The notes under the pieces were generated by a model. It did no database searches, was not told the DNA's origin, and saw only the letters and a program-made list of their open reading frames with translations. From Betaproteobacteria bacterium (GTDB taxonomy: Bacteria; Pseudomonadota; Gammaproteobacteria; Burkholderiales; SG8-39): a stretch of DNA of 64,000 nucleotides. The stretch is from the NCBI GenBank assembly GCA_005881575.1, contig VBCA01000017.1, positions 1 to 64,000 of the forward strand. Reading direction: 5' to 3'. Made by a program: the position numbers and the translations under genes. Position 1 is the stretch's first letter, and each line of letters begins with the position of its first letter. This document shows, one piece after another, positions 1-64,000 of the stretch.

Positions 1-531
1 AGCGCTTTCCGCGCGCGCATATCGTGGCGCTCGTCAACACCTACAACGAAGCCGTGCTCTCCGGGAATCCGGCTGTCGATGCCGTCTACGCCTACGAAAA
101 AGGGAAACACCGCGGCGAAAAACGCTCCATCATTTCGGTCTATGCCGGCCGGCTGAAGCTCATGATGAGTCTCCGCAGGGAAAACTTCGACTACGCGATC
201 CTCGCCACGCCGGGGTTCGAGCCGCGCTCGCTGCGCTTGGCCCGGATTGTCGGGGCGCGGCACGTTCTCGGATATACGGAACCCGGCAAGGCTCATCCGA
301 GCCTCGACATCGCGCTGACCTACGATCGCTCGCGTAATCGGCACCAGGTCGAGGACGTATTCAGCCTGCTCAGGGCGCTGGGGTGGACGGCACGCCGCCG
401 CCGGCACGCGTTTTCCCCGACCCCGCGCATCGCAGCCCGCGAGCCGCGATCTTGCCGACCTGACGGTCGAGGAAGCGCGTGCGGGATTCGCGCGCCAGTG
501 GCGCCCCTGGCCCTCCCTCACGCCTTTTCCT
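1..531 (+). pseudogene. Family 9 glycosyltransferase (heptosyltransferase-like) remnant, 5' end outside window
   Basis: The frame open from base 3 reads RFPRAHIVALVNTYNEAVL and continues with family-9 features to about base 386, ending EDVFSLLRALGW. Enzymes of this family move heptose or related sugars onto LPS. At that point the family-like reading moves to a second frame (389-460, GTPPPARVFPDP), which hits TGA at 461-463. A third frame (about 448-531) carries DLTVEEARAGFARQW, which resembles the C-terminal helix of such enzymes. The stretch between the first 120 visible residues and this tail is far too short for the missing donor-binding half, so the gene looks deleted and frameshifted. 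An assembly error would give the same picture. The end overlaps the convergent dehydratase gene. The family call is from motif memory; the breakage is seen directly. Confidence 0.6.
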
Positions 532-2392
532 GAATCTCGCGCACGCCGCCCTCTGCGGCGGCGGACGGGTACCCGGGCAATCTCCTCGCGAGTTCCCGCT
601 TGACCTCTTCATCGGCCGGAGAGCGCGGTTGCGAGAGCCAGGTTTCGATCTCGGCGAGCCAGGCCTCGCCGGGCGCCTCGCCGGCTCTGGCGATGCGCAG
701 CTTGGGGTGCGGCGTGGGCAGGGTGCTCTCGCGGTCCGAGAGGAGCTCTTCGTAGAGTTTTTCCCCGGGCCGCAGGCCGGTGAACTCGATCCTGATGTCC
801 TCCTCGCTGAAACCCGAAAGGCGGATCATGTCGCGCGCGAGGTCGACGATCTTGACCGGGTCGCCCATTTCCAGAACGAAGATCTCACCGCCGTTTCCCA
901 TGAGGCCCGCCTGCAGCACCAGCTGCGCGGCCTCGGGAATCGACATGAAGTAGCGAGTCACTTCCGGATGGGTCACCGTCAGGGGTCCGCCGCGGGCGAT
1001 CTGCTCGCGGAACTTGGGGATGACGCTGCCGGTGCTGCCGAGCACGTTGCCGAAACGGACCACGACGAAGCGCGCGCCGCCGGGGCGCTGCAGGGCCTGG
1101 CAGACTTCCTCGGACAAGCGCTTGGTGGCTCCCATGACGTTGGTCGGGTTCACCGCCTTGTCGGTCGAGATGAGCACGAATTTCTCCACGCCGTGATCGC
1201 GCGCGGCGCGCGCGAGGCGCAGCGTCCCGAGGACGTTGTTCTGCGCTGCTTCCCAGGCATTGTCGTTTTCCATGAGCGGCACGTGCTTGTAAGCAGCGGC
1301 GTGGAACACGACCGCCGGTTTGAATCTGGAGAAAACCGCCTGCACACGCGCCGGATTGCGCACGTCGCCGATGATGGGCGTAATTTCCGGCCTTTTTTTC
1401 GAAGACAGGAATTCCTGTTCGATGCTGTACAAGGCGTACTCGTTCAGCTCGAACAGGACCAGGCGCTCCGGCGAGAATTTCGCGACCTGGCGGGCGAGCT
1501 CGGAGCCGATCGAGCCGCCGGCCCCCGTGACCATCACGACCCTGCCCGTGAGGAGCCGATGCAGGCCGCCGTCGTCGAGCACCACTTGGTCGCGTCCGAG
1601 CAGGTCCTCCAGTTCGATGCGACGGATCTGGGATACGGTGACCTTGCCCGACAGCAGATCGTCGTAGGAAGGCACGGTGAGGACCGTCAGCCCCGCGGCG
1701 GCGGCGCCTTCCGCGGCGCGCCTGCGCACGCCTGCGGAAGAAGTCGGAAGCGAGATGATCGCATGGCGGGACTCCAGCTGCTGCGCCCAGCGGCCGACAT
1801 CGCCGAGTCCCCCGAGCACCTTCACGCCCAGAAGGACCTGCCCGTGCCAGGCCGGGTCATCGTCGAGTATGCCGACCGCGCGCCACTGACTGGAACGTTC
1901 CATCTCGCGCAGCAGATTGACGGTGATGTCGCCCGCGCCGATCACGAGCACCGGTTCGCCGGTGAGGTGGATGTGACCGTACAGGGCGCGCTCCTTCCAG
2001 GCGCGATAGGCGATCCGGCTACCCGACATGATCGCGGCAAGGAGAAAAGGCGCGAGGATGAACGTGGAGCGCGGCACGTTGACGTCGGCGCGAAAGAACG
2101 CGAGCAAGGCGGGCACCGCGAGCGCGCCGATCAGGCAGGCGAACGCTATTCGTTTCAGATCCGGCAAGCTCGCGTAGCGCCAGCTGCCCCGGTACAGGCC
2201 GAGCGACCAGAATATCAAGGCGTGCAGGGGAACGGCCGCCGTCACCGCAGCGGCAAGCGCCGGGAGAAACTCATCGGGGGGGAACTCCAGGTTGAAGCGC
2301 AGCCAGAACGCGAGCACCCAGCAAGCGGCGGAAGCGAGCACGTCGTGCGCAAAAGCAAGCGCGGACCGGTAACCGGGCTTAAGCGGATTCAA
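518..2392 (-). CDS. Membrane-bound nucleoside-diphosphate-sugar 4,6-dehydratase (CapD/WbpM/FlaA1-type)
   Basis: Predicted UDP-GlcNAc-type 4,6-dehydratase that makes a 4-keto-6-deoxy sugar nucleotide for surface polysaccharide. The N-terminal third has four hydrophobic segments (about residues 10-125), followed by a Rossmann-like CoA-binding-type domain (VLVIGAGDITVNLL). The C-terminal SDR dehydratase domain has GAGGSIGSE for NAD, HAAAYKHVP, and VMGATK, where the usual YxxxK catalytic pair is MxxxK as in WbpM. Start: an in-frame ATG at 2449 would overlap the upstream gene by 71 bases and add arginine-rich sequence. A TTG at 2392 has a GAGAG ribosome site just upstream and overlaps the upstream stop region slightly, so I prefer it (624 residues). 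It is the last gene of the 4365-518 minus-strand group, after the sugar-phosphate transferase. The exact substrate is not determined. Confidence 0.9.
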   Translation of the reverse strand: MNPLKPGYRSALAFAHDVLASAACWVLAFWLRFNLEFPPDEFLPALAAAVTAAVPLHALIFWSLGLYRGSWRYASLPDLKRIAFACLIGALAVPALLAFFRADVNVPRSTFILAPFLLAAIMSGSRIAYRAWKERALYGHIHLTGEPVLVIGAGDITVNLLREMERSSQWRAVGILDDDPAWHGQVLLGVKVLGGLGDVGRWAQQLESRHAIISLPTSSAGVRRRAAEGAAAAGLTVLTVPSYDDLLSGKVTVSQIRRIELEDLLGRDQVVLDDGGLHRLLTGRVVMVTGAGGSIGSELARQVAKFSPERLVLFELNEYALYSIEQEFLSSKKRPEITPIIGDVRNPARVQAVFSRFKPAVVFHAAAYKHVPLMENDNAWEAAQNNVLGTLRLARAARDHGVEKFVLISTDKAVNPTNVMGATKRLSEEVCQALQRPGGARFVVVRFGNVLGSTGSVIPKFREQIARGGPLTVTHPEVTRYFMSIPEAAQLVLQAGLMGNGGEIFVLEMGDPVKIVDLARDMIRLSGFSEEDIRIEFTGLRPGEKLYEELLSDRESTLPTPHPKLRIARAGEAPGEAWLAEIETWLSQPRSPADEEVKRELARRLPGYPSAAAEGGVREIQEKA

Positions 2393-3368
2393 TGGATTTG
2401 CTCTCGCGGCGCCGGCACGCGTGGTCCACCCACAGCGCCAGCGTTGCATGGAGCGCGACCAGCCCTGCGAGGGCGCCGAGCTGCACGGGCAGCGGCTCGC
2501 GCAGCGCCCAGAGCGCGGTCGTGCCGCAGGCGAGCATCAGGGCGTATTCGGCGAGCGCCGTGCGGCGGTGGCCCCAGCCCATTCGCACGAGGCGTTGATA
2601 GTAGTGCTTGTTGTGCGCTTGCCAGAAACGCTCACCGGCGCCGATCCGCTTCAGCAGAGTCACGGTGGAATCGGCGATGAAAGGCGCAAACACCGCTCCC
2701 GGAAACCAGAGCGGCCAGTCTCCATCGCGCCAGCCCGAAAGAGAGAGAAGGGCGGCGAGGAAACCGATCGGGACGGACCCGGCGTCACCCATGAAAACCC
2801 GCGCGGGAGGAAAATTGAACGGCAGGAACGCCGCGCCGGCGGCGGCCACGATGGCGCACTCGATCAGCAGGGCGTCGTCGCCGCTCATCCAGGCGCCGGC
2901 TCCCAGGAACGCAAAGCCCGCCATCGTCATGCCGCCCGCGAGTCCGTCGGAGCCGTCCATGAAGTTGTAGAGATTCGTCATCCATAGGATGCCGATTACG
3001 ATCAGGACGAGCGAGGGGAGCGCTACCGTGGGGAGGGCGCCGAAGGCGAACCCTGCAGCGGCGGCGAACTGGGCGCCCAAACGGATCGGAATCGGCAGGC
3101 CGCGAACGTCCTCCAGATGCGAAACCGCGACGAGCGCGGCGGCCGGGAGCACGACCACGAGCGGGGTTTGCAGGATCGCGAAGCCGGAAAAAATGCCCGC
3201 CATCATCGCAATGCCACCCGAGCGCGGCACGGGACTGACGTGCAGCGAGCGTTGGTTGGGCACATCGAGCGGCCACCGGTCCTGCGCTCTCTGCATTCCA
3301 GCGATGAGCAGCAGCGTCGCGAGCGCCGTGACGATCGGCGAAACGGGGGCGATTTCCGGGATCGCCAC
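2379..3368 (-). CDS. Polyprenyl-phosphate N-acetylhexosamine-1-phosphate transferase, WecA/WbpL family (GT4)
   Basis: Integral membrane enzyme that loads the first sugar-1-phosphate onto undecaprenyl phosphate, starting O-chain or capsule repeat synthesis. About ten hydrophobic helices are visible. Family motifs are DVPNQRSLHVSPVPRSGG near the N-terminus, NLYNFMDGSDGLAGG (the Mg-binding DGxDG loop), RVFMGDAGSVPIGF, and the late AHNKHYYQRLVRMGW. These match WecA/WbpL rather than the MraY peptidoglycan enzyme. Length 329 is normal. The start is GTG at 3368, and the first helix begins immediately after it. It lies between a sugar epimerase and the CapD-type dehydratase, which fits a WbpV-WbpL-WbpM-like initiation set. 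Substrate (FucNAc, QuiNAc or GlcNAc) cannot be read from sequence. Confidence 0.9.
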   Translation of the reverse strand: MAIPEIAPVSPIVTALATLLLIAGMQRAQDRWPLDVPNQRSLHVSPVPRSGGIAMMAGIFSGFAILQTPLVVVLPAAALVAVSHLEDVRGLPIPIRLGAQFAAAAGFAFGALPTVALPSLVLIVIGILWMTNLYNFMDGSDGLAGGMTMAGFAFLGAGAWMSGDDALLIECAIVAAAGAAFLPFNFPPARVFMGDAGSVPIGFLAALLSLSGWRDGDWPLWFPGAVFAPFIADSTVTLLKRIGAGERFWQAHNKHYYQRLVRMGWGHRRTALAEYALMLACGTTALWALREPLPVQLGALAGLVALHATLALWVDHACRRRESKSIESA

Positions 3369-3400
3369 TCACCTAGTCCGCTCGGGGAAACACGGGGCGC

Positions 3401-3406
3401 ATTCTA
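3401..3406 (-). promoter_or_regulatory. Putative -10 element TAGAAT upstream of the GT4 gene
   Basis: Minus strand reads GTTAGAATGCGCC, 32 bases upstream of the GTG start. No convincing -35 is seen. The same TAGAAT core followed by GC-rich sequence recurs upstream of several other genes in this window. Confidence 0.4.
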
Positions 3407-3423
3407 ACGTGTTCCGAAGACTC

Positions 3424-4365
3424 TCAGGCGCGCACGGACTTGAACCAGCGCGCCGTTTGTGCGAGTCCCGCGTCGAGCGTGTACGGGGGTCGCCAATCGA
3501 GCAGCCGGCGCGCTCTAAGCGAGTCGATCGCGAGATTGCCCGTCAAGCGCCGGATTTCGTCGCGACGCCCCGCGATGATTGCTGCCGCGCGCAGAAGCGC
3601 GAGCGGTGCGGGAAGGAGTCTTGCAGGCTTCCCGAGCGCGCGGGCGATGCGCGACACCAGCTCGGGGGTCGAAACGCTCTCGTCGTCGCTGACCAGAAAG
3701 GGCCCGCGTGCGGCGGGGTGCTCGGCAAGGCGCGCGAGCGCGTCGACGAGATTGCCGACGTAGATCAGGCTGCGGCGGTTGCGCACGCTCGCGAAGGGCA
3801 GGGGCAGTCCCGAATCGACCCAACCGAGCAAACGCAGAAAGTTGGCCTTGACCTCGGGTCCATATACGAGAGGCGGCCTGACGATCACGAGCTCGATGCC
3901 GCTTCGGGCTGCGGTTTCGGTCAGGGCCCGCTCGGCTTCGAGCTTGGAGCGGCCGTAGGAATCCTGCGGTTCGAGCGCGTCGTCCTCAGCGTACGTCATG
4001 CTGCCCGAATCCTCGCCGTGCACCTTCACCGAGCTCAGGAAAATAAAGCGGCGGACGGATCCGGCAGCGGCTTGGGCGAGCCTGACCGCCGCGTCGCAAT
4101 TGACGCGCCGCATTTCCCCGTCGTGGAGGTTTGATCGATGCGCGATCGCGGCGAGGTGGACGACCGTTCCGACGCCGTCGACGAGCGCGCGGCGATCGAA
4201 CTCGGCGGCGATATCGGGGACGAGGATCTGATGCAGTTGGGACGGAACGGCGCTCGGCGGGACGAGGCGCCTTACCGCGGCGCGGACCGTGTGTCCGCGC
4301 GCGAGCAGCTCGCGGCACAGGGCGGTGCCGACGAAGCCCGACGCACCGGTGACGAGAATGCGCAT
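3424..4365 (-). CDS. NAD(P)-dependent epimerase/dehydratase (nucleotide-sugar 4-epimerase family)
   Basis: Extended-SDR enzyme that probably acts on a UDP-sugar for the polysaccharide made by its neighbours. It starts MRILVTGASGFVGTALC, with the NAD-binding GxxGxxG at residues 7-13. It continues with VVHLAAIAHRS, the catalytic serine region FLSSVKVHGE and the YGRSKLEAE catalytic Tyr-x3-Lys. Length 313 is standard. It resembles WbpV-like UDP-GlcNAc 4-epimerases or dehydrogenases, and 'UDP-glucose 4-epimerase' is the usual database name. It is the first gene of the minus-strand group, with 55 bases to the transferase gene. It is divergent from manC. An ATG start agrees with the Rossmann fold beginning at residue 2. 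Confidence 0.88.
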   Translation of the reverse strand: MRILVTGASGFVGTALCRELLARGHTVRAAVRRLVPPSAVPSQLHQILVPDIAAEFDRRALVDGVGTVVHLAAIAHRSNLHDGEMRRVNCDAAVRLAQAAAGSVRRFIFLSSVKVHGEDSGSMTYAEDDALEPQDSYGRSKLEAERALTETAARSGIELVIVRPPLVYGPEVKANFLRLLGWVDSGLPLPFASVRNRRSLIYVGNLVDALARLAEHPAARGPFLVSDDESVSTPELVSRIARALGKPARLLPAPLALLRAAAIIAGRRDEIRRLTGNLAIDSLRARRLLDWRPPYTLDAGLAQTARWFKSVRA

Positions 4366-4414
4366 GTCCGAACTGCGGGAAGAAGTGCCGCCTTCCCCAT
4401 TGGAGCGATCCCGG

Positions 4415-4423
4415 ATTCTAGCA
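4415..4423 (-). promoter_or_regulatory. Putative extended -10 promoter (TGC-TAGAAT) of the epimerase gene
   Basis: Minus strand reads CTTGCTAGAATCCGGG, 49 bases upstream of the ATG at 4365. TGC directly before TAGAAT fits the TGn extended -10 form, which can work without a good -35. Confidence 0.5.
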
Positions 4424-4452
4424 AGCCCCTATCTGCGGGGAGCGGCTGCCAC

Positions 4453-4458
4453 TACAAT
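4453..4458 (+). promoter_or_regulatory. Possible -10 element (TACAAT) of manC
   Basis: TACAAT lies 31 bases upstream of the manC GTG start in the divergent intergenic region. No clear -35 is visible, so this is only a candidate. Confidence 0.3.
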
Positions 4459-4489
4459 ACGCGCTTTATCGAAACACAAGGCCGCGCGA

Positions 4490-5914
4490 GTGACGATTTC
4501 CTTCTACCCCGTGATTCTCTCCGGCGGATCAGGCACCCGCCTGTGGCCGATGTCGCGGCGGCTTCTGCCGAAACAATTCCTGCCCCTCGTTTCCAATCGA
4601 ACCCTGCTTCAGGACACGGTACTGCGGGTGCGAGGTTTCGACGGCGCTCGCGCCCCGATCGTCGTTTCGAACGACGAGCACCGGTTTCTCGTCGCCGAGC
4701 AGATGCGCGAAATCGGGGTGAAGCCCGAGATCCAGATCCTGGAACCCGTCGGCCGCAACACCGCGCCGGCGATCGCGGTCGTAGCGCTCCACGTCCAGAA
4801 CCACCATCCCGACGCCTCCATGCTCGTGCTGCCTTCCGATCACCTCATCCGGAACGTGCCGGCGTTTCACGCGGCCATCGCCACGGCGCTTCCCCTCGCC
4901 GCGGGCGGCTCGCTCGTCACTTTCGGGATCACGCCGCGGGGGCCGGTCACCGGATACGGCTACATCGAACGCGGCGACCCGGTTCGAGGAAGCGAGCGCA
5001 GCTTCCGCGTGCGGCGCTTCGTGGAGAAACCCGATCTCGAGACGGCGCGGCGCTATTTTTCGAGCGACCGGTTTTTCTGGAACAGCGGCATGTTCGCGCT
5101 CAGGCCCAGGCGCTTTCTCGAGGAACTGCAGCGCTTCCGCCCCGAGATTCTGGCCGCAGCCAAGGCGGCATTGGAGGCGGGCAAGAGCGACCTCGATTTC
5201 CTGCGGCTGGATTCGGCCGCATTCACCGCCTGTCCGTCGGACTCGATCGACTACGCCGTGATGGAGCGCACCTCCGCGAGCGCAATGGTCCAGGCCGACA
5301 TCGGTTGGAGCGACGTCGGCTCGTGGACGGCGCTTTGGGAGGCCGGAGATCAGGATGCGAGCAAGAATGTCGTGCGCGGCGACGTGGACCTGCGCGAGGC
5401 GAGCGGTTGCTACGTTCGCGCCGAGCACCGCATGGTCGCGGCGCTGGGCGTGCGCGACCTCGTGATCGTCGAGACCGATGACGCCGTCCTCGTGGCCGAC
5501 AAGTCGCGCTCGCAGGAAGTCAAGGAAGTGGTCGAGACGCTTGCCCGTGAGGCGCGGACCGAGCACGTCTCACACAGCCGGGTGTATCGGCCCTGGGGCT
5601 ACTACGAGAGCATCGATGCAGGCGAACGCTTCCAGGTCAAGCGCATCATGGTCAAACCGGGCGAAGCGCTCTCATTGCAGATGCATCACCACCGGGCGGA
5701 GCACTGGGTGGTGGTGTCGGGCACCGCGAAGGTAACGCGGGGCGACGAAGTCAAGCTCCTGTCGGAAAACGAATCCACCTATATCCCGATCGAGACCAAG
5801 CATCGACTCGAAAACGTGGGAAAGGAGCCGCTTTTCCTGATAGAAGTCCAGTCGGGGAGCTACCTGGGCGAAGACGACATCGTGCGTTTCGAGGACCGCT
5901 ATCACCGAAACTGA
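4490..5914 (+). CDS. manC: Bifunctional mannose-1-phosphate guanylyltransferase / mannose-6-phosphate isomerase
   Basis: Type II phosphomannose isomerase/GDP-mannose pyrophosphorylase that supplies GDP-mannose. The N-terminal nucleotidyltransferase (about 1-350) has LSGGSGTRLWPMSR, then LPKQFLPL and FVEKPD. The C-terminal cupin isomerase has RPWGYYESIDAGERFQVKR, QMHHHRAEHW (metal histidines) and a SGSYLGEDDIVRFEDRY end typical of AlgA/ManC. The reading frame is open further upstream, but the family starts directly before FYPVILSGG. A GTG at 4490 with AGG nearby fits, giving 474 residues (family about 470-480). Divergent from the epimerase gene. Its product is the substrate expected for the GDP-mannose dehydratase-like enzyme at 8936-9949, encoded in the convergent operon. 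Confidence 0.95.
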   Translation: MTISFYPVILSGGSGTRLWPMSRRLLPKQFLPLVSNRTLLQDTVLRVRGFDGARAPIVVSNDEHRFLVAEQMREIGVKPEIQILEPVGRNTAPAIAVVALHVQNHHPDASMLVLPSDHLIRNVPAFHAAIATALPLAAGGSLVTFGITPRGPVTGYGYIERGDPVRGSERSFRVRRFVEKPDLETARRYFSSDRFFWNSGMFALRPRRFLEELQRFRPEILAAAKAALEAGKSDLDFLRLDSAAFTACPSDSIDYAVMERTSASAMVQADIGWSDVGSWTALWEAGDQDASKNVVRGDVDLREASGCYVRAEHRMVAALGVRDLVIVETDDAVLVADKSRSQEVKEVVETLAREARTEHVSHSRVYRPWGYYESIDAGERFQVKRIMVKPGEALSLQMHHHRAEHWVVVSGTAKVTRGDEVKLLSENESTYIPIETKHRLENVGKEPLFLIEVQSGSYLGEDDIVRFEDRYHRN

Positions 5915-5929
5915 GAAGCGGCCCGGCCT

Positions 5930-6694
5930 TTAGCGTGCTAAGTCCTTCGCGGCCTTGCGCCGCCTCCGGGAAAGAATATAGCGAATCATGCTGTGCAGGT
6001 GCCAAACGAGATATCTGATGTCCCGCCGGCTCTGGCGTCGCGCGAGATGCACTGCGGAGACGCTTGGGACTAGGCGGATGTCGTAACCCGCCAGCCTGAG
6101 GCGGGCGCAGAGGTCCACGTCCTCGTAATACAGGTGATAGCGCGCGTCGAATCCACCCACCGCGGCGAAAGCGTCCCTCCGAAGCAACATGAACATGCCG
6201 CCGACCCAATCCGGGGAGATGCTTTCCTCGCCGATCTCGTAGTACCGCTCCGGCGCCGCCCCCAGTGCCTTGCCAACCAGGCTTGATAGGGTCGGAAACG
6301 GACGCGCGCTGTCTTCAATCGCGCCATCGGAGTCGAGAATGAGGGGAGCGGCAGCGCCGACGCCGGGGTTCGCGAGCTCCCCAACCAGCGCCCAAAAAGG
6401 ATCCGCGGTGAGGCGAATGTCGGGATTGAGCACACAGAAGAAGTTTCCGCGGGAAAGCTCGAACGCAGCGTTGTGATTGGCCGCGAAACCTCGCGGATTG
6501 GCGTTTCGGATCATTCTTACGGAAAAAGGAAAAGAGTCCGGATCGAACGGCAGCGCCTCCTCGATGTTGAGGGTGAGGATGACTTCGATTCCCCTCGGCT
6601 TGTGAACGCGCAGGTCATCGAAGAGTCGCTGAGCGAGCTCGGCGTCGCCGTGGCTTACGATAGAAACCGATATTAGATCCGGAACGCCGACCAT
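5930..6694 (-). CDS. Glycosyltransferase family 2 (rhamnosyltransferase-like)
   Basis: Cytoplasmic GT-A enzyme adding a sugar, plausibly rhamnose, to a lipid-linked oligosaccharide. It opens ISVSIVSHGD, then has NPRGFAANHNAAF and the metal-binding variant LNPDIRL. GGMFMLLRRDAF and YYEDVDLCARLRLAGYDI are typical of WbbL-type rhamnosyltransferases. The end is rich in basic residues (RYILSRRRRKAAKDLAR), perhaps membrane-associating. At 254 residues it is somewhat short but complete. It is the last gene of the 18437-5930 operon and is convergent with manC. CGGGA upstream of the ATG serves as ribosome site. The acceptor cannot be deduced. Confidence 0.85.
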   Translation of the reverse strand: MVGVPDLISVSIVSHGDAELAQRLFDDLRVHKPRGIEVILTLNIEEALPFDPDSFPFSVRMIRNANPRGFAANHNAAFELSRGNFFCVLNPDIRLTADPFWALVGELANPGVGAAAPLILDSDGAIEDSARPFPTLSSLVGKALGAAPERYYEIGEESISPDWVGGMFMLLRRDAFAAVGGFDARYHLYYEDVDLCARLRLAGYDIRLVPSVSAVHLARRQSRRDIRYLVWHLHSMIRYILSRRRRKAAKDLAR

Positions 6695-6709
6695 GAGGAT
6701 CCCGCTCGC

Positions 6710-7651
6710 CTAGCGACGCAGCCTGACACAGAACAACAGCGCGAGATTGCGCATCAAGCCCGGCATGAGGATGCCGTGGCGCAGGAGAATCCGCCTTCGG
6801 CCCAACCAATTTCTCCCGGGTAGATTTACGAAGTCCTCGATCAAGGTCCGGTATTCGGGAGCAAGTGAAGCATGGCAGCGCTCGGAGAGAGCCGCCGCCT
6901 GCCGGCGCAGGGCCCCCATATCCCATTGCGCGAATCCGCCCGCGAGGCGACCCAGGAGGGCTTTCAAGCGATAAGGCCGGGCTCCAATCACGTTGCGTGG
7001 GTGTTGGCGATAAGCCACGAGCGGCTCTTCGACGATACCGAGGTGGCCGGCGGCGCCGGCCACCAGTGCAAGCCAGTAGTCGTGCACGAGGGCAGCCCGC
7101 GGTACGGGAAGCGCGAGCTCGATCAGGGCCCGGTTGACAAGGGACGCACATCCGGTAACGGTATTCTTGATCAGCAATCGCGGAAGGCTCGTGCCTCCGG
7201 GATCGAAGCCCGAATAGCGCCAGAACGAAGAATGCCGCTCGCGAAGCGTTTCGTCGACGACGGTGAGATCGCTGTGCACCAGGAGGGGAGTGTCGGGGCC
7301 GTGCTGGCTCTCCAGATCGCGCATCACGCCGAGCAAAGTGCGCAGCTTGTGCGGTACCCACACGTCGTCCTGGTCGCTCAGGGCGGCGTACGGCGCCTTT
7401 GCTTCGCGGAGAAGGCAGGCGAAGTTTCCGACCGCTCCAAGATGGTCCGAGCCGCCGACGCGAATGAAGCGGTCCGGTCTCGTGCGCCTGTAGTGCTCGA
7501 TCACCGCCGGCGTCTCGTCCACCGATCCATCGTCTCGGACCAGGATGCGGAACGCCACGTCCTCCTGGCCGAGTATGGAATCGATCTGGGGCCGGAGATA
7601 GCGCGCTCCATTGTAAGTGGCGAGCAGGACGTCGATGCTTAAAGAGTCCAT
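6710..7651 (-). CDS. Glycosyltransferase family 2 (alpha-1,3-rhamnosyltransferase-like)
   Basis: GT-A fold glycosyltransferase. Motifs are DVLLATYNGARYLRPQIDS at the N-terminus, LVRDDGSVDET (first DDG) and ALSDQDDVW (DxD-type metal site). A hydrophobic patch follows in the C-terminal half. The DQDDVW signature is common in rhamnosyltransferases of rhamnose-containing O-chains, which fits the rmlBACD genes in the same operon. It has 313 residues. It lies 15 bases upstream of the last operon gene and 47 bases downstream of the C-methyltransferase gene. Donor and linkage are inferred, not shown. Confidence 0.86.
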   Translation of the reverse strand: MDSLSIDVLLATYNGARYLRPQIDSILGQEDVAFRILVRDDGSVDETPAVIEHYRRTRPDRFIRVGGSDHLGAVGNFACLLREAKAPYAALSDQDDVWVPHKLRTLLGVMRDLESQHGPDTPLLVHSDLTVVDETLRERHSSFWRYSGFDPGGTSLPRLLIKNTVTGCASLVNRALIELALPVPRAALVHDYWLALVAGAAGHLGIVEEPLVAYRQHPRNVIGARPYRLKALLGRLAGGFAQWDMGALRRQAAALSERCHASLAPEYRTLIEDFVNLPGRNWLGRRRILLRHGILMPGLMRNLALLFCVRLRR

Positions 7652-7698
7652 TTCTGACGGCTCACCGCTCGGCGTAATCAGTGCGTTCTACGATCATC

Positions 7699-8943
7699 TC
7701 AAGGTGAACGGGGCACCACGTCCAGCTTCGGAAGCGGAAATACAAGCGCGGCCTTCTTCGGTTTGTATTTGCGGAGAAAAAACTCCCGAAAGTGCCAGGG
7801 CAGAACCAGGAAAAAATCCGGCTCGTCTCGGAGCAGCTCTTGTTCCGGTCGGATCGGGATCAGCGAGCCCGGCGTGAAGCAGCCGAATTTGTCTTCGTTC
7901 ACTTCCCCGATCGCGTAGAGCTCGCGCTCCGATAAGCCGCAATACTGCAGCAAGACGTTGCCCTTGGTCGAAGCCCCCAGGCCGGCGACGCGCTGGCCGC
8001 TGGCGTTCGCCCGCGAGAAAAAAGAACGCAATTCTTCGCGGCTGGCTGCGGCACGGGCGGCGAACGCCCGGTACGGTTCCGGACCGTCAAGACCGGCTTG
8101 TCTTTCCCTGTCGAGAACTTTCTGCAATCCCCGGAACTCGGGGTAGGTCGAGGAAATCTTCGCGGCCGCCACGGAAAAGCTTCCTCCGTTCATTTCGTTG
8201 AATTCCACGTCCACGATCCGCAGTCCGACGCGATCGGACATCCACTTGACCTGGGCGAGCGCGTAGTACTCCAGGTGCTCGTGGCAAACGGTATCGTAGG
8301 AGTTCCGTTCGAGCATCGACGGCATGTAGCTCTGCTCGAATATCCACAGGCCGTTGTCCTCGAGTATTTCGACCACCTCTCTCATGAACGCGAGCGGGTC
8401 TTCGAGGTCGTAGAACATGGAAAACGAGGTCACGATCCTGGCCTTGCGTCCCCGTGCGGCGTTCATGTAGGTCGCTGCGGAGAAGAACTCCGGAACGACC
8501 GTGACCTTGTCGGGATAGTGCCGGCGGAATTTGTCCGCGGTCGGGTCGATGCCGACGAGGTCGCAGCGCGTCGTGGAATACGCGCGCAAGGTGGTGCCAT
8601 CATTGCTCCCGATGTCCAAAACGACCGGATGTCCGGACAAATCGGCGAGCCCGAGTATTTTCTTGATCTTCCCGCGGAGATGCTCGACCATGCTCTGATT
8701 GAGGCCGGACCGGTACCCGTAGTTGCTCCCGTACATCTCGTCGTGATCGTAGGAATGGGCGAGCTGAAGCAGTCCGCAGCAGGCGGCCTCACCGGTGCAT
8801 TTGACGAGTTTCAACGGCCCTTCGGTCACAGCTTGCTCCCGGGTCGCGGGGAAAACCCCCGTGAGAGCTTGCACACCCAGATCGAGAACCTCGAGGAACT
8901 TGCCGTTTCCGCAGATACGGCACTGCTTCACCGCCCTATGCAC
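7699..8943 (-). CDS. SAM-dependent nucleotide-sugar C-methyltransferase (zinc-ribbon type)
   Basis: Resembles TcaB9/NovU-type enzymes that transfer a methyl group to a carbon of a 4-keto-6-deoxy sugar nucleotide. It has an N-terminal zinc-binding module (CRICGNG, later KCTGEAACCGLLQL). The SAM fold has VVLDIGSNDGTTL, and the C-terminal domain contains GLGASTKGNVLLQYCGL. The frame is open back to 9012, but that would overlap the upstream dehydratase by 77 bases. GTG at 8943 has AAGGGA seven bases upstream and overlaps the dehydratase stop by 8 bases, so it is the likelier start (414 residues). Coupling to the dehydratase points to methylation of its GDP-4-keto-6-deoxy product. That link is inference. 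Confidence 0.88.
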   Translation of the reverse strand: MHRAVKQCRICGNGKFLEVLDLGVQALTGVFPATREQAVTEGPLKLVKCTGEAACCGLLQLAHSYDHDEMYGSNYGYRSGLNQSMVEHLRGKIKKILGLADLSGHPVVLDIGSNDGTTLRAYSTTRCDLVGIDPTADKFRRHYPDKVTVVPEFFSAATYMNAARGRKARIVTSFSMFYDLEDPLAFMREVVEILEDNGLWIFEQSYMPSMLERNSYDTVCHEHLEYYALAQVKWMSDRVGLRIVDVEFNEMNGGSFSVAAAKISSTYPEFRGLQKVLDRERQAGLDGPEPYRAFAARAAASREELRSFFSRANASGQRVAGLGASTKGNVLLQYCGLSERELYAIGEVNEDKFGCFTPGSLIPIRPEQELLRDEPDFFLVLPWHFREFFLRKYKPKKAALVFPLPKLDVVPRSP

Positions 8944-9949
8944 GAGTGCGTCCCTTGGGGGATCGATTTTCGCCCGGAACCGGGTCGGGCGAAAGCGCCT
9001 CGTAGTCGGCATCGACCATCATGTAGACGAGCTCCTCGAAGCCGATCGCGGGCCGCCAGCCCAGCTGCAGGCGAGCCTTTGCGGAGTTGCCGCGCAATTC
9101 GACGGCATCCGCTTCGCGCTCCTGGCGAGGGTCGACCACGACGTGCTTGCGGTAATCGAGGCCCAGACGGTCGAACGCGAGCTCGCACAGTTCTCTCACG
9201 GAATGCGTTTCGCCGCTCGCCAACACGAAGTCGCCGGGCTCGGGCTGCTCGAGCATGAGCCACATCGCATGCACAATGTCTCCGGCAAAGCTCCAGTCTC
9301 TTCGCCCGTCGAGGTTTCCCAGAACCAGAGACTTTTCCAGCCCCGCCTTGATTCGGGCTGCGCTCGAGGTGATTTTGCGCGTCACGTAGTCCAACCCCCG
9401 CCTGGGGCTTTCGTGGTTGAACGGGACGGCCGTGCAGGCGAATAGGCCGTAGCGTTCGCGGTAAGCTTCGACCATGTTCTGGGCCAGCACCTTCGCGGCG
9501 CCATAGGCATTGCGGGGTCGCAAAGGAGTCAGCTCGTCTTGGGGTGACTGCGCAGCCTTGGCGAACACCTCGCTGCTGGAGACCTGGCAGAAGCGCGTCC
9601 GTGCGGATTCGGTCCGTATCGCCTCCAGCATGTGAACGACGGCAAGCCCGTTGATTCGGGTCGTTGCCACGACATCGTCGAAAAGCTGGGCGCTCGATGC
9701 GCGCGCCGCAAGGTTGTAGAGATGATGCGGTTGGTATCGCTTGACCAGTGCGCGAATCGCCTCGCCGTCGGCAAGATCCAGTCCCAGCACCTCGATCTCC
9801 TTTGCCGCGCCAGGCCGGGTCCTTTGCGCGCCGCGATGGGAGGTGCCGATGATTCGATAGCCTTTGGTCGTCAGCAATTCCGCGAGATAGGAGCCGTCCT
9901 GGCCGAGCACGCCTGTGATCAGGGCCGTCTTCGTATCGCGCTCACTCAT
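8936..9949 (-). CDS. GDP-mannose 4,6-dehydratase-like SDR enzyme
   Basis: Extended SDR of the GMD/RMD group. It has ALITGVLGQDGSYLAELL (NAD-binding GxxGxxG), HLYNLAARAS, VSSSEVF, and NAYGAAK (catalytic Tyr-x3-Lys). FNHESPRRG and GNLDGRRDWSFAGD are the hallmark region of GDP-mannose dehydratases. The ATG at 9949 (MSERDTK) overlaps the upstream stop by 8 bases, giving 337 residues, shorter than typical GMD (about 350-370). LASGETHSVREL follows in the substrate domain. It probably converts GDP-mannose from ManC to GDP-4-keto-6-deoxymannose. A 4-reductase-type role cannot be excluded. The next gene encodes a C-methyltransferase. Confidence 0.85.
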   Translation of the reverse strand: MSERDTKTALITGVLGQDGSYLAELLTTKGYRIIGTSHRGAQRTRPGAAKEIEVLGLDLADGEAIRALVKRYQPHHLYNLAARASSAQLFDDVVATTRINGLAVVHMLEAIRTESARTRFCQVSSSEVFAKAAQSPQDELTPLRPRNAYGAAKVLAQNMVEAYRERYGLFACTAVPFNHESPRRGLDYVTRKITSSAARIKAGLEKSLVLGNLDGRRDWSFAGDIVHAMWLMLEQPEPGDFVLASGETHSVRELCELAFDRLGLDYRKHVVVDPRQEREADAVELRGNSAKARLQLGWRPAIGFEELVYMMVDADYEALSPDPVPGENRSPKGRTRA

Positions 9950-10961
9950 GCGGCCGCCCCCAGACATGGTAGCGGCTGTGGCGCAGATCGTAGAGCCCAC
10001 CCTTGCGCGAACGCGCAAACAAAAACCCATAGACGAGCGCCAGCAGATTCAATAACCGCCCGGGCGTAAGCGCCACCAATGCGGGGAGCCAGCTCGAACG
10101 CCCGGACTGCAGCGTGGGGCGGATCGAAGCCTGATACTCCTTCCACGAATACCAGCCCTTGGCGCGCAACAGCAGCAAAGTGCCCAGGCTGCGCCAAGGC
10201 TCGCGTGGAGTGACTTTCGCTCGCGCCGCCTCCGAAATGTGCGAAAACGACCATACGAGCGCCGGCCATGTGAACATCCATACCTTGAAGGAACGAGACG
10301 TCCAGCTTGCGACGCCGTATCGAAGCCTTACCAGGGGCTCGCCGACGGCGAGAACCGTACCGGTCAGGGGCGCCTGGAAGATCACTCCGAAGTGAATGAA
10401 CTCCGTTCCGTAGTAGGGACGTCTTTGTCTCGCCATCCATGCGGCTCGGCGCACGACCGCGCCGCCGATGTATGTCAGATGCTGAGCGCATTCCACGAAC
10501 AGCTTTTCAACGTCACGCGCTCCGTATCGCCGCTCCCCGCTGAACGGCAATCTGCGCTCGATCAGGATTTTACTGAAATCATCCGAGCAGACCTCGACGT
10601 CGACGATCAACACCTCCGGATTCGTCTCGAGCAAGCCGAGGACGCGTTTCACGGCACCGTCGACGAGAAGATCGTCATCGGACAGCGGCCAGCAGTATTC
10701 TCCGCGGGCGAGTTCGACCGCCTTGTCGAAATCGCCGTCGATTCCGGAGTTCGAGGACTGCGGACAATAGCGGATCTGAGGGAAGCGGAGCCGTTCGGCT
10801 TGGACGATTTCGGCCGTGTTGTCGGTAGACGCTCCGTCCACGACCACGACCTCGGTATCTCCAGTCAATTGGCTGCCGATTTGCTCGAGCGCCTCCCCGA
10901 TGAGCTTGGCTCGGTTTCTCGTCGCAATGCAAATCGACAGACGCTTGCCTTGGGGGCTCAT
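9942..10961 (-). CDS. Glycosyltransferase family 2 (abequosyltransferase-like)
   Basis: GT-A enzyme beginning LSICIATRNRAKLIGEALEQ, with VVVDGASTDNT and ARGEYCWPLSDDDLL (metal-binding acidic cluster). Arrangement and motifs are those of the group named abequosyltransferase-like; the real donor is unknown. It is clearly related to the product of the preceding gene (10958-12040), with matching VDGASTD and ARGEYCW blocks, so the two look like a tandem duplication. Its start overlaps the upstream stop by 4 bases and its end overlaps the dehydratase start by 8 bases. 339 residues. The C-terminal end YHVWGRPHE lies in the overlap. Confidence 0.84.
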   Translation of the reverse strand: MSPQGKRLSICIATRNRAKLIGEALEQIGSQLTGDTEVVVVDGASTDNTAEIVQAERLRFPQIRYCPQSSNSGIDGDFDKAVELARGEYCWPLSDDDLLVDGAVKRVLGLLETNPEVLIVDVEVCSDDFSKILIERRLPFSGERRYGARDVEKLFVECAQHLTYIGGAVVRRAAWMARQRRPYYGTEFIHFGVIFQAPLTGTVLAVGEPLVRLRYGVASWTSRSFKVWMFTWPALVWSFSHISEAARAKVTPREPWRSLGTLLLLRAKGWYSWKEYQASIRPTLQSGRSSWLPALVALTPGRLLNLLALVYGFLFARSRKGGLYDLRHSRYHVWGRPHE

Positions 10962-12040
10962 GCATGAGTCCCCTTACCGGGACTGCCCATGCGGCCGGGC
11001 CTCCCCGTTCCGGTGACCGACGGGTCGTCGCGCCTTCGCTGGCGCCACCATGAAAGGAGCCGCCGCGCAGGCGGCTCTAGAAAAGGCGGGAATCCCCAAT
11101 ACAACGCAAGCTTCCACCAGCCGGGCGGACCCGCGTTTCCGTGACATTGCACGAAGAGGCGGTCGAGTTGCGCGCGATTTTCGCGTTCCGGGTCGCTCCG
11201 GCAGGCGGCCTTCGCTCCGATGAAAACCGTGACGGGCAAATCGGCACGTACCAGACGGCGGATCTGCGCGGCTTCCCACTCATCGCGTGCGAACTCTCGC
11301 GCGATGCGCTCGTAGCCGTCCACCGCGAGAGCTAATCGACGCACAATCCCGCGGTCGCGAAAAGAATCATTTTCGCCGCGCCGATTCACCAAGGGCCGAG
11401 GATGGTAGATCACCTCAAGTCGATTGCGGGCGATTTCCAGCAGTCGTGCGACGTGGCCCCAGCCGCTCCGATCGAAGTCATACCGCGCCGGCATCGAGTT
11501 CCACGTCTGGCGGCGCACGACTAGCGTGCTCGCAAAACTGAAGAGGGCTTCGGTGTTGAGGGCTTGGGTTAGCCAGAGACGCCGGGCGTCGCGCTGGCCG
11601 AGGTCTGCCCGCAGCGGCCCGATTGTAGCCAACGCCGGGTGGACCCTGAGGATTTGCATGTCGAGAGTACAGTCCGTGTGGGTCAGCAGATGCACATCGA
11701 CACCGGATTCCAGCGCCGAGAGCACGTACGCGACGCCCCCGGATTGCAGCGTGTCGTCTCCGCTGAAAAGCCAGCAATACTCCCCACGCGCTGCATCGAT
11801 GCAGGAAGCCAGATCGGCGTCGATACCGCCTCGCACGTCGCGGCGCAGATAGCGCACCCGCGGATCCCGTGCGCAGATGTCCCCCATTAGCTCGGGAGTG
11901 CTGTCGGTCGAACCGCCGTCGAAGACGACGATCTCCAACGCGTCGTGCATCTGGGGGAGAATGGATTCGAGCGTGGCCGGCAGGAAAGCGCCAAAATTGT
12001 GGACGGGGATGCAGAACGACAGTACCGGTGCGGCCGTCAT
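10958..12040 (-). CDS. Glycosyltransferase family 2 (paralogue of the next gene)
   Basis: GT-A glycosyltransferase: LSFCIPVHNFGAFLPATLES, VVFDGGSTDST, then ARGEYCWLFSGDDTL. The acidic cluster is SGDD here and SDDD in its neighbour. 360 residues, with an arginine-rich C-terminal tail (RLLSWWRQRRRDD). It starts 4 bases inside the FkbM gene end and ends 4 bases inside the next GT2, so the three are probably translationally coupled. Role: adds one residue of the O-chain or exopolysaccharide repeat; donor unknown. Confidence 0.84.
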   Translation of the reverse strand: MTAAPVLSFCIPVHNFGAFLPATLESILPQMHDALEIVVFDGGSTDSTPELMGDICARDPRVRYLRRDVRGGIDADLASCIDAARGEYCWLFSGDDTLQSGGVAYVLSALESGVDVHLLTHTDCTLDMQILRVHPALATIGPLRADLGQRDARRLWLTQALNTEALFSFASTLVVRRQTWNSMPARYDFDRSGWGHVARLLEIARNRLEVIYHPRPLVNRRGENDSFRDRGIVRRLALAVDGYERIAREFARDEWEAAQIRRLVRADLPVTVFIGAKAACRSDPERENRAQLDRLFVQCHGNAGPPGWWKLALYWGFPPFLEPPARRLLSWWRQRRRDDPSVTGTGRPGRMGSPGKGTHA

Positions 12041-12795
12041 CCGGCCATCCTCCGGTAGGAGCTCTTCGCCGCGAGGTAAAGGCGATACAGTAACGCAAAC
12101 GTGCGCCCGAACGGGTCGTCAGGGAATTTCACCACGCCATCGAATAGGTTCGGCGGCAGCGCGAAATGCTTCAGCAGCGCGTCGCTTTCCCGGCGCACAT
12201 AGAATCGATTGAGACCGTCGTACCAGGCGTGAAGATAGCCGGAGTCGAGAAGGAGAGGCTCGAAGGTTCTCCACACAGGTTCGCGCGTAGCGGTAACCGA
12301 CTCCACGACCACGATCCAGGGTCGGAAACGATGCCAGTTCCCGCTTCTCAGCACCACCGCCTCGTGACCCTCGACGTCGACTTTCATGAAATGGATCTCG
12401 CGATCGGCGACGTGCTGCTCGCACAGTGCAGCCAGCGTAGTGGCCTGGGTCTCGAAGGTTCGCGTTGCGAACCCGTGACGGCGTGCCTCGACCAGCACTG
12501 TGTCGTCGCAGCCCGAGATGCCCGAGCGAGGTGTTTCGTGGAAGCGAACCGGCCCGAGGTGGCTGGAAACGGCGAGATTGAGGTTCAGGTCGCGCGGCCT
12601 GCGCCGCTTCAGCAACGAGAAATACGTGCGGCCCGGTTCGACATTGATTCCGTTCCAGCCCAGCTCGTAAAAGTGACGAGTAACGGAATGGCGATCCGGG
12701 TGCCACGCGCCGATGTCGATATAGAAGCCGCGCTCGACCGATTCCAGCGCCCGGGCAAGCATCACGTCTTCGAAGTTCTGCGCGTAACTAATCAT
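12037..12795 (-). CDS. FkbM family SAM-dependent methyltransferase
   Basis: Class I methyltransferase of the FkbM type, a family that often O-methylates sugars in polysaccharide clusters. It begins MISYAQNFEDVMLARAL, the usual opening of glycan-cluster members. Next come GFYIDIGAWHPDRHSVT (SAM loop), NVEPGRTYF and HFMKVDVEGHEAVVLRSG. The frame extends to 12849, but the ATG at 12795 has GGAG nine bases upstream and matches family starts (252 residues). It lies 22 bases after the flippase stop and overlaps the next GT2 by 4 bases. The target hydroxyl is unknown. Confidence 0.88.
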   Translation of the reverse strand: MISYAQNFEDVMLARALESVERGFYIDIGAWHPDRHSVTRHFYELGWNGINVEPGRTYFSLLKRRRPRDLNLNLAVSSHLGPVRFHETPRSGISGCDDTVLVEARRHGFATRTFETQATTLAALCEQHVADREIHFMKVDVEGHEAVVLRSGNWHRFRPWIVVVESVTATREPVWRTFEPLLLDSGYLHAWYDGLNRFYVRRESDALLKHFALPPNLFDGVVKFPDDPFGRTFALLYRLYLAAKSSYRRMAG

Positions 12796-12817
12796 AGTTG
12801 CTCGCTCCAGACGGGTC

Positions 12818-14323
12818 TCAGAGCGAAGACCTCCACGACCATACGCCAAGCCTTCCTCGCACTCCCGGCGTCAGAGTCAGCGAAATCGCCAAGGCAAGCA
12901 CCAGTAGAACCAGAAGTTCCATCGCCATCCCGAAACCTTCCCGGGACAACGGCATCCACGCCCGGGCTCCGGCGATCAAACAGACAGAAGGCGCCTGACC
13001 CACGAACATATCGCGGTAGAAAAGAACCCAATTGCGCGATCCGAGGCAGAGGCTCCAGGTCAAGGGGAGGCCCGCGATCAGATACAGCCCGTTGAGCGCG
13101 GGCCATACGGACGCTCCCCCCACGATGCCGAAGTGATACGTGAGGAAAACAATGCTCGGCACCATGACGACGCAAAGCACCAGGTTGATGGTGAAGCCGA
13201 TTCTAGTATTGCCACGTGCGAGCTGCAGCGCGTACGGAACAAACATGAGGCCGTTCAGCGCCGTTCCGGTCGCAAGCAGCGCCAACAAGGGCGCGGTGGG
13301 CGCAGCGACCTCCGGGTTACGTGTCCACAGAACCAATACTTCGTATGAGAAAAGGACCAAAAAGACTACGGTAGGAACCAAGATCGCGCCCATCAAGTTG
13401 CTGGCGGACAGAAAGGACGTCCGCAAGCGGGCCTCGTCCCCGGAAGCGACAAGCTCGCACAGCCGCGGATAAACGGCGTTGAATATCGGCAGAATCACGA
13501 CGGACAGGCCGCTGGCAAGCACCTGCGCCATCGCATACAGACCGTACTCCTCTAGGGGGACCAGTTTTGTCAATATCAGCTTGTCCATCTGCGTCAGGAT
13601 GGTCGCGGTAATCGATATGCCCAGCATTCCCGCCGAAAATCGCCATCCGGCGCGTATCACCGCCGTGTCGAACCGCGATCGTTCCCGGAGCGCGGGATCC
13701 GCCCTCCACGCTATCCATCGAATCGTCAACAGCTGAACGAGCGTACCTGCGGCCAGAGAGGCGAAGAAGACGACGATCGTAGGCTTTGCGACCCAAAGTG
13801 CAAGAACAGCGCAGGCGTTGACTATCGTGTACATGCCCGCATTGGCGATACTCAGCCTTACCTGCTGCTGCAGCCCCTGGAGCGTCGCTACGTAAGGGGC
13901 TTGCGCCCAGCGCAGCAAGAACAGCAGCCCCATGAGTCGAACCGCCGTTTCGATTTCACCCTGTGGGACGACGGATGACCTGAGCCAGTGCTCTCCCACA
14001 AAAGGCGCCGCGCTCACTATGGCGACGGCCACAACCAGGCCGATCCCCGCGAACAGGATCTCGAACGTTCGCAGCACGGTCGCGCCGCGCCATGGGGCGT
14101 CGACGGAAGGCAGGTGCCTTGCCATGACCCGCGTCAGGAGAGGGGTGAGCCCCAGGTCGAGGATGGCGAGCACGGCCACGAGGGTTGTGTAGAACCCGAC
14201 GAGGGCAAAAGCGCTCGTCCCGAGCTTCCAGACCAGCAGCGGGGTGACGACAAGCTGGACTGCGGCGATGCAGCCGGTGCTCACCAGATTGGCAACGACG
14301 TTCCGGCGAAATCTCGAAACCAT
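12818..14323 (-). CDS. wzx: Polysaccharide flippase, Wzx-like (MOP superfamily)
   Basis: Integral membrane protein with about 12 to 14 hydrophobic helices that would move lipid-linked repeat units across the inner membrane. It starts MVSRFRRNVVANLVSTG, and the first helix contains CIAAVQLVVTPLLVWKL. Later helices include GAILVPTVVFLVLFSYEVLVLW, and charged loops alternate between them. The open frame extends to 14503 but would overlap rmlD; the ATG at 14323 lies 14 bases after the rmlD stop and gives 501 residues, normal for Wzx. There is no Wzy polymerase or Wzz chain-length regulator in the window. Family assignment is good; substrate is unknown. Confidence 0.85.
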   Translation of the reverse strand: MVSRFRRNVVANLVSTGCIAAVQLVVTPLLVWKLGTSAFALVGFYTTLVAVLAILDLGLTPLLTRVMARHLPSVDAPWRGATVLRTFEILFAGIGLVVAVAIVSAAPFVGEHWLRSSVVPQGEIETAVRLMGLLFLLRWAQAPYVATLQGLQQQVRLSIANAGMYTIVNACAVLALWVAKPTIVVFFASLAAGTLVQLLTIRWIAWRADPALRERSRFDTAVIRAGWRFSAGMLGISITATILTQMDKLILTKLVPLEEYGLYAMAQVLASGLSVVILPIFNAVYPRLCELVASGDEARLRTSFLSASNLMGAILVPTVVFLVLFSYEVLVLWTRNPEVAAPTAPLLALLATGTALNGLMFVPYALQLARGNTRIGFTINLVLCVVMVPSIVFLTYHFGIVGGASVWPALNGLYLIAGLPLTWSLCLGSRNWVLFYRDMFVGQAPSVCLIAGARAWMPLSREGFGMAMELLVLLVLALAISLTLTPGVRGRLGVWSWRSSL

Positions 14324-14337
14324 AAGCCGCAGATTCT

Positions 14338-15201
14338 CTAAGGCGCGCCCGAGATTTTTCTGAGACCGACTTCCCACGTCGGCAGGGTAACGCCGAGGCG
14401 CCGAAACAGCTTCTCGTTGGACAGACGCGAGTTCTTGGGCCTTCGTGCGGGCGTTGGATACTCGCTCGATGCAATCGGCACGACTCGGACCCGAAATTCG
14501 CACCTTTCCAGGCGTACCAATTCCGTCGCAAATCCGTACCAGGACGTGGATCCGGAGGACGTGGCGTGATAAGTCCCCCGCGCGTCGCCCAGCCCGGCGG
14601 CGCCGTGGCGACGGAGAAGTTCGGCGGTCGCCTGCGCGAGGTCGCCGGCCGTGGTCGGTGCCCCGATCTGATCGGATACGATGCGCAGTTCATCTTTCTC
14701 CCGGAGCAGACGCCGTACGGTGAGGAGGAAGTTCTTGCCCCGCGTCGAGTACACCCAGCTCGTGCGCAGTATCAAATGAGCGCCGCCGATGTCGTGAATC
14801 GCCTGCTCTCCGGCGAGCTTGCTGCGGCCGTAGGCGTTGATGGGATTGGGGTGGTCCTCCTCGATATACGGGGCATCCTTCGTTCCGTCGAAGACGTAAT
14901 CGGTCGAATAGTGGACGAACAGGGCTCCGACCCGTTTCGCCTCTTCGGCCAGGACGGCGACTGCGGCGGCATTGACGGCGTAGGCGGCGTCCGGCTCGCT
15001 TTCCGCGCGGTCGACGGCCGTATAAGCCGCGGCATTGATGAGCACTTCGGGCCGCACCGAGCGAACGACCGAGACGATCTGGTCTGGAACTGCGAGGTCG
15101 AGATCTTCGCGGTCAAGGGCGATGACTTCGCCGAGCGGTGCGAGCGCATGCGCGAGCTCCCAGCCGACCTGCCCGCTCCTTCCGGTCAGCAGAATCTTCA
15201 C
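14338..15201 (-). CDS. rmlD: dTDP-4-dehydrorhamnose reductase
   Basis: Last step of dTDP-L-rhamnose synthesis: NAD(P)H reduction of dTDP-4-keto-rhamnose. Starts [20 protein letters not shown] with the Rossmann loop. It continues NAAAYTAVDRAES (family signature), STDYVFDG, NAYGRSKLAGE (Tyr-x3-Lys) and LRTSWVYS. GTG at 15201 overlaps the rmlC stop by 4 bases (GTGA), giving 287 residues; the longer frame to 15282 is inside rmlC. The C-terminal region RPKNSRLSNEKL is typical. Confidence 0.95.
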   Translation of the reverse strand: MKILLTGRSGQVGWELAHALAPLGEVIALDREDLDLAVPDQIVSVVRSVRPEVLINAAAYTAVDRAESEPDAAYAVNAAAVAVLAEEAKRVGALFVHYSTDYVFDGTKDAPYIEEDHPNPINAYGRSKLAGEQAIHDIGGAHLILRTSWVYSTRGKNFLLTVRRLLREKDELRIVSDQIGAPTTAGDLAQATAELLRRHGAAGLGDARGTYHATSSGSTSWYGFATELVRLERCEFRVRVVPIASSEYPTPARRPKNSRLSNEKLFRRLGVTLPTWEVGLRKISGAP

Positions 15202-15743
15202 TGAAACACTTCGGCATCCCGCAGCCGCGTCCCCGCGGCGTCTTTGGCCGATAGTGCGGGAGCGCCGCCGGGGATGGGCCAATCGACGTGGAGTTCCGGA
15301 TCGTTCCAGAGGATGCAGCGCTCGTCCTCGGGCGCGTAGAACTCCGTGGCCTTATACAGGACCTCGGCAAAGTCGCTCAGCACGCAAAAGCCGTGCGCGA
15401 AACCGACCGGGATCCACAGCATCTTGTGCGATTCCGCATTCAGGTGAACGCCCTCCCAGCGGCCAAAAGTGGGTGAGCTGCGGCGGATGTCCGCCGCCAC
15501 ATCGAAGATCTCGCCGGCGACGACCCGGATGAGTTTGCCTTGCGGCCGGCGGATCTGATAATGCAGCCCCCGCAGCACGCCTCGTCCCGAGCGCGAGTGA
15601 TTGTCCTGGACGAAACGGGCACGGATTCCTATACGCTCGAACTCCCGTTCGTTCCAGCTCTCGAAGAAGAATCCGCGCGAATCGCCGAATACGCGGGGCT
15701 CGATGAGCAACACTCCAGGAAGGCCGGTCAGCGTAACCTTCAT
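15198..15743 (-). CDS. rmlC: dTDP-4-dehydrorhamnose 3,5-epimerase
   Basis: Cupin-fold epimerase converting dTDP-4-keto-6-deoxyglucose to the L-rhamno form. Motifs are [37 protein letters not shown] (catalytic His region), [22 protein letters not shown] and [16 protein letters not shown]. 181 residues, normal. It overlaps rmlA and rmlD by 4 bases on each side, so the four rml genes form one coupled block. Confidence 0.96.
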
Positions 15744-16621
15744 TTGTCGTGCGGGCCGCCTCGCAGCAGCGACAGCAGGTAGGTCCCGTAACCGCTATTC
15801 CTGAGTGGCGCCGCCAGCGCCTCGAGCTTCGCGTCGTCGATCCACTTCTTGTTCCAGGCGATCTCTTCGGGGCAGCCGATCTTCAGACCCTGCCTCCGCT
15901 CGAGCGTCTCGATGAAGTGGCTCGCCTCGAGCAGCGATTCGTAGGTGCCGGTGTCGAGCCACGCGTGCCCCCGTCCCAGCGTTTCCACGTGAAGCATGCC
16001 CTCTACGAGGTAATGGCGATTGACGTCGCTGATCTCCAGTTCCCCACGCGCCGAAGGCTTGAGCGATTTCGCGATGCGCACGACCTGGTTGTCGTAGAAA
16101 TAGAGCCCCGTCACTGCGTAGTGCGACTTGGGCTTCGCCGGCTTTTCCTCGATGCTGATGGCGCGGCCTCTCACATCGAGCTCGACCACGCCGTAGCGCT
16201 GCGGGTCCTGCACCCGGTAGGCGAACACCGTCGCACCCGAGGATTTCTTCGCTGCTTGCCCGAATGTGGGTTGCAAGTCGTGGCCGTAGAAGATATTGTC
16301 CCCGAGCACCAACGCGCAGGGCTCGGTGCCGATGAACTTCTCGCCGACGAGGAACGCCTGGGCGATGCCCTTCGGCTCCGGCTGTATCTTGTAGCTGAAG
16401 CTCACGCCCCAGGAGGCGCCGCTGCCGAGAAGCCTTTCGAAGCGCGGCGTGTCATCCGGAGTGGAAATGACGAGGATGTCGCGGATATCGGCGAGCATCA
16501 GCGTGCTCAAGGGGTAATAGATCATCGGCTTGTCGTAGACGGGCAGGAGCTGTTTGGAAACGACCTGCGTCACTGGGAAGAGGCGCGTGCCGCTGCCTCC
16601 GGCGAGGATGATGCCCTTCAC
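15740..16621 (-). CDS. rmlA: Glucose-1-phosphate thymidylyltransferase
   Basis: First enzyme of the dTDP-rhamnose pathway: dTTP + glucose-1-phosphate to dTDP-glucose. It starts [17 protein letters not shown] after a GTG at 16621 that overlaps the rmlB stop (GTGA). Then follow [48 protein letters not shown] and [16 protein letters not shown]. 293 residues, standard. The frame upstream of 16621 is open only because it runs inside rmlB. Confidence 0.96.
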
Positions 16622-17688
16622 GCTTCGCCTCGTTTGGCATAGTTCTTCTCGATCCATTGGCGGTAGGCGCCGCTCGTCACGTGCGCGACCCAATCCGGGT
16701 TGTCCAGATACCAGGCGACGGTCTTGCGCAAACCGGAATCGAAGCTCTCCGAGGGTGTCCACTCGAGCTGAATGGCGATCTTCGTCGCGTCCATCGCGTA
16801 ACGGCGATCGTGTCCCGGACGGTCCTTCACGAAGGAGATCAGCATGGAATGCGGGCTCTTGCGATTGGGCCTCGCTTCGTCGAGCAGCGCGCAGATTGCG
16901 TTCACCACCTCGAGATTGGTCTTCTGGTTGTAGCCGCCGACGTTGTAACTCTCGCCGACGCGGCCGCGCTCCAGGACCCGTCGGATCGCCGTGCAATGAT
17001 CCTGCACGTACAACCAGTCGCGCACGTTGCCGCCCTCGCCGTAGACCGGCAGGGGTTTGTGGGTGATGGCGTTCAGGATCATCAGGGGAATGAGCTTTTC
17101 GGGGAACTGGTAAGGGCCGTAGTTGTTCGAGCAGTTGACGGTCAGCGTCGGCAGCCCATAGGTGTGATGGTACGCCCGCACCAAGTGGTCCGCGGCTGCC
17201 TTCGAAGCTGCGTAGGGGCTGTTCGGCGCGAAGGGAGTCGATTCCTTGAACGGCGGATCGTGGGGCGCTAGCGAGCCGAATACCTCGTCGGTCGAGACGT
17301 GCAGAAATCGGAAATCCTCGCGTCGAGAGGGCGCTTGCTTTTCCAGCCAGCTGCGCACTTCCTCGAGCAAGGTGAAGGTGCCGAGGATATTGGTCTGGAC
17401 GAAATCACCGGGCCCGTGAATGGAGCGATCGACGTGGCTCTCCGCCGCGAAGTGAACGATGGCGCGCGGGGCGTGCCGTTCGAGGAGGCTCCGCACCAGT
17501 TCCCGGTCGCAGATATCCCCGTGGACAAACACGTGCTCCGGGTTGTCCTTGAGCGCGTGCAGATTCGCAGGATTGCCCGCGTAGGTGAGCTTGTCCAGGT
17601 TGATCACGGGGCCTGCGCCTTGCGCGAACCAATCCAGGACAAAATTCGAGCCTATGAATCCGGCACCCCCTGTGACCAAAATGGTCAT
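16618..17688 (-). CDS. rmlB: dTDP-glucose 4,6-dehydratase
   Basis: Second enzyme of the dTDP-rhamnose pathway. It starts [20 protein letters not shown] with NAD loop, then [24 protein letters not shown], the [10 protein letters not shown] catalytic segment, [20 protein letters not shown] (Tyr-x3-Lys), and [21 protein letters not shown] at 17688 overlaps the preceding GT2 stop by 4 bases, giving 356 residues. The longer open frame (to 18186) is a shadow of that GT2. Confident family-level and role call. Confidence 0.97.
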
Positions 17689-18437
17689 TCCGAGGCGCGC
17701 TCCAGCGCCTTCAGTTTCGCGTACTTGTTGAAGCTGTTCATGCAGCCGATCGTGATGTGCACCAGGCCCGGCACGCCGTCGAGGAATCCAAGCCGCCAGA
17801 GGTAGAACTTGACGAAGCGCAGCAAGGGTGAGAGCACCAGCTGGCAGGCATTCGCGCGGCGACCCGCGGCGCGCAACGATTCGGCCTGCAGGCTCGTGTA
17901 GCGGTTCTGCTTGTCGAGATACTTCTCCAGGGTTTCCGCCGAATCGTGCAGCAGGTCGCCTCGAAGCCTGAGCACGGGCGATCGGGTCACGATCCTTTCG
18001 TGCACCGGCTCGCTTCCCCAACGCGCATGCTCGCGGTGAAACAGGCGCACGTTCCAGTCGGGATAGCCTTCGCCGTGCTTGAGCCAGCGTCCCAGAAAGC
18101 GATTGCGGCGCGCAACGGCGTAGACGAAGCCGCGCGGTGCTTTCAGCTCCGCGACGATAGCCTCGCGAAGCTCGGGGCTCAGGCATTCGTCGGCGTCAAC
18201 GCACAATACCCACACGTGGCTGGCAGCGTCGACGGCGTACTGCTTTTGCGCGCCGAACCCGAGCCATTCCTTCCGGACTACGCGCGCGCCGTGGCGAGCG
18301 GCGAGCTCGACCGTGCCATCCGTGGAGCCGGAGTCCACCACGACGACCTCGTCGGCGAAGGCGATGCTAGCAAGGCAACGTTCCAGTTGGCCGGCGGCAT
18401 TGCGTGTGATGATGGTTACGGACAAGGGCATGGGCAA
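17685..18437 (-). CDS. Glycosyltransferase family 2, WaaE/KdtX-type (LPS core beta-glycosyltransferase)
   Basis: Short GT2 enzyme: SVTIITRNAAGQLERCLASI, VVDSGSTDGTVELA, LCVDADECLSPELR (metal site), NRFLGRWLKHGEGYPDWN and VHERIV. This set is typical of the WaaE/KdtX group that adds glucose or another sugar to the first heptose of LPS core. 250 residues. It opens the 13-gene minus-strand operon and overlaps rmlB by 4 bases. waaA (KDO transferase) is divergent just upstream, which supports a core role. The C-terminal half is predicted membrane-associated (FVKFYLWRLGFLDGVPGL). Confidence 0.87.
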   Translation of the reverse strand: MPMPLSVTIITRNAAGQLERCLASIAFADEVVVVDSGSTDGTVELAARHGARVVRKEWLGFGAQKQYAVDAASHVWVLCVDADECLSPELREAIVAELKAPRGFVYAVARRNRFLGRWLKHGEGYPDWNVRLFHREHARWGSEPVHERIVTRSPVLRLRGDLLHDSAETLEKYLDKQNRYTSLQAESLRAAGRRANACQLVLSPLLRFVKFYLWRLGFLDGVPGLVHITIGCMNSFNKYAKLKALERASE

Positions 18438-18456
18438 GGAAGAGACGGCAAACCCG

Positions 18457-18462
18457 TATAAT
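18457..18462 (+). promoter_or_regulatory. Putative -10 element (TATAAT) of waaA
   Basis: TATAAT lies 53 bases upstream of the waaA ATG in the 78-base divergent gap. No clear -35 is seen at the usual distance. Confidence 0.45.
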
Positions 18463-18480
18463 CAGCGGCTTATGCGCGGC

Positions 18481-18486
18481 ATTCTA
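18481..18486 (-). promoter_or_regulatory. Putative -10 element (TAGAAT) of the 13-gene glycan operon
   Basis: Minus strand reads GGTTAGAATGCCGC, 43 bases upstream of the first operon ATG (18437). It shares the TAGAAT plus GC-rich discriminator pattern seen at other genes here and faces the waaA promoter. Confidence 0.45.
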
Positions 18487-18515
18487 ACCGCCTTTGAGGC
18501 CGTCGGGGCGTTCTG

Positions 18516-19766
18516 ATGTGGCGGGCCGGCTATAGCTTGCTCCTTTGGTTCGCTTTTCCCTTCGTGCTCGCGCGCCTGTGGTGGCGTGGGCGACACGAGC
18601 CGGCCTATAGGCAGAACATCGCCGAGCGATTCGGCTTCTACGGCAGGACGCCGGCGCGGCCGGTGATCTGGCTGCACGCCGTGTCGGTGGGTGAGACACG
18701 TGGCGCGGAGCCTCTGCTGCATGCGCTGCGGTCCCGCCACCCGGGCTGCGATTTGTTGATTACCCAGATGACCGCAACGGGCCGGGAGGCGGCGCAGCAA
18801 CTGTTCGGTGGCGCTGTGCTCGTTGCGTGGCTCCCTTACGATTACCCCTCGGCCGTCCGGCGGTTCCTACGCAGCTTCCGGCCACGGCTTGGCATCCTGA
18901 TGGAGACCGAAATCTGGTTTCACCTCGTGGGCGAGTGTCAACGTTCTGGCGTGCCGCTTCTGCTCGCCAATGCCCGAATGTCGGCCAAGTCGGCGCGCGG
19001 CTACAGCGCGGTCGCGCCGCTCGTGCGGGCCGCTCTAGGGAGCTTGAGCGCGGTCGCCGCGCAAACCACCGAAGACGCCGAGCGGCTTCGATCCCTCGGC
19101 GCGCGCGATGTGGAAGTCACCGGAAACCTCAAGTTTGACGCTGATCCGGACCCCCGGAGCGATTCGCTCGCAGCGCAATTCCGGCACCGGTTTGGCACTC
19201 GAGCAGTGCTGCTTGCCGCCAGCACTCGCGAAGGCGAGGAAGAGCTGCTGCTTGACGCCTTGGAGCCCAACGCTCTCGGCGACGCACTTCTGGTCATTGT
19301 GCCGCGGCACCCGCAACGGTTCGACTCGGTAGCGCAGCTCCTTGCATCCCGGGGGCTGAAGTTCATCCGGCGCAGCACGAACGCGCCGCTCGATGCCGAC
19401 TGCGGCATCGTGCTCGGGGACAGCATGGGTGAAATGGCAGCCTACTACCGGGCCTGCGACCTTGCCTTCGTCGGAGGAAGTCTGCTCACTTACGGCGGTC
19501 ACAACCTGATCGAAGCTTGCGCGGCGGGCGTGCCGGTACTGATCGGGCCCTACACCTACAATTTCGCGCAGGCGGCCGAAAGCGCGGTCGCGGTCGGCGC
19601 CGCGGTGCGTGTCAACACCGCCGAAGAAGTGATGCGGGTGGCCCGATCCATACTTCAAGACGCCGGGCTGCGCGAGCGAATGGGAAAAGCTGGAGTCGCT
19701 TTCTGTGCGGCGCATCGAGGCGCCACCGAGCGGACGCTCGCGATCTGCGAGCGATTGCTGAGGTGA
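18516..19766 (+). CDS. waaA: 3-deoxy-D-manno-octulosonic acid (KDO) transferase
   Basis: Family 30 glycosyltransferase that attaches KDO from CMP-KDO to lipid A at the inner membrane. The N-terminal hydrophobic anchor is WRAGYSLLLWFAFPFVLARL, followed by RFGFYG, the family hallmark WLHAVSVGETRGAEPLL, METEIWFHLV and LLLANARMSAKSARGY. The C-terminal lobe has VTGNLKFD, DSMGEMAAYYRACDLAFVGG and GGHNLIEACAAGVPVLIGP. 416 residues, complete. It is convergent with tolC (9-base gap) and divergent from the glycan operon. Confidence 0.96.
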   Translation: MWRAGYSLLLWFAFPFVLARLWWRGRHEPAYRQNIAERFGFYGRTPARPVIWLHAVSVGETRGAEPLLHALRSRHPGCDLLITQMTATGREAAQQLFGGAVLVAWLPYDYPSAVRRFLRSFRPRLGILMETEIWFHLVGECQRSGVPLLLANARMSAKSARGYSAVAPLVRAALGSLSAVAAQTTEDAERLRSLGARDVEVTGNLKFDADPDPRSDSLAAQFRHRFGTRAVLLAASTREGEEELLLDALEPNALGDALLVIVPRHPQRFDSVAQLLASRGLKFIRRSTNAPLDADCGIVLGDSMGEMAAYYRACDLAFVGGSLLTYGGHNLIEACAAGVPVLIGPYTYNFAQAAESAVAVGAAVRVNTAEEVMRVARSILQDAGLRERMGKAGVAFCAAHRGATERTLAICERLLR

Positions 19767-19775
19767 CTGCGGAGG

Positions 19776-21119
19776 TCAATTCGTCCCCAGCAAGCGGTTC
19801 ACCTCTTCGACGTCGGCTTCGCCTAGCGTCCCCGAGGCCGACTTCAACCGCAGGCCGTTCAGGATCGTGTCATAGCGCGCCCTCGAAAGATCGCGCAACG
19901 TGCTGAAGACCTGTTGCTGGGCGTTCAAGACGTCGATGTTGATGCGCACCCCGACCTCGTAGCCGAGCCTGTTCGAATCGAGCGCGCTGCGGCTGGAAAC
20001 GAGCGCCGCCTCCAGGGCTTTCACCTGGGCCATCCCATTGGTGACGCCAACGTAGGACTGGCGGGCGGATAACGCGGCGGTACGCCGCGCGCCCTCCAGA
20101 TCCTGCTGCGCTTTTTCGCGGTTGGCGACCGCTTGCCGCACAAGCGAGCTGACATTGCCTCCCGCATAGAGGGGAATGGCAAGCTGCAAGCTGATCGCGC
20201 TGCTGGTCGCGTCCGAGGCGTTGTTGTTGATCGACGTAGAGGTGCTGATGCTCGAAGAACTGCTGCCAGTGCTCCCGACGATGTTCAGGGTGGGCAGATG
20301 CCCGGCGCGCGTTCGCTCGATCTCGCGCACGGCAATTTCGAGCGCCGCTTCCTGCGCGCGTACCGGATAGCCTTGGCTGGCGGCGGCGGTGGCCCAGTCT
20401 TCCATCGAGTTCGGCTTGGGCGGGTTGAGCTCGATGTTCGGCTTCAGCGGCTCGAGCCTCTCAGGAAACTTGCCCACGATCTGCTGCAAAGTGCGCTTCT
20501 TGATTTCGAGATCGCTTTGCGCCGCGATTTCCTGAGAGGTCGCGAGGTCGAAGCGGGCCTGCGCTTCGTGAGTATCGGTGATCGTTGCGGTGCCGACCTC
20601 GAAATTGCGCTTCGCCTGTGCGAGCTGCTCGGAGATCGCCACCTTCTGCCCTTGGATGAATGCCAGGCTGTCCTGCGAAGCGAGCACGTCGAAATAGGCT
20701 TGCGCGACGCGCACGATCAGGTCCTGGGTCGCTTGGCCGAATGTGGCTTCGGCTTGCGCCGCCTTGAACCCGGCCTCCTTGTACGCCTGGATGTTTTGCC
20801 AATTGAAAAGAGGCTGCGTGAGCGTCACGGTGAACCCGTTGGAATTGCCCTGCCGCTGGGAGTCCGGCGCCGCACCGCGAAAGGAAATATTGTTGCGGTT
20901 ATCCTGGGTGAATGCGGTAGCGTTGACGGTGGGCAGGATGGGGGCAAGGCCCTGCGGCAGACTTTCAAGACCCGCGTCGCGCGTCGCGCGCGCGGACGCG
21001 TAGGTGGCATCGTTCGCGAGAGCGTCGCGGTAGATCTGCAAAAGATCCGCTGCGCGGGCGGGCACTGCCGATAAGGCAACGGCGAGTGACAGGGGGAGAC
21101 AAGACCGCGGCATGAGCAC
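19776..21119 (-). CDS. tolC: TolC family type I secretion / efflux outer membrane protein
   Basis: Outer-membrane channel of tripartite efflux or type I secretion systems. The signal peptide is about residues 1-23 (LPLSLAVALSAVPARAADL). Two repeated OEP halves follow, with typical phrases LTQPLFNW, QAYFDVLASQDSL and IAEQLAQAKRNFEVGTATITD, then LQLAIPLYAGG, RQSYVGVTNG and NRLGYEVGVRINIDVLNAQQ. 447 residues. It lies 18 bases after the pcm stop, so it is likely co-transcribed; this linkage is common in betaproteobacteria. The inner-membrane partners are not encoded nearby. Confidence 0.95.
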   Translation of the reverse strand: MLMPRSCLPLSLAVALSAVPARAADLLQIYRDALANDATYASARATRDAGLESLPQGLAPILPTVNATAFTQDNRNNISFRGAAPDSQRQGNSNGFTVTLTQPLFNWQNIQAYKEAGFKAAQAEATFGQATQDLIVRVAQAYFDVLASQDSLAFIQGQKVAISEQLAQAKRNFEVGTATITDTHEAQARFDLATSQEIAAQSDLEIKKRTLQQIVGKFPERLEPLKPNIELNPPKPNSMEDWATAAASQGYPVRAQEAALEIAVREIERTRAGHLPTLNIVGSTGSSSSSISTSTSINNNASDATSSAISLQLAIPLYAGGNVSSLVRQAVANREKAQQDLEGARRTAALSARQSYVGVTNGMAQVKALEAALVSSRSALDSNRLGYEVGVRINIDVLNAQQQVFSTLRDLSRARYDTILNGLRLKSASGTLGEADVEEVNRLLGTN

Positions 21120-21137
21120 TGCGACTCAGGCTTACCG

Positions 21138-21803
21138 TTAAAATTCGAAGCGCGCTGGCTGCAGCGCATTCTTGAGCGGAGCAAGACAGGTCTCGAACAG
21201 AGCAGTCGTATGGCATGAGTCTTCGCCAACGCTGGTAATGAGCCGCGCTTCCATGACCGGGGGATCGCCCACGACCGCGAATAGCCGTCCCGTTACCTTG
21301 AGCTGCAAGACCAATGTTTGCGGCAAAATCGGCGTGGAGCCGGTGAGCACGATGACGTCGTAAGGCGCATGTGTAAGCCAGCCTTGCGCCGCGTCTCCGA
21401 GCTGGACATCGGTGTTCTCCACGCCGCTGCGCCGAAGATTCTCCTCCCCGAACGCCTTCAGCTTCGGATTGATTTCAACGGAGTACACATGGTGCGCCCG
21501 GGCGGCGAGAAGCGCGGTGAGATAGCCGCTGCCGGTGCCCACTTCGAGCACGCGTTCGTTTTTCTTCACCGCGAGTTCCTGCAGAATGCGCGCCTCCACC
21601 TTGGGCTGCATCATGCGCTCGCCCTCGTCTGCGCCCTCGTACAGGGGAATTTCCATGTCCGAGAAGGCAAACGCCCGGTACTCGGCGGGGACAAACTCCT
21701 CGCGGCGCACCACGTATAAGAGGTCGAGCACATCCTGGTCGAGCACCTCCCACGGGCGGATCTGCTGCTCGACCATGTTGAAGCGGGCTTGCTCGACGTT
21801 CAT
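21138..21803 (-). CDS. pcm: Protein-L-isoaspartate O-methyltransferase
   Basis: Repairs isoaspartyl residues by SAM-dependent methylation. Motifs are RFNMVEQQIRPWEVLD, REEFVPAEYRAFAFSD, the SAM loop VLEVGTGSGYLTALLA and VYSVEINPKL, then GDAAQGWLTHAPYDVIVLTG. 221 residues, normal. It belongs to the subgroup usually found directly upstream of tolC. The ATG start fits the family alignment (MNVEQARFNMVEQQIR). Confidence 0.95.
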   Translation of the reverse strand: MNVEQARFNMVEQQIRPWEVLDQDVLDLLYVVRREEFVPAEYRAFAFSDMEIPLYEGADEGERMMQPKVEARILQELAVKKNERVLEVGTGSGYLTALLAARAHHVYSVEINPKLKAFGEENLRRSGVENTDVQLGDAAQGWLTHAPYDVIVLTGSTPILPQTLVLQLKVTGRLFAVVGDPPVMEARLITSVGEDSCHTTALFETCLAPLKNALQPARFEF

Positions 21804-21833
21804 GTGGGACTGGGAGTTGCGCGAAAGGCGCCG

Positions 21834-21842
21834 ATTCTAGCA
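21834..21842 (-). promoter_or_regulatory. Putative extended -10 promoter (TGC-TAGAAT) of pcm-tolC
   Basis: Minus strand reads AATGCTAGAATCGGC, 30 bases upstream of the pcm ATG. TGC before the hexamer fits an extended -10 without a -35. Confidence 0.5.
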
Positions 21843-21882
21843 TTGATTGCGGCGCGTTCCGGCGCTAGACTTCTGACTATCA

Positions 21883-21892
21883 CTGACGTCAG
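21883..21892. repeat. 10-base palindrome CTGACGTCAG in the pcm/STAS divergent gap
   Basis: A perfect palindrome in the 244-base gap between pcm and the STAS gene. It may be an operator, but nothing else supports that. Confidence 0.25.
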
Positions 21893-22047
21893 CGGCGAAT
21901 GGAGACCGAGGCGCCGTCCCAGCGGCTGCACTTGAAGCGCGCTGAGCGATGAATCAAAATAGCCCTCGACAGCAATAATTTCTGAACGGATGCAATTCTC
22001 GATACGCCGCAAGCGTGTTTAACGGTCCGGGGGGGTCTATCCGTTCC

Positions 22048-22431
22048 ATGCATGTATCCCAAGAGCGTTACGGCGACACGCTGGTGCTCACCCCTATCGG
22101 GCGAGTCGACAACAGCACGACCGACCGGTTGAAATCCGGGCTCGACGCCTATATAGCCAGCTCCCGAGCAGGGGGAAATCGCCTGGTCTTGGATTTTTCG
22201 AAGGTGGACTACATTAGCAGCGTCGGGTTGCGCGTCTTGATGCTGGCGGGCAAGGAAATCCGTGAGCAGGGAGGCTCGATCGTGGTAGCGGCGCTCCAGC
22301 CTGTGGTGCGCGAAATCTTCGAGATCAGCCGCTTCAATCTTGTCTTCCAGTGTTTTGGGTCGGTTCGCGAAGCTCTGACCAAGGTTTCGCCGACAGCCCT
22401 GGCGGCCTATGACTCCGCCCATGGCACTTGA
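22048..22431 (+). CDS. STAS-domain anti-sigma factor antagonist (RsbV/SpoIIAA-like)
   Basis: Small single-domain STAS protein, predicted to bind or release an anti-sigma kinase according to its phosphorylation. It has VLTPIGRVDNSTTDRLKSGL, LVLDFSKVDYISSVGLRVLM (Ser57/Ser58 at the usual phospho-acceptor loop) and GGSIVVAALQPVVREIFEIS. The frame is open from 22015, but the ATG at 22048 fits the domain start better; a run of seven G lies 12 bases upstream of it, rather far for a ribosome site. 127 residues. It is followed after 3 bases by an MBL hydrolase and then by a PP2C phosphatase; the matching kinase gene is at 26728. Roles are inferred from family and context. Confidence 0.88.
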   Translation: MHVSQERYGDTLVLTPIGRVDNSTTDRLKSGLDAYIASSRAGGNRLVLDFSKVDYISSVGLRVLMLAGKEIREQGGSIVVAALQPVVREIFEISRFNLVFQCFGSVREALTKVSPTALAAYDSAHGT

Positions 22432-22434
22432 CCG

Positions 22435-23400
22435 ATGGCACTGTGGGTCACGTTCTGGGGAACGCGCGGCTCCATCCCCGTCTCCCTGGACTCCGCGTCG
22501 GTCAGGGACAAGCTCGCCCAGGCGATAGTCGCGGCTTCGGGTGAGCGTCTCGACACGCAAGAAAAGGCGCGGGCTTGGGTCGACTCAGAGCTTGATTTCG
22601 CCGTCTCGCACACTTTCGGAGGCAATTCCGCCTGCGTGCAGCTCGATGCGGGTGAGGACGAGCATGTATTGTGCGATCTCGGGAGCGGCGTACGCGCCTT
22701 CGGAAACCATGTAATCACCCGTGACGGTCCCGCCAAGACCAACGTCTTCCACGTGTTCCAGTCCCACCTTCACTGGGACCACATCATGGGCTTCCCCTTT
22801 TTCGCCCCCGCCTACATCCCTGGGAACAGGATTCTGATTTACGGCTGTCACACCAATCTCGAAGAAGCGCTTCGTCGCCAACAGGACCCGCCCTGTTTCC
22901 CTGTGCCGTTTGATCGCCTAGGAGCGTCGGTAGAGTTCGTCACACTCCAGCCTGGCCGGAGCTACGAGGTCGCCGGATGGAGCGTGACCGCCAAGCTGCA
23001 GAGCCATTCCGGAGATTCCTACGGGTATCGATTCGTCCGTGACGGCCGGATCATCGTCTATTCGACCGACTCCGAGCACAGGCTGGACGTCCCGGATGCG
23101 GTCGAAGGCGCCGCAACTTTCTTTGCGGACGCCGACTTGGTGATTTTCGACGCCATGTACTCGCTCGCGGAAGCTGTGTCGGTGAAGGAGGACTGGGGAC
23201 ACTCGAGCAACGTGGTTGGGGTCGAGTTGTGCCAGCTTGCCCATGTGAAACACCTGGTGCTTTTCCACCACGAACCGGCCAACAACGATGAGCGCATCGC
23301 CCAGATTTGGCGAGAAACCCTGCGTTACGAAGAAATCTCGCGTACGGGTGAAGCGCTTCGCATCTCGGTCGCCTACGACGGCCTGGAGATCGAGCTCTGA
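22435..23400 (+). CDS. MBL-fold metallo-hydrolase
   Basis: Metallo-beta-lactamase-fold hydrolase opening with WVTFWGTRGSIPVS, a subgroup near cyclic-phosphate phosphodiesterases such as PhnP. The metal motif SHLHWDHIMGF (His111, His113, Asp115, His116) is intact, with later ligand candidates in QSHSGDSYGYRF, YSTDSEH and FHHEP. About 45 residues separate GTRGSIPV from FGGNSACVQL, a longer link than in the simplest relatives. 321 residues. It is packed 3 bases after the STAS gene and 83 bases before the phosphatase gene, so probably one transcript. The substrate is unknown; a cyclic nucleotide or phosphodiester messenger is an inference. Confidence 0.85.
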   Translation: MALWVTFWGTRGSIPVSLDSASVRDKLAQAIVAASGERLDTQEKARAWVDSELDFAVSHTFGGNSACVQLDAGEDEHVLCDLGSGVRAFGNHVITRDGPAKTNVFHVFQSHLHWDHIMGFPFFAPAYIPGNRILIYGCHTNLEEALRRQQDPPCFPVPFDRLGASVEFVTLQPGRSYEVAGWSVTAKLQSHSGDSYGYRFVRDGRIIVYSTDSEHRLDVPDAVEGAATFFADADLVIFDAMYSLAEAVSVKEDWGHSSNVVGVELCQLAHVKHLVLFHHEPANNDERIAQIWRETLRYEEISRTGEALRISVAYDGLEIEL

Positions 23401-23483
23401 GGAGCAAATCCTTACCGGATGCCGGGGACGTCGGCCCGTACTCCGGATCGGAGTTGGTCGCCCGGGCAAATCCTCTCGGGACG

Positions 23484-25559
23484 ATGTTCAATTCACGCGG
23501 GGTTGGTCACGGTGTGGCGCTGCTTGCGCTGCTCCTGGTGCCGATTCTGTGGCAGGACATGCCCATCGTCGGTGCAACGCGCCTTGCGTGGCTCGACGGC
23601 TATCAGGAACTGTCTCCGCGCGAGAGGCGCTCGGCGCCTGCAGTCATCGTCGCCATCGACGAGGTGAGTCTGGACCGATTCGGTCAATGGCCATGGCCGC
23701 GCACATTGGTCGCACAGCTCATCGATAAACTGGGTGCAGCCCGCCCTGCGGCAATCGGGGTAGACATACTGTTTCCTGAGCCCGACCGCCTTTCCCCCGA
23801 ATGGCTTGCACCATCGGTGGCCGAAGTCGATCCGCGATTGGCGGCGCGTCTCGCAATGCTGCCGCGCCACGATGCGGTACTGGCCGCGTCGATCAAAGCT
23901 GCTCCCGTAGCACTGGGCATTGCAGGGCTAGAGGCCGGCAAGCCTTCCGAGGTTGCCCCGCTGACTCCATCTCTGCAAAGAGGATCCGACGCGCGAGCGG
24001 CTCTGCGCCACTATGCTTCTACGCTTCGCAGTCTCCCGGAAATCGACACGGCCGCGAGAGGACACGGACTACTCAGCGCCGATACCGAGGCGGGCGTGGT
24101 CCGGCGCGTGCCGCTCGTCGCGCTTGTCGGGGTGACCCCAGTGCTACCTTTGAGCCTAGAGACTCTTCGTTTGGCGAGTGGCGAACCGCTCTTCTTCGTG
24201 CAAGGCGGCGTGGCCGGGGTTGAAGCCGTGGGAATCGGCGACTTGGTCGTCCCCACTCAATCTGACGGACGCCTGTGGGTCCACTACACCCCACACGATG
24301 CAAGTCGCTTCGTCTCGGCGGCGGATGTGCTCGGCGACAAGGCAGACCCCGCTCAACTCGAGGGCAAGCTCGTGCTCGTCGGCGTCACCGGGCTTGGTCT
24401 GATCGATTACCAGTCCACGCCGCTTGGCGAGCGCATGCCCGGGATCGAGATTCATGCGCAGGTCCTTGAGAACGTTTTTGACGGCGCACTGTTGGTGCGC
24501 CCGCGCTGGGCAACCTGGGTCGAAGGATTGGCCCTTTTCGTCATGGGGTTGGTGGTCGTGTGTTCCGTGCCTCGACTCTCGCCGGGACGTTCGACGGTCC
24601 TGCTCCTTTTATCACTGATAACGCTGGGTGCGGCTGGCTTCGGCGCATACCGGGTGGCGGGGCTGCTGCTCGACGCTTCGGTTCCCGGCGCCGCGATCGT
24701 CTTCCTGTTCGCTGCGATGCTTGTCGAGACGCTCGCGGAGGCCAACGCGCAGAAAAAATTGCTGCAGGAGCGCCTGCAACGCGAACGCGAGTCTGCCGCT
24801 CGGCTCGCCGGTGAGCTTGACGCGGCGCGACGCATCCAGATCGGTAGTCTCCCGCGGCCCGAGTCGGCGTTCCCTTCAGAACATCGCTTCGAGATTTCTG
24901 CAGCCATGGAGCCGGCGCGCGAAGTAGGAGGGGATCTATACGATTTCTTCATGCTCGATGCCGAGCACTTATTCTTTCTCGTAGGCGATGTATCCGGGAA
25001 GGGCTTGCCTGCCAGTATCTTCATGGCGGTCAGCAAAGCTCTGTGCAAAAGCACTGCCCTTCGACGCGGGCGTCGGGTCGATGAATTGCTACATGAGGCC
25101 AACGCGGAAATTGCGCGGGAGAATCCCGAGTTCTTGTTCGTAACCGTTTTTGCCGGCGTGCTCGACGTTCTGAGCGGTCGCCTGGAGTATTGCAGCGCCG
25201 GACATGAACCGCCTTTCGTTCTGGCTGCCGATGGCGAGATCGCCAGGCTTGAGGAGGGCGGCGGGCCGCCGTTATGCGTGCTCGAAGAATTTTCCTACGT
25301 TGCCGCCGAGCACGAGATGAGCCGAGGAGGAATTGTATGTGTTGTATCCGACGGGGTAACCGAAGCAATGAATCCGGCGGGGGAGCTTTACGGTGCCGTC
25401 CGGTTGCGCGAGGCACTCGAGCGCGGCCGGAACACTGAAAATCCCGCAGCCCTCGTCAATGCGATCCGTGCGGATATCTCGCAATTTGTCGACGGAGCGG
25501 AAGCTGCAGACGACCTGACGCTCCTGGTGCTGCGCTGGAACGGGCCTAGCGCACGTTGA
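23484..25559 (+). CDS. CHASE2 sensor fused to PP2C (SpoIIE-type) serine phosphatase
   Basis: Membrane phosphatase, predicted to dephosphorylate the STAS partner when its periplasmic domain senses a signal. A TM helix (about 9-22, GVALLALLLVPILW) precedes a CHASE2 domain (about 35-325; VIVAIDEVSLDRFGQWPWPR, IGVDILF, LVGVTGLGLID). Three TM helices follow (about 343-420), then a coiled coil (about 420-452). The phosphatase domain has EVGGDLYDFF, GDVSGKGLPASIFM, SDGVTEAMN and ADDLTLLVLR, so all metal aspartates are present. The open frame allows a TTG at 23454, but ATG at 23484 has CGGGA just upstream (691 residues). The 3' end overlaps the convergent OmpA-like gene by 14 bases. Confidence 0.92.
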   Translation: MFNSRGVGHGVALLALLLVPILWQDMPIVGATRLAWLDGYQELSPRERRSAPAVIVAIDEVSLDRFGQWPWPRTLVAQLIDKLGAARPAAIGVDILFPEPDRLSPEWLAPSVAEVDPRLAARLAMLPRHDAVLAASIKAAPVALGIAGLEAGKPSEVAPLTPSLQRGSDARAALRHYASTLRSLPEIDTAARGHGLLSADTEAGVVRRVPLVALVGVTPVLPLSLETLRLASGEPLFFVQGGVAGVEAVGIGDLVVPTQSDGRLWVHYTPHDASRFVSAADVLGDKADPAQLEGKLVLVGVTGLGLIDYQSTPLGERMPGIEIHAQVLENVFDGALLVRPRWATWVEGLALFVMGLVVVCSVPRLSPGRSTVLLLLSLITLGAAGFGAYRVAGLLLDASVPGAAIVFLFAAMLVETLAEANAQKKLLQERLQRERESAARLAGELDAARRIQIGSLPRPESAFPSEHRFEISAAMEPAREVGGDLYDFFMLDAEHLFFLVGDVSGKGLPASIFMAVSKALCKSTALRRGRRVDELLHEANAEIARENPEFLFVTVFAGVLDVLSGRLEYCSAGHEPPFVLAADGEIARLEEGGGPPLCVLEEFSYVAAEHEMSRGGIVCVVSDGVTEAMNPAGELYGAVRLREALERGRNTENPAALVNAIRADISQFVDGAEAADDLTLLVLRWNGPSAR

Positions 25560-26139
25560 TTTCGACTCGCCGATTCCGCGGCTCGGAAACCCCTTCGACT
25601 GCGGGGATCAAAGGCTCGCGCCTGCCGCGGCCAGCGGTCAGGATCCGCTCAGCCGGAATACCCATTCCGGCCAGGATCGACTTAACGCGCTCGGCCCGCT
25701 GAAGAGAAAGCGCATCATTGGAAGGGTCCGGGCCGACCAGATCGGTATGGCCAATGACGGTAATGTCCGGCGCCTCCCTGCGCGCCATCTCCGCGAGCAA
25801 ACGCCTGACTTCCTGCTTCGATTCCTCGGTAAATTCGTCGTTGCCACTCTCGAAGTAGAGGATAAAGGAGATCGGGCGCGACGGCTGGGCTGCGAGTGCG
25901 CTGCCAAAAACCTCCTTTACCTCGCTCTGGCTTGCAATGCCGCGCTGCATACCGCCTTCGGGCGTCGTCCGGGCGGCGGCGTACGCGGTATTGAGCACAG
26001 CCTTACCCTTCTGGCCTTGGACAACGACTGTTCCGACTTTGCCCTCCTTGTCCGGCAAAAGCACGATCAAGTCTTGGCTCGGTGTGGCGCAGCTCCCCAG
26101 GACCCATGACGCGATCAGCGCAGCGCAGTGCCGGCGCAT
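25546..26139 (-). CDS. OmpA-like peptidoglycan-binding lipoprotein
   Basis: Short lipoprotein. The signal peptide is MRRHCAALIASWVLGSC with a lipobox-like LGSC (Cys17). A non-conserved linker follows, then a C-terminal OmpA/MotB domain (about 95-197): FILYFESGNDEFTEES, ITVIGHTDLVGPDPSNDALS, QRAERVKSIL and RRVEINVR. It likely anchors to the outer membrane and binds peptidoglycan. It sits 16 bases after the FecR-domain gene with AAGG before the ATG, so the two are one small operon. It runs opposite to the phosphatase gene, with a 14-base tail overlap. Link to CHASE2 sensing is inference from position. Confidence 0.88.
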   Translation of the reverse strand: MRRHCAALIASWVLGSCATPSQDLIVLLPDKEGKVGTVVVQGQKGKAVLNTAYAAARTTPEGGMQRGIASQSEVKEVFGSALAAQPSRPISFILYFESGNDEFTEESKQEVRRLLAEMARREAPDITVIGHTDLVGPDPSNDALSLQRAERVKSILAGMGIPAERILTAGRGRREPLIPAVEGVSEPRNRRVEINVR

Positions 26140-26155
26140 GAAGTGCCTTAGGGCC

Positions 26156-26611
26156 TTAGTCGCTGGAGCGAACGAGGAACTCGGTTCCGCGCACCCCGAG
26201 TATCGAAGAAGGAGTCTTCACTTTCATTGCATCGGGAGACTGCTTGGCTATTTTTCCAGACACCACCGAAAGAGTTCCCCTGCGGAGAGAGGATTCGAAA
26301 GCACCTTCGTGCGTAGTCGAGTTGAACGCGTATCGCTCGATGGCTAGCACGCTGTTGGGGCCGACTGACAAAAGCGAATTGTCCACGAAGGCGATACCGG
26401 CCGATCCGTCCGCCCCGGTCACCACGGTGTCGGTTGCCTGCAGATGCGTTCCTACGCGTGCCGGGATGCGCTGGCCGCTGCGCTCGAGATACACAGAACC
26501 CCTGGCGACTCTGAACTGCGCTATATCACTACCCCAGCTTGCGATCGGCACAATGCTGCACGCGCAAACAACGAGAAACCGACGAATGACGATCAAACGA
26601 GTCGATTGCAT
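26156..26611 (-). CDS. Secreted FecR-domain protein
   Basis: Signal peptide (about 1-28, RFLVVCACSIVPIASWGS) followed almost entirely by one FecR domain. It has GSVYLERSGQRIPARVGTHL, DTVVTGADGSAGIAFVDNSL, SVGPNSVLAIERYAF, RRGTLSVVSGKI and VKTPSSILGVRGTEF. It ends two or three residues after this domain. Unlike classical FecR anti-sigma regulators it has no cytoplasmic N-terminal part, so it is a periplasmic FecR module. ATG at 26611 has GGGGGG five bases upstream, giving 151 residues. First gene of a two-gene minus operon with the OmpA-like lipoprotein, divergent from the kinase gene. Confidence 0.88.
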   Translation of the reverse strand: MQSTRLIVIRRFLVVCACSIVPIASWGSDIAQFRVARGSVYLERSGQRIPARVGTHLQATDTVVTGADGSAGIAFVDNSLLSVGPNSVLAIERYAFNSTTHEGAFESSLRRGTLSVVSGKIAKQSPDAMKVKTPSSILGVRGTEFLVRSSD

Positions 26612-26687
26612 TACAACCCCCCAATAATTGGCCTGCCTTTGCAACTGCGGAGGTGGCCAGCGCCTGCGAGGCCGCTTTGTTCCTATC

Positions 26688-26693
26688 TATAAT
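26688..26693 (+). promoter_or_regulatory. Possible -10 element (TATAAT) of the anti-sigma kinase gene
   Basis: TATAAT lies 34 bases upstream of the ATG at 26728 in the 116-base divergent gap. No clear -35. Confidence 0.35.
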
Positions 26694-26727
26694 AGCTTAA
26701 ACAGCCTTTTCCCGGCTCATCCCGTCG

Positions 26728-27156
26728 ATGGCTAACGCCCCGCTTGCCCGGTTCCCGGCCAGGATGGACTCCATGGTCGAAATCCGAACCTTTGTTGAGG
26801 ACGCGTGTACCACCGCCGGGATAGGCCGGGAAGACTGCCTGAAGGTCCTCCTTATCGTCGAGGAACTATTCACGAATACGGTCACCCACGGCTATTGCGA
26901 AGAGAGCGAATCCCCGGTGTGGATCGCATTTGATCCCCGTGACACGGGATTTATTTTGCGCTATGAGGACGCGGCCCCGCCGCACAATCCGTTCGGCGAA
27001 TTTCGTCCCATGGATACGGGCGTCCTCGTTGCTCAGCAACCGGTGGGCGGTCTCGGCTTGAAATTGATCAGGTCGCTCGCGAGGGACGCGAGCTACAGCC
27101 GAGAAGGCGAGCGCAACTGTATCCGGCTTACGTTCGCCACAAGTCCGAGCGATTGA
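26728..27156 (+). CDS. Anti-sigma-factor-type serine kinase (RsbW-like HATPase)
   Basis: GHKL ATPase of the RsbW/SpoIIAB group, expected to phosphorylate the STAS protein and to sequester a sigma factor or other partner. The N box VEELFTNTVTHGY has Glu45/Glu46 and Asn50. EDAAPPHNPF supplies the G1-like region and VGGLGLKLIRSL the G2 lid, so it appears catalytically complete. 142 residues, typical. It stands 4.3 kb from its presumed substrate gene, with the FecR/OmpA pair between. No sigma factor gene is present in the window, so the output is unknown. Confidence 0.88.
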   Translation: MANAPLARFPARMDSMVEIRTFVEDACTTAGIGREDCLKVLLIVEELFTNTVTHGYCEESESPVWIAFDPRDTGFILRYEDAAPPHNPFGEFRPMDTGVLVAQQPVGGLGLKLIRSLARDASYSREGERNCIRLTFATSPSD

Positions 27157-27188
27157 CTGCGCTTGCCAACCCCTCGGGCTTGGAGTAA

Positions 27189-29213
<2,025 letters not shown>

Positions 29214-29262
29214 CTGAGATATCGTCACGAGACAGGCTCATCACACTTCTGACGGTTTCCGT

Positions 29263-29268
29263 TAGAAT
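29263..29268 (+). promoter_or_regulatory. Putative -10 element (TAGAAT) of uppP
   Basis: TTAGAAT, 44 bases upstream of the uppP GTG, matching the -10 pattern seen elsewhere in the window. It stands directly before the thiC terminator hairpin. Confidence 0.35.
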
Positions 29269-29272
29269 TTCG

Positions 29273-29296
29273 AGGCGGCAGTTCCTGCCGCCTTTT
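29273..29296 (+). terminator. Rho-independent terminator after thiC
   Basis: Perfect 9-base stem AGGCGGCAG / CTGCCGCCT with loop TTC, followed by TTTT and ATTTT. Confidence 0.78.
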
Positions 29297-29312
29297 ATTT
29301 TCTGGAGACGCC

Positions 29313-30137
29313 GTGGAATTCGCGCTACTCGCAAAGGCTTTCGTCCTCGGCGTCGTGGAAGGGCTGACCGAGTTTCTGCCGATCTCGTCAACCGGACACC
29401 TGATTCTCGTCGGCGAGCTGCTTGGCTTCACCGATGAGAAGGCGAAGGTATTCGAGATCGTGATCCAGACCGGCGCGATGTTCGCGGTCGTCTGGGAATA
29501 CCGTGCGCGATTCGGGCGTGTATTGGCGGGCCTTATCACCGATCGCGCGGCGCAGCGTTTCGCGCTCAATCTCCTAGTCGCTTTCACTCCTGCAGCGGTG
29601 TTAGGCCTCGCGTTCGGCAAGCTGATCAAGACCTATCTTTTCCACGCCGTGCCCGTTGCGCTCGCGTTCATCGCCGGAGCGTTCATCATTCTTTGGGTGG
29701 AAAGACGTCGACGCGCCGCCGTGATTCAAAACGTGGACGAAATGACCTGGAAAGACGCGTTGAAAGTCGGCATTGCGCAGGCGTTCGCGCTGATCCCCGG
29801 TACTTCGCGTTCGGGAGCGACCATCATCGGCGGGATGTTGTTCGGACTTTCGCGGCGCACCGCGACGGAGTTTTCCTTTTTCCTGGCCGTGCCGACGCTC
29901 GTGGCAGCCGGCGCATACGATTTCTGGAAGAACCGCGCGCTCTTCGCTTCGGGCGATGTGGGGATGTTCGCGGTCGGCTCGATCGCGGCGTTCGTGTCCG
30001 CTTTCCTTTGCGTACGTTGGCTGCTGCGCTACATCGCCGCGCACGACTTCACGCCGTTCGCATGGTACCGGATCGCTTTCGGCGCAGCGGTACTCGTTAC
30101 GGCCTACACGGGAATCGTCAATTGGTCGGCGGGATAG
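29313..30137 (+). CDS. uppP: Undecaprenyl-diphosphatase
   Basis: Integral membrane phosphatase (BacA/UppP) that recycles undecaprenyl pyrophosphate to the carrier used by peptidoglycan and by the O-chain enzymes of this window. Its hallmark motifs are [20 protein letters not shown] near the N-terminus and [15 protein letters not shown] in the middle, with about eight hydrophobic helices. 274 residues, normal. GTG start with GGAGA seven bases upstream. Confidence 0.97.
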
Positions 30138-30160
30138 AGGCGATCGGGCCCTCCTTTAGG

Positions 30161-30652
30161 TCAGCCTTGGATCCAGGGTAAGCCCGCGAATCGCCAACCG
30201 CCGACCGTACCGCGATGGCCCTGCGGATCCTTCTCGCCTTCGAATCCCTCGAGCACGTTGTAGGAGTTGGGATAGCCGGCTTGCGTTGCCGCTACGGCGG
30301 CGTGGTGCGAGCGCGCCCCGGAGCGGCACAAGAATATTACCGGTGCTTCCCTTTTCGCGACCCGCGCCTGGAGCTGCTCAACGAACCGCGGATTGCGCTC
30401 GCCACTCGGGTAGGTGTTCCATTCGATCAATACCGACTCAGGAATATGACCGACATAGTCCCACTCGGCCTGGGTGCGCACGTCGACCAATCTTGCGTCC
30501 GGGACATTTTGAATCACCGCGTGGGCTTCACGCGGCAGCAATGCTCCGGCGTAAGGTAGGTTCATCGCCTTAGCTCGCTCTTGGGCCTGGGCGAGGATGC
30601 CCTCAACGGAATCTTTCTTCATGATGGAATTCAGCGGTAACGGGATATGCAT
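30161..30652 (-). CDS. Rhodanese-like domain protein
   Basis: Single rhodanese domain (about 35-160) with the substrate-loop DVRTQAEWDYVGHIPES and active-site loop FLCRSGARSHHAA, in which the Cys is the sulfur acceptor. The first 30 residues look like an amphipathic extension (MKKDSVEGILAQAQERAKAMN) seen in a betaproteobacterial subgroup. The start at 30652 has GGAG seven bases upstream and beats the internal ATG at 30622. 163 residues. It is divergent from glnA, sharing its regulatory gap. The physiological sulfur donor is unknown. Confidence 0.88.
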   Translation of the reverse strand: MHIPLPLNSIMKKDSVEGILAQAQERAKAMNLPYAGALLPREAHAVIQNVPDARLVDVRTQAEWDYVGHIPESVLIEWNTYPSGERNPRFVEQLQARVAKREAPVIFLCRSGARSHHAAVAATQAGYPNSYNVLEGFEGEKDPQGHRGTVGGWRFAGLPWIQG

Positions 30653-30686
30653 AGTTTAGCTCCAGGCGAAGCCGTCGGAGTTGATT

Positions 30687-30703
30687 CGCACTGACGCGGT
30701 GCG
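30687..30703 (+). promoter_or_regulatory. NtrC-like binding site 1 upstream of glnA
   Basis: CGCACT-N5-GGTGCG matches the palindromic NtrC consensus TGCACC-N5-GGTGCA at both half sites. Its centre is about 130 bases upstream of the predicted sigma-54 transcription start. Confidence 0.7.
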
Positions 30704-30717
30704 CATAATGGCTGCTT

Positions 30718-30734
30718 TGCGCCGGTTTGGTGCG
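30718..30734 (+). promoter_or_regulatory. NtrC-like binding site 2 upstream of glnA
   Basis: TGCGCC-N5-GGTGCG, a second near-consensus NtrC palindrome exactly 31 bases (about three helix turns) from site 1. This spacing suits cooperative binding of NtrC dimers. Confidence 0.75.
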
Positions 30735-30798
30735 CCAGCCCCTAAAATCGCGTCGAGTGCTCGCTTTTGACACAATGGCCTGCCTTTTTTGCGCCGGA

Positions 30799-30814
30799 TG
30801 GCATGGAATCTGCA
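30799..30814 (+). promoter_or_regulatory. Sigma-54 promoter of glnA
   Basis: TGGCATG-N4-CTGCA fits the -24/-12 pattern (TGGCACG-N4-TTGCA) with the GG and GC dinucleotides 12 bases apart. The predicted start is near 30825, leaving a leader of about 60 bases. NtrB/NtrC are encoded downstream. Confidence 0.8.
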
Positions 30815-30886
30815 GAGATTCCCTCGATCTAGCGCTTGTTTCCCTTCCTAACTCACCAACAATCCGAACCCTGAGGAGATCCTGCA

Positions 30887-32302
30887 ATGGCAATGTCTGC
30901 CAATGACGTCATGAAATTGATCAAGGACAAGGAGGTCAAGTTCGTGGACCTGCGCTTCACCGACACCCGCGGCAAGGAGCAACACGTCTCCGTGCCGGTC
31001 AAGGCGTTCACCATGGACAAGTTCGAGAGCGGACATTTCTTCGACGGTTCCTCGATCGCGGGGTGGAAGAGCATCGAGGCCTCGGACATGCTGTTGATGC
31101 CCGATCCAGACAGTGCGCGAATGGACCCTTTTACGGATGAGCCGGTGCTCAACATCACCTGCGATTGCGTCGAACCCACCGATGGAAAAGGCTACGACCG
31201 CGACCCGCGCACCATCGCTAAACGCGCCGAGGCCTACCTGAAATCGAGCGGTTTGGGCGACACCGCGTATTTCGGTCCCGAGCCCGAATTCTTCATTTTC
31301 GACTCGGTGACCTGGAATGTGGACATGTCCGGTTGTTTCTGCAAGATCAAATCCGAGGAAGCGCCGTGGTCCTCCGGGGAGGAGTACGAGGGCGGCAACA
31401 TGGGTCACCGTGCCCCGATAAAAGGCGGCTATTTTCCAGTGCCGCCGACGGACACGCTGCAGGATATTAGGAACGCCATGGTGCTCGCAATGGAGCAGCA
31501 GGGCGTTGAGTGCGAAGTGCATCATCACGAAGTGGGTGCGATGGGCCAGAACGAAATCGGTACTAAGTTCAACAGCCTGGTGAAACGCGCCGACTGGATG
31601 CAGATTCTGAAATACACGGTCTGGAACGTTGCCCATTCCTATGGGAAAACCGCGACCTTCATGCCCAAGCCCGTCGTAGGCGATAACGGCTCGGGGATGC
31701 ACGTCCATCAGTCGGTGTGGAAAGAGGGCAAGAACTTGTTTCAGGGTGACGGCTACTCGGGGCTGTCCGACTTCGCCCTGTACTACATCGGCGGCATCAT
31801 CAAGCACGCAAAAGCCTTGAACGCGATTACCAATCCGGGTACCAATTCGTACAAGCGCCTGGTGCCGGGGTTCGAGGCACCGATCAACCTCGCTTACTCG
31901 TCGCGCAACCGTTCCGCCGCCTGCCGCATCCCGCTCGTCACCAACCCCAAGGCGCGCCGGGTAGAAGTGCGCTTTCCGGACCCGACGACCAATTCTTATC
32001 TCGCTTTTGCGGCGATGCTGATGGCCGGACTGGACGGAGTGCAGAACAAGATTCACCCTGGCGACCCGATCGACAAAAACATGTACGACTTGCCGCCGGC
32101 CCAGGCAAAAAAGGTCCAGCAGGTGTGCTCGTCACTCGAAATGGCCCTGGAATGCCTCAACAAGGACCGCGACTTTCTGACCAGGGGCGGGGTGTTCTCC
32201 GACGACATGCTTGACGCCTACTGTTCCCTGAAGCATGAGGAGCTCACGCGCTTTCGCATGACGACCCACCCGGTCGAGTTCGACATGTACTACAGCTCGT
32301 AA
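30887..32302 (+). CDS. glnA: Glutamine synthetase type I
   Basis: ATP-dependent synthesis of glutamine from glutamate and ammonia; dodecameric GSI-beta enzyme. 471 residues. Motifs are [62 protein letters not shown] (ATP site) and [16 protein letters not shown]-like [13 protein letters not shown]. The adenylylation loop [11 protein letters not shown] carries Tyr400, so GlnE control is expected. The upstream region has two NtrC-like sites and a sigma-54 promoter. A terminator follows, and ntrBC lie downstream behind their own promoter. Confidence 0.98.
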
Positions 32303-32318
32303 AAGGCGCAAACCCAAG

Positions 32319-32332
32319 GGCCCCATGGGGCC
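32319..32332. repeat. Perfect 14-base palindrome after glnA
   Basis: GGCCCCATGGGGCC starts 17 bases after the glnA stop. With no T-run following, it is more likely an mRNA-protecting or processing hairpin than a terminator. Confidence 0.4.
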
Positions 32333-32360
32333 GGGCCGGGATTCCAATCCAAATAAGGGG

Positions 32361-32399
32361 AGGACGGAGTACCCGAAGTCGGGTGTTTCGTCCTTTTTT
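32361..32399 (+). terminator. Rho-independent terminator after glnA
   Basis: Two-part stem AGGACG / CGTCCT enclosing ACCCG / CGGGT, followed by six T. It separates glnA from the ntrBC transcript. Confidence 0.88.
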
Positions 32400-32402
32400 C
32401 AT

Positions 32403-32431
32403 TTGAAATCAGGGTTGTTTTGGCCTACACT
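32403..32431 (+). promoter_or_regulatory. Sigma-70-type promoter of the DUF4124-ntrBC unit
   Basis: TTGAAA, 17-base spacer, TACACT, directly after the glnA terminator and 29 bases before the DUF4124 ATG. Confidence 0.6.
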
Positions 32432-32460
32432 TAAAGCTCCCACTAGGGTCCGGGGGGGTG

Positions 32461-32922
32461 ATGGCACTGAACAAGCGATTGATCGGCTGGGTTTTTCTCG
32501 CGTTGGTGACGCCCTGGGGCCGCGCTCAGAGCGAAGTGTACAAGTGCCCCGATGCGAGCGGGCGTCCGACTTACACCAATGTCAAACGCGACACGGTGGG
32601 CAAGAACTGCACATTGGTGAGCAAGGAAGTGTCCGTCGTTCCTGCCCAGGTCCCCACGCGCGCGGTGCAATCTTCAGCCGTAACGGACCCTGCTTGGGCG
32701 CGCAACGAGAACCGCCGCAGGATTCTCGAGTCAGAGCTTCAAAACGAGCAGCAACTACTCGCCGATGCCCGGCAGAAGCTGACCGAGCAGGAAGGAACTC
32801 GCGACGGCGACGAGCGCAACTACGCTCGCGTGCTCGAGCGACTGAAGCCGTACCAGGAAGCGGTCAGCCAGCACACAAAGAACATCGAGCAGCTTCGCAG
32901 CGAGCTCGGACGCCTCAAATAG
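32461..32922 (+). CDS. Secreted DUF4124 domain protein
   Basis: Small exported protein of unknown function. Signal peptide about 1-22 (RLIGWVFLALVTPWGRAQ), then a DUF4124 motif (SEVYKCPDASGRPTYTNV) and a C-terminal coiled coil rich in Glu, Arg and Gln (about 80-153). A GTG lies directly before the ATG; a run of G upstream supplies the ribosome site. It sits between glnA and ntrB, in the same direction and probably on the ntrBC transcript. A nitrogen role is suggested only by position. Confidence 0.82.
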   Translation: MALNKRLIGWVFLALVTPWGRAQSEVYKCPDASGRPTYTNVKRDTVGKNCTLVSKEVSVVPAQVPTRAVQSSAVTDPAWARNENRRRILESELQNEQQLLADARQKLTEQEGTRDGDERNYARVLERLKPYQEAVSQHTKNIEQLRSELGRLK

Positions 32923-33046
32923 GAGCGACTCGCGCCGCTCTTACGAATCGGGTGACCTGGCCCGGGCGGGGTCCTGCTTTTTTGGCGCTGCACGGCGCAC
33001 GCGCGTGGCGCCATGGCCGCCCCGTTCCCAGAAACGGGTCGCACCC

Positions 33047-34114
33047 ATGAGTCCGGCAGTCTCGCCGGGCTTGGACTGGCTCGCCACCGCCGTGGTCCTT
33101 TTGGATCGGGCCCTTCATGTAAGGTACCTGAACCCTGCGGCGGAAACCTTGTTCGCGGCTAGCCGTAAGAGCGTCCTCGACCAAGCTTTTCCAGGACTTT
33201 TTGCAGAGTCGGGTTCCCTAGCGGCTCTGTTGCATCAAGCGATTCGCGAAGAGCGCGGCTTTGCTGATCAGGACTTGATCCTCGTTCCAACGGGCCAGGA
33301 ACCCCTGCATCTTGACTGCATTGTTACGCCGGTCGAGCTGCCGCAAGCCGCGCTGCTGCTCGAGCTGCGGCCGATAGACCAGAGGCTACGCATCGAACGA
33401 GAAGAGCAGCGCATGACGCAGCACCGGGCAAATCGCGAGCTGATCCGCAACCTGGCTCACGAAATCAAGAATCCGCTGGGAGGTTTGCGCGGGTCTGCTC
33501 AACTCCTCGAACGCGAGCTCGACCGGCCGAGCCTGCGCGAATACACCCGGGTGATCATCAAGGAGGCCGACCGTCTGCAGGCCCTCATGGACCGGCTTCT
33601 TACACCGCATCGTCCTCCGAATCAGGTGCCGATGAACATCCATGAAGTATGCGAACGAGTGCGCAGCCTCATTCTTGCGGAGTTTCCCGAAGGCATACGC
33701 GTAACACGCGATTACGACGTCGGTCTACCTGAGTTTCGCGGGGATCCTGAGCAACTCATCCAAGCTGTGCTCAACATCGCGCGGAACGCCGCGCAGGCGA
33801 TACTGGGAGCCGGTGCCGCGGCGGGGCTCCAAAACCCGGGCGAAATCGTCCTGCGCACCCGAGTTGCCCGCCAAGTGACGCTCGCCCGGCGCTTTCACAG
33901 GCTGGCATTAGAATTGCAAGTGGTAGACAACGGGCCGGGCGTTCCAGCGGAAATCCGCGACCAGATTTTCTATCCGCTGGTATCCGGCCGTGAAGGTGGA
34001 ACCGGGCTCGGCTTGACGCTCGCGCAGACTTTCGTGCAGCAGCACCACGGGGTGGTGGAATGCGACAGTCAGCCGGGAAGAACCAGCTTCCGCATCGTGC
34101 TACCGCTTCGCTGA
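33047..34114 (+). CDS. glnL: Nitrogen regulation sensor histidine kinase NtrB (GlnL)
   Basis: Cytoplasmic two-component kinase that phosphorylates NtrC when nitrogen is limiting; P-II protein switches its activity. An N-terminal PAS domain (about 1-110; GLDWLATAVVLLD, YLNPAAETLF) is followed by the H box LIRNLAHEIKNPLGGLRGS with His138. Then come the N box NIARNAAQAI and the ATP-lid motifs DNGPGVP and GGTGLGLTLAQ. No TM segment. ATG at 33047 gives 355 residues, usual for GlnL; the frame extends to 33005 without family support. The response regulator gene follows after 6 bases. Confidence 0.96.
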   Translation: MSPAVSPGLDWLATAVVLLDRALHVRYLNPAAETLFAASRKSVLDQAFPGLFAESGSLAALLHQAIREERGFADQDLILVPTGQEPLHLDCIVTPVELPQAALLLELRPIDQRLRIEREEQRMTQHRANRELIRNLAHEIKNPLGGLRGSAQLLERELDRPSLREYTRVIIKEADRLQALMDRLLTPHRPPNQVPMNIHEVCERVRSLILAEFPEGIRVTRDYDVGLPEFRGDPEQLIQAVLNIARNAAQAILGAGAAAGLQNPGEIVLRTRVARQVTLARRFHRLALELQVVDNGPGVPAEIRDQIFYPLVSGREGGTGLGLTLAQTFVQQHHGVVECDSQPGRTSFRIVLPLR

Positions 34115-34120
34115 AAGACG

Positions 34121-35530
34121 ATGATGAGACCTGTCTGGGTCATCGATGACGACCGCTCCATCCGTTGGGTGTTCGAGAAGGCCCTTGCACGCGAAGGCAT
34201 TCCCTTCAAAACCTTTGCTCAGGCGACTGAGGCGATGGAGGCGCTCGAGGCGGCCGGCGCTCCGCAGGTGCTCGTTTCGGATATCCGCATGCCCGGCACC
34301 TCGGGCTTGGAGCTGCTGCAAACTCTAAAGCAGCGTTTCCCCGATCTTCCGGTCATCGTCATGACGGCGTACTCCGATTTGGAGTCGGCGGTGGCCGCGT
34401 TCCAGGGGGGCGCGTTCGAATATCTGCCAAAGCCTTTCGATGTTGACCAGGCGGTCGAGCTCATACGCCGGGCACTGGGCGAGAGCGCGCGGGAGGGCGA
34501 AGCCGCGGAGTCGTTGCCCGAGACACCGGACATCCTCGGGCAGGCGCAGTCGATGCAGGAGGTATTCCGCGCAGTCGGGCGCTTGTCGCAATCGAGCGCC
34601 ACGGTCCTGATCACTGGCGAGTCCGGAACGGGGAAGGAACTCGTGGCGCGGGCGTTGCATCGCCATAGCCCGCGCGCAGACAAGCCATTCATCGCAATAA
34701 ACACTGCGGCAATGCCAAAGGACCTTCTGGAATCGGAGCTGTTCGGACACGAGCGCGGTGCCTTCACGGGAGCACAGGCATTGCGGCGGGGTCGCTTCGA
34801 GCAGGCCGAAGGCGGCACCTTGTTCCTGGATGAGATCGGCGACATGCCGGCCGAGCTGCAAACACGCTTGCTGCGCGTATTGTCTGACGGAACTTTCTAT
34901 CGGGTTGGCGGCCATCAGCCGATTCGCGCGAGTGTCCGCGTCATCGCAGCGACGAATCAAGACCTCGAAGCGCGGGTTCGCGAAGGCCTGTTCCGCGAGG
35001 ATCTATATCACCGGCTGAACGTAATCCGGCTACGCCTTCCCTCGCTGCGCGAACGCCGCGAAGACATTCCGCTGCTTGCGCGACACTTCCTGGCAAAATC
35101 GGCTCGGGAGCTCGGCGTGGAGCCCAAGCGTCTGTCGGATTCGGCGATGGCCCGCCTCTCAGCCCAGAATCTCGCCGGAAACGTCCGTCAGCTCGAAAAT
35201 GTGTGCCACTGGCTCACCGTGATGTCACCCACGCAGATCATCGAAGTCGGCGATTTTCCGCAGGATCTCCGCGAGGATGCCGCAACGCCCTCGGGCGAGT
35301 GGCTCGCGGCGCTCGCACGCGAAGCGGATCGCAGACTGGTAAACGGGGAAACGAACATCATGGAGGAACTCTCGAAGAGCTTCGAAAAAACGCTGATCGC
35401 GAAGGCCCTCGCGCATACGGGCGGCCGACGCATCGAGGCGGCGGGCCGGCTCGGCATCGGTCGCAATACGATCACCCGCAAGATCGATGAGCTGGGTATC
35501 GGAGATGGGACGCTGACCGACGCGGAATAG
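34121..35530 (+). CDS. glnG: Nitrogen regulation response regulator NtrC (GlnG)
   Basis: Sigma-54 activator for nitrogen genes, including the glnA promoter in this window. The receiver domain is about 1-120, with acidic pocket Asp10/Asp11 and phospho-acceptor Asp54 (VSDIRMPG). The AAA+ domain is about 140-375, with Walker A GESGTGKELVARAL, the sigma-54 contact loop GAFTGA and FLDEIGDMP. The C-terminal Fis-type helix-turn-helix contains AAGRLGIGRNTITRKI. 469 residues, standard. It lies 6 bases after ntrB; two adjacent ATG codons at the start. Confidence 0.97.
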   Translation: MMRPVWVIDDDRSIRWVFEKALAREGIPFKTFAQATEAMEALEAAGAPQVLVSDIRMPGTSGLELLQTLKQRFPDLPVIVMTAYSDLESAVAAFQGGAFEYLPKPFDVDQAVELIRRALGESAREGEAAESLPETPDILGQAQSMQEVFRAVGRLSQSSATVLITGESGTGKELVARALHRHSPRADKPFIAINTAAMPKDLLESELFGHERGAFTGAQALRRGRFEQAEGGTLFLDEIGDMPAELQTRLLRVLSDGTFYRVGGHQPIRASVRVIAATNQDLEARVREGLFREDLYHRLNVIRLRLPSLRERREDIPLLARHFLAKSARELGVEPKRLSDSAMARLSAQNLAGNVRQLENVCHWLTVMSPTQIIEVGDFPQDLREDAATPSGEWLAALAREADRRLVNGETNIMEELSKSFEKTLIAKALAHTGGRRIEAAGRLGIGRNTITRKIDELGIGDGTLTDAE

Positions 35531-35556
35531 TCGAAGATACCGTTCGGCGAGCCATT

Positions 35557-35584
35557 TTGAAGACGTGAATCATGAGGCTAGAAT
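35557..35584 (+). promoter_or_regulatory. Putative promoter of malate synthase
   Basis: TTGAAG, 16-base spacer, TAGAAT, 33 bases upstream of the aceB start. Confidence 0.5.
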
Positions 35585-35617
35585 GGTTCGGCGCAGTACT
35601 TTGGGGAACACGGCGAC

Positions 35618-37234
35618 GTGGCATCTTCGCTTGACTCTCTAACGCCAACTCTTCCGGCAGGGGTTGAAATCCGTGCGCCCGCCCTGTCCGGGGCGGAACG
35701 GGTTCTGACACCAGCGGCCTTGAGCTTCGTCGCCAAGCTGCATCGCGCCTTCGAATCGCGCCGCCAGGACCTGCTTGCACGGCGCGCGGCGCGCCAGGGG
35801 CAATTTGACGCCGGCGAATTCCCCGATTTCATTCCGGAAACCGCGCCGCTTCGCGCCAAGGAATGGACGATCGCACCGCAGCCGAAAGACTTACTGGACC
35901 GTCGCGTCGAGATCACGGGGCCGACCGATCGCAAAATGGTGATCAACGCGCTCAACTCGGGTGCCTCCACTTTCATGGCGGACTTCGAGGACGCCAACTG
36001 CCCGACCTGGGCCAACATGATCGAAGGCCAGGCAAACCTGTACGATGCCGTGCGCGGGAGCATCAGTTTCGTACAAGAGGGAAAGTCGTACCGCTTGAAG
36101 AACAGGGTAGCAGTTCTGATTCCGCGCCCGCGCGGCTGGCATCTGGACGAAAAACATCTCCTCGTGGACGGAAAACCTGTTTCGGGAGCCCTATTCGACT
36201 TTGCGCTGTATTTCTTTCACAACGCCAAAGAGCTGCTTTCACGCGGCGCGGGGCCGTATTTCTACCTTCCGAAGATGGAGTCGCACCTCGAGGCCCGGCT
36301 TTGGAACGACATTTTCAAGCTCGCCCAGAGAGAATTAGGCGTGCCGCAGGAATCGATCAAGGCCACCGCGCTGATCGAGACAGTAGTTGCCGCGTTCGAA
36401 ATGGACGAGATCCTGTGGGAGTTGCGCGAGCACTCCGCCGGTCTCAACATCGGTCGATGGGACTATATCTTTTCCTGTATCAAGAAGTTCCGCGCGAACC
36501 GCGGGTTTTGCCTCGCCGACCGCGCGCAGGTAACGATGACCGCGCCGTTCATGCGGGCCTACGCGCTGCTCCTCGTGAAGACGTGCCATCGCCGCGGCGC
36601 CCCGGCGATGGGCGGAATGGCCGCGCAGATCCCGATCAAGAATGATCCCGCGGCCAACGAAGCTGCGCTCGAGAAGGTTCGCGCCGACAAGCTGCGTGAA
36701 GTGACCGATGGCTGCGATGGAACTTGGGTTGCACATCCGGGGCTGGTGCCGATCGCTAGAGCTGTATTCGATGAGCACATGCCCCAACCCAACCAGTACG
36801 AGAAGCAACGGCCGGATGTAATCGTCGCCGCTAGGGACCTGCTCGACTTCCGGCCGGAAGGACCGATCACCGAAGCCGGTCTGCGTAACAATATCTCAGT
36901 CGGTATCCAGTACTTGGGGGCTTGGCTTGCGGGTAACGGTTGCGTACCCGTATTCAATCTGATGGAGGATGCAGCCACCGCAGAAATCTCGCGCTCCCAG
37001 ATCTGGCAGTGGATGCGTTCGTCCAAAGGGAAACTGGACGACGGCCGCAAAGTCACCCGAGAGCTGTTCGGAAGGTTACTCGCCGAAGAATTGCCTAAAG
37101 TGAAGACCTACCTCGGTGACGAAGCATGGAATGCGGGCAAGTACGAGGAAGGCGCGAAGCTCTTCGACCGCATCACGACTGACGATCGCTATGTCGAGTT
37201 TCTTACCTTGCCGGCTTACGACTACGTCGACTGA
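35618..37234 (+). CDS. aceB: Malate synthase A
   Basis: Condenses glyoxylate and acetyl-CoA to malate (glyoxylate bypass). 538 residues, as expected for the A isoform. Motifs are [74 protein letters not shown] and [11 protein letters not shown], with late [21 protein letters not shown] start at 35618. No isocitrate lyase gene is in the window, so glyoxylate may come from a distant aceA or another source. The end overlaps the convergent oxidoreductase gene by 13 bases. Confidence 0.96.
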
Positions 37235-39351
37235 CTTATCGCTGCGGCAATCCGCTCGTGTGTCAGCGGGAGATCGCGCATGCGCAAACCGAGCGCATGC
37301 GCCACCGCATTGGCGATTGCCGCCGCCGTTGGGCCTTGCGCGGCTTCGCCCGCGCCGACGGCGGGCAGCTCGGGTCGGTCGATTAACTCGACTTCTACGA
37401 CCGGTGCCTCGCTGAATTTCAGGATGGGGTAATCCTCCCAGCCGAGGCTCGCGATGCCACGTGCACCTAGCTTCACCTGTTCCTTGAGCGTCCAGCTGGT
37501 CGACTGAATTGCGCCACCCTCGATCTGATTGATCACGCCGTCTGGGTTGATAACGAGCCCGACGTCGACAGCGAGGATCAACCGCTCGACGCGCACATCA
37601 TGGCCGACCTCTACCTCGGCCACTGCAGCGCAATAAGCGCCCAGGTTCTTGTACCTCGCGAATCCGATACCGTGGCCGCGGCCTTCGGCGGGTTTCCAGC
37701 GGTCCCATTCGGCGCGCCACGCAGCTGCTTCTATGACGGCGCGACCACGCGGATCCTTAAGGTGCCGCAGGCGGAAAGCAATCGGGTCAATCCCTGCAGT
37801 CTGAGCGAGTTCGTCCATGAAGGATTCGATCGCAAACACGTTGGCGTACGCACCCAGCGAACGCAGCGCCGAGGTCCGCACCGGCATTTCGCGTACGTAG
37901 TGGTTGACGACGCGCTGGCTCGGAAAATCGTATATCGGAACTGCGTTGCGGTCCGCTGCGCCTGCGGGGAGCGGCATGTTGATCGCCGAGGGCCGCTTAT
38001 GCGGCCTCGCCAGGTGCCAGGCTGCCAGGAGCGCCGGATCGTCCGCTCGGCCGGGCCTGCTGCTGTGACCATTGCTCCAAAGTTCGTGCTCCCAATCGAC
38101 GATACCGCCGTGGGCGTCGAGTGCCGCACGCAAGCTCAGGGCCATGGCCGGGCCGCAGGGAGCCCACGCGAATTCGTCGTCTCGCATCCACTGCACCTGG
38201 ACCGGACGACCGCGTGCCGCTCGCGCGAGCAGGGCCGCGTCAAGCGCGGCGTCGTCGGCGCCGTTGTGACCGTAGCAACCCGCGCCTTCGGCGTGCCGCA
38301 CGACGATCGCGTCCTCGCGCATCCCCAGAGCCAGCGCAAGGTCTCGGCGCAGATTGAAAATTCCCTGGCTGTGGGTCCACACCGCGAGTTTGCCGTCATC
38401 GATCTGGGCGATAGCGCAGGACGGACCGATTGAGGCGTGCGATAGGAAGGGTTTCGTATAGGACGCTTCGAGCGCCCTCGTTGCGCGGGATCTCGCGTCG
38501 GCGTTTTCCTTCTCGCTGATGACGCGGTGCTCGGCCGCGTGCTCTTTGAGCCATGTATGCACGTCCCGGGGCGGCGGGTCGGCCTCTCGCCAGGACGCTG
38601 CCAGCCGAAGGGCGCGTTGAGCCGAGATCGCCACATCCTCGCGCTCGGCAAGGACGCCGACAAAGCCGCCGTCGCGCACGATCGCAGCGAGCCCCGGCAT
38701 CGATTTGACCTTGCTGTCATCGAGTGAGATGAGCCCCGCGAAATTGTGCGGCGGACGGACTACGCGGCCGTAGAGCATCCCCGGCAACGCCATGTCCTGG
38801 ATGAAACGGGGGCGACCGGCAATCTTGTCTGGAAGGTCACGCCGCGGCGCCGGCTTGCCGACCACGCGGTAATCGCGCGGCGATCTCAATGCCGCTGTCT
38901 CTTCGACGTCGCGGTCAAACAATGCATCGTCCGCGCATTCCCAGAAGCTCGTGCTCCGGCCGGCAGCGTGAACAGAACCGTCCTCCACCCGCAAGTCGCC
39001 ACCCGACACGCCGAGGCGCGCCGTTGCGCGCTCGAGGAGCAACGTGCGGGCCTGCGCGCAGGCTCGGCGTAGTGCGACACCGGAATCCTGGATCGAGAGG
39101 CTGCCCGAAGTGACGCCCTCGTCGGGGCTCAATGCAGTATCGGCAGGGACCATGCGGATGCGCTCGACTGCAATTCCGAGCTCCTCCGCCGCGATCTGCG
39201 CAAGGGCAGTCAGGATACCCTGGCCGATTTCGACTTTACCGCTGTAGATCGAAACCGTGCCGTCGCGGTGGACATGCAGCCACTGCGAAAGTCTCGGGTT
39301 TTTCTCGAGGCTTGCGGGCCGCTTGAGTCGGGTTTCGGCAACGGTGTTCAA
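37222..39351 (-). CDS. Molybdenum hydroxylase large subunit (IorB/CoxL-like)
   Basis: Xanthine-oxidase-family subunit that binds molybdopterin and hydroxylates an unknown, probably aromatic or N-heterocyclic, substrate. Recognisable parts are [40 protein letters not shown] (start of the a/b hammerhead), [10 protein letters not shown] and [32 protein letters not shown] holds the expected catalytic Glu. ATG-type starts upstream lie inside the neighbouring iron-sulfur gene; TTG at 39351, with GGGA eight bases before it, is preferred (709 residues). It follows the 2Fe-2S subunit gene with a 4-base gap. There is no FAD subunit, so an IorAB-like pair using another electron carrier is likely. Confidence 0.88.
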
Positions 39352-39355
39352 GGCG

Positions 39356-39817
39356 CTATTCCCGAGCCGCGCGCAGCACTGCGCGCACCATTCGGTTATG
39401 CGATCCGCAGCGGCACAAGTTGCGGTCGAGCGCCTCGCGAACTTCGCGCTCCGTCGGTCTGAGATTTTTCGCCAGGAGCGCCGCGGCACTGATCAGGATG
39501 CCGCTCGTGCAATACCCGCATTGGGCTGCCTGCTCGGCGAGAAAGGCGTTGTGCAGAGGATGCAACTCGCGGCCTTTGCTCAAGCCTTCAACGGTGGTAA
39601 TTATTTTGCCCGCGACGGACCACAGAGGAGTGTCGCATGCGGGGGCCGGATGGCCGTCGATCAGGACGAAGCATGCGCCGCACTGGCCGTTGCCGCAGCC
39701 GAAGCGCGTACCTTTCAGCCCGAGGTCGTTGCGGAGTGCGTAGAGAAGCGGCGTATCCGGACTCGCCTCGAGCTCGGATTCGTTACCATTGACGGTGAGC
39801 CGGAAGTGCTCGGCCAC
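39356..39817 (-). CDS. (2Fe-2S) small subunit of the molybdenum hydroxylase (IorA/CoxS-like)
   Basis: Electron-transfer subunit with two 2Fe-2S clusters. The N-terminal plant-ferredoxin motif is GCGNGQCGACFVLIDG with a further Cys in PACDTPL. The C-terminal four-helix cluster has CGYCTSG and NLCRCGSHNRM. 153 residues, typical. Electrons should pass from the Mo site on the large subunit, encoded 4 bases downstream. Upstream by 46 bases is a Bug receptor gene. Confidence 0.93.
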   Translation of the reverse strand: MAEHFRLTVNGNESELEASPDTPLLYALRNDLGLKGTRFGCGNGQCGACFVLIDGHPAPACDTPLWSVAGKIITTVEGLSKGRELHPLHNAFLAEQAAQCGYCTSGILISAAALLAKNLRPTEREVREALDRNLCRCGSHNRMVRAVLRAARE

Positions 39818-39863
39818 GGGTTTCCCGGGTTCCTCGGCAACTGCGTACTTTGGCGCGCGTGCG

Positions 39864-40841
39864 CTAGTCGACCTTCGCTCCAGAGAATTTCACGACCTTC
39901 GCCCACTTCTGGATGTCCCGCTCCAAGAATTTCCCGAACTCCGTGGGCGTCATGCGCATCGGGACTGCGCCTTGCTTGGCCCAGGCTTCCTTCACGTCTG
40001 GCAAGTTGGCGATTTTCTGGATCTCGGAATTCAGACTGTCGACGATCGGTTTCGGGGTCGCAGTTGGCGCCATCATCCCCAGCCAGATCACCGCGTCGTA
40101 ACCCGGCAAGCCGGCTTCGTCCAGAGTCGGCACGCCCGGCGTGATGGAGGAGCGAATCTTTCCGGAGGTGGCGATGGCGCGAACCTTGCCCGACTGCGCG
40201 AGCGACGCCATGGTCGTAATCGCGTCGAACATCATCTGCACGTCGCCCGCGAGGACGCTGGTACGCGCTTCGGCGCTTCCCTTATGCGGCACGTGTACCA
40301 CGTCGATTCCGGCCATCGCCTTGAACAGCTCGCCCGCCATGTGATAGGGCGTGCCCGGCCCGGAGGACGCGTAATTGAGAGCTCCCGGCCTCGATTCGGC
40401 GAGCGCGATGAGCTCCTTCAGGTTGTTCGCCGGTACCGAGGGGTGAACGACGAGAAGGAGGTCGGAATAGTTGATCGGCGAGATCGGCGCAAGGTCCCGC
40501 ATCAGGCTGTAGGGCTTCTTCGTGAACAGCGATTCGTTTACCGTGTGTGTGTTCGACATCATGAGGAGCGTGTATCCGTCGGGGGCGGATTTCGCCACCG
40601 CGTCGGTGCCGATGATCGCGCCGGCGCCAGGCCGGTTCTCGATTACAAAGGGTTGTCCAAGAGTCTTCTGAACACGGTCGCCGATAAAGCGCGCATAGAT
40701 GTCCGCCGGCCCACCCGCGGAATAGGGAACGACGATCCTCACCGGTTTCGTCGGGTAGACGGTCTGCGCCAGCACGCCGGTCGCGACGCAAGCCGTCGCA
40801 ACCGAACCGGCGATTTGACGCAGCGACTTGTTGAAAGCCAT
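39864..40841 (-). CDS. Bug-type periplasmic substrate-binding protein (tripartite tricarboxylate transporter family)
   Basis: Secreted solute receptor. Signal peptide about 1-25 (GSVATACVATGVLAQ), then the family opening YPTKPVRIVVPYSAGGPADIYAR. Next come ENRPGAGAIIGTDAVAKSAPDGYTL, YASSGPGTPYHMAGELFK, VPHKGSAEA and GVPTLDEAGLPGYDAV. 325 residues. No TctA/TctB membrane genes are nearby, so it is an orphan receptor, as is common in Burkholderiales. Its position ahead of the Mo-hydroxylase genes suggests it captures their substrate or a relative; this is inference. Confidence 0.93.
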   Translation of the reverse strand: MAFNKSLRQIAGSVATACVATGVLAQTVYPTKPVRIVVPYSAGGPADIYARFIGDRVQKTLGQPFVIENRPGAGAIIGTDAVAKSAPDGYTLLMMSNTHTVNESLFTKKPYSLMRDLAPISPINYSDLLLVVHPSVPANNLKELIALAESRPGALNYASSGPGTPYHMAGELFKAMAGIDVVHVPHKGSAEARTSVLAGDVQMMFDAITTMASLAQSGKVRAIATSGKIRSSITPGVPTLDEAGLPGYDAVIWLGMMAPTATPKPIVDSLNSEIQKIANLPDVKEAWAKQGAVPMRMTPTEFGKFLERDIQKWAKVVKFSGAKVD

Positions 40842-40919
40842 GGTTCCTTTCCTCCTGACTCAGATGCCGCGATTTAAGCGAATTTGACTCGCTGCCCGGG
40901 AAGAGCCTGCGCCCCCGAT

Positions 40920-41492
40920 CTATCGGGCGCTGGCATCGCCCGCGGGCTGCGCACCAGCGCTCGCGCCCTGCTGAGGCTGCGCCGACGACGCGGGATTCAT
41001 CTTTCGCAGCGCTTCGATCGGCGCAGGCGGCACAGAAGACGGATAGCCCGCCGAGTCGAGCAGCCCGTTGAGGAGGCCTTCATGAAATCCGGTTTGCACT
41101 TGCGTGCCGACGACCAGCAACGGCAGGTCGTTCTTGCCGGACAGCCTCTTCACCTCATCGGCGTCCTTCTGAGTGACAACGCTCGCTTCCGTGAAGGGTA
41201 CCGCGCGCTTGACGAGCAATGCGCGAGCCTGGTCGCAGGGGGAGCCGCAATTCGGGAGGGTGTACAGAGTTACGGGAAAGTTCTTCGCCGCTACCTGGGT
41301 CGCGTAAGGCAGATTGGAGACATCGGCTCCGCCACCGCGAAAACTCTTTCGTTGTACGTTTCTCGCGTTCGGTGGCGGGGGTGTTTGCGTGTAGTGGACC
41401 CTACCGTCCTGATCGACCCAGCGATAAGCCTGCCCGAAGGCGTCGGCGCAGAGAGCCGAGAGGATCGCTGCAGCAACGAGCAGTATGCGCAT
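40920..41492 (-). CDS. Exported DUF4124-glutaredoxin-like protein
   Basis: Signal peptide about 1-20 (RILLVAAAILSALCADAFGQ), DUF4124 motif (AYRWVDQDGRVHYTQTPPPP), then a glutaredoxin/NrdH-like domain (about 72-150; FPVTLYTLPNCGSPCDQARALL, DLPLLVVG). The redox motif reads CGSPC, three residues between the cysteines rather than the usual two. The tail is low-complexity Ala/Gln/Gly/Ser. It lies 13 bases after prlC and is probably co-transcribed. A periplasmic thiol function is inferred; the real partner is unknown. Confidence 0.82.
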   Translation of the reverse strand: MRILLVAAAILSALCADAFGQAYRWVDQDGRVHYTQTPPPPNARNVQRKSFRGGGADVSNLPYATQVAAKNFPVTLYTLPNCGSPCDQARALLVKRAVPFTEASVVTQKDADEVKRLSGKNDLPLLVVGTQVQTGFHEGLLNGLLDSAGYPSSVPPAPIEALRKMNPASSAQPQQGASAGAQPAGDASAR

Positions 41493-41505
41493 GCGGTAAA
41501 GCTCC

Positions 41506-43548
41506 TCAAGGCGCGATCATACCATTGTGACGCAGCAGGGCATCGATTCTCGGCTCCCGGCCTCGAAAAGCCGTGAACGATTCGAGCGCAGGTCGGCTGC
41601 CGCCGACGGCGAGAATCTCCTCGCGGAATCGCGTCCCAGTGCGGGAGTCGAGCACGCCGTTTTGTTCGAACAGGCTGTATGCGTCGGCCGAAAGCACCTC
41701 GGCCCACTTGTAGCTGTAGTAACCGGCTGCGTAAGCTCCCGAAAAGACATGCGAGAAGTTGTTGAGGAAGCGGTTGTACTCCGGCGGGATCGCCACGGCG
41801 ACTTTCGCCCTGATTTCGCGCAGCAGCTGCAGCGGCGTCTTCGCTCCCGCTGGGTCGTAATCATGGTGTAAATGCATATCGACCAGCGCGAACTCGATCT
41901 GCCGCACAGTCTGCATGCCGCTTTGGAAATTCTTCGCTGCCAGCATCTTGTCGAACAAGCTGCGCGGTAAAGCCTCTCGACTTTCGACATGAGCAGTCAT
42001 GCGGGCGAGAACGCTCCATTCCCAGCAGAAGTTCTCCATGAACTGGGAAGGCAGCTCGACGGCATCCCACTCGACACCGCGTATTCCGGACACGCCCAGA
42101 TCGTCGACTCGCGAGAGCAGATGGTGCAAGCCATGACCGAATTCGTGGAACAAGGTCATGACTTCGTCGTGCGTGAATAGCACGGGCTTGGTCCCGACCG
42201 GTGCTGGAAAATTGCAGATGAGATGGGCAACCGGAGTCCGGAAGCCGCCGGGGATCCGCTGCCGCGTGATCACCTCGTCCATCCACGCCCCGGCGCGCTT
42301 GGTCTCACGCGAGTACAGATCCAGATAAAACTGACCGATGAGGCTTTCGTCCGAGTCGGCGATCCGGAAAAAACGCACGTCCGGATGCCAGGTCTCGGCC
42401 ACATCGGGGAAAATGCGAATGCCATAGAGGGTTTCGACAAGCCGGAACATGCCTTCCAGGACCTGCGGTTCCGGGAAATATCGCTTCACTTCTTGATCGG
42501 AAAACGCGTAGCGTTTTGCGCGCAGTTTTTCCGATGCAAACGCGATATCCCAAGCCTGCAGCTCCTGGATTCCGAGCTCCGTGCGTGCGAACTCCTCCAG
42601 CTCAGCGTAATCCCTGCGTGCTTGAGGCAGCGCTCTCGAGGCGAGGTCATTGAGGAAGTCGAGCGCAGCCTCGGGTGACTCGGCCATTTTCGGGACGAGC
42701 GAAAATTCCGCGAAACTCTCATAACCGAGCAGTCGCGCCTTCTCTTGTCGCAGGCGAAGCTCGCGAACGATGATCGAGGTGTTGTCGAGTTCCGCATCTC
42801 CGAGTTCGCTCGCCCGTGTGACGTGCGCGCGGTACAGATTTTCCCGCAGGCCGCGATTCTCGGCGTATTGCATCAGAGGTCCGTACGACGGCGCTTGCAA
42901 GGTGAACTTCCACCCCTCCTGGCCACCCCGACGCGCGGCCTGTTTGGCGGCTTCGAGCACATCGTCGGGGACGCCGAGCAGCTCTCCACGGTCGGTGATC
43001 AGCGCCGAGAAGGCATTAGTTGCGTCGAGCAGATTCTCGGAAAACTTGGTTTCGAGCGCAGCAAGTTCTTCCTGGATTTCGCCAAAGCGCCGCTTGTTCC
43101 GAGGCTCCAGTTCGGCTCCTCCCAGACGATAGTCGCGCAAGTCGTTCTCGACGATCTTGCGCTGAGCTTGAGACAGCGCCTCAAATCCCGGTAAGGCGCG
43201 CAACGCCTTGAACTTTTCATAGAGCTGAAGGTTTTGGGCGAGCTCGGTGCGGTACCGCGTGATTTTCGGCAGATTGGCGTTGTAGGCATCGCGGATCGCG
43301 GCGCTGTCGTCCACCGCGTGCAGGTGAGCGACCACGCCCCAGGCGCGCCATAGGCGTTCATTGGCGTCTTCCAGCGGTTCGGCAAACCCCTTCCAGGACG
43401 CTTCAGCGCCCTCCGCTGTGAGCTGGGCAATCAGGGCGCGGTTTTCGGCGAGCAACTGATCGATCGCGGAGACGACGTGCTCCGGCCGGACCGATCTGTA
43501 GCGGGGCAAGCCCGAGAAATCGAGCAGCGGATTGACGATGTTTTTCAG
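41506..43548 (-). CDS. prlC: Oligopeptidase A (M3 family zinc metallopeptidase)
   Basis: Cytoplasmic zinc peptidase degrading short peptides, including signal-peptide remnants. Zn motif HEFGHGLHHLLS (about residue 465) with downstream Glu region (GVEWDAVELPSQFMENF). No ATG, GTG or TTG fits the family N-terminus. The conserved opening NPLLDFSGLP is preceded in frame by CTG AAA AAC ATC GTC, with AGGAG six bases before the CTG and a TAG stop just upstream. I therefore take CTG at 43548 as start (680 residues, the E. coli PrlC length). A TTG at 43509 is the alternative but would cut the conserved opening. Confidence 0.92.
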   Translation of the reverse strand: MKNIVNPLLDFSGLPRYRSVRPEHVVSAIDQLLAENRALIAQLTAEGAEASWKGFAEPLEDANERLWRAWGVVAHLHAVDDSAAIRDAYNANLPKITRYRTELAQNLQLYEKFKALRALPGFEALSQAQRKIVENDLRDYRLGGAELEPRNKRRFGEIQEELAALETKFSENLLDATNAFSALITDRGELLGVPDDVLEAAKQAARRGGQEGWKFTLQAPSYGPLMQYAENRGLRENLYRAHVTRASELGDAELDNTSIIVRELRLRQEKARLLGYESFAEFSLVPKMAESPEAALDFLNDLASRALPQARRDYAELEEFARTELGIQELQAWDIAFASEKLRAKRYAFSDQEVKRYFPEPQVLEGMFRLVETLYGIRIFPDVAETWHPDVRFFRIADSDESLIGQFYLDLYSRETKRAGAWMDEVITRQRIPGGFRTPVAHLICNFPAPVGTKPVLFTHDEVMTLFHEFGHGLHHLLSRVDDLGVSGIRGVEWDAVELPSQFMENFCWEWSVLARMTAHVESREALPRSLFDKMLAAKNFQSGMQTVRQIEFALVDMHLHHDYDPAGAKTPLQLLREIRAKVAVAIPPEYNRFLNNFSHVFSGAYAAGYYSYKWAEVLSADAYSLFEQNGVLDSRTGTRFREEILAVGGSRPALESFTAFRGREPRIDALLRHNGMIAP

Positions 43549-43554
43549 GTATAA

Positions 43555-43559
43555 CTCCT
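43555..43559 (-). promoter_or_regulatory. Ribosome binding site supporting a CTG start for prlC
   Basis: AGGAG on the minus strand, six bases before CTG (43548-43546). No standard start codon follows at a usable distance. Confidence 0.65.
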
Positions 43560-43599
43560 AATTTTCTCCGGTTGAGGCCACGGATTTCGCGCCACAGTC

Positions 43600-44466
43600 T
43601 CAGGAACTGCCGCCACCGGCGGAAGCCCGCTCGGCGGACATCACGGTGTTCTCGAGCAACATTGCGATCGTCATGGGGCCCACTCCGCCGGGCACCGGCG
43701 TGACGCACGAGGCGGTTCCGAGCACGCTCTGAAAATCCACATCCCCGGTGAGTTTGCCGTCCGCAAGCCGGGTGATACCGACGTCGATGACGACGGCCCC
43801 GGGCTTCACCATGCCGGCTGTGACGAGCTTGGGTCTGCCCGCCGCCACCACGAGAATGTCCGCTTGCCCGGTCATCGCTCTCAGATCGGGGGTTCTGGAG
43901 TTGCAAATGGTGACCGTGGCGCCCTTTTGCAAGAGCAGCAGTGCCAGCGGTTTACCGACGACGTTGCTGCGGCCGACCACGACGGCGTGCCGGCCCTGCA
44001 CGCCGATTTCCTCGTGCTCGATCAGCTTCATGACTCCGAGGGGCGTACAGGGCACGAAGCGAGGATTGCCGATTGCGAGCAGGCCCATATTGGTGGGATG
44101 GAATCCGTCTACGTCCTTCGCCGGGGCCAGGGCGTCGACCACCCGTGCCGCTGAAAGTCCACTAGGCAACGGGAGCTGTACGAGGATGCCGTGGATACGA
44201 GTGTCGCTGTTCAGGGTCCGGATGCGCCCGAGGAGCGTCGATTCATCCGCATCGGCCGGCAATTCGATGTGCTCCGAATAGAGCCCCACTTCGTCACAGG
44301 CCTTCATCTTGTTCCGCACATAGATTCTCGAAGCCGGGTGGTTTCCGACTTGCACCACCGCGAGACCGGGGCGCACTCCCAACGCCGCAAGCGCGGCGAC
44401 ACGCCGAATCAGCTCGGCGCGCAACTCCCGCGCAATGGCGTTGCCGTCAATGATGCGGGTCTGCAC
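43600..44466 (-). CDS. folD: Methylenetetrahydrofolate dehydrogenase / methenyltetrahydrofolate cyclohydrolase
   Basis: Bifunctional one-carbon enzyme interconverting 5,10-methylene- and 10-formyl-THF with NADP. It has [17 protein letters not shown] (catalytic Lys), [34 protein letters not shown] and [16 protein letters not shown] for NADP. It ends [18 protein letters not shown]. 288 residues, standard. It heads the folD-prlC-glutaredoxin group, with 51 bases to the prlC start. Divergent from aceE. Confidence 0.97.
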
Positions 44467-44502
44467 GGGCGAGAATCGGCGCGGCGAGCACGGAAGGCGC
44501 GC

Positions 44503-44511
44503 ATTCTAGCA
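44503..44511 (-). promoter_or_regulatory. Putative extended -10 promoter (TGC-TAGAAT) of folD
   Basis: Minus strand reads GGATGCTAGAATGCGC, 36 bases upstream of the folD ATG. Confidence 0.5.
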
Positions 44512-44556
44512 TCCGCAGTTCCCCGGCTTGGGCTGGAGCCAGCTGGCGCGATCTCT

Positions 44557-44586
44557 TTGATTGCACGAAGCGTGTTTTCGTATAAT
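44557..44586 (+). promoter_or_regulatory. Sigma-70 promoter of the aceEF-lpdA operon
   Basis: TTGATT, 18-base spacer, consensus TATAAT. The start near 44593 leaves a leader of about 115 bases; no riboswitch or repressor palindrome was recognised in it. Confidence 0.65.
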
Positions 44587-44706
44587 GCGAAATGCTCTTT
44601 TATATTAGCGGTGCAATTGATCCTGTAGGCTGGCAGGGTAAGCTGCAAGCGACTGTCCGCAAGTCTCACACTCCCGACCATACCTTCGCGCAGAGAGGGA
44701 AACGTC

Positions 44707-47388
44707 ATGTCCGCGCTGCCTGAATTCCCCGCCGCCAGCGATCCCGACGCCCTGGAAACCCAGGAATGGCTCGATGCGCTCGAGGCCGTTCTCGAACGCG
44801 AGGGCCCTGAGCGCGCCCACTATCTGCTGGAGAAGCTCGTCGACAAGGCACGCCGTTCGGGGGCCTACATCCCCTTCTCGCTCAATACGGCCTACCTCAA
44901 CACGATCCCGGTGCACATGGAGGAGCGCTCGCCCGGGGATCATGCCTTGGAGGAACGCATTCGCTCGTTCTGCCGCTGGAATGCGATGGTGATGGTGGCG
45001 AAAGCCAACAAGTCGGACGACGAGCTGGGCGGTCACATCGCGAGCTTCGCCTCGGTCGGAACGCTGTTCGGCATCGGTTTCAATCACTTCTGGCACGCGC
45101 CGCACGAAGGGCACGGGGGAGATCTCGTCTACTTCCAGGGACACTCGTCGCCCGGCATCTACGCGCGCGCATTCTTGGAGGGTCGGCTCACCGAAACGCA
45201 GCTCCTGAATTTTCGTCGCGAGGTGGATGGCCAGGGCATCTCTTCCTATCCCCACCCGTGGCTCATGCCCGATTTCTGGCAGTTTCCCACCGTTTCGATG
45301 GGGCTAGGGCCGATTCAGGGTATCTACATGGCGAGGTTCCTGAAATATCTGCAGGCGCGCGGGCTCGCAGGTACGGAGAACCGGAAGGTGTGGGTGTTCT
45401 GCGGCGACGGCGAGATGGATGAACCGGAATCGCTCGGCGCGATCGGCCTCGCGGCGCGTGAGAGGCTCGACAATCTGGTTTTCATAGTCAACTGCAACCT
45501 GCAGCGCCTCGACGGTCCGGTGCGCGGCAACGGCAAGATCATCCAGGAGCTCGAAGCCGATTTTCGCGGGGCGGGCTGGAATGTCATCAAGCTCATTTGG
45601 GGCTCGTATTGGGATCCTCTGTTCGCGCGCGATCTCGAAGGTCGACTGCTTCGCGTCATGGAGGACACGGTCGACGGCGAGTATCAGAACTACAAGGCGA
45701 ACGACGGCGCCTTCGTTCGCAAGCACTTCTTCGGCAAGGACCCGAAACTGCTCGAGATGGTATCGCGCATGACCGACGAGGACATCTGGCGCCTGAACCG
45801 GGGCGGGCACGACCCTCACAAGATCTATGCGGCCTACGCGGCGGCGGTGAAGCACAGGGACGAGCCTACGGTGATCTTGGCCAAGACCATCAAGGGCTAC
45901 GGCCTGGGCAAGCAAGGCCAGGCAAAGAATCCGACCCACCAGCTGAAGAAGATGGACCTCGCAACCATCCGCGAGATGCGCGACCGCTTCAACGTGCCGA
46001 TCCCGGACGACAAGCTCGAGGAATTGCCGCTCTACAAGCCCAAGGACGATGATCCGATCATGGTGTATCTGCAGGAGCGCAGGAAGGCGCTCGGCGGCTA
46101 CCTGCCCCAGCGCCGCCGCAAGGCGGACAGCGTTCCCGCCGCGCCGGCTCTCTCGGTGTTCGATCAACAGTTGAAGGGGTCGGAAGGCCGCGAGATCTCC
46201 ACCACCATGGCGTTCGTGCGCATGCTGACGGCGCTCGTGCGAGACAAGAACATCGGTAGGCACATCGTCCCGATCGTTCCGGACGAAGCGCGCACTTTCG
46301 GCATGGAAGGCATGTTCCGGCAGCTCGCGATCTATTCCTCGGAAGGACAGAAGTACGAACCGGTCGACCGCGAGCAGGTGATGTACTACCGCGAAGACAA
46401 GGCGGGCCAGATTCTCGAAGAAGGCATCAACGAGGCTGGCGCATTCTCGTCCTGGATAGCGGCGGCGACCTCATACAGCCATTCGAATCTTGTCATGGTG
46501 CCGTTCTACATCTTCTACTCGATGTTCGGCATGCAGCGCATCGGGGACCTTGCGTGGGCGGCGGGGGACCAGCGCGCGCGGGGGTTTCTTCTCGGTGCCA
46601 CGGCCGGCCGCACGACTCTGAACGGCGAGGGGTTGCAGCACGAGGACGGACACAGCCATTTGCTCTCCTCGGTCATTCCCAATTGCATTTCGTATGATCC
46701 GACCTTTGCGTATGAGCTTGCCGTGATCGTGCAGGACGGCCTGCGTCGGATGGTCACGCAGCAGGAAGACGTGTTCTATTACGTCACGGTGATGAACGAA
46801 AACTACGAGCATCCGGCAATGCCGGCGGGTGCGGAACAAGCGATTTTGAAGGGCATGTACCTCTTTCGGGAAGGCTCGAAGAAGCAAAAGCGGGTGCAGC
46901 TGCTGGGCTCGGGGACGATCTTGCGCGAAGTCATTGCCGCCGGCGAGCTGCTCGAGGCCGACTGGGGCGTGGCTGCGCATATCTGGAGCACTCCCAGCTT
47001 CACGGAGCTGCGCCGCGAAGGGCTTGCGGTCGAGCGTTGGAACATGCTGCATCCGGAAACGAAGCCCGGGGTCCCGTACGTGACCCAGTGCCTCGAGAAA
47101 CGTGAAGGTCCCGTGATCGCCGCGACCGACTATATCAAGACCTTTGCCGACCAGATTCGACCGTTCATCCCGAGAGACCGCGTCTACCGAGCGCTTGGCA
47201 CGGACGGTTACGGCCGCTCGGATTCCCGCGCCAAGTTGCGCCACTTCTTCGAAGTGAATCGTTACTTCGTGACGGTCGCGGCGCTCAAGGCGCTCGCCGA
47301 TCAGGGCGAAATCAAGCCCAAGGTCGTTTCCGACGCAATCAAGAAATACGGAATCGATCCGGAAAAACCCGGTCCAGTGACCGTCTGA
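44707..47388 (+). CDS. aceE: Pyruvate dehydrogenase E1 component, homodimeric
   Basis: ThDP-dependent E1 of the pyruvate dehydrogenase complex. 893 residues (E. coli 887). Recognisable segments are QEWLDALEAVLEREGPERA, GGHIASFASVGTLFGIGFNH, VYFQGHSSPGIYARAFLEGR and GDGEMDEPES followed by NLVFIVNCNLQRLDGPVRGN (ThDP/Mg motif GDG-N). Others are TIKGYGLG, VPDEARTFGMEGMFRQ and GRTTLNGEGLQHEDGHSH. First gene of aceE-aceF-lpdA-rpiA; AGAGG precedes the ATG. Confidence 0.98.
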   Translation: MSALPEFPAASDPDALETQEWLDALEAVLEREGPERAHYLLEKLVDKARRSGAYIPFSLNTAYLNTIPVHMEERSPGDHALEERIRSFCRWNAMVMVAKANKSDDELGGHIASFASVGTLFGIGFNHFWHAPHEGHGGDLVYFQGHSSPGIYARAFLEGRLTETQLLNFRREVDGQGISSYPHPWLMPDFWQFPTVSMGLGPIQGIYMARFLKYLQARGLAGTENRKVWVFCGDGEMDEPESLGAIGLAARERLDNLVFIVNCNLQRLDGPVRGNGKIIQELEADFRGAGWNVIKLIWGSYWDPLFARDLEGRLLRVMEDTVDGEYQNYKANDGAFVRKHFFGKDPKLLEMVSRMTDEDIWRLNRGGHDPHKIYAAYAAAVKHRDEPTVILAKTIKGYGLGKQGQAKNPTHQLKKMDLATIREMRDRFNVPIPDDKLEELPLYKPKDDDPIMVYLQERRKALGGYLPQRRRKADSVPAAPALSVFDQQLKGSEGREISTTMAFVRMLTALVRDKNIGRHIVPIVPDEARTFGMEGMFRQLAIYSSEGQKYEPVDREQVMYYREDKAGQILEEGINEAGAFSSWIAAATSYSHSNLVMVPFYIFYSMFGMQRIGDLAWAAGDQRARGFLLGATAGRTTLNGEGLQHEDGHSHLLSSVIPNCISYDPTFAYELAVIVQDGLRRMVTQQEDVFYYVTVMNENYEHPAMPAGAEQAILKGMYLFREGSKKQKRVQLLGSGTILREVIAAGELLEADWGVAAHIWSTPSFTELRREGLAVERWNMLHPETKPGVPYVTQCLEKREGPVIAATDYIKTFADQIRPFIPRDRVYRALGTDGYGRSDSRAKLRHFFEVNRYFVTVAALKALADQGEIKPKVVSDAIKKYGIDPEKPGPVTV

Positions 47389-47454
47389 TCGAGCGCGCGC
47401 CGGAAGCATCGGCGGGGCCCGCCCCACGGCACTCCAATCGCGAACTGAGCAAGC

Positions 47455-48780
47455 ATGGGAACCCCTAGGGAAGTCTTCGTACCCGACATCGGCGACTTCA
47501 AGAACGTCGATGTAATCGAGGTGCTCGTCAAACCGGGCGATGCAGTGCAGCCGGAACAGTCGCTGATCACCGTGGAATCGGACAAGGCGACGATGGAGAT
47601 TCCGTCGCCGGCTGCCGGTGTGGTGAAGGACTTGCGGGTCAAGACCGGCGACAAGGTTTCACAGGGCAGTCCCATCCTCATCCTCGAAGAGACAGAAAGT
47701 GCTGCGGCGGCGCCGGCGAAGCCGGTCCCGAAACCTACAGACGCGCCCAAGGGAAAGCTCGCCCCGGTGCTTGCAGCCGTCCCGTCACCGGCCCCCGCCG
47801 CCCCCACAGTGGGCCGCGCCGAATCGATCTCCAATGCGTCTGCGCCGGGTCCTGGAGGGACGCCGCACGCGAGCCCCTCGGTGCGCAAGTTCGCGCGCGA
47901 GCTGGGCGTCGACCTCATTCGGGTCAAGGGCTCGGGCCCGAAAGGACGCATCACGCAGGCGGATGTCCAGGAGTTCGTGAAGGGAGTGATGAGGGGTGCG
48001 CCCGCCGCCGCCGCCGCGGTCGCCGCGCGCGGCGGACTCGTTCTGGATCTGCCCGAGTGGCCGCAGGTGGATTTCGCGAAGTTCGGCCCGATCGAAACCA
48101 AACCGCTGTCGCGAATCAGGAAGCTTTCCGGGGGGTTCCTGCACCGCAACTGGATCTCGATCCCGCATGTCACTCAGCACGACGAGGCCGACATCACCGA
48201 GCTCGAGGCGTTCCGCAAGGAGAACGCGCAGGTCGCGGAAAAAGGAGGCTTCAAACTCACCATGCTCGCGTTCCTGGTGAAAGCTTCGGTGAACGCGTTG
48301 AAGGAGTTTCCGGACTTTAACGCATCCCTTGACAAGACTGGCGAGAACCTGATCGTCAAGAAGTACTATCACATCGGAGTTGCGGTCGATACGCCCGACG
48401 GCCTACTGGTGCCAGTGATCCGCGACGCTGACCGCAAGGGTGTTTTCGATTTGGCGAAGGAGCTGGCTGAAATTTCCAAGGCAGCGCGCGAGAAAAAACT
48501 CAAGCCCGACAGCATGCGCGGCGGCACCTTCAGCATCTCCAGCCTTGGCGGCATCGGTGGCACGGCGTTCACGCCCATCATCAACGCACCCGAAGTTGCG
48601 ATTCTCGGTGTGGCGAGATCGCAGATGCGGCCGGTGTACAAGGACGGGACTTTCGCTCCGCGGCTGATGCTGCCCCTGTCGCTCGCCTACGACCACCGCG
48701 TCATCGACGGTGCCGCCGGCGCGCGCTTCACGACCTATCTGGCCTCAGTCCTCTCCGACATCCGCCGCACCCTTTTATGA
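47455..48780 (+). CDS. aceF: Dihydrolipoyllysine acetyltransferase (PDH E2)
   Basis: Core of the pyruvate dehydrogenase complex. One lipoyl domain (about 1-78) with the lipoylated Lys in [12 protein letters not shown], and an Ala/Pro-rich linker. Then a peripheral subunit-binding domain (about 140-178; PSVRKFARELGVDLIRVKG, GRITQADVQEFV) and the acyltransferase domain with catalytic YDHRVIDGAAGARF. 441 residues, short because only one lipoyl domain is present; E. coli AceF has three. The gap to aceE is 66 bases. The downstream E3 carries an additional lipoyl domain of nearly the same sequence. Confidence 0.97.
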   Translation: MGTPREVFVPDIGDFKNVDVIEVLVKPGDAVQPEQSLITVESDKATMEIPSPAAGVVKDLRVKTGDKVSQGSPILILEETESAAAAPAKPVPKPTDAPKGKLAPVLAAVPSPAPAAPTVGRAESISNASAPGPGGTPHASPSVRKFARELGVDLIRVKGSGPKGRITQADVQEFVKGVMRGAPAAAAAVAARGGLVLDLPEWPQVDFAKFGPIETKPLSRIRKLSGGFLHRNWISIPHVTQHDEADITELEAFRKENAQVAEKGGFKLTMLAFLVKASVNALKEFPDFNASLDKTGENLIVKKYYHIGVAVDTPDGLLVPVIRDADRKGVFDLAKELAEISKAAREKKLKPDSMRGGTFSISSLGGIGGTAFTPIINAPEVAILGVARSQMRPVYKDGTFAPRLMLPLSLAYDHRVIDGAAGARFTTYLASVLSDIRRTLL

Positions 48781-48787
48781 GGACGGC

Positions 48788-50533
48788 GTGGCGCAGATGA
48801 TCGAAGTCAAGGTACCGGATATCGGGGATTTCAAGGACATCGACGTCATTGAAGTACTGGTGAAACCCGGTGACCGTGTAGCCAAGGAAACCTCCCTCAT
48901 CACGCTCGAGTCCGACAAGGCGACGATGGAAATTCCGTCCACGGACGCCGGCGTCGTCAAGGAGCTGTGGGTCAAGGTCGGGGACAAGGTCTCTCAGGGG
49001 TCGGTCATCGCCTTGCTCGAGGCGGAGAGTGCGGTGGTGGCGCCGTCCGCGCCGCGTCCGGCCGCCCCTGCGGCATCGACGATTTCCGCACCTGCCGCAA
49101 CCAAGGCCTACGGCGGCGCAGCCGACATGACTTGTGACATGCTGGTGCTGGGTTCCGGTCCTGGCGGTTATTCGGCCGCCTTCCGCGCCGCCGACCTCGG
49201 CTTGAACAGCATTCTGGTCGAACGTTATCCGACGCTCGGCGGCGTCTGCCTGAATGTCGGCTGCATCCCGTCGAAAGCGCTCCTGCACGTCGCTGCGGTC
49301 ATGGACGAGGCAAAGCATCTGTCGGAGCACGGCATCGGCTTCGGCGAGCCGAGGGTGGATCTCGACGCGTTGCGCGCGTGGAAGAACAAGGTAGTGGGCA
49401 AGCTGACCGGAGGGCTTACGGGCATGGCGCGCTCGCGCAAAGTGACGGTGCTGCAGGGTACCGGGGCCTTCCTAGGGCCGAACCATCTTGCCGTAGAAGC
49501 GAAGGACGGGCGCAAGGTCGTCGCATTCAGAAACGCGATCATCGCAGCGGGCTCGCAATCGGCGAAGGTCCCCTTTATTCCGGAGGACCCGCGAATCGTC
49601 GACTCGACCGCGGCGCTTGAGCTGCGGCAACGGCCGAAGCGCCTGCTCGTGATTGGAGGCGGCATCATCGGCCTGGAAATGGGCACGGTATATTCCACCC
49701 TCGGCGCCCGGCTGGATGTGGTCGAGGTGCTCGATGGCCTGATGTCCGGGGTAGACCGGGACCTGGTCAAGGTATGGCAGACGTTCAACGCGCGCCGCTT
49801 CGACAACGTCATGCTGAAGACCAGGACCGCCAAGGTCGAAGCCGTGAAGGAAGGACTGAGGGTGTCTTTCGAAGGCGAGAACGCCTCGGCAAAGCCGCAG
49901 CTCTACGACATGATCCTGGTTTCCGTGGGCCGGACTCCCAACGGCAGGAAGATCGGGGCCGACGCCGCCGGCGTAGCGGTGAACGAGCGCGGCTTCATCC
50001 CCGTGGACGCGCAAATGCGCACCAACATCCCGCACATCTACGCGATCGGCGATATCGCCAGGCTGCCGATGCTCGCGCATAAGGCGGTGCACGAAGGTCA
50101 CGTCGCAGCGGAAGCTGCTGCGGGGCAGAAATCCTACTTCGACGCGCGCGTGATTCCCTCGGTAGCGTATACCGATCCTGAGATCGCCTGGGCGGGACTA
50201 ACCGAGGAGGAAGCGAAAAACCAGGGAGTCAAATTCGGGGTTGCCAAATTTCCCTGGGCAGCTTCGGGACGCGCCATCGCCAACGGCCGCGACGAGGGCT
50301 TCAGCAAGCTGATCTTTTCGGAGGAGTCGCAGCGCCTCATCGGCGGAGCCATCGTCGGAGCTGGAGCGGGCGATCTCATCAGCGAGATTGCGCTCGCCGT
50401 CGAAATGGGCGCCGACGCCGTCGATATCGGCAAGACCATACATCCGCATCCGACGACGAGCGAATCGGTTGGAATGGCGGCAGAGCTGTATGAGGGCGTG
50501 TGCACCGATCTGCCACCGTCGAAACGGCGATGA
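48788..50533 (+). CDS. lpdA: Dihydrolipoamide dehydrogenase with N-terminal lipoyl domain (PDH E3)
   Basis: Flavoprotein reoxidising lipoamide with NAD. The N-terminal lipoyl domain (about 1-80; [32 protein letters not shown]) is joined by an Ala/Pro linker to a disulfide reductase. That part has [17 protein letters not shown] (FAD), [17 protein letters not shown] (redox Cys pair), [15 protein letters not shown] (NAD), [16 protein letters not shown] and a C-terminal HPHPTTSE with the catalytic His-Glu. GTG at 48788 with GAGGA nearby gives [14 protein letters not shown], the family start; ATG at 48797 is the alternative. Its stop overlaps the rpiA start (ATGA). Confidence 0.97.
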
Positions 50534-51192
50534 CCCAGGACGAGCTCAAGCAGGCAGTCGCCCGCGAGGCGATCAAGCACGTGGTGGAGGACGCCGTGAT
50601 CGGCGTCGGCACAGGGTCCACCGCCAGTCTTTTCATCGACGAGCTTGCCAGAATGAAGAATCGCATTGCCGGCGCGGTCGCGAGCTCGGAAGGGTCCGCT
50701 GAGCGGCTCAAGGGTCGCGGCATTCGCGTCTTGGATCTCAACAGCGTCAACGAGCTGCCGGTCTATATCGACGGTGCGGACGAAATCACCGAGCACCTCG
50801 CCATGATCAAGGGCGGGGGCGGCGCGCTCACCCGAGAGAAAATCGTCGCCGCGGTGGCGAAGAAGTTCGTTTGCATCGCGGACGAGTCGAAGCTCGTTCC
50901 GGTGCTTGGCAAATTTCCGCTGCCGGTCGAAGTGATTGCGATGGCACGCGCCTATGTGGCGCGCCAGATGGTGAGGCTCGGCGGACAGCCCAAGCTTCGC
51001 CAAGGCATTACCACCGATAACGGCAACATCATCCTCGACGTGTGGGGGCTCTCGATCCTCAATCCGGTCGAGCTGGAAACGGCGCTCAACAATATCGCCG
51101 GCGTCGTCACCAACGGATTGTTCGCCCGGCGCCGAGCCGATGTGCTCCTGCTCGGAACCAAGACGGGCGTGAGAACGATCGCCCGGAAATAG
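50530..51192 (+). CDS. rpiA: Ribose-5-phosphate isomerase A
   Basis: Interconverts ribose-5-phosphate and ribulose-5-phosphate (non-oxidative pentose phosphate pathway). It has [59 protein letters not shown] split over the phosphate and catalytic loops (Asp, Glu, Lys), and [18 protein letters not shown] near the end. 220 residues, standard. ATG overlaps the lpdA stop by 4 bases, so it is translationally coupled to the PDH operon. The transketolase gene of the same pathway is 8 kb away. Confidence 0.96.
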
Positions 51193-51197
51193 AGCGC

Positions 51198-51470
51198 CTA
51201 CTTGTCCGGTGGCACGTAGCCGGAAGCCACGTCGGCTCCGGATCCGAAGAAATGCTTCTCCATCTGCTCGGCGAGATATTTCCGCGCACGCGGGTCGGCG
51301 AGGTTCAGCTTGTTCTCGTTGATGAGCATGGTCTGATGCTTGATCCAGGCCTGCCAGGCTTCCTTGGAGACATTCTCGTAAATGCGCTTGCCGAGCTCGC
51401 CCGGGTAAGGGGGTAAGTCCAGCCCTTCCGCGTCGCGGCCGAGCTTGATGCATTTCACCATCCTTGTCAT
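51198..51470 (-). CDS. Probable Fe(II)-trafficking / oxidative damage protection protein (YggX family)
   Basis: Small conserved protein linked to iron handling and protection of Fe-S clusters. It contains [20 protein letters not shown] with the single conserved Cys, then [40 protein letters not shown] and a C-terminal Gly/Pro tail. 90 residues (an ATG three codons in would give 87). Preceded by GAGG. It is convergent with rpiA and lies 33 bases downstream of argA, probably in one transcript. Confidence 0.95.
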
Positions 51471-51503
51471 TTTCGCAACCTCGATTCTGTTATCAGGTCG
51501 ATT

Positions 51504-52817
51504 TTAAGTCCGCTTTACCAAAATTTTCGAGCGCCGCTGGTAGTTATACAGTGCTTTCCTTTCCCCCGGCAGAGCGGCGATATCCGCTTCGGCGAACCCG
51601 CGCTCTATGAACCAGTGGGTCGCCCGCGTCGTGAGCACGAACAGCTTCTTCAGCTTGGAGGCTCGCGCCTGTGTCTCGACATGGTTCAGCAGGCGTTCGC
51701 CGTAGCCTGCGTCCCTGTAATCGGGCCGCACCGCGAGGCAGGCAAGCTCGCCGGCGCGGGCGTCCGGGAACGGGTAGAGTGCCGCGCAGCCGACGACCAC
51801 CCCGTCGTGCTCGATCAACGAAAAGCGCCCGATCTCGCGTTCGAGCAGTTCGCGCCCGCGGCGCACGAGCGTCCCGTCTTCCTCGAGCGGCTCGATCAGC
51901 TTGAGAATGCCCCCCGCATCGTCGATCTCGGCCGGGCGTAGCTTCACCACCTTGTCGGATGTGATCATGGTGCCCGAACCTTCATGGGTGAACAATTCGA
52001 TCAGCAGAGCGCCGGGGACCGTCCGGCTGATGATATGGGCGCGTTGCATTCCCCCGCGCACGGCCTCGACGGCGTGTGCGAGGTAAAGCCGCGTATCGTC
52101 GGACAGACGGTTGCTGCGTGCGAGCAGCCCCGCTGCCTCCTCCGCCGTGAGCTCTGGCAGCAACTCGCCCTCCTTGTCCTGTACGGGCGCATCGGAGAAG
52201 AAGATCAGCTTTTCGGCGTGGATCGCCGTCGCCGTTGCCACCGCTACGTCTTCCATGGCGAGGTTGAAGACCTCGCCCGTGGGCGAATAGCCGACGGGCG
52301 ACACGATCGCGATGTTGCCGGCGTCCAGACACCCCGCGATCGCCTGCGCATCGACCTTGCGCACCGAGCCGGTGTACTGGAAGTCGATGCCGTCGTGCAC
52401 GCCCATCGGCTGCGCCGTGATGAAATTTCCCGAGACGCTGTTGATCGCGGCGCCCGCCATGGGCGAGTTGGGAAGGCCCAGGGACAGCAACGCGTCGATC
52501 TCCACACGCAACAAGCCGACAGCCTCTTTCACACATTCGAGCGCAACGGGATCCGTGATGCGCAACCCCTTCGCATAGCGCGAGCGGAGCTTGCGGCGCT
52601 TGAGTTGCGCCTCGATCTGCGGGCGTGAGCCGTGCACCAGTACCACGCGTATGCCGGTGCTATGAAGTAGGCTGATGTCGTGTGCGAGGTCGACGAACCT
52701 GCGCTCCGCGAATATCTCTCCGCCAAACGCAAGTACGAAGGTCTTTCCGCGGAACGCGTGGAAATACGGGGCAACAGAGCGAACCCAGCTGACGAACTGG
52801 GTGGGATGGGACGGCAT
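51504..52817 (-). CDS. argA: Amino-acid N-acetyltransferase (N-acetylglutamate synthase)
   Basis: First step of arginine synthesis by the classical ArgA route. The N-terminal amino-acid-kinase-like domain (about 1-280) has FVSWVRSVAPYFHAFRGKTF, VLAFGGEIFAE and VLVHGSRPQIEAQL. The C-terminal GNAT acetyltransferase (about 290-437) has EIDDAGGILKLIEPLEEDG, ELACLAVRPDYRDAGYGERL (acetyl-CoA loop) and LTTRATHWFIERGF. 437 residues, usual. The kinase-like domain normally binds arginine for feedback inhibition. Confidence 0.97.
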   Translation of the reverse strand: MPSHPTQFVSWVRSVAPYFHAFRGKTFVLAFGGEIFAERRFVDLAHDISLLHSTGIRVVLVHGSRPQIEAQLKRRKLRSRYAKGLRITDPVALECVKEAVGLLRVEIDALLSLGLPNSPMAGAAINSVSGNFITAQPMGVHDGIDFQYTGSVRKVDAQAIAGCLDAGNIAIVSPVGYSPTGEVFNLAMEDVAVATATAIHAEKLIFFSDAPVQDKEGELLPELTAEEAAGLLARSNRLSDDTRLYLAHAVEAVRGGMQRAHIISRTVPGALLIELFTHEGSGTMITSDKVVKLRPAEIDDAGGILKLIEPLEEDGTLVRRGRELLEREIGRFSLIEHDGVVVGCAALYPFPDARAGELACLAVRPDYRDAGYGERLLNHVETQARASKLKKLFVLTTRATHWFIERGFAEADIAALPGERKALYNYQRRSKILVKRT

Positions 52818-52843
52818 GGTTGCGTTGTTCTTAAGGAACCCCG

Positions 52844-52849
52844 ATTCTA
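52844..52849 (-). promoter_or_regulatory. Putative -10 element (TAGAAT) of argA
   Basis: Minus strand reads TGGCTAGAATCGGGG, 26 bases upstream of the argA ATG. No clear -35; matches the recurrent motif. Confidence 0.45.
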
Positions 52850-52892
52850 GCCAGTTGCCCCCGCTAGATACAGCGCGCCCGGCATGCAGAGA

Positions 52893-53633
52893 CTAACAAT
52901 CGCCCCACAGCGCCTGCATCGCTGCGATCGCTGCGAGCGGCGCGGTCTCAGTGCGAAGCACCCGCGGCCCGAAGCGGACCGCAACGAACCCTCTCCTTTC
53001 CGCGCGCTGCCGCTCCTCGGGCGCGAGCCCTCCTTCCGGTCCGACCAGCAAAGTCACCTTGCCCGGCGGTTCAAGCCGTTTCAAGTCTCGATCGGCATCG
53101 GGCGCAAGAAGCAGCCGCAATCCGTCGGCGGCCGCCTGACCAAGAAACCCATCGAAGTCGATGATCGCTGCGACCTCCGGTACGTGGTTGCGTCCGCATT
53201 GCTCGCAGGCGGCAATCACGACGTTGCGCCAGTGGGCGACGCGCCTGTCGGCGCGATCGCTCGAGAGTCTCATTACGGAGCGCTCGCTCGCGATGGGCAC
53301 TATCCTGGAGACGCCAAGCTCGGTGGATTTCTGCAAGGTAGCGTCCATCCGATCTCCGCTCGATACGCACTGAGCGAGCGCGATGACCAGAGGCGACTCG
53401 CGCTCCGACGTCTGTCTCGATATCACATGGGCACGCGCATCGCGGCGGGAAACCCGCGTCAGCTCGGCGGAGAATTCCCCGCCCTCTCCGTTGAACAAGA
53501 CGACCGCGTCGCCGCGGCGCAGGCGCAGGACCGCACAATGACGCGCCACCCGCTCCGGCAAATCGATCTCGGCACCGAGGGAAAGCTGCATCGGTGCAAA
53601 AAACCGCGGGACGCAAGCTGGAAGAGCTTTCAT
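52893..53633 (-). CDS. rsmE: 16S rRNA (uracil-1498-N3)-methyltransferase
   Basis: SPOUT-class enzyme methylating U1498 of 16S rRNA. The N-terminal PUA-like part begins CVPRFFAPMQ. The knotted C-terminal domain has ALAQCVSSGDRMDATLQKST, ELGVSRIVPI, LLVGPEGGLAPEE and RFGPRVLRTETAPLAAIAAM. 246 residues, standard. It lies 75 bases upstream of argA; a TAGAAT element in that gap suggests argA has its own start. Divergent from the 6S RNA gene. Confidence 0.95.
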   Translation of the reverse strand: MKALPACVPRFFAPMQLSLGAEIDLPERVARHCAVLRLRRGDAVVLFNGEGGEFSAELTRVSRRDARAHVISRQTSERESPLVIALAQCVSSGDRMDATLQKSTELGVSRIVPIASERSVMRLSSDRADRRVAHWRNVVIAACEQCGRNHVPEVAAIIDFDGFLGQAAADGLRLLLAPDADRDLKRLEPPGKVTLLVGPEGGLAPEERQRAERRGFVAVRFGPRVLRTETAPLAAIAAMQALWGDC

Positions 53634-53723
53634 GCCGCGATTTTATCCAAGGCGGACCCCGGCCTTGACTTTCTCTGTAACCCCATGATTTCAAGGAAAC
53701 TACGGCTTTTTTCGCCGTGGCGC

Positions 53724-53732
53724 TGTTATAAT
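53724..53732 (+). promoter_or_regulatory. Extended -10 promoter (TGT-TATAAT) of the 6S RNA gene
   Basis: TGTTATAAT lies about 8 bases before the predicted RNA 5' end. No good -35 hexamer. Confidence 0.65.
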
Positions 53733-53739
53733 CCGGGCA

Positions 53740-53896
53740 ATAAGAATAGCTCTGGGGAGAACGGCTTACGTAGGAGACCGGCCGCACCAATTGCTCTCGT
53801 TGCGCTGCCGCCCAGGAGGGAATGGGCGGCTCAAGACTGCGACGATATCGAGCACCCTTGCTTGCACCCAGCCTGCGCTTGCTCCAAGAGTTGCGA
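53740..53896 (+). ncRNA. ssrS: 6S RNA
   Basis: Small RNA that binds the sigma-70 RNA polymerase holoenzyme as an open-promoter mimic. The sequence folds into the family architecture. The closing stem is CTCT-GGAG near 53751-53761 with CTCC-AAGAG near 53882-53890. An inner helix CGTAGG (53769-53774) pairs with CCTGCG (53872-53877), then comes a large central bubble. The long terminal hairpin has TGCTC/GAGCA, CGTTGCG/TGCGACG and GCCGCCCA/TGGGCGGC. The segments ACTGCGACGA (53836-53845) and AGCCTGCG (53870-53877) match conserved 6S stretches known from E. coli. A TATAAT promoter precedes it and a T-run terminator follows. Ends are estimates. It fills most of the 306-base gap before the FAH gene. 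Confidence 0.88.
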
Positions 53897-53903
53897 TTTT
53901 TTT
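53875..53903 (+). terminator. Rho-independent terminator of the 6S RNA gene
   Basis: CGC-GCTC / GAGT-GCG hairpin with CAA loop, followed by seven T at 53897-53903. The hairpin shares bases with the 3' strand of the 6S closing stem. Confidence 0.75.
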
Positions 53904-53939
53904 AAGCGGCCGCACGATGATCTGGAAAGGAAGCCAAAA

Positions 53940-54791
53940 ATGAAGCTTTGTCGTTACGGCAGGAACGGGTTCGAAAAACCGGGCGTCATCGACGCGCAAG
54001 GACAGTTGCGCGATTTGTCAGGGGTCCTCTCCAACATCGACCAGGAAACGATTTCCTCTAAAGGTTTGACGAAGCTGCGCAAGATTCGTCCAGAATCGCT
54101 GCCCTTGGTGCGCGGCAACCCGCGCTTCGGCGTGCCGTACACGGGCATCTCCAAATTCGTTGCCATCGGCCTGAATTACGTCGATCACGCGCACGAAGCG
54201 GGTCTGCAAATACCCGCCGAGCCGGTAGTTTTCATTAAGGCGACGACGTGCATCAGCGGCCCGAACGATGATATCCAGCAGCCGCGCAATTCCACCAAGC
54301 TCGATTACGAGGTCGAGATTGCGATCGTGATCGGGACGCGCGCCGAATATGTACCGGAGGACGAGGCTCTGGCCCACGTCGCCGGCTACACGATCGTGAA
54401 TGACGTATCCGAGCGTGCCTTCCAGCTGCAGTCCTCCCAGTGGGACAAAGGCAAAGGATGTGACACCTTCGGACCGATCGGACCATGGCTCGTCACGACC
54501 GACGAGATCACCAATCCCCAGGTGCTCGACGTCTGGCTCGACGTCAACGGCGAACGCCGGCAATCCTCCAATACCAAGAACATGATCTTCTCCTGTGCGA
54601 AGCTCGTCTCGTACGTGAGCAACTACATGACGCTGCTCCCGGGTGACATCATTACCACCGGAACACCGGCCGGGGTGGCGCTGGGCATGAAGCCGACCCA
54701 GGCGTGGCTGAAGCCGGGTGACGTGGTCACCCTTGGCATCAAGGGACTCGGTGAACAGCGGCAAAAAGTGATTCCTTACACGGGAAAATAA
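53940..54791 (+). CDS. Fumarylacetoacetate hydrolase (FAH) family protein
   Basis: Metal-dependent hydrolase or decarboxylase-like enzyme of the FAH superfamily. It has FVAIGLNYVDHAHEAG, IKATTCISGPNDDI, LDYEVEIAIVIG (metal Glu residues), GYTIVNDVSERAFQ, KGCDTFGPIGPWLVTTDEI and DIITTGTPAGVALG. 283 residues. The frame is open much further upstream, but that part is the shadow of rsmE and the 6S gene. ATG at 53940 is preceded by AAAGGAAG. Members are named ureidoglycolate lyase, fumarylpyruvate hydrolase and others; the substrate cannot be told here. Confidence 0.92.
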   Translation: MKLCRYGRNGFEKPGVIDAQGQLRDLSGVLSNIDQETISSKGLTKLRKIRPESLPLVRGNPRFGVPYTGISKFVAIGLNYVDHAHEAGLQIPAEPVVFIKATTCISGPNDDIQQPRNSTKLDYEVEIAIVIGTRAEYVPEDEALAHVAGYTIVNDVSERAFQLQSSQWDKGKGCDTFGPIGPWLVTTDEITNPQVLDVWLDVNGERRQSSNTKNMIFSCAKLVSYVSNYMTLLPGDIITTGTPAGVALGMKPTQAWLKPGDVVTLGIKGLGEQRQKVIPYTGK

Positions 54792-54856
54792 GCAAGCCTT
54801 CCCGTTTTGTTGAACGGCCTCAGCGTAGTGCACGGGCGCGGCCGAAGGGCTTGCTT
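54790..54856. repeat. Nested inverted repeat between the FAH and dadA-like genes
   Basis: Perfect 9-base arms AAGCAAGCC (54790-54798) and GGCTTGCTT (54848-54856) enclose a second pair CCCGT / ACGGG (54801-54805 / 54832-54836). It begins in the FAH stop codon and has no T-run, so it may be an mRNA-stabilising or attenuating structure. Confidence 0.5.
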
Positions 54857-54941
54857 GCCGTGTGAAAGTCAAGAGTGTAGATTCGTTTGCGGGGGGATAT
54901 AGCGCGAGCTTTCCCCCTTTTGCTTTTTATCGGAGGCGGGC

Positions 54942-56249
54942 ATGAGAGTGATCGTTCTCGGCGCCGGTGTCATAGGCACGACGAGCGCGTGGTATCTCGC
55001 GCAGAGCGGCCACGAGGTCATGGTGGTGGACCGTCAGCCCGAACCTGCGCTTGAGACGAGTTTTGCAAATGGCGGGCAGATTTCGGTCAGCCACTCCGAA
55101 CCCTGGGCCAACCCGACCGCTCCGTTGACGATCTTGAAGTGGTTCGGGCGCGAGGACGCCCCGCTGCTCTTTCGGCCGCGCGCCGACCTCGCCCAATGGC
55201 TTTGGGGCGTGCGCTTCCTCTTTGAATGTTTGCCGGGCCGGACCCGTCGCAACACCGATTCCGCTTTCACACTCGCGCTGTACAGCCGCGAGCAACTGCG
55301 TCAACTGCGCCGCGATACCGGCATCCGCTACGATTTTGATACCCGGGGCATCCTGCACCTGTACGAGGACGGTGACGAATTCGAGCACGCGAGGAAACAG
55401 GCCGGGCTGCTCAGGGCTCGCGGCCTTGACATCGAAATCAAGACGCCCGAAGGGTGCCTCGCGATCGAGCCGGCGCTCAAACATTCCATAGCACGGGTCG
55501 TGGGGGGAGCCTACGCGGCTTCCGATGAATGCGGCGACGCGCAGGTTTTTACTCGAGCCTTGTCCGATCTTTGTGGGGCGCACGGCGTGAGTTTCCGGTT
55601 CAATGTAAGCGTGAAGCGCCTCGAAGCCGCGCGGGGAGCGATCGAGCGCGTGGTCATAGACGGCGAAAAAGGAATCGAGGAGTCTCTGCGCGCTGAAGCT
55701 TACGTTGTTGCGCTGGGAAGCTATAGCCCGCTCCTGCTCGCGCCGATCGGCGTCTCGATACCGGTGTACCCCGTGAAGGGCTATTCCGTTACCTTGCCCC
55801 TTGAGCCCGGTGACGAAGCCCCGCAAATGAGCCTAACCGATCACGCGCGCAAGATCGTGATCTCGCGACTGGGCGATCGCTTGCGCGTGGCAGGCACCGC
55901 GGAGTTGAACGGCTACGACACCGAGATGAACGAGCCCCGCTGTGCGGCGCTCGTCAAGCGCTGCTTCGAATGGTTTCCGAACGCGGGACGTCCGGAGCGC
56001 GCGCAGTTCTGGACGGGACTGCGACCGGCCACCCCCAACAATCTTCCGCTGATTGGACGTTCGAAGTACTCCAACCTTTTTCTCAATACAGGGCACGGCA
56101 CGCTCGGGTGGACGCTTGCGTGCGGCTCGGGTCGAGCCCTTGCCGACATCGTGAGCGGCCGAAAACCGGAGCCCGAGTTCGGTTTCCTCGGGTTCGAGAC
56201 CAAAACGAAAAGGGCAACTCTCTCGGTTACCCCGCACCCAACCGGCTGA
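54942..56249 (+). CDS. dadA: D-amino acid dehydrogenase (DadA family FAD oxidoreductase)
   Basis: FAD-dependent membrane-associated dehydrogenase oxidising D-amino acids to keto acids. It starts RVIVLGAGVIGTTSAWYLAQ (FAD Rossmann loop) and continues ETSFANGGQISVSHSEPWAN (DadA hallmark), YDFDTRGILHLY, ASDECGDAQVFTRAL, YPVKGYSVTLP, FWTGLRPATPNNLPLIG and FLNTGHGTLGWTLACGSG. 435 residues, normal. GGAGG is close before the ATG. No alanine racemase (dadX) lies next to it. Confidence 0.92.
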   Translation: MRVIVLGAGVIGTTSAWYLAQSGHEVMVVDRQPEPALETSFANGGQISVSHSEPWANPTAPLTILKWFGREDAPLLFRPRADLAQWLWGVRFLFECLPGRTRRNTDSAFTLALYSREQLRQLRRDTGIRYDFDTRGILHLYEDGDEFEHARKQAGLLRARGLDIEIKTPEGCLAIEPALKHSIARVVGGAYAASDECGDAQVFTRALSDLCGAHGVSFRFNVSVKRLEAARGAIERVVIDGEKGIEESLRAEAYVVALGSYSPLLLAPIGVSIPVYPVKGYSVTLPLEPGDEAPQMSLTDHARKIVISRLGDRLRVAGTAELNGYDTEMNEPRCAALVKRCFEWFPNAGRPERAQFWTGLRPATPNNLPLIGRSKYSNLFLNTGHGTLGWTLACGSGRALADIVSGRKPEPEFGFLGFETKTKRATLSVTPHPTG

Positions 56250-56258
56250 CGCCTGCGT

Positions 56259-57515
56259 CTACTTCACCCCGCCCGCGGCGCGCTTTTTCGTCGCCACGAG
56301 CCGGGGCTTGGGTACGGCGTCCACGGTGAGCTCGCGCACGAAATTCGGCAACGCGAACAGCGCCTGATGAGCGGCGCCGTTGTAGTACTGCAGATGGCTG
56401 AGACCGCGGTTGCCGATTCGTATATCGATCTCCCCGCTATTGACGGCGGCGACGTCTGTGGAATCCGAGCACGCGCACATCGACCACAGGCAGCCGTACA
56501 AGGGAATGAACATCGTGTACGGCCGGGCGATCTTGAACATCTTGGCCAGACGTCCATAGAGCATCTTCACCCGGTCGGGGCGCGACCAGGGGGAGCCCAT
56601 GTGCAAGGTGAGCACGCCGCCTGCGGCAAGCGCCCGCTTGCAGTCGCGGAAAAACGCCTCCTCGTAGAGTGCGGTGGCGGGGCCGATGGGGTCGGGCAAA
56701 TCAAGGGCGATGTAGTCGAACTTTTCCTTAGTCTCCGCGAGGTATTTCAGCCCGTCCTCGATCAGCAGCTTGAGTTTCGGATTGTCGAATACGCCGCGGT
56801 GAATCGCACCGAAGTGCTCCTTGGCGATCTCGACCACCTTCCCGTCCAGCTCGACCATGACGAGCTGCTCGATCGACGGGTGCTTGAGGGCTTCTTCCGC
56901 CGCGCCGCCATCTCCCCCTCCGATCACAAGGACCCGCTTGGGCGAAGGGTGGGCGGTGAGTGCAGGGTGGGTCAGGGTCTCGTGGTAGACAAATTCCTCG
57001 CGCTCGGAGGTCATGAAGCACCCGTCCAAGCGAAACAGCTTTCCAAATTGGGGCGTCTCGTGGATTTCGAGGTCCTGGAAACGTGTCTTCGAGGACTCGA
57101 TCAGCTTGGAGGACCGCAGGAAGAATCCGTAATCCCCGTTCAGCGCTTCGTACATGAGGCGCTTGTCGCGCGGCACATCGTGCTGCACGTGTTCCTCAGG
57201 GCGAAATAGCTCCATCAGATCGGTTACGACCTGGCGCGCCTTGGCGCTGTTGTCCTGGGTGTAATTGCACACGTAGACGTCGACGGTGACGCTCTGGAGT
57301 TCTGGCCAGGTATGGATGGCGAGATGTGACTCCGCCAGCACCACCGTGCCCGTGACTCCGCCACCGTCGAACTCGTGGAACAGGTCACCGAGTATCGTGA
57401 GACCGGCCCTGTTGATGGAGTCGTGACAAAAACGACGCAGCCCGGCTGCGTCAGTCAAATACCGTGCATCCCCCCCGCAACGGTACAGATTCGCAACAAT
57501 GTGCAGTCCGTCCAA
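56259..57515 (-). CDS. Fused S-adenosylmethionine decarboxylase - spermidine synthase (SpeD-SpeE)
   Basis: Single protein with both steps that use SAM for polyamine synthesis. Residues 1-118 form a prokaryotic AdoMet decarboxylase: ESHLAIHTWPE supplies the self-cleaving Glu62-Ser63 (pyruvoyl source) and His68, with VYVCNY giving Cys83. From about 120 follows an aminopropyltransferase: DYGFFLRSSKLIESSKT, FGKLFRLDGCFMTSEREEF, VLVIGGGDGGAAEEAL and IALDLPDPIGPATALYEEAF (catalytic Asp). Both active sites look complete. The start is TTG at 57515 with GGGGA ten bases upstream; no in-frame ATG or GTG fits. It lies 42 bases after nudC. Fusions of this kind have been reported in other bacteria. Confidence 0.93.
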   Translation of the reverse strand: MDGLHIVANLYRCGGDARYLTDAAGLRRFCHDSINRAGLTILGDLFHEFDGGGVTGTVVLAESHLAIHTWPELQSVTVDVYVCNYTQDNSAKARQVVTDLMELFRPEEHVQHDVPRDKRLMYEALNGDYGFFLRSSKLIESSKTRFQDLEIHETPQFGKLFRLDGCFMTSEREEFVYHETLTHPALTAHPSPKRVLVIGGGDGGAAEEALKHPSIEQLVMVELDGKVVEIAKEHFGAIHRGVFDNPKLKLLIEDGLKYLAETKEKFDYIALDLPDPIGPATALYEEAFFRDCKRALAAGGVLTLHMGSPWSRPDRVKMLYGRLAKMFKIARPYTMFIPLYGCLWSMCACSDSTDVAAVNSGEIDIRIGNRGLSHLQYYNGAAHQALFALPNFVRELTVDAVPKPRLVATKKRAAGGVK

Positions 57516-57557
57516 TTTGCATAAATCCCCACGATCGTTGATAACCGAGATGCCGAA

Positions 57558-58412
57558 CTACGATGCAAGCATCTCCCCTTTTGCCGCATCGATCAGCCTG
57601 CGAGCGATGCTGATTCTAGCAGGCAATCGCGGCAAATTTTCAAGATTTTTCACGTTGAACCACTTCGCGTCTTCGATTTCCGCTCCGTCGACGCGAATTT
57701 CGCCGCTGCAATAATCCGCGAAGAACGCGATCATGAGCGAATGCGGGAACGGCCACGGCTGGCTGGCGAAATAGCGCACGTTACGCACCTTGATCCCGAC
57801 CTCTTCATATACCTCGCGCTCCAAGCACTGCTCCAGGGTCTCACCCGGTTCGACGAAACCAGCCAAGGCGCTATACATATCCTTGGGGAACCGCGGCGAG
57901 CGCGCCAAGAGAAGCTCCTTTCCACGCCGCACCAACCCCATCACTGCGGGCGCGAGCCTGGGATACGCCACCAGCCCGCAACCCGGGCACTCTCGGCTGC
58001 GCTCGCTTGTCCGCGCGGCCGTTGTCCTCCCGCATGCACCGCAGTACTGGTGCGTGCGGTCCCAATCGACGATCTGCAGCGCCCGTCCGGCGAGCGCAAA
58101 CTGCGCTTCATCGAGCACACCGAATAGGGCCCGCAACCCTTGCCAGATCCATCCTTGCGGCGCCACGGCATCTGCCGCAAGCTCGGCCGAGAAACAATGC
58201 AGCTCGCCGAGAACCCCAAGATATTGTATTCGTTGGGGCATCATACCCAAAGTATTGGGGTGATTGCAATGGGGAAGTGTGGCCGCGCCCGGCCCAGCGG
58301 CGACGAGCAGCTCGGCGCCGCGGAAAACGAACCAGAGCGCACCCTCGCGCAGGTCAACGGGAGGCTGAATGGCTGGCGCGTAGGCCGCCGGCCACTGGAA
58401 AGGTATGCTCAC
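57558..58412 (-). CDS. nudC: NAD(+) diphosphatase, NudC-type Nudix hydrolase
   Basis: Hydrolyses NAD(H), and in E. coli also removes NAD caps from RNA. The zinc ribbon is CGACG and CPGCG. The Nudix box is GFVEPGETLEQCLEREVYEEVGI split around REVYEEVG, and the NudC-specific SQPWPFPHSLM follows. N-terminal domain about 1-115. 284 residues. GTG start at 58412. It lies 38 bases after the dehydrogenase gene and upstream of the SpeD-SpeE gene, likely one transcript. Confidence 0.94.
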   Translation of the reverse strand: MSIPFQWPAAYAPAIQPPVDLREGALWFVFRGAELLVAAGPGAATLPHCNHPNTLGMMPQRIQYLGVLGELHCFSAELAADAVAPQGWIWQGLRALFGVLDEAQFALAGRALQIVDWDRTHQYCGACGRTTAARTSERSRECPGCGLVAYPRLAPAVMGLVRRGKELLLARSPRFPKDMYSALAGFVEPGETLEQCLEREVYEEVGIKVRNVRYFASQPWPFPHSLMIAFFADYCSGEIRVDGAEIEDAKWFNVKNLENLPRLPARISIARRLIDAAKGEMLAS

Positions 58413-58450
58413 ACTGTGGGGCGTGCCGGAAAGGGTGCCCCAGGGGCGGA

Positions 58451-59323
58451 TCAGACTCGGCGCAGCCGCCGGATCAGGCTGGAGGTATCCCAGCGGCCGC
58501 CGCCCATCTTGGAGACCTCGTCGTAGAAGCCGGCGATCGTCTGGGTGACCGGGAGCTCAGCGCCAATCTCCCGTGCCGTCTCGGAGCAGATACGCAGATC
58601 TTTTCTCATCCAGTCCACCGCGAAGCCGAAGTCGAACTTGTCCTCGACCATAGTCTTGCCGCGATTCTCCATTTGCCAGGACTGCGCGGCGCCCTTCGAG
58701 ATCACGTCGAGCACCAGTTTCGCGTCGAGGCCGGCCCGGATGGCGAAGTTGAGGCCTTCGGACAGGCCTTGCACGAGGCCCGCAATGCAAATTTGGTTGA
58801 CCATCTTGGCGAGTTGACCGGATCCCGAGCCTCCCATCAGCGTCACCGCCTTGGCGAAATGTGCGACGACCGGTTTCGCTCTCTCGAAGGCAGCAGCATT
58901 GCCCCCCACCATGACGGTGAGCTGCCCGTTTTCGGCGCCCGCCTGACCTCCGGAAACCGGCGCATCGAGGAAATCGAAACCGCGCTTTTTTGCCTCGGTG
59001 GCGAGCTCTCGCGCCACTTTCGCCGAGGCGGTCGTATGGTCGACGAAGATCGCGCCCTTGGTCATCTTCTGAAAAGCGCCGTTCTGCCCCAGTGTGACTT
59101 CGCGCAAGTCCGGGTCGTCGCCGACGCAGGAGAACACGATCTCTGCCCCTTCGGCGGCCTTGGCCGGCGTGTCCGCGAGGCGCCCCTCGTGCTTGCCGAC
59201 CCAGGCTTCGGCCTTTGCGCGGCTACGGTTGTACACGGTGACCTCGTGGCCGCCTTTGGTCACGAGGTGTCCGGCCATGGGAAAACCCATCACGCCGAGC
59301 CCGATGAATGCGAGTTTACTCAC
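58451..59323 (-). CDS. 3-hydroxyisobutyrate dehydrogenase / tartronate semialdehyde reductase family protein
   Basis: Beta-hydroxyacid dehydrogenase using NAD(P). It starts SKLAFIGLGVMGFPMAGHLV (Rossmann), then VFSCVGDDPDLREV, FVDHTTASAKVARELA, DAPVSGGQAGAENGQLTVMVGG (substrate loop) and GSGQLAKMVNQICIAGLVQG with the catalytic Lys. 290 residues. The frame extends to 59635 through transketolase sequence, but GTG at 59323 with GGAGG close by is the family start. Substrate specificity (3-hydroxyisobutyrate or tartronate semialdehyde) is unresolved; with the glyoxylate enzyme AceB present, the second is possible. Divergent from tkt. Confidence 0.92.
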   Translation of the reverse strand: MSKLAFIGLGVMGFPMAGHLVTKGGHEVTVYNRSRAKAEAWVGKHEGRLADTPAKAAEGAEIVFSCVGDDPDLREVTLGQNGAFQKMTKGAIFVDHTTASAKVARELATEAKKRGFDFLDAPVSGGQAGAENGQLTVMVGGNAAAFERAKPVVAHFAKAVTLMGGSGSGQLAKMVNQICIAGLVQGLSEGLNFAIRAGLDAKLVLDVISKGAAQSWQMENRGKTMVEDKFDFGFAVDWMRKDLRICSETAREIGAELPVTQTIAGFYDEVSKMGGGRWDTSSLIRRLRRV

Positions 59324-59413
59324 TGCTCCTCCGTTGCGGTTTTTCTCGCCAAGCGAGCGAGATTCGCCGATAATTATAAGGTTTCCACCTACCCTCCTGA
59401 ATTCTCCGAGTAA

Positions 59414-61396
59414 ATGAGCCAGGACCTGACCAACGCGATTCGTGCGTTGGCCATGGACGCCGTGCAGGCGGCAAATTCCGGTCACCCTGGAATGCCCATG
59501 GGAATGGCCGAAATCGCGCTGGCGCTGTGGGGCAGGCACCTGCGGCACAACCCGGCAAACCCGCAGTGGCCAGACCGCGATCGCTTCGTGCTGTCCAACG
59601 GCCACGGCTCGATGCTGCTGTATGCGCTCCTTCACCTAACGGGCTACGACCTGTCGATGGACGAGCTGCGACGTTTTCGACAGTTGCATTCGAAGACACC
59701 GGGCCACCCCGAGTACGGGCTTGCCCCGGGCGTGGAGACCACCACCGGCCCCTTGGGACAGGGCTTGGCGAACTCGGTCGGGATGGCGATCGCCGAACGC
59801 ATCCTCGCTGCCGAGTTCAACCGCCCGGGCTTCGACATCATCGACCACCGTACCTACGTTTCGGTCGGCGACGGCTGCCTGATGGAGGGAATCTCGCACG
59901 AGGCCTGCTCGCTCGCCGGGGCGCTAGCCTTGGGCAAGTTGATCGCCCTCTACGACGACAACAAAATCTCCATTGACGGCGAGGTGAAGGATTGGTTCCG
60001 AGACGATACGCCCAAGCGCTTCGAAGCCTACGGCTGGCACGTGATCTCCAACATCGACGGCCACGACGTCGAATCGGTTGACCGCGCGATCGGAGCGGCG
60101 AAGGCGGTGGCGGACAAACCGAGCCTCATCTGCTGCAAGACCGTGATCGGCAAGGGAGCTCCCAAGCGCGCCGGGACGGCCAAGGCGCACGGGGAGGCGC
60201 TCGGGGCCGAGGAGATCGCGGCGACGCGCGCGGCGATCGGCTGGCGCTACCCGCCGTTCGAGATTCCTCGGGAAATCTACGACGGCTGGGACGCGAAAAA
60301 ACGCGGCGCAGCGCTCGAGCGCGCCTGGAATGACAAGTTCGCTGCGTACCAGAAGGCGCATCCGGAACTCGCGCGCGAATTCCGCCGCCGCGTCGCCGGC
60401 GAGCTGCCGGCAAACTGGAGTGCCCACTGTCAGGTGCTGCTCGAAAAGATCATCGCCGGGACCGAATCCATCGCCACTCGCAAAGCCTCGCAGAACGCGA
60501 TCGAGGGCCTCAGCCCGGTGCTGCCCGAGTTGGTCGGCGGCTCGGCCGATCTGACCGGCTCCAACCTCACCCTGTGGTCCGGCTCCAAGTCCGTCGGGCG
60601 CGAGGGGGGCGGCAACTACATTTATTACGGCGTGCGCGAATTTGGCATGAGCGCAGTCATGAACGGCCTGGCGCTGCACGGCGGGATCATTCCTTACGGC
60701 GGCACCTTTCTCACGTTCTCGGACTACTCCAGAAACGCGCTGCGCATGGCGGCGCTGATGAAGATCCGCTCGATCTTCGTCTTCACCCATGACTCGATCG
60801 GTCTGGGCGAGGACGGCCCCACGCACCAGTCGGTCGAGCACGCTTCGGCTCTGCGCCTGATCCCGGGCATGGACGTCTGGCGACCTTGCGATCCGGTCGA
60901 AGCGGCACTGGCCTGGATGGGGGCAATCGAGCGAAAAGATGGGCCGACGTCGCTATTGTTCACGCGGCAGAACGTACCGTTTCAAAAGCGCGACGCTCAT
61001 ACGGTCTCGGCAATCCGCCGCGGCGGCTACGTTCTTTCGGATGCACACGAACCCGAGGCGATCATCCTCGCCACCGGATCGGAAGTGCAGCTGGCTCTGG
61101 GCGCGAAGCAAAAGCTGGCCGGGGAGGGCGTTTCGGTTCGGGTTGTGTCGATGCCCTGCACATCGATTTTCGACCGCCAGCCGCCGATGTACAAGGACGT
61201 CGTGCTGATTCCCACGCTGCCCAAGGTCGCCGTCGAAGCCGGTGTCAGCGACTACTGGCGCAAGTACGTCGGGCTCGAAGGCGCGGTGGTCGGGATCGAG
61301 CGCTACGGCGAGTCGGCGCCCGGCTCGAAACTGTTCGAGTACTTCGGTTTCACCGTGGACAATGTGGTGAAGGCCGTGAAAAGCGTATTGAAGTAA
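59414..61396 (+). CDS. tkt: Transketolase
   Basis: ThDP enzyme moving two-carbon units in the pentose phosphate pathway or Calvin cycle. It has [72 protein letters not shown] followed by [12 protein letters not shown] (ThDP/Mg), [39 protein letters not shown] and a C-terminal domain. 660 residues, standard. The ATG lies directly after a TAA in the other phase. It is followed after 22 bases by gap and then pgk, one operon. Confidence 0.98.
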
Positions 61397-61418
61397 AGGA
61401 AATCCGAAGGAGCCTTGC

Positions 61419-62432
61419 ATGATCATTCGAGTCGCCATCAACGGTTACGGCCGCATCGGCCGCAACATCCTGCGCGCCTACTATGAAGGCGGGAAAAAGC
61501 ACGACCTGCAATTCGTCGCCATCAACGACCTCGGCAATGCGCAGACCAACGCGCATCTGACGCGCTACGACACCACGCACGGAAAATTCCCCGGAACGAT
61601 CGCCGTGGAAGGCGAATCGATGGTCGTGAACGGCGACCGCATCCAGGTGTGTGCGAAGCGCAACCCGGCCGAGCTGCCTTGGAAGGACCTGAAGGTGGAC
61701 GCGGTGCTCGAATGCACCGGGCTTTTCACCAGCAAGGAAAAGGCCTCGTCGCATCTGGCGGCCGGGGCGAAGAAGGTGGTGATTTCGGCGCCGGGCGAGA
61801 AGGATGTCGACCGCACCATCGTCGTCGGTGTGAACGACAAGACGCTGAAGGCCTCCGATACCGTGATTTCAAACGGCTCGTGCACCACGAACTGTCTCGC
61901 ACCGCTGGTGAAGGCGGTTGACGACCGCATCGGCGTGGTTTCCGGCCTCATGACTACGGTCCACGCCTACACCAACGACCAGGTGCTGATCGACGTCTAC
62001 CACAAGGATCTGCGCCGCGCGCGGTCGGCGACGCACAACATGATCCCGGCGAGCTCCGGCGCCGCGGCGGCGATCGGTTTGGTATTGCCGCACCTCAACG
62101 GTAAGCTCGACGGGTTCGCGTTCCGCGTGCCGACTATCAATGTGTCGATCGTGGACCTGAGCTTCGTGGCGAAGAGGCCGACGACGGTGAAGGAAGTCAA
62201 CGACGCGGCGAGGCAGGCATCGCAAACGGATCTCAAGGGCATCCTCGAGTACAACAGCGAGCCGCTTGTGTCCTCGGACTTCAACCATAACGTGGCGAGC
62301 AGCGTGTTCGATGCTACCCTGACCCGGGTGTCGAACGGTACGCTGGTGAAAGTCTGTTCTTGGTACGACAACGAATGGGGTTTCAGCAATCGGATGCTGG
62401 ACGCGACGGTCGCGTTGATGAACGCGAAGTAG
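61419..62432 (+). CDS. gap: Glyceraldehyde-3-phosphate dehydrogenase, type I
   Basis: Oxidises glyceraldehyde-3-phosphate to 1,3-bisphosphoglycerate with NAD(P). It has [29 protein letters not shown] (NAD pocket), [17 protein letters not shown] (active-site Cys), [39 protein letters not shown] and [14 protein letters not shown]. 337 residues. AAGGAG lies seven bases before the ATG. It is flanked by tkt and pgk on the same strand. Confidence 0.98.
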
Positions 62433-62435
62433 TCG

Positions 62436-63614
62436 ATGCGCGTGCTGAGGATGTCGGAGGTGGACCTGCGCGGCAAGCGCGTGCTGGTCCGCGTCGACTT
62501 CAACGTTCCCATTCAGAACGGCAAAATCGCCGACGACACGCGCATCCGCGCGGCGGTCCCGGGAATCCGCGAGGCGCTTGCGCAACGCGCGCGCTTGATG
62601 GTCGTGTCACACCTCGGTCGGCCGACCGAGGGCGAGTTCAGCGAGAAGGAGTCCCTCGCCCCGGTCGCAAGACACCTGTCCGGATTGCTCGGCGAGGACG
62701 TGCCGCTCAGGCGCGACTGGTTGGACGGGGTTTCAGTCGAACCCGGCAGGGCGGTGATGTTGGAGAACTGCCGGTTCAACAAGGGGGAGAAAAAGGACGA
62801 CGATACGCTGGCGAAACGGATGGCGGCGTTGTGCGACGTTTACGTCAACGATGCTTTCGGCACGGCGCACCGCGCCGAAGCGAGCACTCACGGCATCGCG
62901 AAGTACGCGCCGCTGGCTTGCGTCGGGCCCTTGATGGCGGCGGAGATCGAGGCGCTGTCCAAGGCGCTCGAGCGCCCAGTACGTCCGTTGGTGGCGATCG
63001 TCGCCGGGGCGAAAGTCTCGACCAAGCTTGCGGTCCTCGGCGCCCTCGCGGAAAAGGTCGACCGGCTGATCCCGGGCGGAGGTATTGCCAATACCTTCAT
63101 GCTCGCGGCCGGCATGAAAGTTGGCAAGTCTCTGACCGAGTCTGAGCTCGTCGGCGAGGCGAAGAAAATCGCAGCGAGCCTGCGCGACAGAGGCAGCGAG
63201 GTGCCGTTGCCGGTGGACGTGGTCTGCGCGAAAGAAGTCTCGGTAACGGCCAAGGCGGTGATCAAGCCTGCGGGCGAGATTGACGAGGACGACATGATTC
63301 TCGATATCGGCCCGCGTACCGCTGCGGCGTTCGCAAAACGGCTCTCCGAGGCAGGCACTATCGTCTGGAACGGCCCGCTCGGCGTGTACGAATTCGATCA
63401 ATTCGGACAGGGAACGAAGGCGATCGCCGAAGCGATTGCCGGATCGGGTGCTTATTCGCTCGCCGGCGGCGGCGAGACGCTAGCCGCTATCGCGAAATAC
63501 GGAGTCGCCGAGGGGATTTCCTACATCTCGACAGGCGGCGGAGCTTTCCTGGAGTTCCTCGAGGGCAAGAAACTGCCCGCGATCGAGGTGCTGGAGCAGC
63601 GTGGCAGGCCCTAA
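62436..63614 (+). CDS. pgk: Phosphoglycerate kinase
   Basis: ATP-forming glycolytic kinase. It has [92 protein letters not shown] and [16 protein letters not shown]. 392 residues, normal. The first ATG (62436) is 3 bases after the gap stop; an ATG five codons later is the alternative. It ends in a 4-base tail overlap with the convergent edge gene. Pyruvate kinase, often next in this neighbourhood, is not in the window. Confidence 0.98.
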
Positions 63615-64000
63615 GATTTGGCCCCGCGGGTCTCGATCCCAGCGGCGCGTGCAAGCTCGCGATGGACCCGGCCCACGCGCTCGACTTCGCCCTTGGCGGC
63701 GAAGCGCTCGTAGAAGCCCTCCGACTTGAACGCCTTCACCTGATCGCGCCAGGGGGCAAGCCGCTCTTCCCAGCGCTTGACGCGGCCTTCGGCGGGCTCA
63801 CCGTCCTCGCGAGCGAGGTCGGCGCACACCCGCAGCATGGCTTTTAGAGTCACCGGCTTGGTGGCCATGTAGTTGCTGTGGCCCCAGGCCTCGCCCCAGA
63901 CGCGCTCGGCCGCCTTGAAAAAGTCGCGCACCATGCCGTAGTAGTTCGGCACCTGGGTACGGCTGCCTCCGGCCAGCTGGATCTTGCGCCAGTCGCGGTT
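63611..64000 (-). CDS. Unrecognised protein, C-terminal part (possible DGQHR-type), N-terminus outside window
   Basis: The frame stays open to the right edge: [35 protein letters not shown] and onward about 130 residues to a stop at 63611. No signal peptide or TM segment is seen in this part; it is helical, charged, and rich in Arg, Glu and Trp ([21 protein letters not shown]). The [14 protein letters not shown] and [13 protein letters not shown] phrases remind me of the C-terminus of DGQHR-domain proteins, but the diagnostic DGQHR motif would lie outside the window. Function unknown. Convergent with pgk. Confidence 0.55.

Follow-up and report, generated by a model that had tools for sequence, protein, structure and literature searches.

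A conserved six-gene cassette for a probable partner switch in proteobacteria joins a CHASE2 phosphatase and two envelope proteins to a candidate metallo-beta-lactamase-fold output

Introduction

Textbook partner switches mainly control sigma factors. In Pseudomonas, SiaC acts on an enzyme, SiaD, which it binds and activates (PMC8457831, PMC9239204), and in Pseudomonas aeruginosa the SiaABCD genes are co-transcribed (PMC7278518). For CHASE2 sensors, the stimuli of which were called unknown in a passage from 2016 (PMC5192318), two gene arrangements bear on the present work: Campylobacterota clusters encoding a CHASE2 adenylate cyclase together with a phosphodiesterase, a FecR outer membrane protein, and a TPR protein (PMC9239204), and the BiofilmReg operon of Burkholderia, composed of a response regulator, a LysM-FecR protein, a CHASE2 histidine kinase, and DUF4136 (PMC5192318). 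The atypical class-II phosphodiesterases include YhfI, Rv1339, and CpdA of C. glutamicum (PMC9293780).

Here we describe a six-gene cassette from a Betaproteobacteria bacterium of the order Burkholderiales (SG8-39; GCA_005881575.1), found at positions 22048-27156 of the window, i.e., the whole stretch of DNA analyzed (contig VBCA01000017.1, positions 1-64,000, forward strand). No paper describing this gene set was found among open-licence PubMed Central papers. We favor, with moderate confidence, the reading that the cassette works as a partner switch sensing the envelope, and that its output is a phosphodiesterase-type hydrolase of the metallo-beta-lactamase (MBL) fold rather than a transcription factor.

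Results

All six frames were open at their coordinates, and every family match exceeded its Pfam cut-off. On the forward strand, the gene for a STAS switch protein of the anti-anti-sigma type (22048..22431, 127 aa; PF01740, 5.6e-16; above the TIGR00377 cut-off) was followed by those for an MBL-fold hydrolase of the phosphodiesterase/RNase Z clade (22435..23400, 321 aa; PF12706, 8.2e-16) and a CHASE2-PP2C membrane phosphatase of the SpoIIE type (23484..25559, 691 aa from an ATG; PF05226, 1.3e-50; PF07228, 5.6e-46), for which a TTG at 23454 offers an alternative start giving 701 aa. The fourth forward gene encoded an RsbW/SpoIIAB-type serine kinase (26728..27156, 142 aa; HATPase_c_2 PF13581, 8.1e-23; PDB RsbW 6m36, 1.2e-10). 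As the initial annotation had stated, two further genes were located between phosphatase and kinase, both on the minus strand. One, for an OmpA-like peptidoglycan-binding protein (25546..26139, 197 aa; PF00691, 1e-17), was convergent with the phosphatase gene and overlapped it by 14 bp; the other, for a probably secreted FecR-domain protein (26156..26644, 162 aa from a TTG; PF04773, 2.8e-13), was divergent from the kinase gene across an 83-bp intergenic region (26645..26727, dyad search and consensus scan), where the consensus scan detected no promoter-like site. The grouping claimed for MBL, OmpA-like, and FecR proteins was confirmed and proved more robust than first described.

The catalytic motifs ascribed to kinase, STAS, and phosphatase were invariant in alignments that included the window proteins: Ser57 and Ser58 within the STAS motif Y-I-S-S-V-G-L-R (20 sequences); E45, E46, N50, G55, D81, G107, G108, and G110 of the kinase (21 sequences); and GGDxYD, DVxGKG, DGxxE, and DDxT of the phosphatase (17 sequences). 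The same held for the MBL protein (20 sequences), in which HxHxDH (H111, H113, D115, H116), H191, D212, and H279 were invariant and for which fold comparison returned BA1088, YhfI, RNase Z, PhnP, and PDE1 as neighbors. The CHASE2 and SpoIIE/PP2C domains belonged to one protein, and hydropathy indicated hydrophobic segments at its N-terminus and at about residues 344-362, 370-388, and 400-418, with weaker ones within CHASE2. The FecR protein consisted of a short FecR domain after a hydrophobic N-terminus, and its true start may lie further in than the TTG. The description of the OmpA-like protein as a lipoprotein held for the window protein, which has the Cys of an apparent lipobox (LGSC), but not throughout its family, since this Cys was missing from at least five aligned orthologues.

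To follow the cassette across genomes, the MBL subfamily, delimited by an E-value gap of 2.8e-156 to 1.2e-60, was traced in 300 genomes of the order and was found in 26. CHASE2-PP2C was found in 25 of the 300, and the two coincided in 25 genomes (Fisher p 1.3e-35, a value that overstates independence because the genomes are related). The cassette kinase was present in 24 of these 25, and in one of the 24 (G157) it was truncated by a contig end. The next best kinase across the 300 genomes (3.7e-30) belonged to G248, the sole genome with the MBL but without CHASE2-PP2C, where it directly adjoined a close STAS (3.3e-40). In the 24 genomes of the order compared locus by locus, all genes present stood in place. 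Between loci, gene order and strands were shared at 31-65% identity while the flanks differed. A phylum-wide search recovered the MBL subfamily in 3 of 398 genomes, own genome included, and in 15 at a looser 1e-50.

Among the 80 named loci traced through the MBL, which are the best of 578 confirmed relatives, STAS was encoded at 76, in 74 of them upstream on the same strand, and all six genes occurred at 50; of the others, 14 were cut by a contig end and 16 deviated. Within the 50, the phosphatase matched only in part at L132 and L154, the best stretches were short at L115, as was that of OmpA at L140, and more than 1.5 kb separated phosphatase and OmpA at L087 and L138. Cultured strains with all six genes included Noviherbaspirillum denitrificans TSA40, Chitinimonas viridis CECT 7703, Panacagrimonas perspica DSM 26377, and several Duganella; titles of metagenome-assembled (MAG) records (Klebsiella pneumoniae, Verrucomicrobia, Rokuibacteriota) are cited as printed and are not trusted as taxonomy. 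Six contigs with identical MBL belong to both the 25-locus and the 80-locus sets and therefore count double in the totals of 102, 106, and 108 loci. At L124, L141, and L152, the MBL locus lacked the rest of the cassette, and a second locus of the same genome carried FecR-kinase (L177) or FecR-OmpA-kinase (L184, L180). Divergence correlations, computed on 68 complete loci reduced to 56 at 93% MBL identity, were positive for all 15 gene pairs (0.66-0.79), much of which is explained by shared ancestry.

The initial annotation had asked whether the six families co-occur across genomes, rare neighborhood counting against a module; they proved to be conserved neighbors. The view that unrelated genes lie together by chance or mere synteny found no supporting point and is hardly credible in light of the constant order and strands between differing flanks, the split halves retained within one genome, and the joint presence and absence across genomes. 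Judged from sequence, the proposal that survived this test is that the six genes form a conserved module, common to many proteobacteria, that connects the envelope with a switch in the cytoplasm. The earlier view of a signalling module with unknown output accordingly stands in its first part, and for the second a candidate output can now be named, the MBL.

The coupling of STAS and MBL was closest where both formed a single open frame, as at 3 of 102 loci (L114, L139, L151; Pfam checked), all from MAG records. At L114, no ATG, GTG, or TTG occurred at the boundary, and CHASE2-PP2C, OmpA, and FecR followed downstream; at L139 and L151, a separate MBL is possible because a Met is kept at its start. 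At 83 of the 99 unfused loci, the MBL start fell within a span running from 4 nt ahead of the STAS stop to 20 nt past it, and at 34 of those 83 the genes overlapped by 4 or 1 nt. A model of the L151 fusion comprised two folded domains and a low-confidence linker (pTM 0.64), and therefore defined no STAS-MBL contact; the VIA comparison paired its STAS domain with TM1442 (Z 18.7 over 107 residues) and the remainder with YhfI and RNase Z (Z ~23). The partial divergence correlation of STAS with MBL was 0.23 versus 0.32 with PP2C (56 loci), so that STAS-MBL was not singled out.

Alternatively, the MBL might act upstream or in feedback, making or destroying a small molecule sensed by PP2C, kinase, or STAS. 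Some STAS domains bind nucleotides. The fold groups the MBL with nucleotide phosphodiesterases (PMC9293780, PMC9117128); the fusions, while compatible with feedback, favor direct STAS-MBL coupling, and we regard such a role as very improbable.

The cassette seems to be divisible into a sensing half (FecR, OmpA, CHASE2) and a switch-plus-output half (PP2C, STAS, kinase, MBL), because FecR and OmpA stay in the absence of MBL, kinase, and STAS, and MBL, STAS, and kinase persist without CHASE2-PP2C. The CHASE2 protein of L045 carried a cyclase and that of L044 no output domain, and both loci kept FecR and OmpA; the envelope pair thus accompanies CHASE2 even when a cyclase is its output. In a tree of roughly every second of the 56 loci plus the window, restricted to matches spanning the sensor (29 PP2C rows), both proteins branched within the clade of PP2C-linked sensors, at starred support. 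Genome-wide searches of the corresponding genomes (G190 for L045, G255 for L044) found neither the cassette MBL nor the kinase subfamily, and their best STAS matches reached only 1.3e-10 and 1.4e-7, whereas two cassette genomes gave 1.6e-50 and 3.2e-56. Conversely, full-length CHASE2-PP2C was missing in all ten genomes with odd MBL loci; a response-regulator PP2C reading at L151 was rejected, as Pfam identified a response-regulator HD-GYP. The MBL was assigned to the switch half on the basis of the STAS fusions, the close STAS spacing, and its joint absence with STAS and kinase.

An all-against-all comparison of frames of at least 90 aa (pairs below 70% identity) at 106 loci disclosed no conserved seventh gene. 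One representative of each extra-gene group was inspected by eye, and genes under 90 aa would escape; the largest group occurred at 13 loci, of which Duganella relatives made up about half, and the crotonase-like (11), ABC transporter (10), and thiC (5) groups were attributed to lineage synteny or common families. These data bear on the possibility that STAS or kinase acts on an unlinked third protein other than a sigma factor, with the MBL modulating the pathway. Such outputs have been described, as for BtrV or SypA (PMC8256260), and the MBL survives alone in some genomes; with no candidate gene conserved beside the cassette, and the MBL missing from both genomes whose sensor has another or no output, we consider this quite unlikely.

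The absence of a nearby sigma factor, claimed earlier for the cassette, extended to most loci: a sigma-like frame lay near 3 of 106, all Duganella-type. In a classical anti-sigma arrangement, the kinase would sequester a sigma factor encoded elsewhere (RpoS, RpoE, or some other ECF type), unphosphorylated STAS would free it, and the MBL would be accessory. Consistent with this, the kinase and STAS profiles matched the RsbW/SpoIIAB and TM1442/SpoIIAA structures, and the own genome had 12 Sigma70_r2 matches, some of which exceeded curated cut-offs as RpoS, RpoH, RpoE, or further ECF types; moreover, partner switches have been reported in which no sigma gene is linked (PMC3999984), and a chlamydial one targets the housekeeping sigma factor (PMC8256260). 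Against it, besides the rarity of sigma-like neighbors, a scan of 11 sigma factors from the own genome brought none up to a SigB/F/G cut-off (L193 left out; L202 without a match at 1e-25), and no convincing shared promoter motif emerged from 57 STAS upstream regions or from the 54 of 57 FecR/kinase gaps that were long enough. The best STAS-upstream dyad occurred in 8 sequences versus 6-7 in shuffles, and the gap dyad TCAT-N6-CTCC (8 versus at most 6) was dismissed as the FecR start codon plus ribosome site. Since it also leaves the STAS-MBL fusions unexplained, we judge the anti-sigma arrangement unlikely.

Discussion

In the mechanism that we prefer, with the MBL as output, FecR and OmpA would report the envelope state to periplasmic CHASE2, OmpA being anchored to a membrane and likely also to peptidoglycan, and the CHASE2 signal would switch the cytoplasmic PP2C on or off. 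Family membership suggests that the RsbW-type kinase phosphorylates STAS and that PP2C removes the phosphate; STAS would then bind and gate the neighboring MBL, as set by its phosphorylation state and by whether it is free or kinase-bound. Predictions of this model are the direction of each step, control of the MBL by STAS, the role of the MBL as output, and the class of its substrate.

Several observations count against an MBL output. The MBL stands alone at L119, L131, and L149; kinase searches were negative in the L149 genome (at 1e-8) and in that of L155, which has STAS-MBL. L114, which is fused, and L126 lack a kinase at the usual place, their genomes having only a distant PP2C-kinase fusion that adjoins STAS and an apparent ECF sigma factor, and L125 showed no STAS match in 3.3 kb upstream. 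The contact-free L151 model, the unselective correlations, the Met kept at the L139 and L151 MBL starts, and the MAG origin of all fusions weigh in the same direction.

A cassette with its own enzyme and envelope sensor and no linked sigma factor would show the wiring of a partner switch to metabolism or second messengers. The natural STAS-MBL fusions are a ready biochemical object, and the partition into halves gives CHASE2 defined envelope partners, FecR and OmpA, as candidates. We also advance, as a rather doubtful extension, that FecR-OmpA-CHASE2 serves as a portable sensor of the envelope and that evolution exchanged its output, the CHASE2-cyclase making a cyclic nucleotide and the PP2C/STAS/kinase form gating a class-II-type phosphodiesterase that destroys one; if so, this would be, to our knowledge, the first partner switch gating a metal-dependent phosphodiesterase, and cell-wall state would be linked to second-messenger breakdown.

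Compared with RsbU-RsbV-RsbW and SpoIIE-SpoIIAA-SpoIIAB, the cassette shares a SpoIIE-family PP2C, a STAS with a conserved and predicted phosphorylatable Ser, and an intact RsbW-type GHKL serine kinase, encoded together as in RsbU/V/W-type loci; it differs in adding a membrane CHASE2, two envelope proteins, and an MBL beside STAS, and in lacking the conserved linked cognate sigma factor of sigB/sigF-type systems. With FecI/FecR it has only the FecR domain in common, no ECF sigma factor adjoining. It has one single-domain STAS and no second conserved scaffold-type gene, unlike the RsbR/RsbS/RsbT stressosome; a separate stressosome-like locus lies on contig C62 of the own genome.

BiofilmReg likewise pairs a predicted peptidoglycan-binding FecR protein with CHASE2, but its output is a histidine kinase/response regulator, and it has LysM where the cassette has OmpA. 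CHASE2-cyclase clusters (here L045-L048) also place FecR beside CHASE2, with OmpA too in L045 and L046 (OmpA also adjoins L205), whereas their cyclase output is in the same chain and the cassette MBL and kinase are missing from the L045 genome. With the atypical class-II phosphodiesterases, the MBL shares PF12706, the [T/S]HxHxDH signature (SHLHWDH in the cassette), and the fold, and could possibly work like them; its identity to YhfI in fold alignments is only ~15-20%, it is tied to a STAS switch, and at 47.9 bits versus a cut-off of 400 it falls outside the NCBIfam equivalog NF041851.

A further parallel is SiaABCD of Pseudomonas aeruginosa, which likewise combines a PP2C, a kinase, a STAS-type protein, and an enzyme, the enzyme gene lying beside that for STAS. 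Its enzyme is a diguanylate cyclase (GGDEF), in contrast to the PF12706 MBL hydrolase of the cassette, and we know of no CHASE2 domain in SiaA and no FecR or OmpA partner for it. By this analogy, the best reading is that the MBL would be controlled much as SiaC controls SiaD.

Conservation of the six-gene cassette

Six open frames, all with Pfam matches above the cut-offs, occupy positions 22048-27156 of the window. On the plus strand, the STAS gene, the MBL hydrolase gene (PF12706; 3 nt gap to STAS) and the gene for a CHASE2 plus SpoIIE-type PP2C phosphatase were found; OmpA (convergent with the phosphatase) and FecR lie on the minus strand, and the kinase gene (HATPase_c_2), divergent from FecR, again on the plus strand. 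The initial annotation had described the catalytic motifs of kinase, STAS and PP2C as intact, and alignments bore this out, with the kinase N and G boxes, the STAS serines and the PP2C metal motifs invariant in 21, 20 and 17 sequences, respectively. These residues have known roles in SpoIIAA, RsbV, SpoIIAB and PP2C. The MBL metal ligands were likewise invariant (n = 20). Hydropathy of the phosphatase revealed a hydrophobic N-terminus, three hydrophobic segments downstream of CHASE2 and weaker ones within it, a pattern from which, by the usual topology, we infer a periplasmic CHASE2. In the OmpA orthologues of L060, L061, L062, L063 and L065, the lipoprotein Cys was absent and the N-terminus hydrophobic, which suggests inner-membrane anchoring, so that the side of the OmpA anchor would vary between lineages.

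The phosphatase, the MBL profile and the kinase profile were each searched against one set of 300 genomes from the order Burkholderiales. The cassette-type MBL subfamily was present in 26, separated from all other MBLs by about 95 orders of magnitude in E-value, and CHASE2-PP2C in 25 of these 26 (split over contigs in genomes G100 and G241, and containing one TGA in G103). The cassette kinase was detected at 7e-40 or better in 23 genomes, plus a contig-truncated copy in G157; this search gave none in the fragmented genome G052. The next best kinase (3.7e-30) was that of G248, the sole MBL-subfamily genome without CHASE2-PP2C, where this kinase and a close STAS (3.3e-40) directly adjoin each other (C1:814769-815555) and the MBL lies on a different contig (C3:51569-52510). 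Of 24 neighbourhoods fetched, 21 showed the complete six-gene set with order and strands conserved, including G157, whose kinase is cut by a contig end; contig ends also cut the cassettes of G052, G100 and G241, with the remaining genes in the expected place. The six families, grouped as one module in the initial annotation, thus proved to be conserved neighbours, with 31-65% identity to the window proteins.

Among named genomes, one scan yielded the best 80 of 578 confirmed relatives, from records titled beta-, gamma- and alphaproteobacteria plus a few others. All six genes were present at 50 of these 80 loci, 49 of them in the window order (the second half is inverted in L136); a contig end cuts off 14, and the remaining 16 deviate on contigs with ample flanking sequence. 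Across the phylum sample, 3/398 genomes carried the MBL subfamily, own genome counted. No conserved seventh gene was found over 106 loci, a count containing six contigs twice, and the largest group spanned 13. The absence of a nearby sigma factor, noted for this module, held across loci: sigma-like frames lay near only 3/106, all Duganella-type records. Downstream of the L141 cassette (13035-16955), phage-tail-like sheath and tube proteins were recognized by eye. The cassette is real and conserved, and we conclude with high confidence that it is one functional unit.

Exceptional loci

The exceptions were the most telling part of the evidence. At L124, L141 and L152, STAS, MBL and phosphatase genes lie at one place, and FecR and kinase, or FecR, OmpA and kinase, elsewhere in the genome; because the separated genes were retained, they are probably functionally linked. 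L137 and L145 retain MBL, kinase and STAS, with neither FecR nor OmpA seen at either locus, and the PP2C near L137 carries a weak, sub-threshold Cache match in place of CHASE2. By eye, both cores adjoin apparent amino-acid ABC transporter genes, and their input may be a solute rather than the envelope.

STAS and MBL form a single chain at L139 and L151, as well as at L114, where the fusion, which has no start codon between its two domains, precedes phosphatase, OmpA and FecR. A response regulator whose HD domain (HD_5) is of the HD-GYP type was observed within a few kb of the L139 and L151 fusions, a possible link to c-di-GMP.

Full-length CHASE2-PP2C was found in none of the ten genomes with odd MBL loci (nine named loci and G248), matches spanning the sensor half or the phosphatase half only. 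The MBL lacks a neighbouring STAS at L119, L131 and L149. A STAS-kinase pair was found at another place in the L131 genome (L183) and a kinase at another place in the L119 genome (L181); the L149 genome gave no kinase at 1e-8. The kinase was missing at its usual place in L114 and L126, and a distant PP2C-kinase fusion was all that their genomes contained; L092 was alike in this respect. Separately, a different partner switch was seen at L185, L227 and L228, in which a PP2C-kinase single chain is followed by STAS and then by what by eye is an apparent ECF sigma factor. At L178, a module-like kinase lies directly beside a different, class-II-PDE-like MBL, and the same genome carries a STAS-MBL pair (L094) with the rest of the cassette absent at that locus.

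Sensor and switch halves

FecR also adjoins CHASE2-cyclases of the order (L045, L046, L047 and L048), with OmpA seen at L045 and L046. A tree built from 41 CHASE2 domains placed the PP2C-linked sensors together, apart from the other cyclases; L045 (carrying a cyclase) and L044 (no output domain), both retaining FecR and OmpA, nested within the PP2C-linked group with starred support. Their genomes, G190 and G255, were absent from both the MBL and the kinase hits of the 300 searched, and their best STAS matches were 1.3e-10 and 1.4e-7, compared with 1.6e-50 and 3.2e-56 in two cassette genomes searched alongside. In these two cases, PP2C, STAS, kinase and MBL are thus missing together while FecR, OmpA and CHASE2 stay, a pattern that groups the MBL with the switch, not the sensor.

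Two further signalling loci were observed in the own genome. In L049 (C46:22000-41000), positions 7875-16336 form a second locus of CHASE2 signalling, encoding a CHASE2-Ser/Thr kinase, a PP2C, an FHA protein, a CHASE2-cyclase, an MBL matching class-II PDE, and a cNMP-binding rhodanese protein. A stressosome-like cluster in L050 (C62:16000-33000), at 5392-9206, comprises protoglobin-STAS (RsbR-like), STAS, a small PP2C (RsbX-like), an RsbU_N-histidine kinase and HATPase_c_2.

Putative output of the switch

The closest structures to the predicted MBL model (mean pLDDT 81) were BA1088, RNase Z and YhfI; PhnP and yeast PDE1 ranked lower, and a profile search of PDB sequences agreed. YhfI prefers cAMP and cGMP (PMC9117128), and the name atypical class-II phosphodiesterases has been given to PF12706 enzymes that carry [T/S]HxHxDH (PMC9293780). 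The window MBL has the signature SHLHWDH, and its score fell far short of the cut-off set in NCBIfam for the cyclic-nucleotide enzyme; RNA or another phosphodiester is as possible a substrate as a cyclic nucleotide.

We give about an even chance to the MBL being the output of the cassette, gated by the STAS protein. Such gating would fit the fusions, the close spacing (-4 to 20 nt in 83/99 separate STAS-MBL pairs), the lack of a conserved sigma factor or other gene, and the absence of MBL jointly with PP2C. Lone MBL genes, cassettes without a kinase at the usual place and the lack of a predicted STAS-MBL interface in a model of the fused chain count against it. The main rival target is an unlinked sigma factor: 12 Sigma70_r2 matches were found in the own genome, among them RpoS, RpoH, RpoE and other ECF types over curated cut-offs, and none of its 11 sigma factors scanned gave a SigB/F/G match over its cut-off.

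Comparison with known systems

FecR with CHASE2 is already in print for histidine kinases (PMC5192318) and, in Campylobacterota, for cyclases with a phosphodiesterase (PMC9239204); the open-licence papers searched held no description of this gene set. The cassette represents a departure within the partner-switching kind, which is itself known. The proposed gating of the MBL by STAS would be analogous to the enzyme control exerted by SiaC, which binds and activates SiaD in a partner switch with an enzyme target (PMC8457831).
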